DNA of 64,000 bases from Demequina lutea. GTDB lineage: Bacteria > Actinomycetota > Actinomycetes > Actinomycetales > Demequinaceae. The stretch covers positions 2,914,001-2,978,000 of the forward strand of contig NZ_JACBZO010000001.1 in NCBI RefSeq assembly GCF_013409005.1, read 5' to 3'. The position numbers were made by a program, and so were the translations under genes. Of this stretch, positions 1 to 64,000 are shown in pieces; position 1 is the stretch's first letter, and every line of letters starts with the position of its first letter. The notes beneath the pieces are model-generated. The model was not told the DNA's origin. It ran no database searches and saw only the letters and a list, made by a program, of their open reading frames with translations.

Positions 1-443
1 GCCGCAAGGAACCGTCGGTGCGACTCGTGCTGATGGCCGCTGCGGGCTTTGGCGTCGCCGAGGCAGCCATGGCCCTCATGCCCTCGTATTGGACCTACGC
101 GTTTGCGGGCATACCCGTGGGATTCGCCGCGCTGACGATGATGACCTCGGCCAACGCGACGGTGCAGACGACCACCCCGCCGATCATGCGCGGGCGGGTC
201 ATGGCGCTCTACATGATGGTGCTCATGGGCGCCACCCCGATCGGGTCGCCCCTCGTCGGCTGGATCGGGCAGCAACTTGGACCGCGGTTCGCCGTGGGCA
301 TCGGCGCGATAGCTTCGCTCGCCGTCGTGGCCGCGGTGCTGTTGCGGGCGGTCGCGCGGGGTCGACTCGATGTGGCCTTCTCCCCCCGGCGGCCTTTCTT
401 CAAGCTCACGACCGTCGCGGAGATTCACTACCCCGAGGGTTAA
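1..443 (+). CDS. MFS exporter, C-terminal part (DHA3-like), cut by window edge
   Basis: The reading frame is open from the window edge, so only about the last 146 residues are seen. They contain three to four hydrophobic segments and the loop IMRGRVMALYMMV followed by GATPIGSPLVGWIGQQLGPR. This matches the second half of major facilitator drug/siderophore exporters of the EntS/DHA3 type, where an RGRVMA loop joins two helices. The tail after the last helix is short and basic. Substrate cannot be told from this part. Family call is fairly safe; the specific role is open. Confidence 0.75.
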   Translation, partial: RKEPSVRLVLMAAAGFGVAEAAMALMPSYWTYAFAGIPVGFAALTMMTSANATVQTTTPPIMRGRVMALYMMVLMGATPIGSPLVGWIGQQLGPRFAVGIGAIASLAVVAAVLLRAVARGRLDVAFSPRRPFFKLTTVAEIHYPEG

Positions 444-514
444 GCCGCCAGCGGCCGGGCTCGCCCCGGGGCGCCTGGCCCTGGTACGGACCGCATTCCA
501 CTAGCGTCGTGGCC

Positions 515-1075
515 ATGAGCGAAAACAACTTCCTGGTCCGTCAGCGCTTCACCGCGATCATCAACCGCTACGAGATCTGGAAGGTTGATGCCGAGTGGAA
601 CCAGACCACGCTGCTTGGCTTTGCCGAGCAGAAGCGCATGAAGCTGCGTGAGGAGATCGTGTTCTTCACGGACGACACCAAGACCCACGTGCTGTTCCGC
701 TTCAAGGCGCGCAACATCCTCGATATCAAGTCCATCGTCGACGTCTTCGACGGCCCCGGCCAGATCATCGGCACGTTCCGCAAGGACTGGGCGGCATCGC
801 TCCTCAGTTCGACCTGGTACCTCGAGCAGCCCGGACGTCCCACTCTCAAGGGCACCGAACGCTCGATGGTCTACGCGATCATCCGCCGCTTCACCGACTT
901 TGGATTCATCCCCTACAACTTCGACTACAAGACCCCGGACGGCCGCCAAGCGCTCGACATCACCCGCAAGTTTGGGCTGCGGGACACGTACCGGTGCACG
1001 GTCGATGCGCCCGAGTACGACACCAGGGTGCTCCAGGCGGTTGCCGTCGCGATGGACGCGCTCCAGAACCGTTAG
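515..1075 (+). CDS. LURP-one/scramblase-like beta-barrel protein
   Basis: A 186-residue soluble protein starting at ATG 515 (MSENNFLVRQRF). It has no signal peptide or membrane helix. The pattern of alternating short strands, with FKARNILDIKSIVDVFD and IIGTFRKDW near the middle, resembles the LURP-one-related (tubby/scramblase-like) fold common as single-domain proteins in actinobacteria. The function of these bacterial proteins is unknown; membrane-lipid or ligand binding is a guess. It stands alone between the MFS gene and an aldose epimerase on the same strand, with 71 bases of upstream spacing. Confidence 0.6.
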   Translation: MSENNFLVRQRFTAIINRYEIWKVDAEWNQTTLLGFAEQKRMKLREEIVFFTDDTKTHVLFRFKARNILDIKSIVDVFDGPGQIIGTFRKDWAASLLSSTWYLEQPGRPTLKGTERSMVYAIIRRFTDFGFIPYNFDYKTPDGRQALDITRKFGLRDTYRCTVDAPEYDTRVLQAVAVAMDALQNR

Positions 1076-1169
1076 GCCGTTGCGTGGCGGTGGCCACCGA
1101 CAGAACCGACACGACAGCCTTGGGCACTAGGTCGGACGAGATGTGCGTCACATCAGCCACAATGTCCTC

Positions 1170-2102
1170 ATGACCGACATCGTCACCCTTGAGAACGAGC
1201 ACTGGCAAGTAGGACTTGTCCCCGCCACGGGCGGCTCCGTCGCGTTCGGGCGCGTGCGCATCGCAGGCGAGTGGGTAGACGTGTTGCGCCCCACTCCGGA
1301 GGACAAGCTCGGCGAGTGGGGCCACACCGCGTCCTTCCCCCTCGTCCCGTGGTCGAACCGCATCGCTCACGGCCGCTTCGCGTGGGCCGGTCGCGAGTAC
1401 CAGCTGCGCGTCAACTTCACCGACGGGACGGCGATCCACGGAACCGGATTGGAGTTTCCGTGGCAGGTGGTCGAGTCGACCCCGACGTCGGTCGTTCTCG
1501 AGTTTGTGTCACGCGACGTCTTCGGCGTGAACTTCCCGTGGCCCTTCACCGCTCGGTTCGGCTACGAGCTCGACGGCGAACGCTTCGAGTGGCACATGGA
1601 CATCACCAACGATGCCCATGAGACGTTCCCCGCGGGCATCGGCCACCACCCCTATTTCATGCGTGCCCTGACGGGCGCCGACGGTGGCACTCTGAGCCCC
1701 GAGGCCCGCCTGCAACTCAACTGCGCGCAGTCGTACCCGGTGGTGGAATGCCTGCCCACGGGCGCGCCGGAGCCGGTCTCCGGTCGCCTCGACTTCAGGG
1801 ACATGAAGCCGTTGGGCCCCGAGTTCATGGACGGCTGCTTCACGGCGCGCACATCGTCGACCCTGGCGACGATCGACTACCCGGGCGCCTTGACGGTCGA
1901 CATCGAGGCCGGCGCGCTCCTCGAGCACACGGTCGTGTACCTGCCAGTGGACGTGCCGTACTTCGCGGTCGAGCCGGTGACCAACGCGAACGATGGCTTC
2001 AATCTCCAGGCCGCAGGAAGCCAGGGCACAGGCGTGTTCTTGGTTCAGCCTGGCGAGACTCGGTCGAGCAGCTTCACGCTTGTGGCACAACCCATCGCGT
2101 AG
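1170..2102 (+). CDS. Aldose 1-epimerase (galactose mutarotase family)
   Basis: About 310 residues. The protein should interconvert alpha and beta anomers of an aldose in the cytoplasm. Seen: the early motif PATGGSVAF, the NRIAHGRFAWAGREYQL segment typical of mutarotases, IGHHPYF, in which the active-site histidine lies, and VVYLPVDVPYFAVEPVTNANDGFN near the end, with the catalytic glutamate of the EPVT motif. I chose ATG 1170 because family similarity begins there; a GTG at 1143 in frame is an alternative with a weak upstream purine stretch. It is not next to sugar catabolic genes, so the substrate is unclear. Confidence 0.85.
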   Translation: MTDIVTLENEHWQVGLVPATGGSVAFGRVRIAGEWVDVLRPTPEDKLGEWGHTASFPLVPWSNRIAHGRFAWAGREYQLRVNFTDGTAIHGTGLEFPWQVVESTPTSVVLEFVSRDVFGVNFPWPFTARFGYELDGERFEWHMDITNDAHETFPAGIGHHPYFMRALTGADGGTLSPEARLQLNCAQSYPVVECLPTGAPEPVSGRLDFRDMKPLGPEFMDGCFTARTSSTLATIDYPGALTVDIEAGALLEHTVVYLPVDVPYFAVEPVTNANDGFNLQAAGSQGTGVFLVQPGETRSSSFTLVAQPIA

Positions 2103-2152
2103 GCATCGGCCGATGCTCGTGGCCTAAGATGGGGGACGCGCCGATGGCGTGC

Positions 2153-2226
2153 GCGGGTGTAGTTCAATGGCAGAACTTCAGCTTCCCAAGCTGATAGTGC
2201 GGGTTCGATTCCCGTCACCCGCTCCA
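2153..2226 (+). tRNA. tRNA-Gly (anticodon CCC), CCA encoded
   Basis: A complete cloverleaf can be folded by eye. The acceptor stem GCGGGTG pairs with CACCCGC. The anticodon stem TCAGC/GCTGA encloses loop TTCCCAA with anticodon CCC, and the T-arm GCGGG TTCGATT CCCGT is present. The discriminator T is followed by an encoded CCA. Its 3' half is duplicated at 4472-4520, so it has served as an integration site. Confidence 0.93.
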
Positions 2227-2230
2227 CGTG
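2182..2230 (+). repeat. Left copy of tRNA-derived att-like direct repeat
   Basis: These 49 bases, the 3' half of the tRNA-Gly gene plus CCACGTG, recur at 4472-4520 with two mismatches (positions 2199 and 2223). This is the usual signature left by a tyrosine-recombinase element integrating into a tRNA 3' end. Confidence 0.75.
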
Positions 2231-2319
2231 TATGCAGGAGGCTGGCGCTCGCGCCGCCGCACCACCAAACCCCCCGGATGCGTCGCGCGGTCGCACCCTT
2301 CTCTGTCGCTCGCCCGCAG

Positions 2320-2888
2320 TTATGCGCCCGAGCGCCGCCCGAGTCGCAGCAGCGACAGCCCCAGCACGATGGCCAGTGCCGCGCCGCCCCAGGCTCACGG
2401 GGACAACGCAAGACCGGTGGCCGCGAGGGCTCCTCCGGATTCCGTATAACCGGTGGTTGAACCGGGACCGGACGTCGCCGTCCCGGTGCCCGACAGGGAA
2501 ATCGTCCCCGAGCTCTGCCCGTTAATCGAGAAGCTCGTCGTCGCCGAATGCGCACCCAAGGCCTGCGGCACAAACTGATACGTGAACACGCACGACGCAC
2601 CCGCAGCCAACGTCACCCCGCACAGTTCTGCGACGCAGGAAAATTCAGATCCCCCGAGGCCCCACCCGCCACCGACGACAACGTCTGCGGCGACGACGAC
2701 ACATTCGTCACCACCACATCCATCCCGGCCGACGTTTCACCCACGACAGTGTCGGGGAACGCAAGCGTCGTCGTGCTGCTGAACTCGAAGACCGGGAGGG
2801 CGTGAGCGGAGTCAACCGGAACCGCCACGAAGGCGGCACTCACAGCAAGAACAAGTAGGAATTGTCGTTGGACCGCAGCCTGCATCAT
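2320..2888 (-). pseudogene. Wall-anchored choice-of-anchor-D-like protein, frameshifted and with a nonsense codon
   Basis: Read on the minus strand, ATG 2888 follows a good Shine-Dalgarno (GGAGGGG). An N-terminal signal peptide (QFLLVLAVSAAFVAVP) leads into an Ig-like ASH/choice-of-anchor-D domain (LAFPDTVVGETSAGMDVVVTN ... FPASQNCAG). The frame is lost at a run of four G near 2613-2616; one extra G would restore NCAGVTLAAGASCVFTYQF. A TGA at 2397-2395 then interrupts the tail. Reading it as Trp gives GGALAATG, a hydrophobic helix and RLGRRSGA before a TAA at 2322. LAATG fits the LAxTG signal of class E sortases. Two lesions make it a likely pseudogene, although the G-run could be a sequencing error. 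Confidence 0.65.
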
Positions 2889-3259
2889 GGACCCCTCCAC
2901 TCATGTCAGATCCCCACATGGTGGCCCCTTCAAGCACGTCTGTCCATGAGTAATTTTTGCCTAGTCGCCACGTAGCACGATGCGACACCGTGAAACGTAT
3001 GGAACATTCGGGCGGATCGCGGCCGGCTCAAAAGCGGGCCATTGCCCAGGTCGCCACTGACCTCGGCGGGGAGGCCGTGACGTGCGTCGAGATGGGTTCC
3101 TCTGTCGTTGCCAGGTGAGATTCATCATGGTGGCGGGGCTCATCTTTGTCTCTGGCGAAGCGGCCGCTAACGGTGCCTGGTCTAGGCGCAGACCCGTACA
3201 TCCCATGCCGGGTACCCTGGCGACGAGTCAAGACGCACAGTCTCGACCTTGCGAAAGGG
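2889..3259 (+). promoter_or_regulatory. Leader of the peroxiredoxin gene with a degenerate fluoride-riboswitch-like segment
   Basis: No gene is seen here. The stretch from about 3072 to 3190 resembles 12937-13055 upstream of enolase by eye. That includes the start ATTCATCATGGTGG, and 3129-3180 fits part of the fluoride (crcB) aptamer: GGTGGCGGGGCTCATC and then GCTAACGGTGCCTGG. The central AAC is not conserved, so this copy may be non-functional or tuned differently. Confidence 0.4.
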
Positions 3260-3937
3260 ATGACATTGAGCCTCACGGACGACCTACAGGCGCAGGCAGA
3301 GCGGTCCGCCGCTGCGGCGACGCCAGAGGTCAACGCGGGACGTCGCGCCTCGGTCGACGCGGTCGTCGCCCTCGGCCTCGCGCGCACCGCCATCACGGTG
3401 GGCGATCACGCCCCTGAATTCGTACTCCCCGACGTGACCGGTGCGCCGGTGCGCCTCTCCGACCTCCTGACCACAGGCCCCGTCGTCGTCTCGTTCTACC
3501 GCGGCGGTTGGTGCCCCTACTGCAACCTCGAACTGCACGCCCTCCAGGCGGCTCTTCCCGCATTGACCGCGGCCGGCGGCACTCTCGTGGCTATCTCGCC
3601 GGATGCGCCCGACGCGTCGCTTTCCACTGCGGAGAAGCAAAGCCTCGAGTTCGCCGTTCTGTCGGACACGAGCGCTACCGCGATCACCGCCTTCGGCCTG
3701 AACTTCACCGTCGACTCGGTGACACGAGCCGTGCTGAGCGAGCCCGACGCAAAGGACGCCCGCGCCCGGGGCATCAAGACCGAGGTGCTCCCCATCCCGG
3801 CCACCTACGTGATCGGCACGGACGGCACCGTGGCCTATGCCTTCGTGGACCCGAGCTACACGCACCGTGCCGAGCCCGCCGAGATCGTCGCGGCCGTGGC
3901 CGCACTCACCGGACGCACCCCCAAAGCCAGCGTCTAG
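3260..3937 (+). CDS. Peroxiredoxin-like protein (AhpC/TSA superfamily)
   Basis: About 225 residues, cytoplasmic. It has the thioredoxin-fold start DHAPEFVLPDVTG, then VVVSFYRGGWCPYCNLEL with a CxxC active site, and later IPATYVIGTDGTVAYAFVDPSY. These fit the peroxiredoxin-like 2/AhpC-TSA group that reduces peroxides using thiols. A 40-residue helical N-terminus precedes the fold. ATG 3260 directly follows AAAGGG; TTG 3266 is better spaced from it and may be the true start. The gene lies inside the tRNA-bounded segment, so it may have arrived with the element. Its leader resembles that of the fluoride operon. Confidence 0.85.
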   Translation: MTLSLTDDLQAQAERSAAAATPEVNAGRRASVDAVVALGLARTAITVGDHAPEFVLPDVTGAPVRLSDLLTTGPVVVSFYRGGWCPYCNLELHALQAALPALTAAGGTLVAISPDAPDASLSTAEKQSLEFAVLSDTSATAITAFGLNFTVDSVTRAVLSEPDAKDARARGIKTEVLPIPATYVIGTDGTVAYAFVDPSYTHRAEPAEIVAAVAALTGRTPKASV

Positions 3938-3980
3938 GCGTAGTTCCCCAGGACGTTGTGATCGTTTGAGTTAGCGAGGG

Positions 3981-4026
3981 CCTCCGGCACGATGTGGGTT
4001 ACCACACTCACTGTCGCAACCGGAGG
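3981..4026. other. Inverted repeat before the transposase scrap
   Basis: CCTCCGG and CCGGAGG face each other across about 32 bases that themselves contain GTGGGTTACCAC. It sits just upstream of the IS481-like start at 4032, so it could be a leftover of an insertion-sequence end or a hairpin. No clear terminal repeat partner is visible. Confidence 0.3.
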
Positions 4027-4031
4027 TCTTC

Positions 4032-4134
4032 GTGACTCACGCTAATGCCCCGTTGACGCCCGAGGGGCGCCGTCGGCTCGCTGTTCTCGTTGTCCAGCAC
4101 GGATGGTCACACCGTCGTGCGGGTGAACGCTTCC
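4032..4134 (+). pseudogene. IS481-family transposase, N-terminal scrap
   Basis: GTG 4032 begins a stretch of about 34 residues (THANAPLTPEGRRRLAVLVV, then QHGWSHRRAGERFQCS) that matches the opening helix-turn-helix of IS481-family transposases. Similarity stops at about 4134 and the frame runs on into sequence from a different gene (a HEPN copy). No DDE catalytic domain is present, so the element is dead. Confidence 0.7.
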
Positions 4135-4346
4135 AGTGCTCACGTCGGGACGGTTGGAGCGCGTACCACCCAATCGCCCGGCGGCCGACGCTCGCGCCGT
4201 ACACCCGGATCCGAAAAGCCCTGAATGCGGGCGACTACCTCGACAAGCTCCCGGCGACCGCCGACGATGTCACGGCCGACCTGCCACCGTATCGGGCGAT
4301 CGTCGACATGGCGGTCAAGGTCGTCGACCAGATGCCGCGCTACTGA
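4135..4346 (+). pseudogene. Internally deleted second copy of the HEPN gene at 6440
   Basis: The sequence matches the HEPN gene at 6440-6901. It starts with MLTSGRLERVPPNRPAADA in one frame and continues after a junction at about 4185-4191 with LAPYTRIRKALNAGDYLD to the end QMPRY in another. In the parent, GACGCTC occurs at 6530 and again at 6742. The deletion joins these direct repeats, removing 212 bases including the RxxxxxxH motif and changing frame. It lies just inside the right att-like repeat. Confidence 0.75.
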
Positions 4347-4471
4347 CCCCTGCGCACAGAACCGGATGGGGTCCCGAAAAGGTCCCGATCCGCCCCATGC
4401 ATAGAACACCGAATGCTTATTGTGCCTGGTATATGGTCGACTTGGCCCGCAACGGCATCCAGCGATTTCTA

Positions 4472-4520
4472 CTTCCCAAGCTGATAGCGCGGGTTCGATT
4501 CCCGTCACCCGCCCCACGTG
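4472..4520 (+). repeat. Right copy of tRNA-Gly 3'-end direct repeat (att-like)
   Basis: A 49-base match to 2182-2230 with two mismatches. It contains the anticodon arm half, T-arm and acceptor 3' strand but no 5' half, so it is not a functional tRNA. It marks the right edge of a 2.3-kb inserted remnant. Confidence 0.75.
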
Positions 4521-4643
4521 AGATCGCAGGTCAACTGCCTCTTCTCCCCCAAGCCCCCATCGTCAGAGAGTCAGCAGGGACGACCAAGTCAAGTTGATCG
4601 GTGGTTGGTGGAACCTTGGGCCGTGTTGGTGCGTGTTCTTTGT

Positions 4644-5228
4644 ATGGACGTGCCTGAGCAGGGGGTTGTTGAACGCCAGGGGCCGCCGCCAGGGGTGGGC
4701 GGCGAGGGCGTGTACGTGGTCCTGGATCCCGCGCGTAGCCACGAGCAGGAGTTCGAGGCGTACGTGCGGTCGGCGAAGGACCCGCTGTTCCGGATGGCCT
4801 ACCTGCTGTGTGGGGACCGGTACAGGGCCGAGGACCTGGTCCAGCAGACGTTCGAGCGGACGTGGCGGTCGTGGCGCTCGGCGCGCAACGGGGATCCACT
4901 GGTGTGGTCTCGAAGGATCCTGGCGAACTTGCGCATCGACACGTGGCGTCGGACCCGCCGCGAGGTGCTGACCGGTACCGACCCTCAGATCGTCGACGGT
5001 GCGCGCGGTGAGCAAACGGTCGACGGCCGCGATGCGGTGGTCCGCGTGCTCCTGACCCTGCCGGTCGCGCAGCGGCGAGTGGTGGTGCTGCGTCACCTGC
5101 TCGAGCTCAGCGAGGCCGAGGTCGCTGCCGAGCTCGGCATCCCGATCGGCACGGTCAAGTCAACGGGGTCGCGGGCCCTGGCTCGGCTGCGTGAGACCGT
5201 CGGCGCGGCGAAGGAGACACGATCATGA
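4644..5228 (+). CDS. ECF RNA polymerase sigma factor (SigE-like family)
   Basis: About 194 residues. Region 2 begins at FEAYVRSAKDPLFRMAYLLCG, with AEDLVQQTFERTWRSW (core and -10 recognition), and WSRRILANLRIDTWRRTRRE follows. Region 4 is LTLPVAQRRVVVLRHLLELSE then AAELGIPIGTVKSTGSRALARL, a helix-turn-helix for -35 binding. The length and the PVAQRRVVVLRH pattern fit the SigE/Sig-50-type ECF group. ATG 4644 lacks a clear Shine-Dalgarno; a GTG near 4710 after GGCGAGGG is possible. Its stop overlaps the start of the next gene (ATGA at 5225), a presumed membrane partner. Confidence 0.88.
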   Translation: MDVPEQGVVERQGPPPGVGGEGVYVVLDPARSHEQEFEAYVRSAKDPLFRMAYLLCGDRYRAEDLVQQTFERTWRSWRSARNGDPLVWSRRILANLRIDTWRRTRREVLTGTDPQIVDGARGEQTVDGRDAVVRVLLTLPVAQRRVVVLRHLLELSEAEVAAELGIPIGTVKSTGSRALARLRETVGAAKETRS

Positions 5229-5785
5229 GCACTGACCTGGAGATGTTCGCCGTCGAGCTGCGAACGAGCCTTGACCTCGAGGGCCTGCACTCGGGCCTCA
5301 AACCCGCCGCGGTGCTGGCCCGTGGCCGGCGATCGGCCCGTCGCCGAACCGTGGGGATGGCGCTCGGGGGCGTGGTGGCCATCGCTGCTGTGGCTGTCGC
5401 AGCCGTGAGCGTGCAGGGCCTCCTGAGGTCCGCACCGGTCCTGGCACCCGCCGAGCAGACGGGTGTACCCGTGGCGTCCAAGGGGCCAGTGGTCGACGCC
5501 ACGGTCAACGTGACCGTCGGACTCTGGGGCGGCCCAGCTCAACCCACTGGCGGCATGGCCTTGGAGGGGCAACCCGCTCCCGGCGTGAATGTCACCGCAC
5601 GCGACACCCAGGGCAAGACCGTTGACGGCACCACCGATGAGCTGGGAGTGGCCCAGCTTCACCTCGCCCCGGGCGCCTACGTGATCTTCTCGACCTATTG
5701 CGGACCGACCGAGGACGCCTCACCAGCCACGACCGTGCAGTCAGGTGACACCCGGTCGGTCCAGATTCGCTGCGACGTGCCGTAG
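5225..5785 (+). CDS. Membrane protein coupled to the sigma factor (possible anti-sigma factor)
   Basis: 186 residues. A cytoplasmic N-terminus of about 42 residues (with RGRRSARRRT just before the membrane) is followed by one transmembrane helix (GMALGGVVAIAAVAVAAVSV). The outer part looks like a small Ig/carboxypeptidase-regulatory-like fold (PGVNVTARDTQGKTVDG ... GVAQLHLAPGAYVIF) with two cysteines. There is no zinc-binding HxxxCxxC motif. The 4-base overlap with the sigma gene suggests co-translation, so an anti-sigma role is inferred from position and topology only. Confidence 0.55.
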   Translation: MSTDLEMFAVELRTSLDLEGLHSGLKPAAVLARGRRSARRRTVGMALGGVVAIAAVAVAAVSVQGLLRSAPVLAPAEQTGVPVASKGPVVDATVNVTVGLWGGPAQPTGGMALEGQPAPGVNVTARDTQGKTVDGTTDELGVAQLHLAPGAYVIFSTYCGPTEDASPATTVQSGDTRSVQIRCDVP

Positions 5786-5808
5786 TGCTTGACGAGCGGC
5801 CGTTCTCA

Positions 5809-5843
5809 TTGACTCTCATTTAGCGAGTGTTATCATGCGTTAT
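5809..5843 (+). promoter_or_regulatory. Strong promoter for a leaderless HTH-nucleotidyltransferase mRNA
   Basis: TTGACT at 5809-5814 and TATCAT at 5831-5836 are separated by 16 bases. Transcription would start at about 5843-5844, exactly at the ATG 5844, giving a leaderless message. The CTCATT repeats around the -35 box may be an autoregulatory operator for the downstream HTH protein. Confidence 0.6.
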
Positions 5844-6443
5844 ATGAGAACTCAAGCGCCCGCTCTCTTGCCGATCTTCCGATCGGCTCTCCAGGCGCGC
5901 CTGCTACTGCGGGTGCTCACCAGTGGCGAGGGGCTTACCGCAGCTGATCTGGCCCGCGATCTCGAGGAGCCCGAGCCGACGGTCTTCCGCGAGACACGCC
6001 GTCTCCTGGACGCCGGTCTGCTGCGTGGGGAGCGCATCGGGCGCGCCCTGGTTCTGAAACCGGCCGAGGACAACCCGGCCACCGCGCCACTGCGCCAGCT
6101 CCTCGTGGTGACCTACGGACCACACCTCCTCATCGGGCGGGCGCTCGCCGGACTCGCCGGGATCGACGAGGCCTACATCCACGGCTCGTGGGCGGCCCGC
6201 TTCCACGGCGAGGTCGGCGGCCCACCCGGTGACATCGATGTCCTCGTCGTTGGCCAACCCGATCGCCGCGCGGTGGACGCCGCGCTGGCTGGCCTCGAAA
6301 CCGAACTCGGCCGGGAGGTCAACGTCACGTACGTCAGTGAGGAGCGGTGGCGAAGCGCCGACGACGCGTTCATCGGCACCGTGCGCTCACGCCCCCTCGT
6401 GCCGCTTGAGATGTCTGACGGTCCCGCAATGCTGACTCCATGA
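5844..6443 (+). CDS. HTH-nucleotidyltransferase fusion, antitoxin-like (MNT family)
   Basis: 199 residues from ATG 5844; the upstream ATG 5835 lies inside the -10 box, so it is not used. Residues about 10-75 form a winged helix-turn-helix (LTAADLARDLEEPEPTVFRETRRLLDAGLL). Residues about 85-190 form a minimal nucleotidyltransferase with GSW at 114-116 and D130/D132 in GDIDVLVVG. In HEPN-MNT modules the nucleotidyltransferase modifies and silences the HEPN toxin. Here the DNA-binding domain is fused to it, so one protein may both repress the operon and neutralise the toxin. The ATGA overlap with the HEPN gene indicates tight coupling. Confidence 0.75.
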   Translation: MRTQAPALLPIFRSALQARLLLRVLTSGEGLTAADLARDLEEPEPTVFRETRRLLDAGLLRGERIGRALVLKPAEDNPATAPLRQLLVVTYGPHLLIGRALAGLAGIDEAYIHGSWAARFHGEVGGPPGDIDVLVVGQPDRRAVDAALAGLETELGREVNVTYVSEERWRSADDAFIGTVRSRPLVPLEMSDGPAMLTP

Positions 6444-6901
6444 ATGCTTGGGGGCAAGGCCGAACCACCGTCGACCAGATGCTCGCGTCCGGACAACTCG
6501 AGCGCGTTCCGCCCAATCGCGAGGCGGCCGACGCTCTCCTCGACAGGGCGAGCACGCACCTGCTTTCCGCAGCGACATTGGCCGCGTCGGATGTCGAGCT
6601 TGCCTACGACGCACTCCACGCCGCCAACCGCAAGGCCCTGACTGCGGTCCTCGTTGTCCAGGGGCTGCGACCCACGCGCGACGCTGGCCACACGGGCGTC
6701 TTCGAGGCGGTGCGCGCCCAGCTCCATCCGCCGCTCGGCCAGACGCTCGCGCCCTACACGCGGATCCGGCGAGCCCGGAATGCGGGCGACTACCTCGACG
6801 AGCTCCCGGCGACCGCCGACGACGTCAAGGCCGACCTGCCACTGTGTAGGGCGATCGTCGACATGGCGGTCAAGGTCGTAGGCCAGATGCCGCCCTACTG
6901 A
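6440..6901 (+). CDS. HEPN-domain protein, probable toxin partner
   Basis: 153 residues, all-helical. It carries R77-P-T-R-D-A-G-H84, which fits the RX4-6H catalytic motif of HEPN ribonucleases. The start overlaps the stop of the HTH-nucleotidyltransferase gene by ATGA. The C-terminal part (ARNAGDYLDELPATADDV) follows the usual HEPN helix that binds the partner. I infer an RNase toxin held in check by the upstream protein. A truncated copy sits at 4135-4346. Target RNA is unknown. Confidence 0.7.
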   Translation: MNAWGQGRTTVDQMLASGQLERVPPNREAADALLDRASTHLLSAATLAASDVELAYDALHAANRKALTAVLVVQGLRPTRDAGHTGVFEAVRAQLHPPLGQTLAPYTRIRRARNAGDYLDELPATADDVKADLPLCRAIVDMAVKVVGQMPPY

Positions 6902-6947
6902 CCGCGCCGCGCGCAAAACGCCCTCCCGCTCGTCGGGCGCGATCAGT

Positions 6948-6987
6948 GCATCAGCGCATCAGCGCATCAGCGCATCAGCGCATCAGC
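6948..6987. repeat. Five tandem copies of an 8-bp unit at the end of the MFS gene
   Basis: GCATCAGC is repeated five times without change. Read on the minus strand the unit contains TGA, and because 8 is not a multiple of 3 it places a stop in every frame. The MFS stop codon (6975-6977) lies inside the array, so copy number changes could vary the last few codons only slightly. Confidence 0.85.
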
Positions 6988-8162
6988 GAACGAGGGAATG
7001 CGAGAGCCGCTAGCACTGACGCAGCACTGCAGGCCGAGAGCACCCAGAAGACGTGAATCACGGTGCCTTCGCTGATGAGCAGACCCAGGGCCAAGACCAG
7101 CAGGGCGCCGATCCCGTTAGCCAGCCCGAGGGCAATTCCGGATCCCATCGAGCGATTCTCGGGGAAGATGTCCTGACCGATGAGCACGGTCGGGGACGCG
7201 GTGAGGAACATCGCGGGCCCCAGGAGGGCCGCGGCGAACCACACTGCGGGACCCTGCAGATAGGCCACGGGCAGGATCAGTAGCGCGGTCGCGAGCGCCG
7301 AGATGACCAGCACCGGCCTGCGGCCGAACCGGTCGGCCAGGTGGCCGCCCGCGAGGTTGCCGATCACTCCCACCACGATGACGGTCGTGATGAGCGAGGC
7401 GCCGGTGACGAGGCTGGCGCCGCGCACGTGCCACAGGATCGGCAGGAAGGTGACCAGGCCGAAGGTCGTCAGCGCTCGAGTTCCGCGATAGCTGAGAAGG
7501 AGGGCGAGCGGGCGACGGTGCTCCTTCCACCGAATTGCGCCCACCGTCCGGGGCCGGGCCGGCAGGTTCGGAGCCCAGCGGAACAGCATCCCAACGGTCA
7601 CGAGCCCAGGGATCGCGATGATCCACAGGTACTCCAGCCCCAGGTGAGCGGCGACGAGGCTCGCGGCCGTGGGCCAGATGCCCCTGCCGAGCTCGCCTCC
7701 GACCAGGAAGACCGAGGTGAGCAGGCCCCGCCTGCCCTGCAACAGGCTTCGCACGCCGGCCAGGGCCTGGGGGTGGAAGAGGGCACTTCCCAAGCCGATC
7801 ATCAGCAGCAGGACGATGAGCATGCCCAGGCTGTGGGTCACGCCAAGTAGGGCCCCGCCCAGCGAGCTGAGGAGCAGGCCGGTGACTACCAGCCACCGAC
7901 CTCCAACCCGGTCCGCGACCCATCCGATCGCGGGCTGCAGCGCCTGGCCGATGGTGAGCGCCGCGATGAGGACGCCGGCCATCCGGACGGGTTGGTGCAC
8001 CGCGATCAGCACCGCAGGCAGAACCCCGGGCAGGTAGTTGGCCGCACCGTCGTTGAGCAGGTGTGCCCAGGTGAGGCCGAGGAGATGCTTGCGCACGGGG
8101 ACACTCGGCGCTTCCCCGGGCGCTTGGGTTGCCGCAGTGCCGATGGGGGTCTCAGAACTCAT
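6975..8162 (-). CDS. MFS transporter, fosmidomycin-resistance-like
   Basis: 395 residues with about 12 hydrophobic segments. The start of helix 1, WAHLLNDGAANYLPGVLPAVL, is typical of the Fsr (fosmidomycin resistance) branch of the major facilitator superfamily. The loop GWVADRVGGRWLV between helices 2 and 3 and HLADRFGRRPVLV in the second half are the standard MFS loops. It should export a small compound at the inner membrane. It overlaps the end of the upstream MarR gene by 11 bases, so the two form an operon. The substrate is not determinable. Confidence 0.82.
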   Translation of the reverse strand: MSSETPIGTAATQAPGEAPSVPVRKHLLGLTWAHLLNDGAANYLPGVLPAVLIAVHQPVRMAGVLIAALTIGQALQPAIGWVADRVGGRWLVVTGLLLSSLGGALLGVTHSLGMLIVLLLMIGLGSALFHPQALAGVRSLLQGRRGLLTSVFLVGGELGRGIWPTAASLVAAHLGLEYLWIIAIPGLVTVGMLFRWAPNLPARPRTVGAIRWKEHRRPLALLLSYRGTRALTTFGLVTFLPILWHVRGASLVTGASLITTVIVVGVIGNLAGGHLADRFGRRPVLVISALATALLILPVAYLQGPAVWFAAALLGPAMFLTASPTVLIGQDIFPENRSMGSGIALGLANGIGALLVLALGLLISEGTVIHVFWVLSACSAASVLAALAFPRSLMR

Positions 8163-8775
8163 GCTCGCCGTTCCTTGTCTTCATGCCGCGATCTTCACGC
8201 CTCGGCCTCGTCGTGTCGGGTTTCGCGTCGCTTGCCGACGCGTGATCGCCCCGCGGCCGGGCACTAGCCGGATCGTCGACGAGGGCGTCCTCGAGGCGGA
8301 CGAGCAACTCCTGCAGGTACTCGAGCTCGCTCTCCCCGAGCAGCTCTCCGAGTTGCCGACGCAACACCGCAGATCGTTCGACGAGTCCCGCGACGCGCGC
8401 CAGGCCGTCGGAGGTCGGGCTGACCTCGCGCCGCTGAGCATGGGAGTTGGCTTCGCTCGAGGTCACCAGCCCCTCGTGCTCGAGGTGGTCGACGAGGCGT
8501 TTCGCGTTCATCGGGTCCGTGCGCAGCCTGCGCGCCAGTTCCCTCAAGCCAGAGCCTGGCTGCTCGCAGATCGTGCGCAGCATGGCCGCGAGCGGCGCGC
8601 TCAGGCCGAGGTCCGCGATCTGCCGCTCCCACGTCTCCTTGAGAACCTTGTGGGTCTGCCCCATGCGGAATCCGAGCTCCAGCTCGATCGAGGCGGGCCG
8701 GTCGGGCCCTGGACCTCGGCCTGGACCTCGACCACCATCGACATGCGTCACCACACTCACCCTGACCCATCGCAT
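8152..8775 (-). CDS. MarR-family transcriptional regulator
   Basis: About 207 residues. The winged helix lies at residues about 60-130: GLSAPLAAMLRTICEQPGSGLRELARRL, then TDPMNAKRLVDHLEHEGLVTS and the wing REVSPTSDG. A dimerisation helix follows (LGESELEYLQELLVRLEDAL). A charged low-complexity tail of about 35 residues closes the protein. It precedes and overlaps the MFS gene, so it most likely controls that exporter. A GTG shortly after the given start is also possible. A palindrome at 8797-8812 is a good candidate operator. Confidence 0.82.
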   Translation of the reverse strand: MRWVRVSVVTHVDGGRGPGRGPGPDRPASIELELGFRMGQTHKVLKETWERQIADLGLSAPLAAMLRTICEQPGSGLRELARRLRTDPMNAKRLVDHLEHEGLVTSSEANSHAQRREVSPTSDGLARVAGLVERSAVLRRQLGELLGESELEYLQELLVRLEDALVDDPASARPRGDHASASDAKPDTTRPRREDRGMKTRNGEHEF

Positions 8776-8796
8776 CCGTAGAGAACGTCACATCAC

Positions 8797-8812
8797 TGTA
8801 GTCATATCTACA
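8797..8812. promoter_or_regulatory. Candidate MarR operator
   Basis: TGTAG and CTACA face each other across TCATAT, a 16-bp inverted repeat about 22 bases upstream of the marR-like start. Size and position fit autoregulation by a MarR dimer. Confidence 0.5.
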
Positions 8813-8984
8813 CCATAATGATCTGCGGGGCAAAGGTACGCCGCGAAATGACCAGGTCGAGGGCATCCAGGTCGCGCTGCTGGGGCGTGACTAACCCGAT
8901 CGTCACCCGTCGACGCCGCCTACCAAGCCCGCCAACTTCCACCCATCCCGGTTCAGCGCTCTACACGCTCACCGTGGTGTTCGT

Positions 8985-9683
8985 TCAGGCCGGGAGTGAG
9001 CCGGTGGGGTGCGGGTGAACATGGAGGCCCGTCAGCAAGATGTCCATGCCTCGTTCGAGCTCCTCGGCACCGTCGTAGGACGCCAGGACGGGCGCAAGGT
9101 TACGAATTCGTGGGAACTCGCGGAGCGGCAGCCGGTGCAGCCCCAGGCGGAGCAGGTCGTCCGTCTCATCGTGATTCTCCACGACCTCCTGGAGCTCGTT
9201 CAGAACGTGGCCCTGGATGAAACCGTAGAACGCTCGATAGATATGCAAAGCGTCAACCTCAGAGAATCCGGCGCGGATGAGTAACTCCAAGACCGCTTCA
9301 AGCGGTCGCAGCGTGCCCAGCGGTCGCAAGGCGATCGGGATCGCCAATGGCTGAGTCACCAGAAGTGGAACCACATTCGGGTGGGCGATCGCCAGACCGC
9401 GGAACTGGCGGGCGACGGTGCGGAGCTGGCCCGCCCAATCGTCATCGGTCGTGTCCACGGAGAGTTCCCCGACAACCGCTTCGGCGACAGCGGCGAGAAG
9501 GGCGGCCTTGTTTGCGGCGTGGCGGTAAAGGGACATCGGGTCACGGCCAAGTGCGCGCCCGAGCCTGCGCATGGACAGGCCTTCGACCCCGTCCTGGTCG
9601 ATGATTTCAAGGGCCGCACGCAACGTCGCCTCGCGGCTCGGGCCCGAGGAGTCGCGGGTCTTTCGAACGCCGTGCTGCGTCAT
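8985..9683 (-). CDS. TetR-family transcriptional regulator (TetR class C-terminal domain)
   Basis: About 232 residues from ATG 9683, which has GGAG nearby. The N-terminal HTH is TLRAALEIIDQDGVEGLSMRRLGRALGRDPMSLYRHAANKAALL, a textbook TetR DNA-binding domain. The remainder fits the larger TetR_C ligand-binding fold (HPNVVPLLVTQPL ... AFYGFIQGHVLNE). A 24-bp palindrome and related half-sites lie directly upstream, between this gene and the divergent small-membrane-protein operon. It probably represses itself and that operon. The ligand is unknown. Confidence 0.85.
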   Translation of the reverse strand: MTQHGVRKTRDSSGPSREATLRAALEIIDQDGVEGLSMRRLGRALGRDPMSLYRHAANKAALLAAVAEAVVGELSVDTTDDDWAGQLRTVARQFRGLAIAHPNVVPLLVTQPLAIPIALRPLGTLRPLEAVLELLIRAGFSEVDALHIYRAFYGFIQGHVLNELQEVVENHDETDDLLRLGLHRLPLREFPRIRNLAPVLASYDGAEELERGMDILLTGLHVHPHPTGSLPA

Positions 9684-9730
9684 GTGGTGCGCCTCCGCTC
9701 CCAGGAATGGTCTGCTACTGCAGGCTATCA

Positions 9731-9760
9731 CTACACCGTATACCGTCGGTGTAGCGCTAC
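9731..9760. promoter_or_regulatory. TetR-type operators: two overlapping palindromes
   Basis: CTACACCG (9731-9738) and CGGTGTAG (9747-9754) form a perfect inverted repeat. It overlaps a second perfect palindrome, GTAGCGCTAC (9751-9760). A further CTACACCG half-site occurs at 9800-9807. The placement around the divergent promoters fits repression by the adjacent TetR protein. Confidence 0.7.
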
Positions 9761-9763
9761 GTG

Positions 9764-9792
9764 TTGACACAAGCCGATCCATGGAGTCTACT
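9764..9792 (+). promoter_or_regulatory. Sigma-70-like promoter for the small membrane protein operon
   Basis: A perfect TTGACA at 9764-9769 is followed after 17 bases by TCTACT at 9787-9792. The predicted start near 9799 falls on the CTACACCG half-site, so TetR binding would block it. Confidence 0.65.
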
Positions 9793-9893
9793 GAGGGCTA
9801 CACCGTAGTTCTACGATGCTTCAGTACCCCACGGCTCGACAACGGCCGGGGGATCCATGGAGGGCTGTTCACGCAGCGGAAGGAGACCACACC

Positions 9894-10061
9894 ATGATTC
9901 GGCGAATCCTTCCAGTGATCTATCTGGTCATCGGGCTTGTGGTAGCTGGCAATGGCGGGTACCTCACCTCACTTAAGTCGGCGGGAGCCATTCTCTCGGC
10001 TCTGCTCGCGATCGTTCTGTGGCCACTGGTCCTGTTCGGCGTGCACTTCGCCATCGCGTAA
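9894..10061 (+). CDS. Small two-helix membrane protein (55 aa)
   Basis: ATG 9894 follows a strong Shine-Dalgarno (GGAAGGAG). The 55 residues form two hydrophobic helices (ILPVIYLVIGLVVAG and ILSALLAIVLWPLVLFGVHFAIA) joined by a short polar loop. It resembles small actinobacterial membrane proteins often found beside stress genes. Function unknown. It is the first gene after the TetR-controlled promoter and may be co-transcribed with the next two. Confidence 0.7.
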   Translation: MIRRILPVIYLVIGLVVAGNGGYLTSLKSAGAILSALLAIVLWPLVLFGVHFAIA

Positions 10062-10113
10062 CGCCTTCACCACACCGGAATCACTTCCGCGCAACCATCA
10101 CTAAGGAGTCGTC

Positions 10114-10269
10114 ATGATCATTCTCGGCATCATCCTGATCATCATTGGGCTTGTCGCAGCGATCCCCATCCTCGAAACCATCGGCGTGATCCTCCTTGTC
10201 GTTGGGGTCATCCTCGCGATCCTCGGCGGAACCGGACGCGCAATCGGTGGTCGCCGCCACTACTGGTGA
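10114..10269 (+). CDS. DUF6131-like small membrane protein (51 aa)
   Basis: ATG 10114 follows AAGGAG. The product is very hydrophobic (MIILGIILIIIGLVAAIPIL ... GVILLVVGVILAILGG) and ends in the basic aromatic tail GGRRHYW, the mark of the DUF6131 group of actinobacterial proteins. Role unknown. A degenerate copy of its 3' end, covering the RRHYW codons, lies at 12797-12842. Confidence 0.75.
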   Translation: MIILGIILIIIGLVAAIPILETIGVILLVVGVILAILGGTGRAIGGRRHYW

Positions 10270-10389
10270 CCGCGCCTGATCCGGTCGACGGTCCGCGAAG
10301 GGGAGCGATACATGGCTCCCTTGATCGACGCAATTGATCCACACATGCACGTACCAGCGGGAGTTCAACTCCCCAGCGAAAGGAACATC

Positions 10390-10656
10390 ATGGGTATCGG
10401 AATCAATAGTTTCCTGATGGCAGTTGGAGCAATTCTCACGTTTGCCGTCAACGCGACGGTCGCCGGATTGAACATCAAGGTGGTCGGAGTCATCCTCATG
10501 ATTGCCGGCGCCGTCGGCCTCATTCTCACGCTCGCCGTATTCGCTCCGCGACGTCGCCTGGCGGTGACCGAGACCAACAGGGCCCGCGTCGTCTCGCCCG
10601 GTGTGGCATCGTCGACGGTGACCACCGAGGACGTCTCGGGGACGCCGGTCATCTGA
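10390..10656 (+). CDS. DUF6458-like membrane protein (88 aa)
   Basis: ATG 10390 follows AAAGGAAC. The first 60 residues hold two helices (INSFLMAVGAILTFAVNATVAG and VVGVILMIAGAVGLILTLAV) and then RRRLAVTE; a polar tail of about 35 residues follows. This is the layout of the DUF6458 family, found next to stress genes in actinobacteria. Function unknown. Confidence 0.75.
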   Translation: MGIGINSFLMAVGAILTFAVNATVAGLNIKVVGVILMIAGAVGLILTLAVFAPRRRLAVTETNRARVVSPGVASSTVTTEDVSGTPVI

Positions 10657-10815
10657 AGTCACAGTGCGACGTGCGGTGGTCCGGCACACGCCGAGACCCA
10701 CCGCACGTTTGCACCTCATCCATCCTTACCTCGAAGGCGCCCGCAGTGCGCGCCGCCGATGACCTTCCATCCCTTCGCACGACCTCCGCCCTCGTGGCGT
10801 GAGAGAGGACCGCTC

Positions 10816-11721
10816 ATGACCACCGTCGCCGTCATCGCTCGCGCGGGGAAGACCTTTGGCGGGGGCCTGGATGAACTTCGCCGCGTCCTCGACGACGCGG
10901 GGTTCCCAGATCCCCTCTGGTACGACGTCACCAAGAGCCGTCAGGTGGGCAAGTACTCACGGCGAGCAATGACAAAGGGTGCAGACGTGCTCTTTGTGTG
11001 GGGTGGCGACGGCACGGTCCAGCATTGCATCGACGCGGTCGCAGGATCCAAGGCCGTCATAGCGATCCTGCCCGCGGGCACGGCGAACCTCTTCGCCACC
11101 AACCTCGACATACCCCAAGACATCGCCAAAGCTGTCGAAATCGGCCTCCACGGAGACCGGCGGATTCTCGACACCGGCATCGTGAACGGCGAGCACTTCG
11201 CCGTCATGGCGGGCGCGGGCATGGATGCGCTGATGATCAGGGACGCCGATGATGGGTTGAAGGACCACTTCGGGCGAGCGGCCTACCTCTGGACGGCCGC
11301 CAAGAACCTCTCGACCAGCCCCGTGATGGCGAAGGTCGACGTCGACGGCCGCAGATTCCACAAGGGAAAGATCTCTTGCGTGCTGGCGGGCAACGTCAAA
11401 GACGTCTATGGCAAGGTCGCGGTGTTCGACGACGCAACGCCAGACGACGGGCTGCTCGAGTTCGGAGTCGTCACCGCCAAGAGCCTTAAACAGTGGGTCA
11501 GCACGGTCAGCACGGTCGTGCTGGGCCGTTCGGACGACTCGCCTTTTGTCTTCACGACTCGCGGAAAGCGAATGAAGGTGATCTTCAGCAAACCCACCCC
11601 ATACGAGCTTGACGGTGACCTGCGTAAGGCCACAAAGCAGCTGCGCATCAAAGTCAAGCCGAAGTCCATAACAGTGTGCGTTCCCGCACTAGCCTCCGCC
11701 GGTGTGGAGGGGACCCGATGA
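10816..11721 (+). CDS. Diacylglycerol/lipid kinase family protein
   Basis: 301 residues with the DAGK catalytic core: the nucleotide-binding VLFVWGGDGTVQHCID (GGDGT), then ILPAGTANLFATNL and the later ELDGDLRKA near the C-terminus, where these kinases contact substrate. It should phosphorylate a lipid alcohol such as diacylglycerol or a sphingosine-like base at the membrane surface. ATG 10816 follows GAGAGGA. Its stop overlaps the start of the DUF1206 gene (ATGA at 11718), so they are translated together. Confidence 0.85.
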   Translation: MTTVAVIARAGKTFGGGLDELRRVLDDAGFPDPLWYDVTKSRQVGKYSRRAMTKGADVLFVWGGDGTVQHCIDAVAGSKAVIAILPAGTANLFATNLDIPQDIAKAVEIGLHGDRRILDTGIVNGEHFAVMAGAGMDALMIRDADDGLKDHFGRAAYLWTAAKNLSTSPVMAKVDVDGRRFHKGKISCVLAGNVKDVYGKVAVFDDATPDDGLLEFGVVTAKSLKQWVSTVSTVVLGRSDDSPFVFTTRGKRMKVIFSKPTPYELDGDLRKATKQLRIKVKPKSITVCVPALASAGVEGTR

Positions 11722-12527
11722 GCGCGTCCCAGGCCGGCAAGCGCGCCGACTCCGCGGCCAACAGCAAACCCATGGGCTGGCTCGCGCGGACAGGACTGAC
11801 AGCACGTGCACTTGTGTACATCGTGCTCGGATGGCTCGCGGTCCTCGTCGGGCTCGGCGGTAGCGCAAACGTCGACCAACGCGGCGCCCTCACCGAGGTA
11901 CTCGCCCAGCCCTATGGCGCCCCGATGGTCTGGCTCCTCACGATCGGATTCGCCGCCTACGCCCTCTGGCGTTTGTCCGAGGCCGCCTTCGGCGCCACGG
12001 GAGAAGGCAAGAAGGCGGGGCCTCGCCTGAGGTCCCTCGCACGCGGGATCGCCTATATCGTCATGGCCTTCAGCGCGCAGTCGCTCCTGCACGGGGCACA
12101 AGCGACGCAGGCCGGACAACAGGGCGCCCTCGCGGCCACCGTCATGCAGCACCAGGGCGGCCGCTGGATCGTCGGAATCGTTGGCCTCGTCGTGGTGGTG
12201 GTCGGTCTGGTGCTGGTGCGCGAGGGATGGAAGGCCACATTCGTCCGCCAATTTGAGCACCTCCCAGCAAGGCGGCGCACGGTTGTCGTGGGGCTAGGAC
12301 GTGTGGGCACGATCGCGAGAGGCATCGTGTTCGCGGTCACCGGGCTGCTCGCCATCGTCGCCGCCTGGACGGCTGACCCCGCGAAAGCCGGAGGTATCGA
12401 CCAGGCGTTCAGCACTCTATTGCGGCAACCGTTCGGAACCTCGCTCGTCGTCTTGCTCGGAGCGGGCCTCTTCGTCTTTGGCGTCTACGGGCTTGCCGAG
12501 GCGGCATGGCGGCGGGTGACGGACTGA
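11718..12527 (+). CDS. DUF1206 membrane protein
   Basis: 269 residues with six hydrophobic segments arranged as three repeats of a two-helix unit. Each begins with a motif like LARTGLTARALVYIVLGWLA, RSLARGIAYIVMAFSAQ, or VGTIARGIVFAVTGLLA. This is the hallmark of DUF1206. The function is unknown. Overlap with the lipid-kinase-like gene suggests a shared membrane-related role. Confidence 0.85.
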   Translation: MSASQAGKRADSAANSKPMGWLARTGLTARALVYIVLGWLAVLVGLGGSANVDQRGALTEVLAQPYGAPMVWLLTIGFAAYALWRLSEAAFGATGEGKKAGPRLRSLARGIAYIVMAFSAQSLLHGAQATQAGQQGALAATVMQHQGGRWIVGIVGLVVVVVGLVLVREGWKATFVRQFEHLPARRRTVVVGLGRVGTIARGIVFAVTGLLAIVAAWTADPAKAGGIDQAFSTLLRQPFGTSLVVLLGAGLFVFGVYGLAEAAWRRVTD

Positions 12528-12635
12528 GGCGCAACGCGCGTACGCCGCAATCCGACTCCCTATCGTTGACCCGGTCCCCTGTCGGCACTCGGGTCAAAGG
12601 GGCGGCTCGCGCACGCGAAGCTCACCGGTCGCGCG

Positions 12636-12799
12636 GGTGAGCCGGATGATCGCCTGCAGGAACGACGGGTCGGCGCCAGTGGACTCGACCGAGTTGACGA
12701 ACGCCTGATCGATTTTGACCATGTCCACGGGCAGCTCGCGGGGTCGAGGCCGTGGACGCGCAAGGCTACGACGACGAAGCCAGGGAACTCGCCGTCGGT
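12636..12799 (-). pseudogene. EAL-domain scrap with internal deletion (copy of the gene at 15865)
   Basis: Read on the minus strand it gives EFPGFVVVALRVHGLDP and then RELPVDMVKIDQAFVNSVES, both from the EAL domain encoded at 15865-18000. By alignment with the parent, 16148-16286 is missing. GCTCGCGG and GCTCGTGG in the parent mark the deletion ends. Only about 160 bases remain, so it cannot make an enzyme. Confidence 0.75.
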
Positions 12800-12842
12800 G
12801 GGCGCCGTCACTACTGGCGACCGCGCCAGATCTGGTATGCGG
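12797..12842 (+). pseudogene. Scrap of the DUF6131-like gene 3' end
   Basis: GGGCGCCGTCACTACTGGCG and the following bases match the 3' end of the gene at 10114-10269 (RRHYW codons) and about 25 bases downstream of it, with several mismatches. It abuts the EAL scrap. Confidence 0.6.
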
Positions 12843-12970
12843 ATCGTGACCGCAGGTCAGACGGGGAGCCCCGGACCGGCTCAAACTCATCACCAATTCC
12901 GGATACGAGATAACCACCAAAACCCTCGGACGCAAGGCCGTGACGTAGGTCGATATGGGCTTTTCCCTGG

Positions 12971-12986
12971 TTGATAGACTGAATTC
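12971..12986 (+). promoter_or_regulatory. Possible promoter upstream of the fluoride riboswitch
   Basis: TAGACT at about 12975-12980 fits a -10 element, placing the transcript start just before the aptamer. The -35 region is weak (TTTTCC around 12960). Confidence 0.35.
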
Positions 12987-12991
12987 ATCAT

Positions 12992-13045
12992 GGTGGTGGG
13001 GCCCACCCTTAACTGCGGCGAGGTTGCCGCCAACGGTCCCTGGTC
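12992..13045 (+). ncRNA. Fluoride (crcB) riboswitch aptamer
   Basis: GGTGGTGGGGCCCACC followed by CTTAAC, a GC-rich hairpin (GCGGC ... GCCGC) and AACGGTCCCTGG fits the fluoride aptamer: short P1, pseudoknot-forming GGGCCC, the AAC joining strand, P3, and a 3' NCNCCU-like strand. The usual GATGG is GTGGG-like here and the 3' UGAUG is CAACG, so it is a divergent member. Position decides the call: it leads an operon with two fluoride channels and enolase. Confidence 0.68.
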
Positions 13046-13165
13046 TTGCCGCGAGGGCGGAGACTGCCGCGTTTCAGACGACAACCTCCACGGGCCGGGT
13101 CGCCCCGGTTTCCTCACGTCATTGCCGCCGTCCAGAGCGGGCGGCGGTTTCGAGAGGAGCACCCG

Positions 13166-14434
13166 ATGAGTACCGCAGCCACATCGTTCACCGTCACCGA
13201 ATTGTCCGCACTGGAGATTCTGGACTCGCGCGGGAATCCGACGCTACAGGTCGACGTGACACTCGGCTCGGGCGCGACCGGGCGGGCGGGAGTGCCATCT
13301 GGGGCGTCGACAGGTAGCCGCGAGGCGGTCGAGTTGCGCGACGGCGACAAAACCCGCTTCGGCGGCAAGGGAGTGACCAAGGCGGCCGCGAACGTCAACG
13401 GCGAACTGCGTGAACTGCTCGGGGCGCGAAGCTGGGAGTCGCTCGCGCAGGTCGACGACGCGATGATCACCGCCGACGGAACAGCCAACAAGGCCCGGCT
13501 CGGTGCGAACGCGACGGTGGGGGTGTCGATGGCGGTGGCCCGGGCGCTTTCCACGGGCGGCGAGCTGTTCGAGTATCTGGGCCCGGCCGGCGTCTCCCCG
13601 CGCCTGCCCGTGCCGCACTTCAACGTGCTCAACGGCGGCGTGCACGCACCAAACTCGCTCGACTTCCAGGAGTTCATGATCGCGCCGATCGGTGCGCCAT
13701 CTTTTCCCGAGGCCGTACGGGCCGGAGCGGCGGTGTACGCGAAGCTGCGCAGCCTGCTTCAGGAGGCGGGTTTCGCCACCGGGCTGGGTGACGAGGGCGG
13801 CTTTGCCCCGGACATTACCCGCCCTGAGGACGTGCTGGCGCTTCTCGTGAAGGCGATCGAGGGGGCCGGCTACACCGCGGGCCGCACGGGCATCGCGATC
13901 GCGCTGGACCCGGCGGCGAGCGAGTTCTACTCCGACGGGACGTACCACGTGGCCGGAGAGACCCTGACGAGCGCCGACATGATCGAACGGTATGCGGCGA
14001 TCGTCGCCGACTACCCCGTGTGGTCGATCGAGGACGGGCTCGCCGAGGGCGACTGGGACGGGTGGGCCGTGCTCACGGAGAGGCTCGCCGGAACGACGCA
14101 GATCATGGGGGATGATCTCTTCGTGACCAACCCCGCCATCATTGCCGAGGCGATCGAACGTAAGGTCGGGAACTCGGCTCTGATCAAGCTCAACCAGATC
14201 GGCACCGTGACCGAAACTCTCGAGGCGATGAGGCTGTGTCGCGAGGCCGGCTACACCCAGATGGTCTCCCACCGGTCCGGCGAGACGGCCGACAGCTTCA
14301 TCGCGGACCTGACGGTCGCGACGGGCTGCGGGCAGCTCAAGTCGGGGGCACCCGCCCGCGGCGAGCGGGTCGCGAAGTACAACCGCCTGCTCGAGATCGC
14401 GGCACACAACACCATGCCGTACGGGCTCGCCTAA
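13166..14434 (+). CDS. eno: Enolase (phosphopyruvate hydratase), fluoride-operon copy
   Basis: 422 residues, normal length. It converts 2-phosphoglycerate to phosphoenolpyruvate. Seen: ILDSRGNPTLQVDV and GRAGVPSGASTGSREAVELRD near the start, LNGGVHAPNSLDFQEFMIAP, GDEGGFAPD, the metal ligands in ALDPAASEFY, SIEDGLAE and GDDLFVTN, then the catalytic lysine in LIKLNQIGT, and the closing SHRSGETADSFIADL. ATG 13166 follows GAGAGGAG. Enolase is a classical fluoride target. Together with two CrcB genes downstream and the riboswitch upstream, this copy most likely restores glycolysis under fluoride. A housekeeping enolase probably exists elsewhere. Confidence 0.92.
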   Translation: MSTAATSFTVTELSALEILDSRGNPTLQVDVTLGSGATGRAGVPSGASTGSREAVELRDGDKTRFGGKGVTKAAANVNGELRELLGARSWESLAQVDDAMITADGTANKARLGANATVGVSMAVARALSTGGELFEYLGPAGVSPRLPVPHFNVLNGGVHAPNSLDFQEFMIAPIGAPSFPEAVRAGAAVYAKLRSLLQEAGFATGLGDEGGFAPDITRPEDVLALLVKAIEGAGYTAGRTGIAIALDPAASEFYSDGTYHVAGETLTSADMIERYAAIVADYPVWSIEDGLAEGDWDGWAVLTERLAGTTQIMGDDLFVTNPAIIAEAIERKVGNSALIKLNQIGTVTETLEAMRLCREAGYTQMVSHRSGETADSFIADLTVATGCGQLKSGAPARGERVAKYNRLLEIAAHNTMPYGLA

Positions 14435-14492
14435 CGGGGCGAATCCTCCGGCTCTCCGCGAGTCCGCACGACAACACAGAAGGGCCCGAACG

Positions 14493-15035
14493 ATGAACAC
14501 CCGCGAGGCACCGCAGCCGAGTCCGTCGAGGCTTACCCCCTTCGGCAACCACCCGATGGTGGTGGCGATCGAACCACACCAGCCCGAGATGGTCGCCCTC
14601 ACGGCCGCGTCGTGGTCCCAGGCCGCCGGCGGCATCCCGCTCTACTTCGCCTACGTGGATCCCCGGCGATTCACCGTCGAGGAGTTCCCCGACGGCACCG
14701 TGCGCCATTCGGAAATCGACCCCGACAGCGTCGACGACTCGTGGAAGGTACTGCAAGAGGAAATCGAGCAGTCGTTGACCGCCTTGCTGGCGCCTTCCGG
14801 CGTCCCGTGGGAATTCCGCTACCTGGCCGGTCGCCCTGACCGCGCCCTCACCCACCTGGCGCGGGCTGTAGACGCCGCCGGGATCATCGTCGGCACCCGT
14901 GCGCCCGGCCCAGGCTCACGGCTCCTCGAAGTCGTCGAAGGGTCCGTGGCGATTCGCCTGTCTCATCACCAACACCGGCCCGTGCTGGTCGTCCCCCTGA
15001 GCGTCGTCGACTGGGAGACGCCGCTGTGGGGGTGA
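14493..15035 (+). CDS. Universal stress protein (UspA-like domain)
   Basis: 180 residues. The fold follows the UspA pattern: NHPMVVAIEPHQPEMVALTAA (strand 1 and helix 1), GIPLYFAYVDP, then LARAVDAAGIIVGTRAPGPGSRLLEVVEGSVAIRLSHHQHRPVLVVP, with the GxxG-S/T-type ATP loop partly altered. Soluble, role in stress tolerance. It lies 58 bases after eno and overlaps the first crcB by 10 bases, so it belongs to the fluoride operon. Confidence 0.85.
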   Translation: MNTREAPQPSPSRLTPFGNHPMVVAIEPHQPEMVALTAASWSQAAGGIPLYFAYVDPRRFTVEEFPDGTVRHSEIDPDSVDDSWKVLQEEIEQSLTALLAPSGVPWEFRYLAGRPDRALTHLARAVDAAGIIVGTRAPGPGSRLLEVVEGSVAIRLSHHQHRPVLVVPLSVVDWETPLWG

Positions 15036-15490
15036 GCGACCACGCGACCGTGCCCAGGCGGGCGCCGTACCTGCAACCTCAACTGCTTGCCTTCGTGATG
15101 CTCGGGGGGGCGGCCGGCGCCACGGCGCGTTGGCAAGTGAGCGCGGCCTTCGCCTCGAAGCCCGAGCACTGGCCGTGGGCTACCTTCGCGATCAACATCG
15201 TCGGATCGCTGCTGCTGGGCCTGCTGCTCGAGACGACGCTCCGTAGCGGCCCCGACGCCGGTTGGCGCCGTGGGATACGAGTGGGGGTCGGCACCGGCTT
15301 CCTCGGCGGATTCACTACGTACAGCACCTTCATCGTGGAGACCGATCGGCTCGTCTCGACCGGCCATCTATGGGTTGGGGCCGCATACGCGGCGGTAAGT
15401 ATCATCGTCGGCGTCGTGGCCGCCATGGCCGGCATAGCGCTGGCCAGGACGCTTCGACAGCCGCGGCCCAAGGCGGGGAGCGCACGGTGA
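15026..15490 (+). CDS. crcB: Fluoride ion channel CrcB/FluC, subunit 1
   Basis: 154 residues with four membrane helices. Key motifs: GGAAGATARWQ at helix 1, FAINIVGSLLLGLL (the pore asparagine), and GTGFLGGFTTYSTFIVE (Phe-box and Na+ site region). FluC proteins are dual-topology dimers that expel fluoride. It overlaps both its neighbours; the next gene encodes a second paralogue, as in actinobacteria with heterodimeric channels. Confidence 0.92.
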   Translation: MGVSDHATVPRRAPYLQPQLLAFVMLGGAAGATARWQVSAAFASKPEHWPWATFAINIVGSLLLGLLLETTLRSGPDAGWRRGIRVGVGTGFLGGFTTYSTFIVETDRLVSTGHLWVGAAYAAVSIIVGVVAAMAGIALARTLRQPRPKAGSAR

Positions 15491-15855
15491 CGCCGCTGCT
15501 CATCGCGCTTGCCGGGGGCCTCGGCGCCGCCTCCCGGTTTGTCGTCGACGGCGCTGTCGCCCACCGCAATCCCTTCCGGTTCCCTCTGGGCACGCTCGTC
15601 ATCAACGTCTCGGGCTCGTTACTCCTTGGCCTGCTGACCGGGGCGGTCCTCGCCCACGGTGGTTCCAGCGAAGTGAAGCTGATCCTCGGGACGGGGTTCC
15701 TCGGCGGGTACACCACCTTCAGCACCGCGAGCGTCGAGGCCGTCCGCCTCGCCGCGGGCACCCGCTCCCTCGCGCTTGCTTTCGCTCATGCCACAGGGAT
15801 GCTTGTGCTCAGCCTTGCCGCCGCGGGCCTGGGATTGTGGCTGACGACGCCGTGA
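15487..15855 (+). CDS. crcB: Fluoride ion channel CrcB/FluC, subunit 2
   Basis: 122 residues from GTG 15487, overlapping the previous stop (GTGA). It has the four-helix FluC layout: LAGGLGAASRFVVDG, LVINVSGSLLLGLL and GTGFLGGYTTFSTASVEAV. The shorter N-terminus distinguishes it from subunit 1. The two would insert in opposite orientations to form the fluoride channel. Confidence 0.92.
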   Translation: MTPLLIALAGGLGAASRFVVDGAVAHRNPFRFPLGTLVINVSGSLLLGLLTGAVLAHGGSSEVKLILGTGFLGGYTTFSTASVEAVRLAAGTRSLALAFAHATGMLVLSLAAAGLGLWLTTP

Positions 15856-15864
15856 ACGCGGACC

Positions 15865-18000
15865 TCAGCGGTCGTGCGGAGGCGCGTCGCTGATCGCGGT
15901 GAGGGCAGCGGGAATGCCATCGATCGGGCCCGGTCGCGCGAGGAGGTAGCCCTGGCCGTACGCGCATGCCGTTGCCTGCAGTTCGCCAAGCTGGGTCGTG
16001 GTCTCGATACCCTCCGCAATGGTCACCAGGTGCATTGTCTCGGCGAGCCGGATGATCGCCTGTAGGAACGAGGGATCGGCGCCAGTGGACTCGACGGAAC
16101 TGACGAACGCCTGATCGACTTTGACCATGTCCACGGGCAGCTCGCGGAGCCGGCTGAGCGACGAGTACCCTGTGCCGAAGTCGTCGATGGCGACCCGTAC
16201 CCCGTGCGCACGAATATCACGCAGCGTCTCGAGGCTGCGCTCTTGCAGGAGCAACCCCTCGGTGACCTCGAGCACAAGGCTCGTGGGGTCGAGGTCATGG
16301 ATGCGCAAGGCTGCGACGACGAAGCCAGGGAACTCGTCGTCGTCGAGCTGCAGCGGTGACACGTTGACGCTGACGTACGCGTCGCTGCCCGTCGCGACCC
16401 TCCAGCGCGCCGCGTCGCCGCACGCCCGCACGATCACTTGCCCGCCGAGCTCCTGGATGAGGCCGGTCTGCTCGGCCACGGGGATGAACGCCGACGGCGG
16501 CACATCGCCGAGCTCCGGGTCCGACCATCGCGCCAAGGCCTCGAGTCCAACGACGACCCCCGTGTGCAGGTCGGCAATTGGCTGGTAGGCGAGCGTGATC
16601 GCCTCCGCTGCCACGGCCGTCTGCAACGCCGCCGCGAGCCTAAACTGCGCGACCGCACCCTGGTGCATGCCCGACTCGTACACGGCGTACCGGCCGCGCC
16701 CGCGCAGCTTCGCCTGGTACATCGCCAGATCGGCATTGCGCAGCAGGGTCTCGGTGGTCTCGTCGGGCTCGGCGACAGCGATGCCGACGCTGGCCCCGAC
16801 GATGACAGTCCCGACGCTGAACTCGACGGGTGTGTCGTGCAGCGTGGCCAGGATCCTATCGGCGAGCGCCCTCGCCTGACCAATGGTCACGTTCTCGAGT
16901 AGCAGCGCGAACTCGTCGCCGCCGAGACGCGCGGCGGTGTCCCTGTCGCGCGCGCACGCCTTGATTCGACGTGCGGCTTCGACGATGACCTCGTCGCCAC
17001 AGGCGTGGCCGAAGCTGTCATTCACCGTCTTGAAATTGTCGAGGTCGATGAAGACAACGGTGACGCCACCGCCGCCACCCGCCCAAGCCGGATTCGCGAG
17101 CGCGCGATCGACGCGGTCGCCAAAGAGCCGTCGGTTCGGCAGGCCGGTGAGCGAGTCGTGGAAGGCCTGATGCGCGAGGCGTCCCTCAAGTTCCTTTTCC
17201 TGGGTGACGTCGACCAGCACACCTTGGACGGTCGGGGTGCCGTCCTGGTCGTGGAGCACCATGGCGTCGTCGCGCACCCACACCGGCGTCCCGTCGCGGC
17301 GGTGGAGGCGGTAGGTGTCCGAGTGCGGCTCCGCCATGGTTCCGGCAATGATCATGTGTTGCTTGTCCGCCAACGCCTCGTCGCGGTCGGACGGGTGGAG
17401 TTGGCGCAGCCACAGGCCGGGATCCGCCATCCATTCTTGGGCGGTGAATCCGAGCATCCGTTCGATCTGCGGGCCGACGTAAAGCCAACGGCCCCGGGTG
17501 CCGGGTTCGGCGACGTAGACGACCGCGGGAACCCGCTCTACGAGGAGCCGCGACCGCTCCTCGGCGGCGCGCAGGTCGCTCTCGAGCCTCTTGCGCTTGG
17601 TGATGTCCAGCGTCATGCCGATCTCGTAATCCGGGTTTCCGTCGGCGTCCCTCATGAGCGAAACGGTCAACGCGGTCCAAAGGTACCCGCCGTCCTTACG
17701 GAGGAACCGCTTCTCCATCGTGAAGTGATCGATGTCCCCGGCCGACAGCTGGCGGGAAAGGACCGCGTTCGGCTCGATGTCGTCGGGGTGCGTGAACTCC
17801 GTCCACGACATCGCCGCGAACTCCTCGGGCGAGTAGCCAAGCATGCGGCGCAAGGCGCTGTTGGTCATGGTCGTGCGACCTTCGAAGTCGACAAGTCCAA
17901 TGCCAACCGGCGCGAGCTCGAGGATGGCTTCGAGCCGCTCCAGGCGCGCCGCCACGGCCTCGGCCTCAGAAAGGTCGCCGTCGCCCTTGGTCTCGCCCAC
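15865..18000 (-). CDS. PAS-PAS-GGDEF-EAL cyclic di-GMP turnover protein
   Basis: 711 residues from GTG 18000, which is preceded by a strong AGGAGG. Two PAS domains (about residues 20-130 and 145-265; ILELAPVGIGLVDFEGRTTMTNSALRRMLG and LLVERVPAVVYVAEPGTRG) sense a signal. The cyclase domain has the intact motif GGDEF near residue 361 and an upstream RxxD inhibitory site (RDRD). The phosphodiesterase has EAL near residue 486, DDFGTGYSS and the closing AEGIETTTQ. Both activities look intact, so it could make or degrade c-di-GMP depending on signal. No membrane helix. It converges on the fluoride operon. A decayed piece of its EAL domain lies at 12636. Confidence 0.92.
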   Translation of the reverse strand: MGETKGDGDLSEAEAVAARLERLEAILELAPVGIGLVDFEGRTTMTNSALRRMLGYSPEEFAAMSWTEFTHPDDIEPNAVLSRQLSAGDIDHFTMEKRFLRKDGGYLWTALTVSLMRDADGNPDYEIGMTLDITKRKRLESDLRAAEERSRLLVERVPAVVYVAEPGTRGRWLYVGPQIERMLGFTAQEWMADPGLWLRQLHPSDRDEALADKQHMIIAGTMAEPHSDTYRLHRRDGTPVWVRDDAMVLHDQDGTPTVQGVLVDVTQEKELEGRLAHQAFHDSLTGLPNRRLFGDRVDRALANPAWAGGGGGVTVVFIDLDNFKTVNDSFGHACGDEVIVEAARRIKACARDRDTAARLGGDEFALLLENVTIGQARALADRILATLHDTPVEFSVGTVIVGASVGIAVAEPDETTETLLRNADLAMYQAKLRGRGRYAVYESGMHQGAVAQFRLAAALQTAVAAEAITLAYQPIADLHTGVVVGLEALARWSDPELGDVPPSAFIPVAEQTGLIQELGGQVIVRACGDAARWRVATGSDAYVSVNVSPLQLDDDEFPGFVVAALRIHDLDPTSLVLEVTEGLLLQERSLETLRDIRAHGVRVAIDDFGTGYSSLSRLRELPVDMVKVDQAFVSSVESTGADPSFLQAIIRLAETMHLVTIAEGIETTTQLGELQATACAYGQGYLLARPGPIDGIPAALTAISDAPPHDR

Positions 18001-18160
18001 GCGCCACCTCCTCGGCTTGCAACTTAGGGGTCCCATCGGCCGCCGGGGCCCGTATTTGAACCCTACTTTCTTCTGGGTCGCTCGGCATCCCAACGACCGC
18101 CGCACATGAGCCTTCGCCCGTTGTTTGGGGCGGGCACCCAACCGACACCGGCTGGTCCGC

Positions 18161-20552
18161 CTAAGCGATCGCCGCCTCGGGAGCCGTGACCGGAGCGACC
18201 TTCTTGATCGGATCCAGAATCCTGTAGGCGAGAAGTTTGATGCGGTCGCTGAGTAGCGCCCAGATGATGGCGTAGATCCACACGAATCCGGCCCATCCCC
18301 ATCCGAGTGGGGTCATGAACAGCCCGTACACGGCGATGAGGGTCGCGACCGCCTGGGTGCCCAGAACGGCCATCCACAGAATCTTGGCGGGGCGGATCGA
18401 CCAGAACGGCCCGCGAGTTCGTGTCAGGAAGATCGTCAGGTGCCCGGCGACGGAAAGCATCAGATACATCAGCGTCTGCAGCTGCGGGTGGCCTAGGTTG
18501 AAGACCCGGTCGCCGAGGTAGAACAGGCCGAAAGCGGCGATGGGGCCGACGACACCAAGCACGGTCGCGATGCCGAGCACCAGGCGCATGTTCCAGGCCT
18601 CGGGCTCGTTCCTGTAGTGGACCTTGTCGTAGGAGTTCATCCGTTGGAAGATCCTGCGACTCTCCTTGATCGCATCGATGATCACCGACAAGCCGGGGGT
18701 GAGCAGGACGATCGCTGCCGCTGCGCGCGCGGCATCGGTGGCGCCCGAGACCGCGATGCCGCAGTCCGCCTTCTTCAGGGCCGGCGCGTCGTTCACGCCA
18801 TCGCCCGTCATCCCGACGATGTGGCCGCGCTTCTGCAGCACGTCGACGATGTGGTACTTGTGCTCGGGGAAGACCTGAGCGAACCCGTCGGCTGTTTCGA
18901 TGGCCTCGCCCGTCTTCGCCGTCTCCTTCTTCTTCGAGTCACCAAGGCCCGCAGCGTCGAGAATGCCGGTACCTAAGCCCACCTTGTCCGCGGTCTCCTT
19001 TGCGATCGCGAGCGCATCGCCGGTAACCATCTTCACGGTCACGCCCATGTCCCTGGCCATGGAGATGGTTTCGGCGGCGTCGTCGCGAGGAGGATTGAAC
19101 AACGGGAGCACCCCGAGGAACCGCCACTTGCCGTCGCCGTCGGCACGGGCCACCCCGAGCGACCGGAAGCCGCGGGCGGCGAAGTCGTTCACCGCGGTGT
19201 CGACGGCGTTCTTCACCGTCTTCCCGTTGCTGACGAGTTCCAACATGACCTGCGGCGCACCCTTGCTGACCTTGAAGGCCGCGGCGTTCTTGGCGCCCGA
19301 TGTCACGCTGGCCTCGGTGCGTTTGTGCACCGGGTCGAACGGCTCGAAGTGCGTCACCGTGTAGCCGTGCAGATCCTTCGGGTCACTCAGTCCATCCAGC
19401 ACCGCGAGGTCGATGGGGTCGTCGTTCTCCTCACGCGAGGCCAACGCCCCTGCGAGGACGACGTCCTCAGGCTTCACCCCCTCAAGGCAGAAGGGGTCAC
19501 CGAGCGTCAGCGCGTTCTGGGTCAACGTGCCCGTCTTGTCGGCGCACAACACGTCGACGCCAGCGAGCTCCTCGATCGCCACGAGCTTGCTGACGATGGC
19601 CTGCTTCTTGGCGAGCAACCGCGCACCAACCGCGCACCAACCGCGCACCAACCGCCATGGTCACCGACAGCACCGTGGGCATCGCCACGGGGATCGCCGC
19701 CACCGTGAGCACCAGAGCGAACTGCGCGGTGGTGAGGAAGGCGTCGCCGCGCAGCAGCGAGACGACCATGATGAGGGTGACCAGCGCGACGGCCAGCACG
19801 ATGAGGTAGTTGCCAATCTTGAGCACCGCCTTTTGGAAATGGCTGGCCGTATGCGCATCTTGAACCAGCTCGGCCGTCTTGCCAAAGTACGTGTCGGTGC
19901 CCGTGGCGTACACCAGAGCCCCGATCTCACCTCTCCTGACCACCGACACCGAATAGATCGCGTCGCCGGGCCCGCACGTGGCGGGCAGCGATTCGCCCGT
20001 GAGCGCCGACTGATCGACCTCGATCTCGTCGCCGTCGAGGAGGCGCGCATCGGCGGGAACGATGTCTCCTAGGCGCAAGCGAATGATGTCCCCAGGGACC
20101 AACTCGCTCGCAGGTGGGGTCGCCCAGTCGCCGTCGCGCTTCACGCGAGAGGTGACGGCGAGTTTGGCCTTGAGGGCGTCGATCGCGTTGCCGGCTTGGC
20201 GTTCCTCGCTGTAGCCGACGACGGCGTTGGCCACGAGCAATACCAGGATGATGAAGAAGTCGGGCCAGTGACCCACGACTCCCGACAGGATGACGGCGAC
20301 CTCGATCATCCAGGGGATGGGACCCCAGAAATAGCTCAGGAACTACAGCAGCGGATTGGTCTTGTGCTCGGTGATCTCGTTGGGTCCGTACTTCTCCAGT
20401 CGACGCGCGGTCTCGCCCTTGCTCAGGCCGTCGTCCGAGGTGTCGAGCCTCCTGTAGAGCTCGGCCATCTCCATGGTCTTGAAGTCCTTGGCGGCCTTGG
20501 ACTGGCCGTCCTCGCCGCCCTCCGTAGGTGCCGAGGCGTGTTTAGTGGTCAA
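18161..20552 (-). pseudogene. Plasma-membrane-type proton P-type ATPase, disrupted copy
   Basis: Nearly the whole length of the ATPase at 33136-35847 can be followed here, but with three lesions. A Lys codon became TAG at 20343-20345 (after HKTNPLL). Two extra copies of an 11-bp unit at 19618-19650 insert 22 bases and shift the frame. A 144-base in-frame deletion near 18630 removes 48 residues of the membrane segment between NSY and DKVHY. The deletion ends are CGTAGG repeats. The phosphorylation site DKTGTLT and [14 protein letters not shown] remain. A TTG at 20552 overlaps the end of arcC, so it was once the last gene of the arginine deiminase operon. Confidence 0.88.
19618..19650. repeat. 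Three tandem copies of an 11-bp unit causing a frameshift
   Basis: ACCGCGCACCA is present three times; the intact homologue at 34909-34919 has one. The extra 22 bases break the ATPase frame after [10 protein letters not shown]. Confidence 0.9.
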
Positions 20553-21471
20553 GCGTTCCGTTCGTCCTGCTGATGGTGGTGCCCGCTCTACCGTCGAGCA
20601 GGGCCGCCGCGTCGTCCAGGGAGCCGATGGCCGCCGAGCCGCCCGTGGAGGCGGCCACGAATCGGCGACAGGCCTCGATCTTGGGGGCCATTGACCCGGC
20701 GGGAAACTCCATGGCGGCCAGTTCGTCGAGCGTGAGATGACTGAGCGGGGCCGCTTGGGGGGTGCCGAAGTTCGACATGACGGCCGGGACGTCGGTGAGA
20801 ACGATGAGCCGGTCCGCGTGGACGGTGACGGCCAGTAGCGCCGCCACATAGTCCTTGTCGACCACTGCCTGTGCGCCGCTCAACTGCCCGCGCTCGTCCT
20901 CGTAGACCGGGGCTCCCCCGCCGCCCCCACAGATGAGGACCGTGTCGCCCAACAGCAGGTGGTCGATCGAGGGCTGCTCGACGAGCCGTTGCGGCTGGGG
21001 CGAGGCGACGACTCGCCGCCAACGCGGTCCGTCGGCGGCGATGGCCCACCCGTGTTCGTCCGCAAGCTGCTCCGCCCGGGCGCGGTCGTAGTTTGCTCCC
21101 ACGAACTTGGTCGGCTTGGCGAACGCCGGGTCATCCTTGTTGATGATCGTCTGGGTGACGATGCTGAGGATCGGCTTGGTCACCCCTGCGTTGCGCAGGC
21201 TTTGGGCTATCCAGTAGCCGATCATTCCCTGCGTCTCGGCGACGAGCACATCGAGCGGGTAGGAGCCGCTGAGGGCGGCGTCGTCCTCGCTCTCTGCCGC
21301 GAGCATCCCGACCTGAGGTCCGTCGCCGTGGCAGATGATCAGTTCATGATCGCGGGCGAGCGGTGCGAGTGCCCTGGCCGCGGCCTGGACGTGCCCCAAC
21401 TGGATGGGGGCGTCGGGCTTCTCTCCGCGCTGGAGCAACGCATTGCCGCCGAGCGCAATTACCAAGCGCAT
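20542..21471 (-). CDS. arcC: Carbamate kinase
   Basis: 309 residues. It transfers phosphate from carbamoyl phosphate to ADP, giving ATP, CO2 and ammonia, the energy-yielding step of the arginine deiminase pathway. Seen: LVIALGGNALLQRG at the start, IICHGDGPQVG, ICGGGGGAPVYEDERG, VDKDYVAALLAV and LIVLTDVPAV, then FPAGSMAPKIEACRRF, all characteristic. It starts 5 bases after arcB stops and its end overlaps the broken ATPase gene. Confidence 0.95.
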   Translation of the reverse strand: MRLVIALGGNALLQRGEKPDAPIQLGHVQAAARALAPLARDHELIICHGDGPQVGMLAAESEDDAALSGSYPLDVLVAETQGMIGYWIAQSLRNAGVTKPILSIVTQTIINKDDPAFAKPTKFVGANYDRARAEQLADEHGWAIAADGPRWRRVVASPQPQRLVEQPSIDHLLLGDTVLICGGGGGAPVYEDERGQLSGAQAVVDKDYVAALLAVTVHADRLIVLTDVPAVMSNFGTPQAAPLSHLTLDELAAMEFPAGSMAPKIEACRRFVAASTGGSAAIGSLDDAAALLDGRAGTTISRTNGTLDH

Positions 21472-21476
21472 CCGAA

Positions 21477-22478
21477 TCAGCTCCCTAGCGTGGCGACGAG
21501 AACCGCCTTGATCGTGTGCATGCGGTTCTCGGCCTGAATGAAGACGGCCGACGCCGCGGATTCGAAGACCTCGTCGGTCACCTCGAGCGCGTCAACGCTG
21601 AATTTCTCATGGAGGTGCTCTCCGACGGTGGTGTCGCGGTTGTGAAACGAAGGAAGGCAGTGGAGGAACCGCGCGTGGTCGTTGCCGGTGGCCTTCATTA
21701 GTTTGGCGTTGACTTGATAGGGCTGCAGTTGCTCGATGCGCTCCTGCCATGCGGACTCCTCCTCACCCATCGACAGCCACACATCGGTGTAGACGAAGTC
21801 GGCACCCTTGACCGCGGCGGCAGGGTCCTCGGTGATGGTGACGCTGCCGCCGCTGGCCTCGGCGAGGCCGCGCGCCGTCTTGATGAGGTCATCCTCCGGC
21901 CACAGTTGGCGGGGCGCGCCAAGTCGGAGGTCGAGGCCCATCAGAGCACCCATCACCATGAGCGAGTTACCCATGTTTTGGTGGGCGTCCCCGACGTAGG
22001 CGAGCGTGATCTGTTCGGCAGGCTTGCGGCTGAGCTCCTCCATGGTGAACACGTCGCAAAGCGTTTGGGTGGGATGGAACTTGTCGGTGAGGCCGTTCCA
22101 CACCGGCACGCCCGCCTGGGCAGCGAGAGTCTCCACGGTCGACTGCGCGAACCCGCGGTACTCGATGCCATCGAAGAGCCTCCCAAGAACGCGCGCGGTG
22201 TCCTTCATCGACTCCGTCTTGCCCATGTGAGATCCCTCGGGTCCGAGATACGTGACGTGCGCTCCCTGATCATGCGCGGCAACTTCGAAGCTGGACCGTG
22301 TGCGCGTCGATGGCTTCTCGAAGATCAACGCGATGTTCTTGCCCGAAAGTCGCGGGCGTTCGGTGCCGGCATATTTCGCCCGCTTGAGGTCGTGGGAAAT
22401 GTCGAGCAGCAGGCGCATCTCATCGCGCGTGAAGTCGAGTTCCTTGACAAAGCTGCGTCCGTGCAGATTGACGGCCAT
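21477..22478 (-). CDS. arcB: Ornithine carbamoyltransferase, catabolic
   Basis: 333 residues. It phosphorolyses citrulline to ornithine and carbamoyl phosphate in this context. Motifs: [27 protein letters not shown] (carbamoyl phosphate binding STRTR), [22 protein letters not shown], and [13 protein letters not shown] (HCLP). The length, with the extra C-terminal residues, and position between arcA and arcC support a catabolic rather than biosynthetic role. It starts 22 bases after arcA. Confidence 0.95.
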
Positions 22479-22500
22479 CAGTTGACGCTCCGTTCGGTAG

Positions 22501-23721
22501 TCATGCGGGATCCCTTTCGATCGGACAGGTCATGCATCGCGGGCCGCCTCGCCCACGTCCAAGTTCGCTGCCGCCGATGCCGACCACCTCGATGCCGTGC
22601 TTGCGCAGCATGGTGTTGGTCGCGACGTTTCGCTCGTAGCCCATGACCACACCGGGCGCGACCGCGAGGAAGTTGGTGCCGTCGTCCCACTGCTCGCGCT
22701 CCGCGGCCCGTTCATCCTCGTCGGTGCTGAGCACCGTGATCTCGGGCACCTCGAGGATCTCGGCGAGGGTTTCCCACAGACTCTTGTTGCGGGAGATCGC
22801 GAGCTTGCCGGGCTCCTCGCCTGCGGTGATGGTCCAGCTCCGCAGGTTGCGGTCGAAGTACGGGTAGAGAATGAACGTCGCCACGTCGACCATCGACATG
22901 ACGGTGTCGAGGTGCATGAACGCGTGGCTATGCGGCAGCTCGATGGCCACGACCGTGGTGGCCTGGCCCGCCGCGAACAGCGCGAGTGCAACGGACTCGA
23001 TGGCCATCGGCGTGGTGCGTTCACCCATCCCAATGAGCACGGCGTCGTGGCCGATGACGTGGACGTCGCCGCCCTCGATCGTCGCCGGCTGGTAGGTCTT
23101 GTCCTCGCCGCCGTAATAGGTGACAAAGTCACCGTCGGCAAACATGGGGTGGAACTGGTAGATGGCCCTGGTGTGCAGCGATTCGCGTTGCCGGGCGGGC
23201 ATGGCCATCGGGTTGATCGTGACGCCGCCGTAGATCCAACACGAGTTGTCGCGCTGGAAGAGGTGATTGGGCAGCGGCGACAGGATGAAGTCGTCGGCCT
23301 TGAGCATGTTCCACTTCAGGCTGTGGGCGTTCACGGGGTGCAGGTCGGCCTTGAGAATCCCCCCGATGAGGAGCGAGGCCAGGGAGGCGCCGTCCTTGTC
23401 GTCAAACAGTTGGCGCACGGTGCCCACGAGCGACGGACCGAGAATTTGCGGGGTGCACAACCTGTCGAGCACGAACGAGCGTCCCTCGGGGAGGTCGAGC
23501 GTTTCGGCCAGAAGTTGCTCGTAGTAGTGGACGGCCACTCCCTTGTCGCGCAGCGCCTGGGCGAAGGCGTCGTGCTCTTCCTTCGCCCTTGACGCCCACA
23601 CCACGTCGTCGAAGAGGAGCGACTCGATGTTGTCGGGGGTGAGCCGCGATAACTCCAGGCCGGGGCGGTGAATGATCGCCTGGCGAAGCTGGCCGACCTC
23701 CGATCCCACGTTGAATGTCAT
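22501..23721 (-). CDS. arcA: Arginine deiminase
   Basis: 406 residues from ATG 23721 (Shine-Dalgarno AAAGGAAC). Converts arginine to citrulline and ammonia. Seen: [90 protein letters not shown], and near the end the catalytic cysteine in [15 protein letters not shown]. Ammonia release raises pH, so the operon supports acid and energy stress survival. Confidence 0.95.
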
Positions 23722-23768
23722 GGTCGTTCCTTTCTGGGGAGTGGTGACAATGGAAGACTTGTGGCCGG

Positions 23769-25244
23769 TCATGACGCGTCGGCCCTCACGGGCACCGGCT
23801 TGTCGGCTGGCTCCGGATTGTCGACTGGCTCGGCCACTTCGCCAAGGCGCTCGCGGCGTGCCTTCAGGAAGGCGTACAAGACGAGACCTGCCAGGATCAC
23901 CACCAGTGCCTGGTAGACCACCTGATAGCCCGAGGCGAAGGTCACCCACATCGAGAACAGCACGCTCGTGCCAGCCACCGCCAGGTCCCGAGCCAGGGCC
24001 CAGCCGTTGACGCGACGGCGGCGTGAAACCAGGAATGAGAGCTGGGCGATCGCCGACATGAAGTACGGGATGGCCACCGTCACCACAGTGAGGTCGACCA
24101 GGTATGTGAAGATGGTCAGGCCCGAGCTGGACGTGTAACGCCACAGCATCAGCAGGGAAGGCAGGATCGTTCCCACCACGATGCCGAACCAGGCCGTGCC
24201 GTTGCGGTTGACCCAAGCGAAGGGTTTGGGGAAGAGGTCATCCTGGGCGATCGCGCGCGACGTCTCGGTGACTATCAGGGTCCAACCGTTGAGTGCCCCG
24301 ATGCCCGACACGACGGCAACGGCCGCGATGAACTTGGGAGCCCACGCCTGTCCGGGGAACATCGTCTGGAAGGCGTCGACGAACGGTGCGCCCGTCTTGA
24401 CCAGGGCGGGGTGGGCCACGAGGCCCATGACCGCCGCCGTCACCAGCACGTAGAGAACGGCGCTGAGCGCGGTGCCGATGAGCGAGGCGCGCCCCACGTT
24501 CTTGACGGGGTCCTCCACCCGCTTGGCGGTCATCGCGGCGGCCTCCACGCCGATGAAGGAGAATAGGGCCACTCCAGCGGCGATGCCGATGGCGGTGTGG
24601 AGGCTCCCGCCCGATGCGTTGAACGCGCCGAAGTTCGCGGCCTTCACGAAGAACCAGCCGACGACGCCAACGAAGAGCAGCGGTACGAACTTCAGGACGA
24701 CGGTGACATTCTGAAACCACGACATCTGGCGAACACCCGCGAGGTTGATCGCGGCGGGCACCCACAGGCCGACCAGCGCGATGCCCCAGTTCGTCATTCC
24801 ACTTGGGTTTTTGAGACCGAGGAGGGAGTCGACGTAAAACACCCAGGAAGCGACGATCGCGGCGTTACCCGCCCACGTCTGAATCCAGTAGCACCAGCCC
24901 ACGAGGTAGCCGGCGAAATCCCCGAACTCGTGGCGGGCGTACGCGTAGAGACCGCCGTCGCTGTTCGGGACTCGCTTGGAGAGCTGACCGAACAGCACTG
25001 CCAGAAGCAAGGCGCCGCAGGCGATGACGGCCAGGACGAGAATCGACATCGTGCCCGCTCCCGCCAGGACTGCGGGCATCGTAAACACTCCCGTGCCCAC
25101 GATGCTGCCGATGACCAGGCCCGTCGCCGAGGTCAGCCCCAGGAGGTTGGCCTTGCTGGCGTTGCGCGGAGACATCGGCTTGTCGCCCGATGTCGCGGGT
25201 TTGGCGGCGGGATTGGCGGCGGGATTGGACTCAGAGATCGCCAT
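23769..25244 (-). CDS. arcD: Arginine/ornithine antiporter (APC superfamily)
   Basis: 491 residues with about 12-13 membrane helices. [24 protein letters not shown] contains the substrate-binding GSIVGTGVF of APC transporters; [28 protein letters not shown] and [18 protein letters not shown] are typical of the basic amino acid/polyamine antiporter group. It should exchange external arginine for internal ornithine. ATG 25244 has GAAGG upstream; an earlier start at 25259 is possible. First gene of arcDABC. The charged N-terminus contains an NPAA repeat. Confidence 0.93.
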
Positions 25245-25428
25245 GAGGCGCGCCTTCACTTTCGGCTATTGCGGTGGGTAAGGGAGTGCTGGCACTCGCG
25301 CCAGTTGCCAGGAAGCGTCGATCAGGCGAGGGCTCTGCGGACAGCTTCTTGAAGACCACGAGCGCGACGCACGCGACCTTGACGACCACAAGTTCGGCGG
25401 ACATGGCGGGTCTGGTGATCGCGGTCAT
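25231..25428 (-). CDS. Possible small hydrophobic protein before arcD (doubtful)
   Basis: A 65-codon frame starts at ATG 25428, overlapping the stop of the phosphoketolase stub (ATGA), and ends inside the arcD start region. It has one hydrophobic stretch (AELVVVKVACVALVVFKKLSAEPSPDRRFLA). No family is recognised. It could be a real coupled small protein or a chance frame across a recombination junction. Confidence 0.25.
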   Translation of the reverse strand: MTAITRPAMSAELVVVKVACVALVVFKKLSAEPSPDRRFLATGASASTPLPTAIAESEGAPHGDL

Positions 25429-25517
25429 TTCGAGGCGCCCCAGGTCGGGCTATGGGCCTCGAGTGGTGCACCGGGTGCGGGGGGAGCGGTTCCGTTGGTG
25501 CTGATGGTGCCAGACAT
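25425..25517 (-). pseudogene. Phosphoketolase N-terminal stub upstream of arcD
   Basis: The 30 codons from ATG 25517 ([20 protein letters not shown]) match the start of the phosphoketolase at 38349 ([20 protein letters not shown]) and then stop. The same Shine-Dalgarno (AAGGAGCGGCACC in the intact gene) is present. It shows that sequence which once carried the start of a phosphoketolase now drives arcD. Confidence 0.8.
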
Positions 25518-26065
25518 GGTGCCGCTCCTTGCAGATGAGAAATCTCGATGGTGTTGTGGCAGTGAAAGCGCTGTGGACGCAGACGGTTAGTGCACGCCGA
25601 CGTAAACGCGTGGCTGGTGAGGCGTCGACGAGCCGACGGCGCAAGTGCGACGGGATCGGGTTCGCGAGGCTGCGGAAAACTCTGGGCGGCGAGCAGATTG
25701 CTCACGGACTCGCGGCACATTCGCGGCGAGGGCGATCCCAGACCGGCTACGGTCCTGGCAGATCTGAGTCAACGCCGCCGCGATGCGATTGTCAAACCCG
25801 CAAATCCCAAGCACGTTGTCCGCCGCCTCGGCCCATAGCGGACCGGCCACCCTAGGAATGATCACCGGTCAGTTCGGGAATTAAATCCGGGGCCACGCGG
25901 GTGTAATGTTGAAATTGCTGGGCACCTCAGCCAGTCCGGAAAGAATCGGCCGTCCGCTGCCGAATCCTCGAGCCCTTGTGGCTCCCCGCCGAACACCTCT
26001 CGTCGCCTAAAACGACACAGACGAGGCCAGCCTTGCGAACAGGTTCAATCGGTCGCCACCAAGTA
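25518..26065. repeat. Shared intergenic control block, copy A (arcD / PRC-barrel side)
   Basis: From about 25600 to 26040 this matches 38505-38935 with roughly 20 differences in about 430 bases, including an uninterrupted run of about 100. Both copies sit between divergent genes: minus-strand metabolism (arcD or phosphoketolase) and plus-strand stress protein (PRC-barrel or SPFH). It holds no convincing gene. The perfectly conserved part has small hairpins (GAGCC-CTTGT-GGCTC and GTCG-CCTAAAA-CGAC), so a structured leader or small RNA is possible. 26066-26195 shows nothing else except the Shine-Dalgarno of the next gene. Confidence 0.85.
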
Positions 26066-26195
26066 CGGCGTGCTTGAACTCCTCGCAACCTCCACGGCAG
26101 GCGACAGCCTGAGAACTCATACCGGTCGCCAATGGGCCGCGACCGACGATTCGACGAAGATGCCGGCGCCCACTACCCCAAGGAGACGATTTCCG

Positions 26196-26642
26196 ATGAC
26201 ACAGAACGATAACGCCGCTCTTTACACCCTGGGCGATCACGGTCAGACGGTCGATGGATCAGCCAACGATGTCCGTGGGCGGGAGGTCAAGGACAAGAAC
26301 GGCGACGGCATCGGTAAGGTCGCTGACCTCCTTGTCGATGACCGAGAGGAGAAGGTTCGCTTTCTGCTGGTCGAACACGGCGGATTTCTGGGCTTCGGCG
26401 AAACGAAGTCGTTGATACCTGTCGACGCCATCACCAAGATCACCGAGGACGACGTGGCCGTTGATCAGTCACGCGAGCGGGTTGCAGCGGCGCCGGGCTA
26501 CACCCCAGATCTCGTCGATGACCGGCCGCATCACACGAGCATCTACAACCATTACGGATACGCACCGTACTGGGGCGGGGGATACATGTATCCGTCCGGC
26601 CTGGCCATGCTCCCAATGGCAGGTCCGCTGAACCCGCACTGA
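26196..26642 (+). CDS. PRC-barrel domain protein
   Basis: 148 residues from ATG 26196 (AAGGAGAC upstream). Residues about 25-85 form a PRC-barrel: VRGREVKDKNGDGIGKVADLLVDDREEKVRFLLVEHGGFLGFGETKSLIPVDAI. The tail is rich in Tyr, Gly and Pro (HYGYAPYWGGGYMYP). Such proteins are common in actinobacterial stress regulons; the biochemical role is unknown. It is the plus-strand output of control block A. Confidence 0.88.
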   Translation: MTQNDNAALYTLGDHGQTVDGSANDVRGREVKDKNGDGIGKVADLLVDDREEKVRFLLVEHGGFLGFGETKSLIPVDAITKITEDDVAVDQSRERVAAAPGYTPDLVDDRPHHTSIYNHYGYAPYWGGGYMYPSGLAMLPMAGPLNPH

Positions 26643-26866
26643 CACATCATGGGGTCCCGCTACAACGCGGCCTCGCAGCGATGACGTCGGCGAGGATGAG
26701 GTCGGCGAGTTCTCCCGGGCAGGGATGGTCACCCATTGCCTTCGGGCGACGTGCGGGCGTAGCCTGCGAAGCAGGCATGATCTCGCTCTTCGGGCGCGAC
26801 CGCTCAGTGGCTACCCCAGACCCGGTACAGCACGTCGATTAACGATATGCGCGGAAGGCGGCCTCC

Positions 26867-27360
26867 ATGGCGAGCACAATCAGTCGTTTTCACCCTTCCC
26901 CACACCATTCGATCGTGCGACTCACCGGAGAGCGGGACCTCGCCACAGCCCCGCCGCCTCGGACCGCCTTGAGAAGTGCTGGCGCCGACCCCGTGCACGA
27001 GTTCGTCGTGGAGTTTACTGCGGTCACCTTCATGGACTGCTCGGGCCTGGCCCCGTCGCCAGGGGCTCACGCCAAGCTCGGAGGCTGGTTGCAGTTGTGC
27101 AACCCGGCCCCGGTGCCGCGATCGGCAACCGGATGATGATCGAGCAAGCAACGGGACTACTCATGGCCAGCCTCGGTTGCGACGCGACACAAGCCTCGCG
27201 CGCACTGCTGCAGATCTCCTGGGACCAAGACGCAACGGTCTTGGACGCCGCCCTGACCGTGGTCGCGGCCGCCCAGGACTCACGATCCCCCGACGGAAGT
27301 CACAGAATTCGCGCCGACCGCGACCGGTCGAGCCGCACAAGATGCCTCGACGGTCCGCGT
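26867..27360 (+). pseudogene. STAS-ANTAR regulator, frameshifted
   Basis: The first part encodes a STAS domain (HSIVRLTGERDLATA, VHEFVVEFTAVTFMDCSGLAP). At about 27085-27100 the frame changes, and the other frame continues with VVQPGPGAAIGNRMMIEQAT and GLLMASLGCDATQASRALLQ, an ANTAR RNA-binding domain. The STAS part also looks shortened after the conserved DCSGL. It was probably an anti-termination regulator controlled by phosphorylation or partner binding. Confidence 0.65.
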
Positions 27361-27381
27361 ACACCGCGGAACGGACAAGCT

Positions 27382-27762
27382 GTGACTACACGCGCCGCGG
27401 CCACGTCCACGCTCACACAGGCGGGGCCGATCCCGGCAACCAGCACACAGGGCCGGCCGGCACGGCCACGACGCCCGCGGCTCGACCCCTGGCCCGCGCT
27501 CGAGGACGCACCGGTCGTGCACTACAAGGCCAAAGACATCCTGCGGGCGGCGGGTCTGGCTTTGCTCCCAGCAGACGACATCCACGTCGCCAAAGACCTC
27601 GCCCAGATCCGTGCGGGCAATCCCCTCTCACCGTGCCTGATGATCCGCGGCAACGCACGCAAAGGGCGCGAAGCCCCTATCGCAGACGGCGAGCACCGTG
27701 TCTGCGCGTCCCATTACACAGATGAAAACACCGACATCCCCGTCAAGATCGTGAAGCTGTGA
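27382..27762 (+). CDS. Conserved hypothetical protein with ParB-like HRVCA motif
   Basis: About 126 residues from GTG 27382. The first 45 are Pro/Arg/Thr rich and poorly structured. The rest contains VVHYKAKDILRAAGLALLP, DDIHVAKDLAQIRAG and the motif IADGEHRVCASHYTDENTDIPVKIV, known from a family of unstudied actinobacterial proteins with a ParB/sulfiredoxin-like look. Its stop overlaps the next start (GTGA), placing it at the head of the Nramp operon. Confidence 0.55.
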   Translation: MTTRAAATSTLTQAGPIPATSTQGRPARPRRPRLDPWPALEDAPVVHYKAKDILRAAGLALLPADDIHVAKDLAQIRAGNPLSPCLMIRGNARKGREAPIADGEHRVCASHYTDENTDIPVKIVKL

Positions 27763-28349
27763 GCCCCGACTCGTGGCCCCCTGCGGCTCACCACCTGGTC
27801 CAGGGGCCCCACGCTGCGCATCAGCCGCGGTTAAGGAACACCAATGCGCGGAGAACCGCAAACCCCGGCGTCCCCGTGGGGCCGGGCTGGTGGTGGGGCC
27901 GAGCGAGGACGCGAGCGGCCGGGATCCTGGTTGCCGCAGTGCTGTGTGCACTGACGGCCGGCTGCACCGGAGCCTCCGGCTCCAGCGGCGACTACGCCTC
28001 CAAGGTCGCCAACGCTGCGCGCGCCGCCGATTCCACAGTCAACATCGCTGAGCTCGACGCCGAACTTGTCCGCGACCACAAGACACTCACCACCGACCTG
28101 CAGGTTTCACTGCAGCAGGCCTATTCCGATGCCAGCAGCACGCTGTCCGGCTTCGACGCGGTACTGCCACCCCATCGGTCCGACGTGGCCCTGCAGCAAC
28201 GCCTCGATTCGGCCCTGTCTGCGGCCGTGACGCTGCTGCTGGAGATGCGGGTCCGCGCAGGCCAGGGTCGCGAGGCCGAGTTGGTGCCGCTGATCCCGCA
28301 ACTACGCGCGATGAGCGTTCGGCTGAAACTGTTCGAGCCGCTGGCATGA
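27759..28349 (+). CDS. Lipoprotein of unknown function
   Basis: 196 codons in the longest form; a start near GTG 27876 would give a normal signal peptide. AAGILVAAVLCALTAGC is a type II signal with lipobox LTAGC, so the mature protein is anchored outside. The remaining 130 residues are helical (DHKTLTTDLQVSLQQAYSDAS ...). It overlaps the Nramp-like gene by ATGA, hinting at a partner role for that transporter. Confidence 0.65.
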   Translation: MSPDSWPPAAHHLVQGPHAAHQPRLRNTNARRTANPGVPVGPGWWWGRARTRAAGILVAAVLCALTAGCTGASGSSGDYASKVANAARAADSTVNIAELDAELVRDHKTLTTDLQVSLQQAYSDASSTLSGFDAVLPPHRSDVALQQRLDSALSAAVTLLLEMRVRAGQGREAELVPLIPQLRAMSVRLKLFEPLA

Positions 28350-29584
28350 AACGCGTCTTCGGCCTGTTCCTCGGCATCGTGACCGCCTTCGGCGGCTTCA
28401 TAGACATCGGCGATCTGGTCGCCGATGCCCAGGTCGGTGCCCGCTTCGGACTCTCGCTGGCCTTCGTGACCGTAGTGGCCGTGGTCATCATCATGTGCTT
28501 CGCGGAGATGTCGGCCCGCATCGCGATAGCCACCCGCCGCGCCGCGTTCGACGTCGTGCGCGAGCGCCTCGGCCCGAAGGCCGGGCTGGCCGGTCTGGCC
28601 GCCTCGTTCACCGTGACCGCGATGCTGGTGATGGCCGAGCTATCCGGCGTCGCGCTCGCCCTGGAACTGGCGACCAGCGTCAACCATCTGCTGTTCATCC
28701 CCGTGCTTGCAGTTGTCGCCTTCCTGATCGTCTGGAAGCTGCCGTTCGAGCCGCTCGAGATTTTGTTCGGGGTGCTGGGGCTCGCGACGCTGGTGTGGCT
28801 GGTGGCCATCACCCACCTGGCACCGGACTGGGGGTCGCTTCTGCATGGCGCCACCCATCCGTCCCTGCCGCATGGCGAAGGGCTGCCGACGATGCTGTTT
28901 TTCGCGATCAGCCTGCTCGGGGCACAGGCCACCCCGTATGAGACGTTCTTCTTCTCCTCCGGCGCCGTCGAGCAGGGCTGGACGTCGAAGAAGAGCCTGC
29001 CGGACATGCGCGCGAACGTGCTCATGGGATTCCCGCTCGGCGGCCTGCTGGCGATCGCCATCCAGACAGCATCGATGCTCGTGCTGGCCCCGCGAGGGAT
29101 CAGCGTGCAGCACCTTTCCGACTCTGTGTCACCGATCGCGTACTCCTTGGGCAAGCTCGGGCTCGCGGTCGCGATCCTTGCCGTCTTCGCCGTCACCTTC
29201 GGCGCCACCATGGAGACGCTGATGAGCACCGCCTTCATCACCGCGCACTTCTTCGGCTGGTCCTGGGGCGTCATCGGTCGCCAGTTCCGCTCGTCGCGGT
29301 TCTACGCGCTGATCATCGCCGTGCTCGTCGGCGCGGTCCTGTTCGCGCTGACCACCATCGATCCGATCAAGGTCACGATCTACGCCGTGGTGCTGTCCTC
29401 GGTCACCCTGCCCGTCACCTTCCTGCCGCTGCTCATCGTCGGCAACGACAGGCGCGTCATGGGCTCGACGCTGGTCAACGGCAAGCTCGCCAATACCGTC
29501 GGATCACTGTCGATGCTCGTCGTCATCCCGGCCGCGCTGCTCGCGTTACCCCTTCTGGTCGCAACGAAAGCAGGAATGGGATGA
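28346..29584 (+). CDS. Nramp-related divalent metal transporter, non-canonical motifs
   Basis: 412 residues, about 11 helices, in the Nramp fold. TM1 reads IVTAFGGFIDIGDLVADAQVG, where classical Nramps have DPGN. TM6 reads LGAQATPYETFFFSSGA, where classical ones have the metal-binding Met of the MPH motif. Loss of both points to the Nramp-related magnesium transporter branch or a novel specificity rather than Mn/Fe import. It overlaps the lipoprotein before it and a PRC-barrel-like gene after it. Confidence 0.75.
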   Translation: MKRVFGLFLGIVTAFGGFIDIGDLVADAQVGARFGLSLAFVTVVAVVIIMCFAEMSARIAIATRRAAFDVVRERLGPKAGLAGLAASFTVTAMLVMAELSGVALALELATSVNHLLFIPVLAVVAFLIVWKLPFEPLEILFGVLGLATLVWLVAITHLAPDWGSLLHGATHPSLPHGEGLPTMLFFAISLLGAQATPYETFFFSSGAVEQGWTSKKSLPDMRANVLMGFPLGGLLAIAIQTASMLVLAPRGISVQHLSDSVSPIAYSLGKLGLAVAILAVFAVTFGATMETLMSTAFITAHFFGWSWGVIGRQFRSSRFYALIIAVLVGAVLFALTTIDPIKVTIYAVVLSSVTLPVTFLPLLIVGNDRRVMGSTLVNGKLANTVGSLSMLVVIPAALLALPLLVATKAGMG

Positions 29585-30030
29585 GCCGATACGACAAGAC
29601 CCACGACAGGGAACACGATCGCCAGCACAAGCGCGCCGTGCAGTACGAGAGCCTGTGGGTCATGCTGGACCTGCTGGACCGTCAGATCATCGACGACGAG
29701 CTGCACCCGGTCGGCAAAGTCGACGACGTCGACTTCGTCGCCGATGGCCCCGGGGCGCCGCGACTATCGGCGTTGCTCTCCGGTGCCCAGGCGCTCGGCG
29801 AGCGCCTGGGCGGACTCCTCGGTCGGATGATGGCCGGCACCGCTCGTCGCATGCTCACCGAGCCTCGCGATGGTGCCCGCGCGGTGCCCTGGTCGGACGT
29901 CGCCGAACTCAGCTACGTGATACAACTGCGCGCTGGCATCGCCGAATTGAACCTCGAACCCGCCCTCGAAGTGTGGTTGCGCGACAACGTCATCGGCCCC
30001 CTGCCCGGCAGCGGACATGCGCGCAGCTGA
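29581..30030 (+). CDS. PRC-barrel-like protein, coupled to the Nramp gene
   Basis: 149 residues. SLWVMLDLLDRQIIDDELHPVGKVDDVDFVADG resembles a PRC-barrel start. A Gly/Leu-rich amphipathic stretch follows (SGAQALGERLGGLLGRMMAG), then VPWSDVAELSYVIQLRA. Overlaps both neighbours (ATGA at 29581; 14 bases at 30017). May act as cytoplasmic regulator of the transporter; this is inference from position. Confidence 0.55.
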   Translation: MSRYDKTHDREHDRQHKRAVQYESLWVMLDLLDRQIIDDELHPVGKVDDVDFVADGPGAPRLSALLSGAQALGERLGGLLGRMMAGTARRMLTEPRDGARAVPWSDVAELSYVIQLRAGIAELNLEPALEVWLRDNVIGPLPGSGHARS

Positions 30031-30352
30031 ACTGCTGGGCCGATCGGTCCGCGACCCCGACGGCACCTACCTCGGGCGCGTCCTCGACATCCGCATCACC
30101 CGCACCCCCGGAACCCCCCGCCCCGGCGCCTGGAACATCGACGGCATCGTCATCGGACACCGCTGGGCGCTCGCGCGGGCCGGCTACGCCTACGGCAACG
30201 TCGACGGCCCGCTGCCGCTGGCCGTCGTGATGCGCGCGCTCGGCCGCCACCTGCGCTTCGCCCGCTGGGACCAACTCGATATCCCAGCCACAACTGCAGC
30301 ACTCACTCTGCGACCAGCGCTGACCGAACTGCCCCACCCCAGAAAGGTGTGA
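30017..30352 (+). CDS. PRC-barrel domain protein (second, adjacent)
   Basis: 111 residues. AAELLGRSVRDPDGTYLGRVLDIRIT is a typical PRC-barrel opening, followed by WNIDGIVIGHRWALARAGYAYGNVDGP. It looks complementary to the preceding protein, and the two may form a pair. Part of the Nramp operon. Confidence 0.65.
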   Translation: MRAAELLGRSVRDPDGTYLGRVLDIRITRTPGTPRPGAWNIDGIVIGHRWALARAGYAYGNVDGPLPLAVVMRALGRHLRFARWDQLDIPATTAALTLRPALTELPHPRKV

Positions 30353-30355
30353 CCG

Positions 30356-30451
30356 ATGCGTCCTAACGGACTGGACGTGCTGTTCGCGCTGATCGAAACC
30401 GGCGTGATCCTCCTCCTCTTCGCCGCGATCATCCTGCGGCGCCGCGACTGA
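30356..30451 (+). CDS. Small single-helix membrane protein (31 aa)
   Basis: ATG 30356 follows AGAAAGGTG with good spacing. The peptide has one helix (LFALIETGVILLLFAAIILRRRD) and a basic end. Four bases separate it from the previous stop. The size, position and Shine-Dalgarno argue for a real last gene of the Nramp operon. Confidence 0.5.
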   Translation: MRPNGLDVLFALIETGVILLLFAAIILRRRD

Positions 30452-30886
30452 CCACCCACCGACCGTATGACCGAACAAGCGGCAGCGCCGCAGCGCGGCA
30501 GCGGAAAGCAAACTGGTGGGTGACGTCCCGCTGTGAAAGACCTGGTCAGCGAGCACCTGGACATCCCCGAACCAGCTCGGTCGCACGGCATCCTCAAGTC
30601 AGCATGATGTGGATGTTCGCCTTCGAACGCGTCGGCTCCTGACCCCCGAGGGCGATCTGCGAGAGGCGGTCAGCAAGCGGCTGTCAGACCTACCAGAGCG
30701 GGGGTCAGATGTAGCATCTGCGTTATCGCTGCTCGGGGTGAGTGAAAGCCACGTTGAAGGCGATCGCGCAGGAATATCTAGGGCGGAGAGCTGTCGCCAC
30801 TCTCGCGTTTCAGGGAAACGGGGCCATGATTTCCTGCAAGATCGCCGGACCGGATTGAGATCATCCAACTCTTACGCGAGGACATC
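30452..30886. other. Intergenic stretch without a recognisable gene
   Basis: Frames of up to 119 codons exist but have unnatural composition. A short frame at 30532 (VKDLVSEHLDIPEPARSHG) and another near 30740 (VKATLKAIAQEYLGRRAVAT) could be gene scraps; no family was recognised. The aquaporin promoter must lie in the last 100 bases. Confidence 0.4.
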
Positions 30887-31672
30887 ATGGAGTTCCCACA
30901 CGTTCAACGACCCGACCCGACAGTGCACCAACGTGTGCCGGATGGATCAGCCACTTTTGGCTTTTTGAAATCGGCTCAGGCATGGCGGCGCATGTTCGCG
31001 GAAGCCTGGGGCACGTTCCTTCTCGTCGTCGTCGCGGCCGGTGCCGATGTCGTGGGAGCCCAGAGTGGCGGAGCCATCTCTCTGGGGATGAAGGTAGTCG
31101 CGCCAGGCATGATGGTCATGGCTGTCATCTATTTCATGGGCACTGTCAGCGGCGCCCATCTGAATCCGGCGGTTACTTTGGCGTTCGCGGCGCGGCGCAA
31201 TTTTCCTTGGTCTCGGGTTCCGGGCTATCTCGTGGCGCAGACCGTCGGAGGCATAGCCGCGGCCTCCTTTCTCCGAGCGATGTTCGGAACACTGGGACTA
31301 CTCGGCGCCACGACGCCAGGCGCAGGGGTAGGCGATCTCAGGGCTCTCGTCATGGAAGTGCTATTGACCACCGGTTTGGTCAGCACGATTCTTGGCACCG
31401 CCTCGGGTGCCCGCAATATCGGCTCCAATGCTGCTCTTGCGGTTGGCGGCTATATCGCGTTGGCCGGCCTCTGGGCGGCGCCGATTAGCGGCGCATCGAT
31501 GAACCCAGTGCGTTCGTTCGCGCCCGACCTGCTTCGCGGTGACCTGACGACCACGTGGATCTATGTCGTAGGTCCTTTGCTAGGGGGCATGATCGCGGTC
31601 GGGTTCGAATGGATCCTCAAAGGCAAACCGACCGAAGCCGGCGCGTTGGCCGCGCAGGGCGAGCTGAAGTGA
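30887..31672 (+). CDS. Aquaporin / glycerol facilitator (MIP family)
   Basis: 261 residues with six helices and two half-helices. The first NPA box is intact (SGAHLNPAVTLAFAARR). The second is NPV (SGASMNPVRSFAPDLL), with the selectivity-filter arginine directly after it. Rich Gly packing and length fit a bacterial aquaporin; the altered second box may change selectivity. The N-terminal 30 residues before WRRMFAEAWGTFLLV are cytoplasmic. Standing alone, it may serve osmotic or small neutral solute flux. Confidence 0.88.
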   Translation: MEFPHVQRPDPTVHQRVPDGSATFGFLKSAQAWRRMFAEAWGTFLLVVVAAGADVVGAQSGGAISLGMKVVAPGMMVMAVIYFMGTVSGAHLNPAVTLAFAARRNFPWSRVPGYLVAQTVGGIAAASFLRAMFGTLGLLGATTPGAGVGDLRALVMEVLLTTGLVSTILGTASGARNIGSNAALAVGGYIALAGLWAAPISGASMNPVRSFAPDLLRGDLTTTWIYVVGPLLGGMIAVGFEWILKGKPTEAGALAAQGELK

Positions 31673-31832
31673 CAGCTCAACTCGGGTCGCGTGTGAGAAC
31701 TGCCCGAGTGTCGTTCGCACGTCTCGTGTGGCGAGATTAAGGATCTGCTCCCGCCACGCCTGCGACCGCTCGCTGAGCCAGACCCGAACGGCGGGACGGT
31801 CGCGGCTGTCGACGACGCCGAGGGCGTTCCGG

Positions 31833-32696
31833 CTAGAGCTGGCTGCGGAATGACTCCAGTTCCTGATGGCGTTTGTCTGTTGTCTCGGGGTAGGCCATCT
31901 TCAGGTCGGACAGCGTGTCGAGGACGATCTGGGAGATGATGAGTCGGGCGTTGTGCTTGTCGTCGGCGGGCACGACGTACCACGGGGCGTGTTCGGAGCT
32001 GGTGGCGCTCAGGCAGTCGCCGTAGACGGTCATGTAGGTGTCCCAGTAGGACCGTTCGTGGATGTCGGCGAGGCTGGACTTCCAGTTCTTGTCCGGTGCG
32101 TCGATGCGGGCCCGGAAGCGCTTGGCCTGCTCGTCCTTGGACATGTGCAGGAAGATCTTGACGATCTGGGTGCCGTTGCGGTGCAGGTGCCTCTCGAGGT
32201 CGTTGATGGAGCGGTAGCGCTGTTCCCAGATCGCCTGTTCGTCGATCAGCTCATCGGGCAGCCCATGTCCGTGCAGGATTTCAGGGTGGACGCGAGCGAT
32301 GAGCACGTCCTCGTAGTAGGAGCGGTTGAAGATGCCGATCCGGCCGCGTTCGGGTAAGCATCGGCTGGTGCGCCAGAGGAAGTCGTGCTCGAGTTCTTGG
32401 TCGGTGGGTTGTTTGAAGCTGAACACCTGGCAGCCTTGCGGGTTGACCCCAGACATCACGTGGCGGATGGCGCCGTCCTTGCCTGCGGCATCCATGCCTT
32501 GAAAGATCAAGAGCAACGACCAGTGGTCGGAGGCATAATGCAACCGTTGCAGTGAGCTCAACTTCTTGACGTGCTTCTTCAGTTGTTTCTTGTAGTTCTT
32601 GTGAGAGCTGTACAGCGGTTCCGTGGTGGTGGGTCGATCGGTCAGGTCGACGTGGCCTCCGGATTCGACCCGAAACGATGTCGATTCTGTTGCCAT
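31833..32696 (-). CDS. ppk2: Polyphosphate kinase 2 family protein
   Basis: 287 residues from ATG 32696 (AAAGGAC upstream). The P-loop-like kinase core is visible: [27 protein letters not shown] (Walker [10 protein letters not shown]), [56 protein letters not shown]2 enzymes use polyphosphate to phosphorylate AMP, ADP or GDP. It would recover nucleotide energy under stress, in keeping with the ATP-saving genes around it. A truncated phosphatase gene is read into it in the same frame. Confidence 0.92.
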
Positions 32697-32836
32697 GGGG
32701 GCTGTCCTTTCGTGATGCCGCAATGCCTTTGTCCTGTTGCACCGCGTGATGGGTGGGTCGATCAGTGCCCGGCGCCTGGCCGCGGACGGGCGGGTGGAAG
32801 TTCTGGCGTCGACCAGGGCCTGGAACGAGGTCAGCT

Positions 32837-33026
32837 CTTGGCTCGCGCGCCGGCGGGGGCTGGACACCACCACCGGGCTCTGACCGTCCAGAACATGGTC
32901 GAGCAACTGCGGCAGTGAGGTGGCTTGTCGTCGACCGTTCGCCGTCAAGGGCACGTCAGTGGCGCCGGTATAGCGCCCGACCAGGGTCCAGTCTGTTTCA
33001 CCGTGGCGGACGACGATCAGCCTCAT
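32837..33026 (-). pseudogene. Histidine phosphatase (phosphoglycerate mutase-like), N-terminal fragment
   Basis: ATG 33026 begins [21 protein letters not shown] with the RHG catalytic motif, continues to [10 protein letters not shown], and then similarity stops. The usual second half with the catalytic His and Glu is missing; unrelated sequence follows in the same frame up to the ppk2 start. Confidence 0.65.
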
Positions 33027-33135
33027 GTTTGCCTCGCGACTGTCCGCACGGCGCGCCTGCGCGGGGAGGCGTGCTGGAGCGCACGGCCCCTCGCAGGGCG
33101 CCTCTGGTCGGCACGGCACACGATGGTGGTGATCT

Positions 33136-35847
33136 TCACGAAGCGTCAGCGTTGGACCCCACCAACGGCTGATCGTGCTGAGCGCACCAGTCGCATCGGC
33201 GGCGGTGACCAGTGCCGGGGCGGTCGTTGTGGTGGTTCTTGATCTCGAGACCGTAGGGGCATTCGGTGTTGTCATGAAACACGGGGTCACGTGGATCGGT
33301 GCCGCTGTAGAAGGCGGTGGAGTCATGCGCGGTCGACTGCTTACGGCTGCGCTTGCTGGCGGGGTCGAGGATGCGGTAGGCGAGAAGTTTGATGCGGTCG
33401 CTGAGCAGCGCCCAGATGATGGCGTAGACCCACACGAATCCGGCCCAACCCCACCCGAGGGGAGTCATGAACAGGCCGTACACGGCGATGAGGGTCGCGA
33501 CCGCCTGGGTGCCCAGAACGGCCATCCACAGGATGCGCGCCGGCTTGATCGACCAGAACGGCCCGCGAGTTCGTGTCAGGAAGATCGTCAGGTGCCCGGC
33601 GACGGAAAGCATCAGATACATCAGCGTCTGCAGCTGCGGGTGGCCGAGGTTGAAGACCCTCTCGCCGAGGTAGAAAAGGCCGAAAGCGGCGATGGGCCCG
33701 ACGACACCAAGCACGGTCGCGATGCCGAGCACCAGGCGCATGTTCCAGGCCTCGGGCTCGTTCCTGTAGTGGACCTTGTCGTAGGCGATCGACAGGATCG
33801 CACCGTCATTGAGCAACGCGAGCATCACGATCATGATGGCGGTGACGGGGTAGAAGTTGAAGAGCAGGATCGCGACGGTCATGAACAGCAGAACGCGTAG
33901 CGTCTCGGCGATGCGGTACATCGCGTAGGAGTTCATCCGTTGGAAGATCCTGCGGCTCTCTTTGATCGCATCGATGATCACCGATAACCCTGGGGTGAGC
34001 AGGACGATCGCTGCCGCCGCGCGCGCGGCATCGGTGGCGCCCGAGACCGCTATGCCGCAGTCCGCCTTCTTCAGGGCCGGCGCGTCGTTGACACCGTCAC
34101 CCGTCATTCCGACGATGTGTCCGCGCTGCTGCAGCACGTCGACGATGTGGTACTTGTGCTCGGGAAAGACCTGAGCGAACCCGTCGGCTGTTTCGATGGC
34201 CTCGCCCGTCTTCGCCGTCTCCTTCTTCTTCGAGTCACCAAGGCCCGCAGCGTCGAGGATGTTCGTGCCCAACCCGACTTTGAGTGCGGTCTCCTTTGCG
34301 ATCGCGATGGCGTCGCCGGTGACCATTTTGACGGTCACGCCCATTGCTAGCGCGGTCGCGATGGTCGTCTTCGCGTCCGTGCGGGGTGGGTCGAACAGCG
34401 GCAGCACGCCCAGGAATCTCCACCCGCCGTTTTTCCCCTCGGCCCGGGCGACGCCCAGAGATCGGAAGCCGCGGGCGGCGAAGTCGTTGACCGCCTTGTC
34501 GACGGCGGTGTTCACCTTCTTCCCGTTGCTGACGAGTTCCAACATGACCTGTGGGGCGCCCTTGCTGACCTTGAATGTCGTTCCGTCCGCGTCCGTGACG
34601 GTTGCCTCGGTGCGTTTGTGCACCGGGTCGAACGGCTCGAAGTGCGTCACGGTGTAGCCCCGCAGATCCTTCGGGTCACTCAGTCCGTCCAGCACCGCGA
34701 GGTCGATCGGGTCATCGTTCTCGGCGCGCGACGCGAGCGCGCCTGCGAGGATGACGTCTTCTGCGGCGACGCCCTCAAGACTGAACACGTCGCCAAGCGT
34801 CAGGGCGTTTTGGGTCAACGTGCCCGTCTTGTCGGCGCACAACACGTCGACGCCCGCGAGCTCCTCGATCGCGACCAACTTGCTGACGATGGCCTGCTTC
34901 TTGGCGAGCAACCGCGCACCGACCGCCATCGTGACCGACAGCACCGTTGGCATCGCCACGGGAATCGCCGCGACCGTCAGCACGAGAGCGAACTGCAACG
35001 TCGTCAGGAGCGGGTCACCGCGCAGGATGGAGACGGCCACGATGACGGCGACCAATGCGACCGCGAGGATGATGAGGTAGTTGCCGATCTTCAGGACGGC
35101 CTTCTGGAAGTGGCTGACGGTATGCGCGTCCTGAACCAGCTCGGCGGTCTTGCCAAAGTACGTGTCGGTGCCCGTCGCATACACCAGGGCGCCGATCTCG
35201 CCCCGGCGGATAATCGAACCCGAGAACACCGCATCCCCCGACTGCATGGTGGCCGGAAGCGACTCCCCGGTCAGTGCGGACTGGTCGACCTCGATCTCGT
35301 CGCCGTCCAGCAGCCGGGCATCGGCCGGGACGATGTCACCCAACCGCAACCGGATCACATCCCCCGGCACCAGTTCGCGCGACGCTGGAGTGACCCATTG
35401 ACCGTCGCGCTTGACGCGGGCCTTGGTGGCGAGCTTGTCTTTCAGCGCGTCGATGGCATTACCGGCTTGGCGTTCTTCGGTGTAACCGACCACTCCGTTC
35501 GCGACCAGCAGCAGCAGGATGATGAAGAAGTCCGCCCAGTGCCCGACCGCGCCGGACAGGATGACCGCGACTTCGATCATCCACGGGATCGGACCCCAGA
35601 AATAGCTCAGGAACTTCAGCAGCGGATTGGTCTTGTGCTCGACGATCTCGTTGGGTCCGTACTGCGCCAGACGCTGGGTCGCCTCGGCCTGCGTCAGCCC
35701 CTCCGGAGAAGACTCGAGCTGCTTTTGAACCTCAGCCATCGGCAGCGACTTCAGGTCGTTCTTCGGGTCGGATGGCGACGTCTGGGAGCCGCCCGGCGTG
35801 GGCTCGGTGGGAGTGGACTTGGGCGTCTTGGTGTTGTCAGTGCTCAT
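33136..35847 (-). CDS. Proton-exporting P-type ATPase (plasma membrane H+-ATPase type, IIIA)
   Basis: 903 residues. The N-terminal cation-ATPase domain ([19 protein letters not shown]), TGES near 192, phosphorylation site DKTGTLTQ near 337, [21 protein letters not shown] near 582 and the final helices are all present. [24 protein letters not shown] and the N-terminal membrane region match fungal/archaeal-type proton pumps. It would expel protons at the expense of ATP during acid stress. A C-terminal extension of about 65 residues is rich in His and Cys ([22 protein letters not shown]). It lies 60 bases downstream of phosphoketolase. A broken paralogue is at 18161-20552. Confidence 0.92.
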
Positions 35848-35907
35848 GAAGTGGTCCGCCTACTCGAAGTTGGTGCTGGCCCGAACCGGGCCTTCCCGAC
35901 GCCGTGC

Positions 35908-38349
35908 TCATCGCGCGTCCGGTTGAGGTGCGCCCCAGGTCCAGTTGCGGATCTCGGGCAGGTCTTGGCCGTGCTTGTTGATGTAGAGGTGGTGTTGCAC
36001 GAGCTCGTCGGCCATGGACTGCCTCAAGTAGTCGGCTGTGGTGCCGAGCTGTGGGAGCCGGTCGATGACGTCCTGCACGAGGTGAAAGCGGTCCAGCCGG
36101 TTCTGAACCCGCATGTCGAAGGCCGTCGTGATGGTGCCTTCCTCGATGTAGCCGCGCACGTGAATGTTGCGGTTGGTGCGCCTGTAGGTGAGGCGGTGAA
36201 TGAGGGTCGGGTAGCCGTGGAATGCGAAGATGATGGGCTTGTCGGTGGTGAACAACGCGTCGAAGTCGCTCTCCGATAGTCCGTGCGGATGCTCGCTTGC
36301 CGATTGCAGCTTCATGAGGTCGACGACGTTGACGACACGCACTTTCACGTGCGGCAGATGCTCCCGCAGGATCGATACCGCCCCCAACACCTCGAGCGTG
36401 GGGGTATCGCCGCAACACGCCATGACGATGTCCGGCTCTTCGCCACTGTCGTTGCTCGCCCAGTCCCAGATCCCGGCGCCTTCGGTGCAGTGCACCTCCG
36501 CGTCGGCCATCGTGAGCCACTGCGGCATCGGGTGCTTGCCTGCCACGATCACGTTCACATAGTTGCGGCTGCGCAGGCAGTGATCCGTGACCGACAGCAG
36601 ACAGTTGGCGTCCGGGGGGAGGTAGACGCGAACGATGTCGGCCTTCTTGTTCACGACATGGTCAAGGAAGCCGGGGTCCTGGTGGGTGAAGCCGTTATGG
36701 TCCTGCTGCCACACGTGAGAGGCGAGGAGGTAGTTCAGTGAGGCGATGTCGCGTCGCCAAGGCAGTTCCTTGGTGACTTTCAGCCATTTGGCGTGCTGGT
36801 TAAACATTGAGTCGACGATGTGCACGAACGCCTCGTAGCAGTTGAATAGCCCGTGGCGCCCGGTGAGTAGGTAGCCCTCGAGCCAGCCTTCGCACTGGTG
36901 CTCGCTGAGCATCGAGTCGAGCACCCTGCCCCGTGGAGCGAGGAACTCGTCGCCTGGGACGGTGGCGACGTCCCATTGCCTGTCTGTGACCTCAAAGACC
37001 GCGCCGAGAAGGTTGGAAAGCGTCTCGTCGGGCCCGAAGAGGCGGAAGTTGTGTTGGTCATCGTTAAGCGTGACCACGTCGCGCAGGAACTCGCCAAGCA
37101 CGCGCGTGTCTTGGGCGTTCACCGAGCCCGGTGAGGGCACGGCGACCGCGTGGTCCCGGAAGTCGGGCATGCGCAGGTCACGTAGGAGCAGCCCCCCGTT
37201 GGTGTGCGGATTGGCTCCCATGCGCCGCTGTCCTCGCGGTGCGAGAGCTGCCAACTCGGGCAGCAGACGACCGGTCTCGTCGAAGAGTTCTTCGGGTCGG
37301 TAGGAACGCATCCAACTGTCGAGTTGTTCGACGTGACCGGGGTGCTGTTCGTCCACGAGCAGGGGAACCTGGTGGGCGCGGAATGTGCCCTCAATTTGCA
37401 GGCCGTCGACGACCTTGGGACCGGTCCATCCCTTGGGTGAGCGCAACACGATCATGGGCCACTTTGGTCTGGTCTCATTGCCAGTGCCACGGGCCATCGC
37501 CTGGATGGCCTGAATGGCCTCGACCGCCTCGTCGACGACGGTGGCCATGAGTTCGTGCATCGTGTCGGGGTCGTCGCCCTGAACGTAGTGGGGGTCCCAC
37601 CCGCATCCACGCAGGAACTGGTCAAGCTCCTCCGGCTCGATCCGGGCCAGGACGGTGGGATTGCTGATCTTGTAGCCGTTGAGGTGCAATATCGGCAGCA
37701 CCGCACCGTCGGAGATGGGGCTCAGGAACTTCGTGGAGTGCCACGCGGTGGCCAATGGGCCCGTCTCTGCCTCGCCGTCGCCGATGACACAAGCGACGAT
37801 GAGGTTGGGGTTGTTGAACGCGGCGCCGAAGGCGTGGCTGAGCGAATAGCCGAGCTCGCCGCCCTCGTGAATCGAGCCGGGCGTCGTGGGCGCGACGTGA
37901 CTGGAGATCCCGCCGGGGAACGAGAACTGGGTGAAGAGTTTCTTGAGGCCCACCTCATCCTGGCTCACGGCCGCGTAGATCTCGGAGTACGTGCCCTCGA
38001 GGTAGGTGTTGGCGACCAAGGCGGGCCCGCCGTGTCCCGGCCCTGCGATGTAGAACATGTCGAGGTTGTACTTGACGATCGCGCGGTTGAGGTGGACGTA
38101 GATGAAGTTCTGGCCAGGGGTCGTTCCCCAGTGCCCGACTACGAGCGGCTTCACGTCGGTCAGCGCCAACGGTCGCTTGAGCAGCGGGTTGTCATAGAGA
38201 TAGATCTGCCCGACAGACAGGTAGTTCGCTGCCCGCCAGTACGCATCGATTGAGCGCAGCAGCTCGGGAGTGAGGGTCGAGCGATGAGCCTCGAGTTGCG
38301 CGCCGGGTGCGGGGGGAGCGGTCCCTGTGGTGCTGATGGTGTCGGACAT
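35908..38349 (-). CDS. xfp: Phosphoketolase (xylulose-5-P / fructose-6-P)
   Basis: 813 residues, full length. It splits xylulose 5-phosphate or fructose 6-phosphate with phosphate into acetyl phosphate and an aldose phosphate, using thiamine diphosphate. Motifs: [76 protein letters not shown] (ThDP binding) and [30 protein letters not shown] 38349 follows AAGGAG. It gives ATP through acetate kinase without respiration. The 5' end and the upstream region are duplicated upstream of arcD. Confidence 0.95.
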
Positions 38350-38940
38350 GGTGCCGCTCCTTACCGAAGGGGAATCGCGATGATGTTGTGGCGGTGAAAT
38401 CGCTGTAGAAGTAGACAGCCAGCGCACACCGACGTGAACGAGTGGCTCGCCTCCCATGCGGAGTGAGCAGGAGTCAACGTGTCACTGGTGAGGGGTTGAA
38501 GAGCCGACGGCGCAAGTGCGACGGGGTCGGGTTCGCGAGGCTGCGGAAAACTCTGGGCGGCGAGCAGATTGCTCACGGACTCGCGGCATGTTCGCGGCGA
38601 GGGCGGTCCCAGACCGGCTAGGGTCCTGGCACATCCGAGTCAACGCCGCCGCGATGCGATTGTCAAACCCGCAAATCCCAAACACGTTGTCCGCCGCCTC
38701 GGCCCATAGCGGACCGGCCAGCCTAGGAATGATCACCGGTCAGTTCGGGAAATAAATCCGGGACCACACGGGTGTAATGTCGAAATGGCTGGGCACCTCA
38801 GCCAGTCCGGAAAGAATCGGCCGTCCGCTGCCGAATCCTCGAGCCCTTGTGGCTCCCCGCCGAACACCTCTCGTCGCCTAAAACGACACAGACGAAGCCA
38901 GCCCCGCGAACAGGTTCAGTCCGTCGCCACCAACGAATGT
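38350..38940. repeat. Shared intergenic control block, copy B (xfp / SPFH side)
   Basis: The partner of 25518-26065. The similar part runs from the xfp start to about 38935. About 60 extra bases near 38440-38495 are absent or different in copy A. No gene is convincing: the 84-codon minus-strand frame found in both copies carries mostly amino-acid-changing differences, unlike a conserved protein. Confidence 0.85.
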
Positions 38941-38976
38941 TCAACTGCGGCTCACGCCGCGTGGAGCTCTGTCACG

Positions 38977-39810
38977 ATGCTCGTGTACGCCGTCATCATT
39001 GTTATCGCCTTGCTGCTCTTTTTTGCATCGGCTCGAATCGTCCTGCAGTACGAGGACGGCGTGGTGTTCCGTCTGGGGCGGGTCATCGGCGAACGCGAGC
39101 CGGGATTCCACATGATCATCCCCTTCATTGACATCATGCGAAAGGTGTCTCTGCGGATTGTCACGATGCCGATCCAATCGCAGGGGATTATCACCCGCGA
39201 CAACGTGAGCGTCGATGTCTCTGCCGTGGCCTACTTCAAGGTGGTCGACGCGGTCAAGTCGGTGGTCGCTATCGAGAACGTAGCCGCCGCCATCAACCAA
39301 ATCGCGCAGACCACGCTGCGTAAGGTCGTCGGACAGCACAGCCTGGACGACACGTTGTCGGAGACGGACAAGATCAACCTCGACATCCGCGCGATCCTCG
39401 ATGTCACGACGGTCGATTGGGGGGTCGAGGTGACCCTCGTCGAGCTCAAGGACATTCAGCTACCCGACAGCATGAAGCGTGCGATGGCCCGCCAGGCGGA
39501 GGCCGAGCGCGAGAAGCGCGCCAAGATCATCAACGCCGAGGGGGAAGCCCTCGCGGCGGCCGCCCTGGGCGAGGCATCAGACACCATGATGGCCCACCCG
39601 CTCGCGCTGCAGTTGAGGAATCTTCAGAGCCTCGTCGAGATTGGCGTGGACAAGAATACGACCGTCGTCTTCCCCGCACCGCTCATGAGCACCATCGCCG
39701 AACTGGGTGCATTCCTCGCACGCGAGACCGCCGCTTCGCAGCGAATCGCCGAGACCAAACCGGCCTCCAGTTCTGCAAACAAGCCCACGACAACCGGGCC
39801 TTCCACATGA
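38977..39810 (+). CDS. SPFH/Band 7 (stomatin-like) membrane protein
   Basis: 277 residues. One N-terminal membrane helix ([23 protein letters not shown]) precedes a full SPFH domain ([27 protein letters not shown], then [30 protein letters not shown]). The coiled region [22 protein letters not shown] and the C-terminal helix are typical of slipins. It scaffolds membrane microdomains. Its stop overlaps the start of the GAF-ANTAR gene (ATGA). Confidence 0.9.
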
Positions 39811-40676
39811 CCGAGACCAGACCCGTCGTGCCCGGCGATGCCCCTGGTGAGCGGGACCGTGCAGACACCGAGTTGACGGGCGGGTCGGCTGGCCGCGACG
39901 GCAGCCTGTTAGTGCGCCAGAGTGTAGACGTGGCCGAAATTGAAGCGCACGACCTGAGCGCGAGCCTCGCGGACTTGGCGGGACTCGTCACAGGAACCAT
40001 GGGACTTGGCGAGTTGCTGTCGCGAGTGGCGACCTATGCCAGCCACGCGATCCCTGGCGCGGACGGCGCGGGGGTCACCCTCCTGCGGGCGCACGGTGAT
40101 GGTCACGACGTCGAAGCCCTCGCCTCATCGGCGCCCTTCGTGGCGGAGATCGACGAGCTCCAGTACCGGGTCGTGAACGAAGGTCCGTGCATCAGTGCCG
40201 CGCTCGAAGGACAGACCGTCCGTTCAGGGTCGCTGGGCGGTGAAAAGCGGTGGCCGCACTTCGGACCCCGGGTCGGTCGGCTGGGTGTGCACAGCGTCTT
40301 GTCCCTCCCGTTGCTGCTTCCCGATCGCGTGGTCGGGGCGATCAACGTTTATGGCCACGCCAAGGACGCGTTCGACGACCATGCCGCGCACGTGGGTGAA
40401 CTCTTTGCCGCGCCCGCCGCGGTCGCGGTGCACAATGCACAGGTCCTCGCGCAGGCAATGGCACTGACGACTCAGTTGCAGGCAGCATTGTCGAGTCGAC
40501 CCGTTATCGACCAGGCCATTGGGATTCTCCGCAGCCGGTCGGGGTGTAGCGCCGACGAGGCATTCGCCAAACTGCGCATATTGAGTCAACACGAGAACAC
40601 CCGGCTCACCACCGTCGCTCAGCGGATGGTCGACGAAGCGGTCCGTCGCGCACGGGCCCATGCGACCAAACTCTGA
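39807..40676 (+). CDS. GAF-ANTAR transcription antitermination regulator
   Basis: 289 residues. GAF domain at about 60-215 ([26 protein letters not shown] ... [33 protein letters not shown]); the [11 protein letters not shown] segment is standard for this actinobacterial family. ANTAR at about 225-280 ([44 protein letters not shown]). ANTAR domains bind two-hairpin RNA and prevent termination. Coupled to the SPFH gene, so the signal may come from the membrane scaffold. Confidence 0.9.
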
Positions 40677-40874
40677 TCGCGTCAGCCAAGCGCATTGACG
40701 ACCGTGACCTTCTTGGACTTCGAGAAAGGACATGCGAGCAGCCAGCAATGAGCGCATACGGGTTGTGGGACCCTGACCCCAACCCGGCGCCACCACCGCC
40801 ACCGCGATCCGCGGTGCACGGTACCGGGATCCAAGGATGGGCGTCCGGGGACGTCGCACAGGAGTTGGCTTCTC

Positions 40875-41444
40875 GTGCACATCGCCAGCGCACTCCAGAA
40901 GGACATGCGCGCGCTCACGAGCGCGCTTGATCGCCCAAACGCTGACCTCAGTCAGTCGCTTTCCCGGCTTACAACAAGTGCGCGCTCGGCGGTCGAGTCC
41001 TTCCTCGGGTTGTCATTGCTCGTGCCTTCCGCACCCGGCACGGGGTTTCGGGTTTTTGCTGCTGGTGCAGACCCTGACCTCGCTCGGGCATCCCTGTTCC
41101 TTGGTCTCTATGAGGCCGACCCAGGCGCCCATGAATTCGCCACGATCGGCGTCGTCCTTTACGCCCGTACGCCGGGGGCTTTTGTCGACATCGCCGCCGA
41201 CGCGCTCTGGCTGGGCATGGCCGGCGAGGTGCAACTTGATGCTCACCTGCCCGTGCCGACCGATCCGACTCCTGCCACATATCTTCAAGACGAGTCCACG
41301 ATCAACCAGGCGCTAGGGGTCCTCGTGGAGGGAGGCGCCACGCTCGACGGCGCGCGGGCGGGGCTCGGGCAGCGCGCTCGCAGTAGCCATCAGACCACAG
41401 CCAGCGCTGCGCGACGTGTCCTGGACGAACTCAAGGGCACGTGA
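40875..41444 (+). CDS. ANTAR-like protein with shortened sensor
   Basis: 189 residues from GTG 40875. The N-terminal 110 residues are a small alpha/beta domain (SARSAVESFLGLSLLVP ... EFATIGVVLYARTP). The C-terminus reads STINQALGVLVEGGATLDGARAGLGQRARSSHQTTASAARRVL, the spacing of an ANTAR helix bundle with weakened consensus. It follows the GAF-ANTAR gene by 200 bases and may work with it. Family membership is moderately supported. Confidence 0.5.
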   Translation: MHIASALQKDMRALTSALDRPNADLSQSLSRLTTSARSAVESFLGLSLLVPSAPGTGFRVFAAGADPDLARASLFLGLYEADPGAHEFATIGVVLYARTPGAFVDIAADALWLGMAGEVQLDAHLPVPTDPTPATYLQDESTINQALGVLVEGGATLDGARAGLGQRARSSHQTTASAARRVLDELKGT

Positions 41445-41539
41445 CGCGATGATGAACACCGTGACAGCGAGCCCGCTGCGGGCGGCGGCGTCGCGTCGGT
41501 GATCACCGGTTCGCGTGGCGCAACGGCCGCGAACGTCAG

Positions 41540-42385
41540 TTAGCAGCCGTAACCGAAGGAGCCGCCGTCGTCGATGGATCTCACAAGGGAGTCGCCGTAG
41601 TCGATCTCGATGCAGAAGGAGTCGTTGCCTCGTGTGTACAGGCGCGCATCCGTCACGGTGGAGTCAGCCGCAACGATCGAGTTTCCCACGTAGTACATGT
41701 GGTTGGCCAAGGTGAGGGTGGGAGTCTGCCCGTCGTCGATCTCACGAGCGGCCGCCATCTGGAGCGCCTTGAGGTTTGACTTCATCACGGCATCCTGCGC
41801 CGGGTCCTGCCGGGGAGCGAAGGCAATGATCGCAACGAAGCCCAGCACCGCCAGGGTGACAAAGCCCGTGAACACCCACGAGATGATCGTCCCGGCAAGC
41901 GCAATCCCGCTGTTGCTTGCCTCGCCCCTCTTGACCGCCTTGAGGGCGAGATGACCACACACGACGCCTATGGCGGAGAATCCGACGAACGGCGCAATGA
42001 GTGACAGCCACCCCAGAAAGTTCCGCGAATCGGACGTGCTGACTTGCTGAATTGGAAGCGGAACCACTGTGCCGCCGAGCGGCGAGACCTGCATCGGCGG
42101 CTGGTTGTACACAGGAGGCGGAACGTTCACAAACCGCTCGAGGAACGGAGCCAGTTCGACAGACCAGCCCCTCTGGCCGTACAGAGACGGCGAGGGCGGC
42201 GGCGGCAAAATAGGCTGCGCGTTGCCGGATTGGGCATACGTGGGACGGTTCCCGAGGCTTGGCTGCGCCGATGCGGGAGGCAGCGTCTCCCAGGGCGGCG
42301 GCGGCGACGCGCGTTGGGCGCGGCCGAACCCGGCCGATGCCGGAAAGGGGGAGTCTGCTGGCGGCTCTGGCTGCGTTTGGCTCAT
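41540..42385 (-). CDS. DUF4190-like membrane protein with proline-rich N-terminus
   Basis: 281 residues from ATG 42385 (GAGGGGGG upstream). The first 120 residues are Pro/Ser/Gln rich. Two helices (FLGWLSLIAPFVGFSAIGVVCGHLALKAVKRGE and GIALAGTIISWVFTGFVTLAVLGFVAIIAF) match DUF4190. An extracellular domain follows with two cysteines (DSFCIEIDYGDSLV ... FGYGC) and a pilin-like start (DAVMKSNLKALQMAA). Role unknown; secretion or envelope. Confidence 0.7.
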   Translation of the reverse strand: MSQTQPEPPADSPFPASAGFGRAQRASPPPPWETLPPASAQPSLGNRPTYAQSGNAQPILPPPPSPSLYGQRGWSVELAPFLERFVNVPPPVYNQPPMQVSPLGGTVVPLPIQQVSTSDSRNFLGWLSLIAPFVGFSAIGVVCGHLALKAVKRGEASNSGIALAGTIISWVFTGFVTLAVLGFVAIIAFAPRQDPAQDAVMKSNLKALQMAAAREIDDGQTPTLTLANHMYYVGNSIVAADSTVTDARLYTRGNDSFCIEIDYGDSLVRSIDDGGSFGYGC

Positions 42386-42523
42386 GCGAAAATCCCCCCT
42401 CATCGTGGCTCGGCGGTCTGGGCCACCACTCGAGAGTAGGCCCCCACGCGCGCCATGCCCGCGTGAACATTGCGTGTCGCTGCGGCCAAATCGCCAGACG
42501 CCACCGTAATGTCTTTGGTGAAG

Positions 42524-42683
42524 GAGCGGTCCCGTCCGCTTGCCTCACACAGCAAAGGCCCCCCGGAGTAAGCGTCCGGGGGGCCTTGCTTGTGTGAGAA
42601 CGTTGCTTCCTTCGCCACCATTGCTTTGACACAACGGTCGCTTCGGTTACAACGCCGTTCGGCGCAAGCGCCTCGCGAGGAGC
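42524..42683. repeat. Hairpin repeat family, copy 1 (hairpin only)
   Basis: About 160 bases shared with 53382-53543 and, less closely, 55160-55314. This copy lacks the DnaA-box-like end of copies 2 and 3. Confidence 0.85.
42544..42598. terminator. Long hairpin, terminator-like
   Basis: CTCACACAGCAAAGGCCCCC and its complement form a stem of about 24 pairs with a GTAAGCG loop. It lies upstream of the DUF4190-like gene start and beyond the GntR gene end, so it could end the GntR transcript. No T-tract follows. Confidence 0.6.
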
Positions 42684-42807
42684 CGCAGGGGGACCGACCA
42701 GTTCCAACCGATGGCACCGCCGCGCAAGAGTTCCCGTGCGAACACGAGCGCCCTAGCGGTCTCAAGCCTCAGCGGCGACCGATCCCAAGATCGTGCACGG
42801 CCTTCCG

Positions 42808-43518
42808 TCAGACTCTCGTGTCCGCGTTCCCTGCCTCACGCACGACGCCCTCGTGGGTTCGGCGAATATGCACACTGAGCAGGTGTTCGAACCCTGCGAC
42901 GTCACCCTCTGCAACAAGACCAACGAGCTCACGGTGCTCCGAAATGATTGCCCCGATACGGTCGGATACCGCCAGGCTCCTCGCGACCATGAGCGACTGT
43001 CTGTCCCGGATCCGGTCATAGAGGTCGACCAAGAGCGCATTCCTTGCGCCCTCGACGAAGCCCCTGTGTAGACGGACATCGAGGTCAACGAAGGCCGACG
43101 TGTCCCCCCGGTTCGCAGCCTCCTCCTGCTCAGCGAGAATGCCGGCGAACTCTACGGCAAACGCAGACCTCCCCTGCGGGCCGAGTCCCCGCACACCGGA
43201 CACTTCCAGCACCAGCCTGGCGCCCGAGATGTCGGCCGCCTCCTGCGCCCCCATGTCACGGACAAGAGCGCCGCGACGCGGGTACACCGTTATCCATCCC
43301 TCGTCCTGGAGACGGAGTAGCGCAGCGCGCACCGGCGTCCTACTCGCCCCGACGCGGTGCGCCAGATCGCTCTCGCTGAGCATGGAGTTGACAGGCAACT
43401 CTCCCGACATGATCCCGGCCCGTAGGTACCGATAGGCATGTTGCGCCGCGCTCTCCTGCGAGTTCTCCCGCACACTCGACACCGATCCGTTTCCAACCAC
43501 CACCAACCGTCCCTTCAT
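42808..43518 (-). CDS. GntR-family regulator (FCD type)
   Basis: About 236 residues from ATG 43518; a GTG six codons later is also possible. The wHTH is AQHAYRYLRAGIMSGELPVNSMLSESDLAHRVGASRTPVRAALLRLQDEGWITVYPRRGALV. The C-terminal FCD helical domain has LDVRLHRGFVEGARN and IISEHRELVGLVAEGD, with its metal/ligand histidines. It is the last gene of the minus-strand carbohydrate region, after dhaKL. Its own upstream region and that of the ABC operon share a 15-bp sequence, the likely operator. Confidence 0.87.
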   Translation of the reverse strand: MKGRLVVVGNGSVSSVRENSQESAAQHAYRYLRAGIMSGELPVNSMLSESDLAHRVGASRTPVRAALLRLQDEGWITVYPRRGALVRDMGAQEAADISGARLVLEVSGVRGLGPQGRSAFAVEFAGILAEQEEAANRGDTSAFVDLDVRLHRGFVEGARNALLVDLYDRIRDRQSLMVARSLAVSDRIGAIISEHRELVGLVAEGDVAGFEHLLSVHIRRTHEGVVREAGNADTRV

Positions 43519-43591
43519 TCGTGTCACTCGTGGACGCCGGACGCATATCAAGCGGCCCGAAGGCCGCAGTTGTCGCGCGTCAAGTCCTTGT

Positions 43592-43606
43592 ATCCCACTT
43601 GTATCC
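43592..43606 (-). promoter_or_regulatory. Candidate GntR operator (regulator promoter)
   Basis: On the minus strand GGATACAAGTGGGAT lies about 75 bases before the regulator start, extending to GGATAC AAGTG GGATAC. The same 15 bases occur at 52735-52749. Confidence 0.5.
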
Positions 43607-43694
43607 TAGCGCAATTGAGTCACCTGGGGCCATTTGTCCGAGCGATTTCATGGTGCCCCTACCCGACGCCTCAAGGGCGTCGGCGTCGATAGCG

Positions 43695-43718
43695 TCCCGG
43701 CCAGCAAGCGGGCCGGGA
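43695..43718. terminator. Hairpin after dhaKL
   Basis: TCCCGGCC and GGCCGGGA enclose a short loop between the dhaKL end (43870) and the GntR start (43518). It probably ends the dhaKL transcript; the rest of 43519-43869 shows only the operator. Confidence 0.55.
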
Positions 43719-43869
43719 TGATCCATCTGACTCGTCACCACTAAGAACATACCGGTGCCATGTCTTCTAGACCGGTTCCCGCGGGTCCGACAGACCGAGG
43801 CGCCGTTACTCAGGGGCCAACCGCTGCGGTCCACTGCGACCGTCGTTGGCGAGGGCTCCTCCGCGTGGG

Positions 43870-45606
43870 TCATCTCGCCTCTTGGCCGAGAACTGCTGAG
43901 ACGATCAGGGCGAACGAAACAGCCCCGGCATCAGGCACACCAAGCGATCGCGCGCCATGGATTCGCGAGCGACCCCGCCGCGATACGACATCCGCCGTCC
44001 GGTCTGCTGCCTCAGTAGACGCAGTCGCTGCCTTCGCCCACGCATCGGCGAGAGTGCTCCCCGCCTCGATGGCTCGCTCAAGCATGTCGACGAACGGAAC
44101 AATCGCGTCGACCATCGTCTTGTCGCCCAGTTCTGCGCCGCCCGTAGCCAGGATGGCGTCACTAAAGGCGCGCGTTGCCTCCACCACCGGGCGGAGCCGC
44201 TGGTCGGGTGCGCCAGCGTCGTCCGGCAGAGCCTGGGTATCTCCGATGGAAGCCCCCGCAGCGCTCAGACCTACACCCCACAACGCCCCCGACGTGCCGC
44301 CCCCTTGCTCAGACCACGCCGCACCCGCCCGCGCCAGGAGCGTTCCCACCCCCGCGCCGTGCGCGGCGGCTTGCTCCGCAGCCAACTTGGCGGCGGTCAC
44401 TCCCCGCATCATTCCCATTCCGTGATCGCCATCACCTGCTACCGCATCGATCATCCCCAAGTGCTCTTCGTTTTCCGCAATCGCGCCGTGCACCGAAACG
44501 AACGCGTGTGCCAAATACAGAGCCGCCGACTGCGAGACTGGCGAGGCTTCGGGGATGGGGGGCTCGTCACCGTCAGCAGGCTCGGCAAACTCACGCCGGG
44601 CGCCTCGCGCCACGGCCCCAAGCGCAAATGATGAGGTATCGGTGGGCGCGAGCCACAGTTCTTCGAGATCGGCGTCGAGGTATGTGAGCGACACCGAGAG
44701 GCCCGCCATGTCGAAACTGGTTACCTGCTCGCCCACCACGGGAGCGACGACTCGCATTCCGCTGGTCTCGATGAGTTCCCGCACCCGCGCGAAGACCAGG
44801 AACAATTCGTCGTACTTCGTCGCGCCAAGACCGTTCACGAATACCGCAACGCGCCGTCCCGGCTCCGGGGGACGCTCGTCGAATAGGCCTTCAACCAGAA
44901 GTCGGGCGACATCGTCTGCGGTTCCCATGTCTGTCTCAGCGATACCGGGCTCACCGTGAATTCCAAGGCCCAGGGCCATTCGTCCAGGCGGGACGACGAA
45001 GAGGGGCGCGGCGGCACCGGGAAGCGTGCATCCAGAGAATGCCACCCCGAAAGACCGCGTGGCTTCGTTGGCCGCTCTCGCCACGCCCTCGACCTCATCG
45101 AGCGAACGACCCTGCTCGGCGGCAGCACCCACGATCTTGAGAACGACGAAGCAGCCTGCTATACCCCGACGGGTCGACCATGCACTCGCTGGGGCGGAAG
45201 CAATGTCGTCCGTCACGGGAACGATCCGCACATCGATACCTTCGCGACGGAGTGTCTCGGCCGCAGCGCCGAAGCTGAGGATGTCCCCCGAGTAGTTGAT
45301 CGGGACGAAAATCAGCCCTCCTGCGTTGTCGCAAGCCCGCGCGACCGACACGATCTGAGACTCTGACGGCGACGCGAAAACGTTGCCGCAGGCAGCCCCG
45401 TTTCCGAAGCCAGGCCCGACCCATCCCGCGAACGCGGGGAAATGGCCCGAACCACCACCCATGATCACCGCCACCTGCCCGTCGGGACACGTCGTCGAAC
45501 GCACGATGCCGCCGTGAACCGCGGTCACGCGGTCAACCTGAGACGCCGCAAACCCGGCAAGTGCTTGCGCGGCGAATTCGGCATGATCGTTGATCAGTCG
45601 AGTCAT
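43870..45606 (-). CDS. Dihydroxyacetone-type kinase, fused DhaK-DhaL
   Basis: 578 residues from ATG 45606 (GAGGATC upstream). The DhaK half binds the ketose covalently through the histidine in MALGLGIHGEPGIAE; GGGSGHFPAFAGWVGPG and INYSGDILSFG are diagnostic. The DhaL half has IDAVAGDGDHGMGMMRG (Mg-ATP aspartates) and GGTSGALWGVGL. It uses ATP, not the phosphotransferase system. Members phosphorylate dihydroxyacetone or related ketoses such as erythrulose. With the aldo/keto reductase and beta-mannosidase upstream, a polyol derived from a glycoside is the plausible source. Confidence 0.88.
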   Translation of the reverse strand: MTRLINDHAEFAAQALAGFAASQVDRVTAVHGGIVRSTTCPDGQVAVIMGGGSGHFPAFAGWVGPGFGNGAACGNVFASPSESQIVSVARACDNAGGLIFVPINYSGDILSFGAAAETLRREGIDVRIVPVTDDIASAPASAWSTRRGIAGCFVVLKIVGAAAEQGRSLDEVEGVARAANEATRSFGVAFSGCTLPGAAAPLFVVPPGRMALGLGIHGEPGIAETDMGTADDVARLLVEGLFDERPPEPGRRVAVFVNGLGATKYDELFLVFARVRELIETSGMRVVAPVVGEQVTSFDMAGLSVSLTYLDADLEELWLAPTDTSSFALGAVARGARREFAEPADGDEPPIPEASPVSQSAALYLAHAFVSVHGAIAENEEHLGMIDAVAGDGDHGMGMMRGVTAAKLAAEQAAAHGAGVGTLLARAGAAWSEQGGGTSGALWGVGLSAAGASIGDTQALPDDAGAPDQRLRPVVEATRAFSDAILATGGAELGDKTMVDAIVPFVDMLERAIEAGSTLADAWAKAATASTEAADRTADVVSRRGRSRIHGARSLGVPDAGAVSFALIVSAVLGQEAR

Positions 45607-45698
45607 GATGAAAGATCCTCTGCTACTACTCAGATGTGGTCCTCTGGCCAACCGCGCAAGACGGCCGCGGTAGATGGCCTCGGTGTGGAACGGTCGAT

Positions 45699-46565
45699 CT
45701 AGTCGTCGAAGGGCAGGCCGACGGTGGGAGGACTATCGGGGTGCGACCCTATTCGGCGATCCGTGTTCAGCGATGCCATGGCCGCCATCTCGTCCGAGTC
45801 AAGAACAAAGTCGAAGACATCGATGTTCTCGCGAATTCTCGCCCCGTTGACCGACTTCGGAATCACCACGCGACCGCAGTCGATGTGCCAACGCAGAATA
45901 ACTTGCGCTGCCGACTTCTTGTGGCGCGCCCCAATCGCCATCACGGTGGGGTTCTGGAGAACCTTGCCCTGGCCCAGCGGGCTCCACGCCTCCGTACGGA
46001 TACCGTGCGCTGCGTGATACCCCTCGAGTTCACGCTGCTGCAACCACGGGTGTAATTCGATCTGGTTCACGCTTGGCACCTCGTCCGAGTCGCGAGCCAA
46101 CTGTTCAAGGTGCTTGACCATGAAATTGGAGACTCCAATCGAACGGGTACGTCCCTGGCGCTTGATCTCCTCGAGCGCCCGCCAGGTCTCCGCGATCTTC
46201 CCCACGCTGACCATCGGCCAATGGATGAGATAGAGATCGACATAGTCCAAACCCAACCGGCCGAGGCTCTTGTCGAACGCGCGCATGGTCTCGTCGTAGC
46301 CATGGTCCGTGTTCCACACCTTCGTCGTCACGAATACGTCGTCACGCTCCAGCGCCGACTCGCGAATCGCTTGACCCACACCGGCCTCGTTGCCGTACAC
46401 CGCTGCAGTATCGATGGCGCGATAGCCCGCCTCCAGTGCGAACCTGACCGGCTCAATCGCCTCCTCAGACGAGACATGCAGCATACCTAAACCGACCAAC
46501 GGCATCCGCACGCCATCCGCCAGCACCACGCTGTCAGCCGTTCCAACGTCTTCTTCGCTTGCCAC
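45699..46565 (-). CDS. Aldo/keto reductase
   Basis: 288 residues, TIM-barrel NADPH oxidoreductase of the AKR superfamily. Catalytic tetrad: Asp in RAIDTAAVYGNEAGVG with the Tyr of VYGNE, Lys in FVTTKVWNTDHG and His in DLYLIHWPM. The NADPH phosphate site is IPKSVNGARIRENIDVFDF. It resembles the AKR5 (2,5-diketogluconate reductase) group, some of which handle glycerol/dihydroxyacetone. Lies 93 bases upstream of dhaKL in the same direction, so it may interconvert a polyol and the kinase substrate. Confidence 0.9.
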   Translation of the reverse strand: MASEEDVGTADSVVLADGVRMPLVGLGMLHVSSEEAIEPVRFALEAGYRAIDTAAVYGNEAGVGQAIRESALERDDVFVTTKVWNTDHGYDETMRAFDKSLGRLGLDYVDLYLIHWPMVSVGKIAETWRALEEIKRQGRTRSIGVSNFMVKHLEQLARDSDEVPSVNQIELHPWLQQRELEGYHAAHGIRTEAWSPLGQGKVLQNPTVMAIGARHKKSAAQVILRWHIDCGRVVIPKSVNGARIRENIDVFDFVLDSDEMAAMASLNTDRRIGSHPDSPPTVGLPFDD

Positions 46566-46666
46566 GTGCTACCTCCTCTAGTCGGTGTACAAAGTTGTGA
46601 TGGTGTGGACGACCCAGCGAACTCGAATCATCCGACCCCGTGCCGCACGAATCACGGCCTCGCCGT

Positions 46667-49186
46667 TCATGTCCGCAAGAAGTCGACAACGGTCGCCGAG
46701 CTCGAGTAGACGGACTTGACCGATATCTGGCCTTTTTGGTGCTCGCCGAGTATCCGGACCTTCTTGACCTCTCCAGGTAGCAAGTCAAAGAAGTTGTCGT
46801 CGTAGTACCAGCCGAACTCATCGCCAGCGGCATTGCCCGAGATCTCGACGTATCGCGCGAACCTATCGGTCGAGATCGTGAGCACGTCGCCAGCGACCGA
46901 CACGTCCAGCTTCGCGTCGGGAAAGCGCTGATGCTTCTCGATGTCCACGAGGTCATTGCTGCGGGCGCGAATCACGCCCTGTGCGTCGACTAGTTCGGCA
47001 AAGAGCACGTACGTCCGCGAGAACTGTCCGAACTCATTGAGGTCGGTGACGAGCAAGGACTCGAATGGTTCGACGCTCACCTCGCGCTGCAACTGCCGCA
47101 CGAAGGCGTTCGCGCGCGGATCGAACAGCTTCACCACGACCGTACCCTTCACCGGTTCGAGGGTGTCGTTGATGATCCACAGGTTGATGAAGTTGCCGAC
47201 ATCGAAAGACAAGAGAATCGGCCGGTACGCCCGAGCGACCTCGTAGTACGGAATATAGGGCTCGAGGTAGTAGTCAAGAATGCTTCCGTAAATGGTGGGC
47301 CAGATGTCATTGCCTCTGCAGACAAAGTGGCCCATGCACGTGCGGCGTCCATCGGGATCGGAGCTCGGCCGTCCGCGCCTGTTGTTCTCGAGAATCTCCC
47401 TGAAGTATTGACCATGAGCCGCGCCAAACTTATGGACGTGCGAGGCTAGATCAGTCGAGTCGTAGAACAGCTCGATCGGAGGAATTTTCTTCCAGGCTTC
47501 GGTCGAGGCACGTTTGTTCCAGACGCTCGGCCAAGGGTACTCATCGGTAGCCGTGATCTTGCCCGAGTAATCCGGTGGGTAAGGATCCGTTCCTGCGAAA
47601 TAGCGCACCATGCTCTTGGCAGACGGCGGAGATGCCCGAATTTCCTCGGCGATCATCACCGGATAGTCTGCCCCAGGCACGTACCAGGTATTTGTGTAGC
47701 TGTGAGTGTCCCCGGCTAATGGATCGTTGGCAAAGGCCCCGCCCGACGGTGAGTTCACATGATAGTAGCGGCCAGGATCCAATTCGGCACAGACCGCTCG
47801 GTAGTCCTCCTCGAATATCGCAGCTCCGATGACCTCGGCGCCAGGATGGTCGTATTCGGCACCCATCACGCTCTCATTGCCACCGCACCACATGAGAAGC
47901 GAGGGGTGGTGGCGCAGACGAGTGACCTGGAACTCGGCCTCACGTCGGCAGAGGTCGCGGTACTCGGCGGTATCCGGGTACATGCCGTAGTCGTGGAAGA
48001 ACTCCTGCCACACAAGAATTCCGCGGCGGTCCGTCTCCTCATAGTACGCATCGTCATATCGATCGCAGGCGCCCCAGATCCGCTGCGCATTCATGTTGCT
48101 GTTCTCGACGAGATCCAGGATCCGGTTGGACTTCTCGTTGTTCCATCGGTGCGTGATGCCTTCCAGTTGAACCGGCTGCGCACCCCAAAGCGTGATGGGC
48201 TTGCTGTTGACCGTGAACTCGAAGGGGCCCGCCATCTCTATACGTCGGAGCCCAATGGACTTGGATATGACATCCTTCTTGTCATCGCCGACACTTGCCG
48301 TCACCACCACACGATAGAGAGGCTGCTTCCCATAGCCTCGAGGCCACCAGAGCGCTGGGTCCTTCACTGTCGCAAGGAAGGTAACTGACCATGTGCCAGC
48401 AGTCTGACCTATCGCGCCTGAGCCTTCGCTGACAACGGTGTTGTCCGGGCCTATGAGCACGTAACTCAACTCGCCGCCAGGGATCGATCCAATGCCGCTG
48501 ACGCCGATGGTCACATCCGCTACGTCATAGCCGTCATGGAGGACCGAGTCGATCTTGGTATCGAGCAATTCGATGTCGTCAATGACTTCGAGGACGATGT
48601 CGTCGTAGACGCCGATCGGCGTCAGGTACGGCTTGGGGCCAAGGTAGTCGCTGAAGTCGGTCTCGTTCTTCCTGATGACCCTGTGAGGCCTGATTTTTCC
48701 TTGCCACTCCTGTGGAAACTCATAGTTTTTGATGTACTCGTGAGGCGAGTGGAAGTGCAAAACGAGCACGTTCTCGTCCCGCAACCTCCCGGTCACCTCC
48801 AATCGCAGCGGCAGGTACATGTCGTTGTGGTAGGCAAGGTGCTGACCGTTGAGGTAAACGTCGACGAGCGTGTCGAGACCCTTGAGGTGCAAGTAGACCG
48901 CCGTACCGCGATCCTCGACCGGGAGCGCGAACTGGCAGGTGTAAATCCAATCCTTCTCAGCAACCCAAAGGCAAGCCTCCGCCTCACCGAGCAGCGTCGG
49001 GTCCTTGATCACGCCGTGTTCGAGCAAGATCTCGTGCACCTCGCGAGGCATGCTCGTCTCGATCCAGTCGGCGCCATCCATCCCCTGCAGGGTCAAATCA
49101 CCCTCCCGGTGAGCCGTATCGAGCGTCGCGTTGGGTGCGATGCTCCTCACCCTCCAGGAGTCACTCAACCCGATGGTGCGCTTCAT
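46667..49186 (-). CDS. Glycoside hydrolase family 2, beta-mannosidase-like
   Basis: 839 residues. The N-terminal sugar-binding domain has the beta-mannosidase signature PREVHEILLEHGVIKDPTLLGEAEACLWVAEKDWIYTCQF. The barrel contains HRWNNEKSNRILDLVENSNMNAQRIWG and the acid/base glutamate in LLMWCGGNESVMGAE (near residue 435). The probable nucleophile is in VMIAEEIRASPP (near 510) rather than the usual SEFG. No signal peptide, so substrate is cleaved inside after import. The altered nucleophile loop hints at an unusual aglycone. Confidence 0.88.
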   Translation of the reverse strand: MKRTIGLSDSWRVRSIAPNATLDTAHREGDLTLQGMDGADWIETSMPREVHEILLEHGVIKDPTLLGEAEACLWVAEKDWIYTCQFALPVEDRGTAVYLHLKGLDTLVDVYLNGQHLAYHNDMYLPLRLEVTGRLRDENVLVLHFHSPHEYIKNYEFPQEWQGKIRPHRVIRKNETDFSDYLGPKPYLTPIGVYDDIVLEVIDDIELLDTKIDSVLHDGYDVADVTIGVSGIGSIPGGELSYVLIGPDNTVVSEGSGAIGQTAGTWSVTFLATVKDPALWWPRGYGKQPLYRVVVTASVGDDKKDVISKSIGLRRIEMAGPFEFTVNSKPITLWGAQPVQLEGITHRWNNEKSNRILDLVENSNMNAQRIWGACDRYDDAYYEETDRRGILVWQEFFHDYGMYPDTAEYRDLCRREAEFQVTRLRHHPSLLMWCGGNESVMGAEYDHPGAEVIGAAIFEEDYRAVCAELDPGRYYHVNSPSGGAFANDPLAGDTHSYTNTWYVPGADYPVMIAEEIRASPPSAKSMVRYFAGTDPYPPDYSGKITATDEYPWPSVWNKRASTEAWKKIPPIELFYDSTDLASHVHKFGAAHGQYFREILENNRRGRPSSDPDGRRTCMGHFVCRGNDIWPTIYGSILDYYLEPYIPYYEVARAYRPILLSFDVGNFINLWIINDTLEPVKGTVVVKLFDPRANAFVRQLQREVSVEPFESLLVTDLNEFGQFSRTYVLFAELVDAQGVIRARSNDLVDIEKHQRFPDAKLDVSVAGDVLTISTDRFARYVEISGNAAGDEFGWYYDDNFFDLLPGEVKKVRILGEHQKGQISVKSVYSSSATVVDFLRT

Positions 49187-49305
49187 TTCACTGTGCCCTT
49201 TCCTCGGAGCGGTTCTTCACGGTCCAGCCCACGCCGCAGTCGATCGAACCGCACTTCGCACTCGACGCGGACCTCCTCGACATCAGTCGTCGTCCGTGCA
49301 AGACG

Positions 49306-50241
49306 TCACTTGGTGAATCCTGCGGTCAGACCCGCAATGAGCTGCCTGCGTCCGAATACATAAAGCACAAAGATCGGAAGCGTTGAAAGCACAACCGCGG
49401 CGAGAGTGGCCGGAATGTTCACGTTGAATTCGTTTTGGAAAGTCCATAGCGATAACGGCAGCACTCTCTTGTCCGGACTCTGCGTCAAGATGAGAGGGAA
49501 GAGGAACCCGTTCCACACATGGAGTGCGTCGTAGAGCGCGACGGTGACAATCGCGGGCCTTGCGAGCGGAATGACGAGCGAAAACAGCATCCGCCAGTTG
49601 GTCGCGCCATCGAGTCGCATGGACTCAAAGAGCGATATCGGGATATCGCGGATAAAGTTCGTCAGAATGAGGACGGTAATGGGGATGGCAAATCCGATTG
49701 AAGGCATGATCAGAGCAAGGAGACTATCGTAGAGCCCCGTCTTGCTGATCATGTAAAAGAGGGGAACGATCGTCGCTTGAATAGGTATCGCCAACCCTAG
49801 GAGAAAGAGCGTGAATGACGCACGCACGAACCTCGTCTTAGAACGAACGATGGCGAATCCGGCCATCGTCGAGATGAAGACCGTCACGACGACGGTGGCA
49901 ACCGTGACAATAACGCTGTTGGCCAGGTAGAGAAAGAAGTTACTTTGCAGAACCAGTCCATATTGCGAGAGAGTCGCATTGACCGGTGGCACCAGCTGAT
50001 TGCTCGAGAAGAATCCCGCTTCCGGCCGGACGCTCGTGATGACAATGTAGTAGATGGGCACGATGATGATCGCGAGCCACACGAATCCGCCGAGGCCGGC
50101 AAGAACGTTCGGTCGTTCCGAGCCCTTCTTACGTCGGCGCGCACGCCGTGGGTCCTTCATCATGCTGCGCGGAGTCTTTCGACGGGAGAGAGCAAGAGCG
50201 TCGCGCTCGTCCTCAGGTGTACCTACAGCCGTTGACATCAC
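49306..50241 (-). CDS. ABC sugar transporter permease, MalG type (CUT1)
   Basis: 311 residues with six helices after a basic N-terminal extension (RRARRRKKGSERP). The EAA loop is FESMRLDGATNWRMLFSLVIPLARP. TSVRPEAGFFSSNQLVPP is typical of MalG-like permeases. Overlaps its MalF partner by 4 bases. The locus has no ATPase gene, so it probably shares a general MsiK-like ATPase. Confidence 0.92.
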   Translation of the reverse strand: MMSTAVGTPEDERDALALSRRKTPRSMMKDPRRARRRKKGSERPNVLAGLGGFVWLAIIIVPIYYIVITSVRPEAGFFSSNQLVPPVNATLSQYGLVLQSNFFLYLANSVIVTVATVVVTVFISTMAGFAIVRSKTRFVRASFTLFLLGLAIPIQATIVPLFYMISKTGLYDSLLALIMPSIGFAIPITVLILTNFIRDIPISLFESMRLDGATNWRMLFSLVIPLARPAIVTVALYDALHVWNGFLFPLILTQSPDKRVLPLSLWTFQNEFNVNIPATLAAVVLSTLPIFVLYVFGRRQLIAGLTAGFTK

Positions 50242-51170
50242 AGACCCTCCTGCTGGCTTTCCATCTTGGAGAAGCCACTCAACCGCGTCAGGCCGACTGC
50301 GAGGAGCAACCCCACAACGACGAGAATCATTGCCATGACGCTCGCTTCGCCCATCTGATTCGCCGAGAAGCCGGTGACGTACATGTGGATCGGCAGAATG
50401 TCGATGCCGGTGCTGGGGACCCCTCCGGAGAGCACGAAGATCACGTCAAAGTAAGTGAGTGAGCCCACCACCATGAGTGTCGAAGACGTTGCGATCGTGT
50501 ACTTGAGTTGTGGAAGCGTGATCCAGAAGAACTGCTGCGTGCGTGTCGCACCATCCACCTTGGCCGCCTCGTACAAAGAGACCGGAATCTGGCGAACTCC
50601 ACCTTGATACAACAGGGTGTGGAACGGAACGAACTGCCAAGCGATGATGAAGATGACAACTGGTAACACGAGGTCCGGGTTGCCGAGCCAGTCCTGCTTA
50701 AGGAAGCCGATCCCGGTTGAGGGCGCCAACCCAAAGTTCGGATCGAGGATCGCCTTGAAGGCGATGGCTATGGCCGCCGACGACAAGATGAGAGGCAGGA
50801 AGAAGATCGCCGCCAGCACCGCACGGTACTTCTGCTTACCTGCAGTAAAGACACCCAGGAGAAGGCTGAGTGGCGTCTGCACAAGCCACGTGATGACAAT
50901 GACCTTGAAGCTCAGTACGAGCGCGCTAATTGTTCCCGGATCGGTGAGGACCTTCGGCCAGTTCGCAAACCCAACCCAGACCGGGTTGCTGATCGCATCC
51001 CACTTGGTGAAACTCAGGTAGAGGGCGACTCCGAGTGGCAAGATGGCAAAAACAAAAAAGAAGGCCACGGCGGGAACAACCATCCACCCGCTCACGCCGG
51101 CGTGACGGTTTCCCGTCACGCCGGCCGCACGGTGAGTACTAGCAGCGCTAGCAGTGTGCGTTTTGCTCAC
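50238..51170 (-). CDS. ABC sugar transporter permease, MalF type (CUT1)
   Basis: 310 residues with six helices. VPAVAFFFVFAILPLGVALYLSFTKWD at helix 1, and the EAA loop SLYEAAKVDGATRTQQFFWITLPQLK. The stop is coupled to the MalG-type gene (ATGA). It begins 4 bases after the binding-protein gene ends. Works with these neighbours to import an oligosaccharide or glycoside. Confidence 0.93.
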   Translation of the reverse strand: MSKTHTASAASTHRAAGVTGNRHAGVSGWMVVPAVAFFFVFAILPLGVALYLSFTKWDAISNPVWVGFANWPKVLTDPGTISALVLSFKVIVITWLVQTPLSLLLGVFTAGKQKYRAVLAAIFFLPLILSSAAIAIAFKAILDPNFGLAPSTGIGFLKQDWLGNPDLVLPVVIFIIAWQFVPFHTLLYQGGVRQIPVSLYEAAKVDGATRTQQFFWITLPQLKYTIATSSTLMVVGSLTYFDVIFVLSGGVPSTGIDILPIHMYVTGFSANQMGEASVMAMILVVVGLLLAVGLTRLSGFSKMESQQEGL

Positions 51171-51174
51171 TTTC

Positions 51175-52542
51175 TTACTGGCCGATCGTCTTGTTCATGT
51201 TGTCGGAGAACTCTTGCGGCGTGATCTGCTTGTTGAACAGATCGGCGAGGTTGGACAGAAGGGCTGTCGCCTGCGCCGCCGGGAGAGCCTGGTCCCACTG
51301 CAACTGGAAGTTGGCCGATTTCGTCGTCATGGCGTATACCGCCTTGGCGTGCGCTGAACCGGATGTTGCAATCGTGTTTTCGAGGCCCTGGAGCGGCGGG
51401 ACCAATCCCGCCTCGATCATGCGCTTGGTGTAAGCGTCGTCGAATACGCCCTTCGTGACGTAGTCGATCGCCGTCTTCTGCTCCTCCGGCGTCGCGTCAG
51501 CGGACACCGAGTAGAAACCTCCAGAAGGCATTCCGACGAGGTCCGTCGGATCGCCCGCTCCACCGCTTACCGTCGGGAACGTCGTGAAGCCGAGACCGCT
51601 CTTCACGAAGTCAGGAGCCTGCGTCCTCAACGTGTTGTAAACCCACGCACCCTGGAGCAGCATCGCCGCCTTGCCGGTGTAGAGAAGCGCGACGTCCGCA
51701 GCACTGTCAGAGGTGACAGACGAGAATCCATCAACAAAGCCACCTGCATCGACAAGCTGCTGAATCATGGTGTTCGCCTTGATGATGCCCGGATTCGACC
51801 AGGCATCGGGCTTGCCCGCCATGATCGCGGCGAACGCTTCGGGACCGGCTACACGGTCGACAAGGTACTCCTCCCAGAGCATCAGGGGCCACTTGCTGCC
51901 ACCAGCGACCGAGAACGGGGCAACGCCGGCAGCCTTCAGCACTGGAACGGCGGCGAGAACGTCGTCCCAGGTCTTCGGAGCAGAAACGCCCGCCTTGTCG
52001 AGAACATCCTGGTTGAAGTACAGAATGATCGGGCTAATCGCGTCCATCGGGACGGCGTAGACCTTGCCGTCGACAACGCCCTGACTCCAGACCGAGGGCA
52101 CGTACTTGTCCGCGAGGCCGGATGCGGCACTCGTCAGGTCAACCACTTTGCCCGCGCCGATGTACGAATTGAGCGTGCTGCCAGTCCAGTTGAAGATGAT
52201 CGTTGGCGCCGATCCCGCGCCGATTGCAGTACGGATCTTGGTCTTGTACGCATCGTTGGCAAAGTAGGTGGAGACTACCTTTTCGTTAGGGTTCGCCTTG
52301 TTCCAGTCCACAAGAGAAGGGTCGAGGATCGTCTGCATCGAACCCGTCCTTCCCCAGATGGTGGCTTCTGCGGTCCCAGTGGTGGCACTTGCTGTCGACG
52401 CACTGGACGCGGCCGGGCTGGTAGTGCTCGAACACGCAGCCGTGGCGAGGAGCACTGCTGAGATGCCTCCCGCAATGGCCGCGCGTCGGAGGGCGCGACC
52501 CTTGACACTCGACTCTTTGAATGGCTTATTGAGAAGCGACAT
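51175..52542 (-). CDS. ABC sugar-binding lipoprotein (CUT1)
   Basis: 455 residues from ATG 52542 with strong AGGAGA. Signal peptide with lipobox LLATAACSSTT. The mature part follows the family 1 solute-binding fold: WNKANPNEKVVSTYFANDAYKTKIRTAIGAG, LTSAASGLADKYVPSVWSQGVVDGKVYAVPMD, VAPFSVAGGSKWPLMLWEEYLVDRVAGPEAF. Length and layout are those of disaccharide/glycoside binders. First gene of the importer, with a putative GntR site about 200 bases upstream. Confidence 0.92.
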   Translation of the reverse strand: MSLLNKPFKESSVKGRALRRAAIAGGISAVLLATAACSSTTSPAASSASTASATTGTAEATIWGRTGSMQTILDPSLVDWNKANPNEKVVSTYFANDAYKTKIRTAIGAGSAPTIIFNWTGSTLNSYIGAGKVVDLTSAASGLADKYVPSVWSQGVVDGKVYAVPMDAISPIILYFNQDVLDKAGVSAPKTWDDVLAAVPVLKAAGVAPFSVAGGSKWPLMLWEEYLVDRVAGPEAFAAIMAGKPDAWSNPGIIKANTMIQQLVDAGGFVDGFSSVTSDSAADVALLYTGKAAMLLQGAWVYNTLRTQAPDFVKSGLGFTTFPTVSGGAGDPTDLVGMPSGGFYSVSADATPEEQKTAIDYVTKGVFDDAYTKRMIEAGLVPPLQGLENTIATSGSAHAKAVYAMTTKSANFQLQWDQALPAAQATALLSNLADLFNKQITPQEFSDNMNKTIGQ

Positions 52543-53381
52543 TGCTATTCTCCTAATTTTGGGGTGAACGCTACGAGCGATAGTCGGCGGCACTACAAGT
52601 TTCTAGATCACCGCATGCGGTGAGTCGGGTTTGGTTCGTCGACGAGCGATGGGGCTACGGACGCTTCAGTGAGCCCTCAGTTCCTTTCGGTCTACACGAC
52701 CCCCTGCCGCACCTTTGGTCACGAGGTGCATCTGGGATACAAGTGGGATCCTAACTCGCGCTTCGCCCCCGAGTCAACTCCGGGCGCACCAAATTCCGTT
52801 TCTCTTCCAAGTCGCATCACACGCCCTAGTCGCTCGAACTTCGGCGGCGTCTGAGGGCGGTCCAATCTCCAACGACCCCGCCGCGCATACTCGCAGGCGG
52901 CAGCGTCGCTGGCCCAGAAGTGCGGCCCGTGCCCCCGCGAATGGCACGTATGCGCGAACGTGAATCGCCCAGCGGTTGGCTCGCTGCGGACTGTCAACTA
53001 TCGACTGTCGACTATCGATCGAAGCCCGGGCCGCGCGGGCCTGCTCACCGTCCTTCGGCTAGAAGGCGAAGGGGCGCAGCCGGTTGCCGTACTCGAGGTC
53101 CGGATGGCCAAACAGATCGTCGGTCGCTGGCACGCGCAGCGCCTCACCAATGCCCGAGGCTCGCCTGGATATCGCTCATCGTGAAGTCAGGGGTTCTCAA
53201 GCAGCTGTCTCGCGGTTCACGGCCGCGCAGACTCGCCAACGTCTGACAAGTAGGACTGCCGGGCCAACTAGACCTCGAAGCGGGGCACCCCGCGTGGTCT
53301 CGAGAGTGACATGAAGCCCAAGCCACCTGGCGAGGCGTGGCGTTTCCGCGAAAGTGGGGCACGGCCGCCAACTGTTGGTGA
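52543..53381. other. Long intergenic region upstream of the ABC operon
   Basis: Carries the promoter of the importer operon, the 15-bp putative operator at 52735, and then about 500 bases with no convincing gene. A plus-strand frame at 53040-53184 (GLLTVLRLEGEGAQPVAVLEVRMAKQIVGRW) looks like a gene scrap of unknown origin. Confidence 0.5.
52735..52749 (+). promoter_or_regulatory. Candidate GntR operator (ABC operon promoter)
   Basis: GGATACAAGTGGGAT, identical over 15 bases to the site before the GntR gene, about 200 bases upstream of the binding-protein start. It is likely to be bound by the GntR regulator. Confidence 0.5.
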
Positions 53382-53900
53382 GGGAGCGGTCCCGTCCGCT
53401 TGCCTCACACAGCAAAGGCCCCCCGGAGTAAGCGTCCGGGGGGCCTTGCTTGTGTGAGAACGTTGCTCCCTTCACCACCGTTGCTTTGACACAACGGTCG
53501 CTTCGGTTACAACACCGTTCGGCGCAAGCGCCTCGCGAGGAGCCAGGCGACGACCCGAACCCCAACCCCGCAAGCGGGGCCATTCTCACCCTGCCATCCT
53601 CAACTCCGCCGCAACCACCGCGTCACCGGTAGCGCCTCGAACCTCCGAAGAGGCCTTGAGGAAACGACATCCTTTGGATGACTCCGAATCGACCCTGGCG
53701 ACGCGTCCGTCGGGTTGCCCCGACTTCCTCGATCACCGGAATGCGATTCCGATATCCCATGAATACTCGCATTGGATTGGCCGCGCAAGCCGAAATTGCG
53801 ACCTTTTTGTGTACACAATTTATGTACAGGGTTATCCACCTGTTTTCACGCTCGAGAACCAGTTTATCCACGGGGGTGTGGACAAAATCTGTGGAGGACA
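53382..53900. repeat. Hairpin/DnaA-box repeat family, copy 2
   Basis: The 55-base hairpin (53404-53458) is followed by about 350 bases also found in copy 3, then a cluster of DnaA-box-like sites. Those are TTATCCACC (53832), TTATCCACG (53864) and TGTGGACAA (53877), the last a perfect actinobacterial box in reverse. No coding sequence is evident. Confidence 0.8.
53404..53458. terminator. Long GTAAGCG-loop hairpin, copy 2
   Basis: Same 55 bases as 42544-42598. Strong stem; no U-tract. Confidence 0.6.
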
Positions 53901-54029
53901 TCGGCCCGACGGCCCGAGCTGACGGTTGGGCACAAGCAGTCGCGGTCCCCACGGCGCCCCCGGACGTACCCAAACCACAGACCAACCAACTCTGTTAACA
54001 AGAGTGGTTTGTCATGCAAACCTATTTGC

Positions 54030-54766
54030 ATGAATTCAGATACCGACGCGGACGCGACCGACCCTCGCGCCTTGCTCGCAGAGACTCGGCACTTGGTCGC
54101 CAACGTCCACGCTCGCAGGGAGTGGGCCGGTTCACGCTCGTCGTGTTTGGGGTGGTCACCCTGTTGGCGACGCCGTTCATGCGCTACGGCGCTCACACAG
54201 CACATTGCGCGAACCCCACGGCAAGCACGTCGCTGTGCGTCGTCTACCCGACGCTTGCGCTGTGGTACTGGCCGGTGGCGCTCGTCGCCGGGTATGCCGC
54301 GATCAGCCTCTACGCCCTACGTCGCTCACGCGCCATCGGCGTAAGCACCCGCATCGCCGGGTATGTCGCGGCGGGCGTGCTTGTCGGCCTGCTCGGCACC
54401 GCATGGGCTGCGTAGTCCTACACGCACCCCGAATTCATCGCACACACCCTGAACGTGACTGCCCTGGGCACGGGATACCCGCTCTTGAGGCTCGCGGGGC
54501 CAGCCGCGGCAATCGGGCTGGCGCTCGTCCTTCTCGCATGGAAGGAGCGCGACGCGCTCCTCGCGCTCGTCGCCGTGGTCTACATGGGCGTAGTGATCTG
54601 GGGCCCCGTGCACCACAGTTCGTTTCCGCCAGGAGAGGCGCCGACCCTGCCGATCGCGGCATCACCCTGGGTGTTCTTGCCGCACCTGCTTACCGAGGCC
54701 GCAGTGCTACTCGTGGGCGCAGCCGTGATCGCCCTGTGGCGACTGGCAAAGGGGCGCGCCTCATGA
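54030..54766 (+). pseudogene. Multi-helix membrane protein, frameshift plus nonsense
   Basis: ATG 54030 starts MNSDTDADATDPRALLAETR. At about 54121 the frame must change to give GRFTLVVFGVVTLLATPFMRYG and further helices. A TAG at 54413-54415 interrupts the frame (GTAWAA*SYTHPEF), which then continues through more helices to KGRAS. Cysteines and histidines in loops (AHCANPTASTSLC, HHSSFPPGE) were probably outside. Unknown family; broken in two places. Confidence 0.6.
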
Positions 54767-55102
54767 CCGATCACCCGACACCCGATCACCCGATCACCCG
54801 ATCACCCGACGACGGAACTCAATGAGGTCGTTCACCAGAGGGCCCGACTGGGAATTCTCACGGTCACCCACCAGGCGCGCCGCGCGGACTTCACGTACCT
54901 TCGGGACGCACTCGGCCTCACGGCGGGCAATCTGAGCCAGCACCTCACGGTGTTGGAGGATGCCGGCCTGATTACGGTCGAGAAGGGTTACGAGGGCAAG
55001 CGAGCGCGCACGTGGGTTCAGCTCACACGAGACGGCAAGCAGGCGCTGCGTGACGAGATCGCCACGTTGAAGTCGCTCATCGGGACCATCGACGGCGCTT
55101 GA
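54763..55102 (+). pseudogene. Winged-helix regulator out of frame behind an 8-bp repeat tract
   Basis: An ATG at 54763 overlaps the previous stop and opens MTDHPTPDHPITRSP, then hits TGA. The adjoining frame encodes an intact ArsR/MarR-like wHTH: VVHQRARLGILTVTHQARRADFTYLRDALGLTAGNLSQHLTVLEDAGLITVEKGYEGKRARTWVQLT to a normal stop at 55102. The mismatch lies in tandem CGATCACC units (54768-54806). One unit more, or two fewer, restores the frame, so this could be phase variation or decay. Confidence 0.65.
54768..54806. repeat. Tandem 8-bp repeat (CGATCACC) at the regulator start
   Basis: Four exact units and one 7-base variant at 54776-54782. The copy number sets the reading frame of the following regulator. 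Confidence 0.8.
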
Positions 55103-55159
55103 CGTCCCGAGTTCGGTGCGGACTCCAGCAGCGCCTCACCTCGAATCATGCGGCGGCGG

Positions 55160-55670
55160 GCGGCCGCTTGCTCACACAGCAAAGGCCCCCCGGAGTAAGC
55201 GTCCGGGGGGCCTTGCTTGTGTGAGAACGTTGCAGTCTTCACAACCGCTGCTTTTACACAACAGCCGCTACCTCGACAACACCGTCCGGCGCAAGCGCCT
55301 CGCGAGGAGCCGGATGACGATCCCGACCCCGACCCCGCAAGCGGAGCCATTCTCACCCTGCCATCCGCAACTCCGTCGCAACCACCGCGTCACCGGCGAC
55401 CCTCGAACCTCCGAAGAGGCCTCGAAGAAAACGACATCCCATGGATGACTCCGCACCGACTTCGGCGACTTGGCGGCCAGGTTGCCCCGACCCCCGCTAT
55501 CCCCGATGTACGTTTCGGATACCTAAGGAGTACTCCCTCTGCAATGCGGGCGCAAGCCCAAATCGGCCCTTTTCATTTCCACTTTTGTTGCACAGGTTTT
55601 TCCCCCTCTTTGCACGCTCATTCGGGGATCTATCCACCGGGATGTGTACAAAATCTGTGGAGAACTCTCT
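55160..55670. repeat. Hairpin/DnaA-box repeat family, copy 3
   Basis: Hairpin at 55171-55225, a diverged 350-base middle, and the end with CTATCCACC (55630) and TGTGTACAAAATCTGTGGAG (55643 on). It matches copy 2 from start to end in the same orientation. Confidence 0.8.
55171..55225. terminator. Long GTAAGCG-loop hairpin, copy 3
   Basis: Same 55 bases as copies 1 and 2; it lies 70 bases after the regulator pseudogene. Confidence 0.6.
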
Positions 55671-56405
55671 AGGACCGGGACCTCTTCCAGACCTCACCTG
55701 ACGTGCGGATCCGGGCGAGCATCGGTCGCCCGAGGGCGCGGGCGGCGGGGGCGCAGAAGTTGAAGGGCGTCATCCCGGATGCACTGGAGCTCAGTGTGAC
55801 CAAAGCTCGGCGTCACCAAGACTCGGCGTCACCAGACCGCAGCGCCACCCGACCGCAGCGCCACCCGACCGCAGCGCCACCAGGAAAGGCGAAGGGCCCC
55901 TCGAAGTAAGCGTTCGAGGGGCCCTGCCATGACGTTGAGTTCTCGGCCGGTGCCCCAAGGGGCCCCCACCAAAGGCCGTGATTGACGATACGGCTTCGCC
56001 CCCACTCACGGGGGCGACCTCGCAGTCGATGCTCCGGGCCGTCAGACCCTGTGCCGTCACCCACAGGTCGCGACCCGAGACCCGAAGGCCCGTTCCGCAA
56101 CGTGGACTGCCGTTGTCCGAAGCATCCGATTGGATATGCCCCACCGATTCCACCGAGCCGCCACGCCGGTTTCCCGAACGCCCGCGTTTTCTGCAGAAGA
56201 CCAGAGCCGAAGCCCCAATCAGGTGGAAGAACACCCTCCCGATGCCATAGGTCTATCGCACCTCCACGTGCCCGCGCAACCACTGGAAGGACCCAATTTT
56301 GTCCACCCGATTTCCCCACCGTTTTCCACCGTTGCGCGGGAGGGAAAGGGCCGTTCTGCACACCGCTGTGGACAAAATCTGTGGACAACTCTGGGGCGCA
56401 CTCGG
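55671..56405. repeat. Intergenic region with hairpin (copy 4) and DnaA-box pair
   Basis: A related unit with a different stem: perfect 12-bp hairpin GGGCCCCTCGAA / TTCGAGGGGCCC at 55894-55924, again with loop GTAAGCG. It ends in TTGTCCACC (56299) and two perfect TGTGGACAA boxes at 56367 and 56380. Long frames here have poor composition. No gene supported. Confidence 0.7.
56367..56388 (-). promoter_or_regulatory. Pair of perfect DnaA-box-like sites
   Basis: TGTGGACAA occurs twice, 13 bases apart start to start (reverse complement TTGTCCACA, the high-GC DnaA consensus). The block GTGGACAAAATCTGTGGA is shared with 53877 and, with one change, with 55645. Confidence 0.6.
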
Positions 56406-58241
56406 CTAGGACGGCGCGTTCTCGTCGGACTGTGAGAGGCGATCGAGCATCGAGTTGTACGCGGTCAGATCCGCGTCGCCGGTGCGTACGGCTTCTCGGT
56501 CAAGGCGCTTCGCCGTGCGCGTGTCCGCCGATCGCCACGCGACCAGCACGCCAATCGCCAAGATCAGGACGGGAAACTCGCCCAGGCCCCACGCGAAGGC
56601 GCCACCATATTGCTGATCGGTGATAGCAGAGGGACCCCAGTCGCGACCCATGAGGCCGTACCACCGCGGGGCGAGCAGGACCTGTGACGTGGTGAGGGCC
56701 ACACCAAAGAACGCGTGGAACGCCATCGTCGCGAACAACAGGACCACGCGGAGCGCGTAAGGCGGGCGCTTGGGTCCGGGGTCGATGCCGACGAGGGCGT
56801 TCGCGAACAGGTAACCCGCCAAGGTGAAGTGGACGATCATCCACAGGTGCCCGGCGTGATTGCGCAGCGCGAACTCGAAGATCGGCGTGTAGTAGAAGAC
56901 GATGAGGGAGCCTGCGAAGTTCACGGCGGCGACCACGGGGTTGGCCAGGAAGCGCATCCACCGCGACTCGACGATGATCCTGATCCACTCGCGGGGGCCG
57001 CGCGTGCCATCGTGACGCGGCGGGAGGGCCCGCAGCGCAAGCGTGACGGGGGCCGCCCACACGATCGGCAACGGCACGGCCATGACGAGCAACATGTGCT
57101 CGACCATGTGGCCGCTGAAGGTCACCATGCCGTACACCGCGGGCGCACCTTGAGTGATCCAGATGAGTCCCGCCATGCCGAAGACGAACGAAGCGGTCCG
57201 GTGCCAGGCCCAGCTGTCGCCGCGTCGGCGCAAGCGAATCGCCCACCTGAGGTACACGGTCAAGAGCGCGAGGATCACGAAGGCCGACAGAATCTCGAGT
57301 CGCCACTGCACAATCCACTGCAACGCGTCGGGGCGCGGAGGCAGCGGGTAGCCGGTGAGCCGGAATGCGGGGCTTGGGTCGGGAACCAGCTCGACGGGAA
57401 TGGTCGGGGCCGTTCGCGATAGCACGCCCGCGATCGCGATGACCCCGACCAGGAGGCCGATGTCTATCGACAGGATTCGCCAGAAGCGCGCCCTCACATC
57501 GGCCGCAGTAAGGCGAGGCAAGGTGGCGCGGCGATGCCACGCAGCCAACGCGATGGCGCACGACATCAGCACAAGCTTGGCGGCAAGGAGTCGCCCATAT
57601 GTGGTGGTCACCAGGTCGGTGATCGAGCCGACGCGCAACCACGCGTTCGCCGCGCCCGACGCGACGAGCGCCACGGCGGCCCAAATCGCCATCTTGGAGA
57701 CACGCTCCACGGCTGACTTGGCATCGTCGCCCAGTTGGCGACGCACGGCGGCAATGCCCACGAGCAGCCCCAGCCACACGGCCGACGCGGCGATGTGCAG
57801 GAACATCGCGGTCACCGCGAGGTGGTGGTCGGAAGACCCCGCCGCATGCCCCGTCTCGGCCTGGACGCCGAGTCCGTAGATGATGGGCAGGAGGGACCAC
57901 GCCGCCTCGGTGGGGGTCCGGGCAAACGTGACGGCAATGGAGGTCACGAGCGCGGCGGCGACGCCCATGCCGTAGGCCCGCCCCAGATCGATGTCTGCGA
58001 CGAAGCTCCACAACTGTTGACCGAACGTCGGATCGCCCACGCTGACGTTGGCGATCTCGGCATACGACCACACCAGAAAGACTGCGGAAGAGACGACCCA
58101 GGCGACCGCGCCGACGCGGGCCACAAGGGCGGCCCTCTCCACTGCCGCGCCGCGGACCACGGTCACGAGCAGCAAGAGCGCGCCGACCACGACGGCCACA
58201 GAAAGGTCGCGGGTGATGGCGCTGAGGCCCACGATCGTCAT
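56406..58241 (-). CDS. CopD-CtaG fusion: copper resistance/cytochrome oxidase assembly membrane protein
   Basis: 611 residues, about 15 helices. The N-terminal half fits the CopD family (LQWSFVADIDLGRAYGMG-like region, HLAVTAMFLHIAASAVWLGLLVGI with conserved His). The second half fits caa3-type oxidase assembly factor CtaG (VTFSGHMVEHMLLVMAVPLPIV, NHAGHLWMIVHFTLAGYLF, ALTTSQVLLAPRWYGLMGRDWG). The fusion is frequent in actinobacteria and supports copper delivery to the oxidase. Stands alone. Confidence 0.88.
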   Translation of the reverse strand: MTIVGLSAITRDLSVAVVVGALLLLVTVVRGAAVERAALVARVGAVAWVVSSAVFLVWSYAEIANVSVGDPTFGQQLWSFVADIDLGRAYGMGVAAALVTSIAVTFARTPTEAAWSLLPIIYGLGVQAETGHAAGSSDHHLAVTAMFLHIAASAVWLGLLVGIAAVRRQLGDDAKSAVERVSKMAIWAAVALVASGAANAWLRVGSITDLVTTTYGRLLAAKLVLMSCAIALAAWHRRATLPRLTAADVRARFWRILSIDIGLLVGVIAIAGVLSRTAPTIPVELVPDPSPAFRLTGYPLPPRPDALQWIVQWRLEILSAFVILALLTVYLRWAIRLRRRGDSWAWHRTASFVFGMAGLIWITQGAPAVYGMVTFSGHMVEHMLLVMAVPLPIVWAAPVTLALRALPPRHDGTRGPREWIRIIVESRWMRFLANPVVAAVNFAGSLIVFYYTPIFEFALRNHAGHLWMIVHFTLAGYLFANALVGIDPGPKRPPYALRVVLLFATMAFHAFFGVALTTSQVLLAPRWYGLMGRDWGPSAITDQQYGGAFAWGLGEFPVLILAIGVLVAWRSADTRTAKRLDREAVRTGDADLTAYNSMLDRLSQSDENAPS

Positions 58242-58446
58242 GGCTCAAGACTAGGCGCGGACCAGGCATTTCCCCATCGTGGGAATAAATGTCGGCCCCG
58301 GTGCGTAAACTACACAGTTGCGCAGCGACCGATCCCGCCCCGCAACCCCCATGTGCTTCACCCCCATGTGTGTGTCATAGCTTTTCCGCCGTGCCGACGC
58401 GGCCGCTGCCAGTTCCATGTCCCTTGGCATGGGAGAGGACTCCCTT

Positions 58447-60135
58447 GTGACAACAGAAGCGCCTACACCGCTCCTCAGCGTTCGCCAGATCAACCTGATC
58501 GTCGGCGGCCTCATGGTGGGCATGTTCCTTGCCGCCCTCGATCAGATGATCGTCGCCACCGCCATCCGCACCATCGGCGACGACCTCCACGGGCTCACGC
58601 TCCAGGCGTGGGTCACGACGGCGTACCTGGTCGCGGCCACCATCTCGACCCCCCTGTACGGGAAGCTGTCCGACATCTTCGGCCGCAAGCCGCTGTACGT
58701 GTTCTCGATCAGCTCCTTCGTGGTGGGTTCGCTGCTGTCAGGATCGGCGACCAGCATGTACGAGCTCGCCGCGTTCCGCGCCGTTCAGGGCCTTGGCGCC
58801 GGTGGCCTCATGGCCCTCGCGCTCATCATCCTCGGCGACATGCTCTCGCCGCGCGAACGCACCAAATACCAGGCCTTCTTCTTCGGCGTCTGGGGCGTGG
58901 CCTCGGTCCTCGGCCCCGTGCTCGGCGGCTTCTTTGCCGATGCCCACAGCATCCTCGGCTTCGCCGGCTGGCGCTGGATCTTCTTCTTGAACGTCCCGCT
59001 CGGCGTAGCGACGCTCTTCATCATCGTTCGCGTGTTGCACCTTCCCGCGACTCACAAGCGCGTGCAAATCGACTGGGCGGGCGTCACCGCGCTCGTGGTC
59101 GCGATCGTCCCGATGCTCATCGTCGTCGAACAGGGCCGCGCGTGGGGTTGGACCTCCGGCGCGGTGCTAGGTCTGGGCGCGCTCACGATCGTAGGCATCC
59201 TCGGGTTCCTTCTCGCGGAGCACAGGGCGGGCGACAACGCCCTCCTGCCACCGCGCCTCTTCAAGAACCGCACCGTCGCCGTGTCAACCGGCCTGAACTT
59301 CATCATGGGCTTTGCAATGTTCGGCGGCATGGCGGGCCTGCCGCTGTACACCCAGATCGCCAAGGGCATGTCGCCCACCGCGTCTGGACTCACGATGCTT
59401 CCCGTGACGTTCGGCATTATCACGATGGCGGGAATCTCGGCACGCGTGATCCACCAGACCGGCCGCTACAAGATGTTCCCCGTCATCGGTACGATCCTGC
59501 TCATCCTCGGCGGCCTAGACCTGTCAATGCTTCACGCCGACAGCCCGCTGTGGCACCTGTTCATCGGCGGCGCCCTGTTTGGCCTTGGCCTCGGCGGCGT
59601 GATGCAGCCGAACATGCTGGCCGTGCAGAATGCTGTGGAGCCACGGGACATGGGCACGGGTTCGGCATCGGTGATGTTCTTCCGTCAGATCGGCGGCTCT
59701 CTCGGCACCGCCGTGTTCTTGTCCATCATGTTCGGCACCGTCGCGGGCGACATCGGCAACCAGTACGCCACGGCCGCAAAGACGCCCCAGTTCCAGCAGA
59801 CCCTCGCCGACCCCGCGGTGACGTCCAACCCCGACAACGCGAAGATCCTCGCGCTCCTCAACGCAGGCTCGGTAGACCAGGCGGCAAAGGCGGGCGTCTC
59901 GCTCAACGACACGTCGTTCATCAAGACCACCAACCCCGTGCTCGCGGCTCCGTTCCAGGAGGGCTTCTCGCTGTCGATCACACGAGTGTTGTTCATCTCG
60001 GCGCTCATCGCGATCGGTGGGCTGCTTTTCGCACTCCTTGTGCCTCACGTGCCTTTGCGCGAGAAGTCGGGGCTCGAAACGATGCGCGACGACGAGGCGG
60101 AGGAACCCGTGCCGGCCGTCGCCATGGAGATGTAG
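58447..60135 (+). CDS. MFS drug exporter, DHA2 (EmrB/QacA) family
   Basis: 562 residues from GTG 58447, chosen because GGGAGAGGA lies 8 bases before it; ATG 58417 has none. Fourteen helices. Motif A is YGKLSDIFGRKPLYV; helix 1 has FLAALDQMIVATAIRTIGDDL (motif D1), and AAFRAVQGLGAGGLMALALIILGDMLSPRERTKYQ (motif B/C region) follows. A soluble loop of about 80 residues precedes the last helix. Exports hydrophobic drugs or toxic metabolites by proton antiport. Confidence 0.92.
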   Translation: MTTEAPTPLLSVRQINLIVGGLMVGMFLAALDQMIVATAIRTIGDDLHGLTLQAWVTTAYLVAATISTPLYGKLSDIFGRKPLYVFSISSFVVGSLLSGSATSMYELAAFRAVQGLGAGGLMALALIILGDMLSPRERTKYQAFFFGVWGVASVLGPVLGGFFADAHSILGFAGWRWIFFLNVPLGVATLFIIVRVLHLPATHKRVQIDWAGVTALVVAIVPMLIVVEQGRAWGWTSGAVLGLGALTIVGILGFLLAEHRAGDNALLPPRLFKNRTVAVSTGLNFIMGFAMFGGMAGLPLYTQIAKGMSPTASGLTMLPVTFGIITMAGISARVIHQTGRYKMFPVIGTILLILGGLDLSMLHADSPLWHLFIGGALFGLGLGGVMQPNMLAVQNAVEPRDMGTGSASVMFFRQIGGSLGTAVFLSIMFGTVAGDIGNQYATAAKTPQFQQTLADPAVTSNPDNAKILALLNAGSVDQAAKAGVSLNDTSFIKTTNPVLAAPFQEGFSLSITRVLFISALIAIGGLLFALLVPHVPLREKSGLETMRDDEAEEPVPAVAMEM

Positions 60136-60153
60136 CGCTCAGCGCTAAACAGG

Positions 60154-60185
60154 GCGGGGCTGGCCTTCGGGCCGGCCCCGCTTTT
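60154..60185 (+). terminator. Rho-independent terminator of the DHA2 gene
   Basis: GCGGGGCTGGCC TTCG GGCCGGCCCCGC followed by TTTT, 18 bases after the stop. A stable stem with a TTCG loop. Confidence 0.85.
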
Positions 60186-60222
60186 GGTTCACGGGTGCTG
60201 GAAGGCCGGAGTCGAGAACTCG

Positions 60223-60708
60223 CTACAGGCTCGCGGCGAACACAAACGCCCTCAAGAGGTCGACCACCAAGGCGACGACCACGAGCAGCGAGATCGCGAG
60301 CCCCGCCCGTCCAAGGCCGGCATTGGTGCAGAACCCCCGTACGCCAGCGTTGTGGGCACGCATTCCGTAATACGCGCCAGCACCCGCCAGGGCGAACCAG
60401 ATGATCGGGAGCCGGCCGGGCCTGTCGATCAGCCACAGGACGATCGCCCCGCTCGTCGCGAACCCGGCCAAGCCGATGGAGTACCACGCATAGTGGTTGA
60501 ACTCCATGCTCCGGCGAGGGGTTTGGAGCATCGCGGTCTCTGCAGTGCCTCTTGGGTAGTACGACCCGTCCACCCAATCTGTGGCCGAAGGCGGCGGGGT
60601 GGTAGCCGGAAGTGGCTGCGGATCAGGCTCCCACACCTCGAATGGCTTGCCGTCGAGCCCGACCTCGACTCGGCGCTGACCTTCACCCTGCGGCATCTGC
60701 TGGTTCAT
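60223..60708 (-). CDS. Membrane protein of unknown function
   Basis: 161 residues from ATG 60708 (GGGGGGCG upstream). The first 70 are hydrophilic (VEVGLDGKPFEVWEPDPQPLP), then three helices (YAWYSIGLAGFATSGAIVLWLI, RLPIIWFALAGAGAYYGMRA, GLAISLLVVVALVVDLLRAFVFA). No family recognised. Divergent from the UGPase gene, with which it shares a 136-base intergenic region. Confidence 0.7.
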   Translation of the reverse strand: MNQQMPQGEGQRRVEVGLDGKPFEVWEPDPQPLPATTPPPSATDWVDGSYYPRGTAETAMLQTPRRSMEFNHYAWYSIGLAGFATSGAIVLWLIDRPGRLPIIWFALAGAGAYYGMRAHNAGVRGFCTNAGLGRAGLAISLLVVVALVVDLLRAFVFAASL

Positions 60709-60844
60709 CGCCCCCCCTGGTCCTGCGTGGCGTTGCCCCAATCTACCCGCCGGCACGCCGTGGTAGGCAGACGTGGCCCGGATTTCGCTGGCCCTTCACG
60801 CGATTGGTTTCGCGTCCGGAGTGCGACATGCATAGGCTCGTAGC

Positions 60845-62248
60845 ATGACCGATGCACCAGGACTCATTGCCGCCCAAGCCAAGATGCGCGACGCTGGCGT
60901 GAGTCAGCCCGCGATCGACGTGTTCAGCCACTACTACGGACAACTCGAGGCGGGCGCGACGGGCCTGATTCTCGAGGACACGATCGAGCCTCTGACTGAC
61001 CCAGCGCACCTCGACGCGGTCGACGTGGACGACGACGCGGCGCGCGAGGCGCTGGCGAAGACCGCGATCATCAAGCTCAATGGCGGGCTTGGCACCTCGA
61101 TGGGCATGGATCGCGCCAAGTCGCTGCTTCCGGTGCGCGGCGGCGACACGTTCCTGGATCTGATCGTGGGCCAGGTGCAGCATGCGCGGCGTGCCACCGG
61201 TGCGCTGTTGCCGCTCGTACTCATGAACTCGTTCCGCACTCGTGATGATTCGCTCGAGGCCCTGGCGGCCCATCGCGGGGTCCAGGTCCACGGTTTGCCG
61301 CTCGACTTCCTGCAAAACAAGGAACCCAAACTACTCGTCGACGGCCTCACCCCCGTCGAGTGGCCCGCCGACCCCGACCTTGAGTGGTGCCCTCCCGGCC
61401 ACGGCGACATCTATACGGCGATCCTCGCATCGGGCGTGCTCGACGCCCTGCTTGACGCCGGCTTCCGTTATGCGTCGGTGTCCAATTCGGACAACCTCGG
61501 GGCGGTGCCGAACGCGCGCATCGCGGGTTGGTTTGCCGCGTCGGGCGCACCCTACGCCGCCGAGCTATGCCCCCGCACCGCCGCTGACCGCAAGGGCGGC
61601 CACTTGGCAGTGCGAAAGTCCGACGGCCAACTCATCCTGCGCGACACGGCACAAACCGCACCCGAGGACATGCACTTCTTCACGGACGAGGACCACCACC
61701 CGTTCTTCCACACCAACAACCTGTGGTGGGACCTGGAACAGCTGAAGGCGGCGCTCACCGAGCGCGGCGCGGTGCTTGGCCTGCCGCTCATCCGGAACAC
61801 CAAGACCGTGGACCCCAAGGACAAGGAATCGCCCGAGGTCTTTCAGATCGAGACCGCCATGGGCGCCGCGATCGAGGTCTTCGAAGGCGCCACCGCGATC
61901 GTCGTTGGCCGCGACCGATTCCTGCCGGTCAAGACCACCAACGACCTGTTGGTGCTGCGTTCCGACGCCTACAAGTTGGAGGAGGACGGTGCCCTACGCC
62001 TCGCGGTAAAGCGGGCCCCGCTGGTCGACCTCGATCCCGCGTTCTACAAGACCATGGCGGACTTCGACGCGCGCTTCCCGCACGGCGCACCGTCGCTGCG
62101 CGAGGCATCGTCGCTCACCATCAAGGGCGACTGGACGTTCGGCAAGGACGTCGCGATCCGCGGCACCGTGGTGCTTCAAGATGACGACGGCGAGCGCAAC
62201 GCGATCGCCAATGGCACGATGCTCGACGGCGTGGTGATGGAGGGCTAG
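60845..62248 (+). CDS. UTP-glucose-1-phosphate uridylyltransferase (eukaryotic-type UGP2)
   Basis: 467 residues. It forms UDP-glucose from UTP and glucose 1-phosphate. Characteristic: IIKLNGGLGTSMGMDRAKSLLPVRGG (nucleotide loop), LMNSFRTRDDSLEAL, WCPPGHGDIYTAILASGVLDALLDAGFRYASVSNSDNLGA, and ETAMGAAIEVFEGATAIVVGRDRFLPVKTTNDLLVLRSDAY. The family (UDPGP) is the eukaryotic/actinobacterial type, not GalU. Short left-handed-helix tail (IKGDWTFGKDVAIRGTVVL). Supports cell-wall polysaccharide synthesis. Confidence 0.93.
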   Translation: MTDAPGLIAAQAKMRDAGVSQPAIDVFSHYYGQLEAGATGLILEDTIEPLTDPAHLDAVDVDDDAAREALAKTAIIKLNGGLGTSMGMDRAKSLLPVRGGDTFLDLIVGQVQHARRATGALLPLVLMNSFRTRDDSLEALAAHRGVQVHGLPLDFLQNKEPKLLVDGLTPVEWPADPDLEWCPPGHGDIYTAILASGVLDALLDAGFRYASVSNSDNLGAVPNARIAGWFAASGAPYAAELCPRTAADRKGGHLAVRKSDGQLILRDTAQTAPEDMHFFTDEDHHPFFHTNNLWWDLEQLKAALTERGAVLGLPLIRNTKTVDPKDKESPEVFQIETAMGAAIEVFEGATAIVVGRDRFLPVKTTNDLLVLRSDAYKLEEDGALRLAVKRAPLVDLDPAFYKTMADFDARFPHGAPSLREASSLTIKGDWTFGKDVAIRGTVVLQDDDGERNAIANGTMLDGVVMEG

Positions 62249-62276
62249 TCCCTGCGGGTTGGCCCGAGCGGAACGA

Positions 62277-63839
62277 CTACGCCCAGACGAGCCCGTGCGC
62301 CGGGTCGTTCATCACTCGACCCACGTCGAACAGCAACCGCGCGCCCAGTTCACCATCCACCAGGCGGTGGTCAAAGCTCAGCGCGAGCTGCGTGACCCAG
62401 CGGATCTGAATCTCGCCCTCGTGCACCCACGGCTGCTGGCGGATCGCACCAAACGCCAGGATCGCGGCCTCGCCGGGATTGAGGATGGGGGTGCCCGTGT
62501 CGATGCCGAGCGCGCCCACGTTGGTGATCGTGATGGTGCCGTCGGCCATGCGTGCGGGCGGGACTCGGCCGCTGCGGGCCTCCGCCGTGAGGTGCTGCAG
62601 CTCGGTCGCGAGTGCGTGCAAGGGTAGGCGGTGAGCGTCCTTGATATTGGGCACCACGAGACCGCGCGGCGTCGACGCGGCGATTCCGAGATTCACGTAG
62701 TGCTTGTAGACGATCTCCTGCTTCGAGTCGTCCCATGACGCGTTGACCTCGGGGTGGCGGCGCACCGCGAGTAGCAGCGCCTTGGCCACCAGCAGGAGGG
62801 GCGTGACGCGCACGTCGGCGAAGTCCTTGTCCGCCTTGAGCTTGGCCACGAGGTTCATGGTGTCGGTCACGTCTACTGTGAGGAATTCGGTGACGTGCGG
62901 GGCGGTGAATGCCGACTGCACCATCGCCTCGGCCGTGCGCTTGCGTACCGACTTGACGGGAACGCGGGTGGAGCGGCCATTGTCGTTCGAGTATCCGGTC
63001 TCGAGCCACGGCTGATCGTCAGTGGGATAAGTCGCGAGCGTGTGCGCGGAAGTCGCCTTCACCTTTTGCTCCACATCGCCACGCGTCACCAGGCCGCCGG
63101 GGCCCGAGGGGTTGATCGTGGTGATGTCCACCCCCAGCTCCTTGGCGAGCTTGCGCACGGGGGGCATGGCCAGCACGGGGTAGTCGCCCGCGCCTCCGAT
63201 CGACTCGATCGAGCCCTCCTTGCGCGGCCTGCGGTGGGCGGACCCTTCCTTGACTCCGTAACCCACAAGAACTGCTCCGGATTCGTCCGAGGAGGCCGCC
63301 GCTGCGGGGGACGCTTCGCCGTCGCTCCGAACCAAAGCGTTGGCCGACGCGCCGGTGGCGTCGGCGTTGCCCGAGCCAGACGTCGGCGTGTCGCCGCCGG
63401 ATTGGTTCGTAGCGTCGGTGGGGGCGGGGGAGGCGTCACCGGCGCCAGCGGGCGCATAGGGACCGGCGGGGTTCGCACCCTCGGCGGGAGCGGCCTCATG
63501 CTGTTCCGACGCCACGCCCTCAGGCGCCACGCCCTCAGGCGCCGCGACCTCCGACGCCACGACCTCAGGAGCGGGCGGGGCCGGGGGTCCGTCGGGGTCG
63601 GTGTCGAACTCGCAAATGGGTGCGCCCACCTCGACCGTGTCGCCCTCGTGCACGAGCAACTTGGTGATGACGCCGTCGACGGGGCACGGCAACTCGACCA
63701 GAGACTTCGCGGTCTCGATTTCGACGAGCGGCTGGTTCACCTCGACGCGGTCGCCCACGGCGACTCGCCAGGTGACGACGTCGGCTTCGGTGAGACCCTC
63801 ACCCGCATCGGGCAGCGGAAACTGCTGAAAGATCGGCAT
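62277..63839 (-). CDS. 2-oxoacid dehydrogenase E2, dihydrolipoyl acyltransferase
   Basis: 520 residues. One lipoyl domain (residues 1-80) with the lipoylated Lys in VEIETAKSLVELPCPVDG. A long Ala/Pro/Ser linker (90-215). Peripheral subunit-binding domain at about 228-265 (VLAMPPVRKLAKELGVDITTINPSGPGGLVTRGDVEQ). Catalytic domain with LALSFDHRLVDGELGARLL (HxxxDG). This matches E2 of pyruvate or branched-chain 2-oxoacid dehydrogenases. Starts 8 bases after the E1-beta gene, with AGGAG overlapping its stop. Confidence 0.93.
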   Translation of the reverse strand: MPIFQQFPLPDAGEGLTEADVVTWRVAVGDRVEVNQPLVEIETAKSLVELPCPVDGVITKLLVHEGDTVEVGAPICEFDTDPDGPPAPPAPEVVASEVAAPEGVAPEGVASEQHEAAPAEGANPAGPYAPAGAGDASPAPTDATNQSGGDTPTSGSGNADATGASANALVRSDGEASPAAAASSDESGAVLVGYGVKEGSAHRRPRKEGSIESIGGAGDYPVLAMPPVRKLAKELGVDITTINPSGPGGLVTRGDVEQKVKATSAHTLATYPTDDQPWLETGYSNDNGRSTRVPVKSVRKRTAEAMVQSAFTAPHVTEFLTVDVTDTMNLVAKLKADKDFADVRVTPLLLVAKALLLAVRRHPEVNASWDDSKQEIVYKHYVNLGIAASTPRGLVVPNIKDAHRLPLHALATELQHLTAEARSGRVPPARMADGTITITNVGALGIDTGTPILNPGEAAILAFGAIRQQPWVHEGEIQIRWVTQLALSFDHRLVDGELGARLLFDVGRVMNDPAHGLVWA

Positions 63840-63847
63840 GAGTTCTC

Positions 63848-64000
63848 CTAGTGGGCCATGACCTTGTCGACCGCGTCCAAGACGCGATCAAGGCTGGGCA
63901 GGTAGTCGTGTTCAAACTTAGAGCCGGGGTACGGCATATGGAAGCCGCCCACGCGCAAAACCGGAGCGTGCAGGTGGAAAAAGGCGTGCTCGGCGACATG
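63848..64000 (-). CDS. 2-oxoacid dehydrogenase E1 beta subunit, C-terminal end (partial)
   Basis: Frame open from the window edge to the TAG at 63850. The 50 residues end VLRVGGFHMPYPGSKFEHDYLPSLDRVLDAVDKVMAH, the closing part of transketolase-like E1 beta chains, where VxGxxxPxP is conserved. The E2 gene follows at once, confirming the operon. The E1 alpha gene should lie beyond the window. Confidence 0.88.
   Translation of the reverse strand, partial: HVAEHAFFHLHAPVLRVGGFHMPYPGSKFEHDYLPSLDRVLDAVDKVMAH

Follow-up and report, generated by a model that had tools for sequence, protein, structure and literature searches.

Probable control of the arginine and phosphoketolase operons of Demequina lutea by a common RNA-based switch brought in on a foreign gene island

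In the 64,000-nucleotide stretch of the Demequina lutea genome analyzed here (hereinafter, the window), the arginine and phosphoketolase operons are probably governed by one RNA-based switch that came in with a foreign gene island, because both of the near-identical blocks beside these operons bear a leader RNA that heads stress and fermentation genes in mycobacteria-like bacteria and on a Rhodococcus plasmid. We consider it quite likely that each block is a two-way control module of structured 5' leader RNAs that belong to one family and derive from an acquired stress/fermentation island. With somewhat less confidence, we favor the broader view that these leaders represent a kind of regulatory RNA that has not been described before, in which a three-way junction is combined with a start-site hairpin. 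Such leaders would run a multi-operon regulon of the stress or dormancy type in mycobacteria-like actinomycetes and would move between orders together with that regulon, either as a new riboswitch class or as a GAF-ANTAR target unlike the known pair of hexanucleotide loops.

The two divergent control modules, block A (25616..26062) and block B (38487..38933), neither assigned to a strand, give a gap-free alignment of 447 nt containing 22 mismatches (95.1 % identity over 449 nt in a second alignment), a resemblance far above chance (BLAST E 0.0), and the twin blocks of about 430 bases with some 20 differences described in the original prediction are thus real. The longest perfect match between them spans 108 nt (25917-26024 = 38788-38895). 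Leftward of the blocks, homology of approximately 83 % continues across the xfp leader and start (25443-25615 versus 38275-38447), with 39 additional bases on the block B side. That the blocks diverge far less than their surroundings, as had been claimed, is borne out by a Jukes-Cantor (JC) distance of 0.051 for the block versus an overall synonymous distance of 0.54 for the adjacent ATPase copies (patches 0.16 to 1.64). A genome-wide search (3.1 Mb) recovered these 2 sites and no others, at odds with the case named as refuting, that of a mobile repeat present at many unrelated sites. The search for the block elsewhere, which had also been suggested, gave no match in 58 other relatives, and in an order-level sample of 396 genomes it gave, beyond the own copies, scraps of 25-38 nt in six genomes; the scrap in genome G124 resembles, by eye, protein-coding sequence. 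The class-wide search yielded seven genomes at E ≤ 0.001, including D. lutea itself, of which two, belonging to the genus g111 (family f22), match the same 60-odd bases of the block, in both cases immediately before a gene. We also considered and rejected the minus-strand ORFs 25587-25865 and 38482-38736 as a gene: both are open, yet most of the differences alter an amino acid (by eye). The stretch CAGCCAGTCCGGA was uninformative within the window at two mismatches and showed no enrichment genome-wide at one mismatch (4 matches vs 12 for the reversed control).

On the minus strand, block A faces an arcD-like amino acid permease gene (23769..25259; Pfam AA_permease_2), an ORF containing the arginine deiminase arcA (22501..24216; domain at residues 199-568), the ornithine carbamoyltransferase gene arcB (21477..22478), the carbamate kinase gene arcC (20542..21471), and copy A of an H+ P-type ATPase (18161..20402), whereas block B faces the phosphoketolase gene xfp (35908..38349), ATPase copy B (33136..35847), and an ORF with histidine phosphatase and PPK2 domains (31833..33326). 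On the plus strand, block A is followed by a PRC-barrel protein gene (26196..26642; start codon inferred from the upstream AAGGAGACG) and an ORF with an ANTAR domain (26725..27762), and block B by an SPFH/slipin gene (38977..39810; start inferred) and an ORF holding a GAF-ANTAR protein with an internal true start (39417..40676). Across the two loci, Pfam assigned the domains ADI, OTCace, AA_kinase, amino acid permease, XFP, P-type ATPase, PPK2, PRC, Band_7, GAF, and ANTAR.

Between block A and arcD lies an xfp stub (25443..25517, minus strand), delineated by alignment to the xfp copy: the start codon is at 25517, homology extends for 25 codons to 25443, and the frame stops after 30 codons, so that the phosphoketolase remnant predicted before arcD exists, with 25 of its 30 codons homologous. 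The AAGGAGCGGCACC-ATG start site is identical for the stub and xfp, and copy A therefore reads as the xfp start site with 25 codons, a spacer, and arcD. An ATPase copy is indeed present after each operon, as originally stated, but comparison with copy B reveals a frameshifting 22-base insertion and a 144-base deletion in copy A, which is a pseudogene. Because the stub and the ATPase remnant are found in copy A, the arrangement is consistent with the proposed doubling of a block-xfp-ATPase unit followed by replacement of xfp with arcDABC; selection and gene conversion are both compatible with the likeness of the blocks. The ATPase copies are mosaic, so that gene conversion is likely, at least between these copies. 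It is plausible that arginine fermentation came under the phosphoketolase switch.

The device within the blocks is likely an RNA leader, with the blocks serving as a shared two-way control region. We built two covariance models of this leader, R1 from six sequences and R2 from 37 members, the E-values of both being rough, with a short calibration. Under R2, leader A(+) (25897..26004), upstream of the PRC-barrel and ANTAR genes, scores 78.4 bits (E 1.5e-19), and leader B(+) (38768..38875), upstream of the SPFH and GAF-ANTAR genes, scores 77.6 bits (E 2.5e-19), both being members of the training set. The family fold consists of a 5' hairpin followed by a three-way junction, the junction stem of which, GUCCGG/CCGGAC, encloses two elements, a long stem capped by a YGUCCGCY loop and a short hairpin, GAGC-ANNC-GCUC; the loops comprise 3-4, 8, and 4 nt (by eye from the alignment), and the linker bases of the junction are near-invariant. 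The motif GGGTGTARCGT is conserved directly upstream of the RNA, and the initial 20 or so nucleotides of leader A(+), GGGTGTAATGT, appear promoter-like.

In the R2 set of 37 sequences, two-sided changes occur at 14 of the 25 pairs, whereas the 500 shuffles average 7.1 and none is as high; two-sided changes that keep the pair are present in all four helices, and 92.0 % of the cells are paired versus 29-41 % with slid partners. A second set of 27 rows, of which 26 had no part in training R2, was aligned with MAFFT without structure and gave two-sided changes at 16 of the 25 pairs (shuffle mean 7.3; 0 of 500 shuffles as high) and 83.9 % paired cells (27-40 % when slid), in a check that is partly blind, its members having been retrieved by R1 or R2 and hence being biased toward the fold. 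Two of the six outer-stem pairs are broken in 8 and 11 of the 37 rows, by eye chiefly in slipin-type members, and two long-stem pairs are broken in 14 and 15 of the 27 rows of the second set, perhaps as an alignment artefact. At the level of sequence comparison, the three-way junction and 5' hairpin, with their compensatory changes, define the leader family. Free folding of four 141-nt DNA pieces of the blocks gave stabilities not above those of shuffles (z -0.24 to 0.56); the fold becomes visible through comparison only.

In many relatives, a further hairpin pairs the GGGAUCACC stretch immediately before the start codon. A helix of at least 5 bp was found at this site in 32 of the 53 relatives' leaders, compared with a shuffle mean of 9.4 and a largest value of 17, and the arms paired as well in only 1 of 500 permutations; the 63 rows from relatives were reduced to these 53 by removing 4 duplicates and 6 rows that lacked a usable start, and the two window rows were not included. 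The start-site hairpin was not seen in the window leaders, where the inferred gene starts lie 102 and 192 nt downstream. None of the Rfam 15 covariance models matched the leaders at its gathering score or above chance. The best match touching a leader was that of SPRY4-IT1_1 to the Rhodococcus one, at 19.9 bits (gathering score 50; E 0.75); on the minus strand, block A gave a mir-583 match of 17 bits, with a gathering score of 80 and an E-value of 2.9.

The claim that each block points both ways is supported: the plus strand bears a structured leader, and the minus strand bears another that is weak and looks decayed. Leader B(-) (38541..38650), facing xfp-ATPase-PPK2, scores 20.8 bits under R2 (E 7.4e-4), and leader A(-) (25670..25779), facing arcDABC, has the lowest score of the four, 13.5 bits (window E-value 0.069); the best unrelated match in the window reaches 11.9 bits, and unfiltered scans of these parts of the blocks gave otherwise nothing above 3.3 bits. 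The two are near copies of each other and count once, and neither is in the training set. R1 gives the minus-strand copies 13.1 and 16.4 bits and sets their 5' ends 32 nt from where R2 puts them; because the two registers differ, the exact fold of these leaders is uncertain. The minus-strand leaders have probably decayed, whereas the plus-strand leaders are well kept.

Searches with the models place the family mainly in g111, a genus that, judging by its class, genome sizes, and species number, appears to be mycobacteria-like. R1 matched 91 of 198 g111 genomes at E ≤ 0.1 and 75 at E ≤ 1e-3, with up to 11 copies per genome, and in the own genome it returned the two blocks and one chance-level match (E 6.2). 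R2 matched 27 of 394 genomes of the class, in 10 of 138 genera (own included); among 264 genomes of the phylum, a sample that included some unmatched g111 genomes, it found the own genome only, which indicates that false matches are rare. Beyond g111, the matches are to a Rhodococcus plasmid and a few other families. This plasmid, of Rhodococcus sp. AQ5-07, was reached through a search with the P-type ATPase and carries two further copies of the stretch together with genes for slipin, phosphoketolase, aldolase, the proton ATPase, two ANTAR proteins, and carbamate kinase. The best 80 of at least 590 Xfp relatives are spread over many phyla, and no strong leader was detected at these 80 loci (L042, 24.8 bits; L053, 16.7; L048, 16.4); with three plasmids added, R2 found strong copies on the Rhodococcus plasmid alone.

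The island and its leaders were probably acquired together by the D. lutea genome, as judged from protein identities: Xfp (83.9 % to the Rhodococcus plasmid, 84.7 % to g111 locus L205), the ATPase (81.2-84.5 %), and the SPFH protein (81.6-86.5 %, the highest to the slipin of L208) are highly similar to Rhodococcus or g111 proteins, whereas the other xfp of the own genome stands at 62 % and the best ATPase match in another genome of the same genus at 34 %. Identity is lower for the GAF-ANTAR protein (71.6 % to the Rhodococcus plasmid protein), carbamate kinase (57 % to the Rhodococcus plasmid), and the PRC protein (45 % to a Frondihabitans plasmid protein). Three points go beyond the original prediction: the presence of an RNA, the horizontal spread of that RNA together with the island, and the pseudogene state of ATPase copy A.

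In g111, the leader family heads slipin-xfp, H+-ATPase, STAS, GAF-kinase, desaturase, and glycosyltransferase genes, and on the Rhodococcus plasmid it heads slipin-xfp-ATPase. By a script that chose the longest ORF within 650 nt, 66 downstream ORFs were picked, 5 of which were excluded; the remaining 61 comprise 24 GT4 glycosyltransferases, 3 each with Band_7, desaturase, SpoIIE, and GAF families, 2 STAS, and 2 H+-ATPases, the rest belonging to single families or to no family, and the glycosyltransferases are perhaps over-represented because most loci are the best match of their genome. GAF-ANTAR genes account for 12 of the 53 upstream ORFs (66 picked). The eight multi-copy g111 stretches hold 28 copies, with at least one neighboring divergent pair in each, several with intervening genes. 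The divergent arrangement of the block recurs in the g111 islands L208, where the proton ATPase is headed one way and slipin-xfp the other, and L205, where the order is reversed; in L209, the slipin and ATPase leaders flank a GAF-ANTAR gene.

Mechanistically, transcription would start at the 5' hairpin, just downstream of the conserved GGGTGTARCGT, and the junction may act as a sensor or landing site whose refolding or binding would decide whether the downstream site is read, with translation or early transcription as the controlled step. All four transcripts would then answer a single signal, perhaps low oxygen or acid, as one might guess from the genes present. As the reader we tentatively put forward the GAF-ANTAR proteins encoded beside the leaders, which on gene neighborhood and co-occurrence are the most likely candidate, if a far from secure one. 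They lead because, among 198 g111 genomes, the RNA (E ≤ 1e-3) occurs with a close GAF-ANTAR protein (E ≤ 1e-60) in 64 and without one in 11, the protein occurs without the RNA in 7 (two of which show weak RNA matches), and 116 have neither, counts that ignore kinship and that any island gene would tend to reproduce; the 11 RNA-positive genomes without GAF-ANTAR at this cut-off speak against such a reader. According to the definition given in PMC8164766, ANTAR-target RNAs have two hairpins, each with a hexanucleotide loop carrying A at position 1 and G at position 4. The new leader resembles them in being a cis element with hairpins beside ANTAR genes in actinobacteria, but differs in its closed three-way junction, its 8-nt and 4-nt loops, and its lack of tandem A1/G4 hexaloops. 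We considered it as an ANTAR-target RNA and did not file it there because its loops of 3-4, 8, and 4 nt fail that hexaloop definition (PMC8164766). Literature searches at the level of titles and the beginnings of abstracts returned no recognized description of the leader, an earlier study of mycobacterial ANTAR RNAs cited in PMC8164766 lying outside their scope, and the five actinomycete terms looked for are absent from the main text of PMC11109978 and PMC8632094.

If a wide post-transcriptional switch of this kind exists, it is missing from Rfam, is repeated up to 11 times within single genomes of a large actinomycete genus, and would have targets spanning proton pump, phosphoketolase, slipin, STAS, sensor kinase, and glycosyltransferase genes; the question of its reader, GAF-ANTAR or ligand, is testable, and the covariance model can be used for target finding.

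Among the alternatives, a ligand-sensing riboswitch, in which a small molecule would bind at the junction and the start site would be gated by the last hairpin with no protein reader, is a serious possibility, albeit one that we would not bet on. Translational riboswitches sequester the start site, and a junction with a start-site hairpin is their usual plan; the new leader likewise combines a folded domain, with a compact junction and near-invariant linkers, and a start-site hairpin in many relatives, and the close GAF-ANTAR protein is missing in 11 of the 75 RNA-positive genomes. However, the downstream genes share no obvious metabolite, Rfam offers no above-chance match, the association with GAF-ANTAR genes is strong, and the start-site hairpin is not in the window copies.

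Divergent duplicated promoters can be kept alike by gene conversion, and an ordinary promoter of this type, with protein-binding DNA sites and a fold without a role, would account for a near-identical block at two sites whose 95 % identity spans its entire length, beyond the RNA, for the conversion-like patches in the mosaic ATPase paralogues, and for the conserved GGGTGTARCGT ahead of the RNA. We nevertheless regard this explanation as unlikely: the fold is conserved with compensatory changes across many genomes and genera, and the 70 nt upstream of GGGTGTARCGT show no clear conservation among the 37 members. Still less probable is a gene for a trans-acting small RNA rather than a leader, to which the hairpins and the promoter-like stretch would be suited; in the glycosyltransferase operons, the start codon lies 20-24 nt past the end of the model, and the many copies each adjoin a gene. 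Most improbable of all, the up to 11 copies per g111 genome notwithstanding, is a mobile element or repeat that inserted next to genes with no connection to it, given that the own genome has two copies only, that a co-oriented ORF adjoins 27 of the 28 copies in the eight multi-copy stretches (by eye; the exception, L206:5509, the same as L152, has a 118-aa ORF), and that two insensitive searches, blastn against plasmids with three queries and an exact pattern search of viral contigs, gave one Rhodococcus record or nothing and no match, respectively.

Finally, we noticed that a short ORF follows most of the 18 leaders examined, and that a KPAPAQ.FP peptide occurs in the short ORFs of L205 (as KPARAQ), L208, L155, and L206:5509.

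The proton P-type ATPase copy A (18161-20402, minus strand) is a pseudogene, and across its alignable body the identity to copy B (33136-35847, minus strand) is patchy, with values per 100 nt that lie between 0.67 and 1.0, a sequence pattern such as gene conversion would be expected to leave. Elsewhere in the window, three stretches (42515-42685, 53375-53899 and 55161-55665) resemble one another at 80-97% identity, and there are two pairs of short direct repeats, 4182-4348/6736-6903 and 12636-12741/16042-16147, with 90-92% identity over both pairs. Outside the window, the same genome encodes a second phosphoketolase (G000:C1:797206-799593) that is 62% identical, and a phosphoketolase match was found in 43 of 44 genomes of the genus, the genome of D. 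lutea itself included.

The short ORFs located immediately 3' of four leaders in other genomes (L205, 11340, plus strand; L208, 5058, minus; L155, 1501, plus; L206, 5509, minus) share the peptide KPAPAQ.FP and possibly encode a leader peptide. In L209, the leader of the ATPase type is without this shared peptide. More distant members, L184-L187, L189-L195 and L197, all from family f36, and L196 from f31, extend the leader family into other actinomycete families; these are mostly present once per genome, and they lie upstream of other genes. A separate stretch, L130 (2693-3061, minus strand), matched the cspA thermoregulator family with an E-value of 1.4e-7 and a score below the gathering score.
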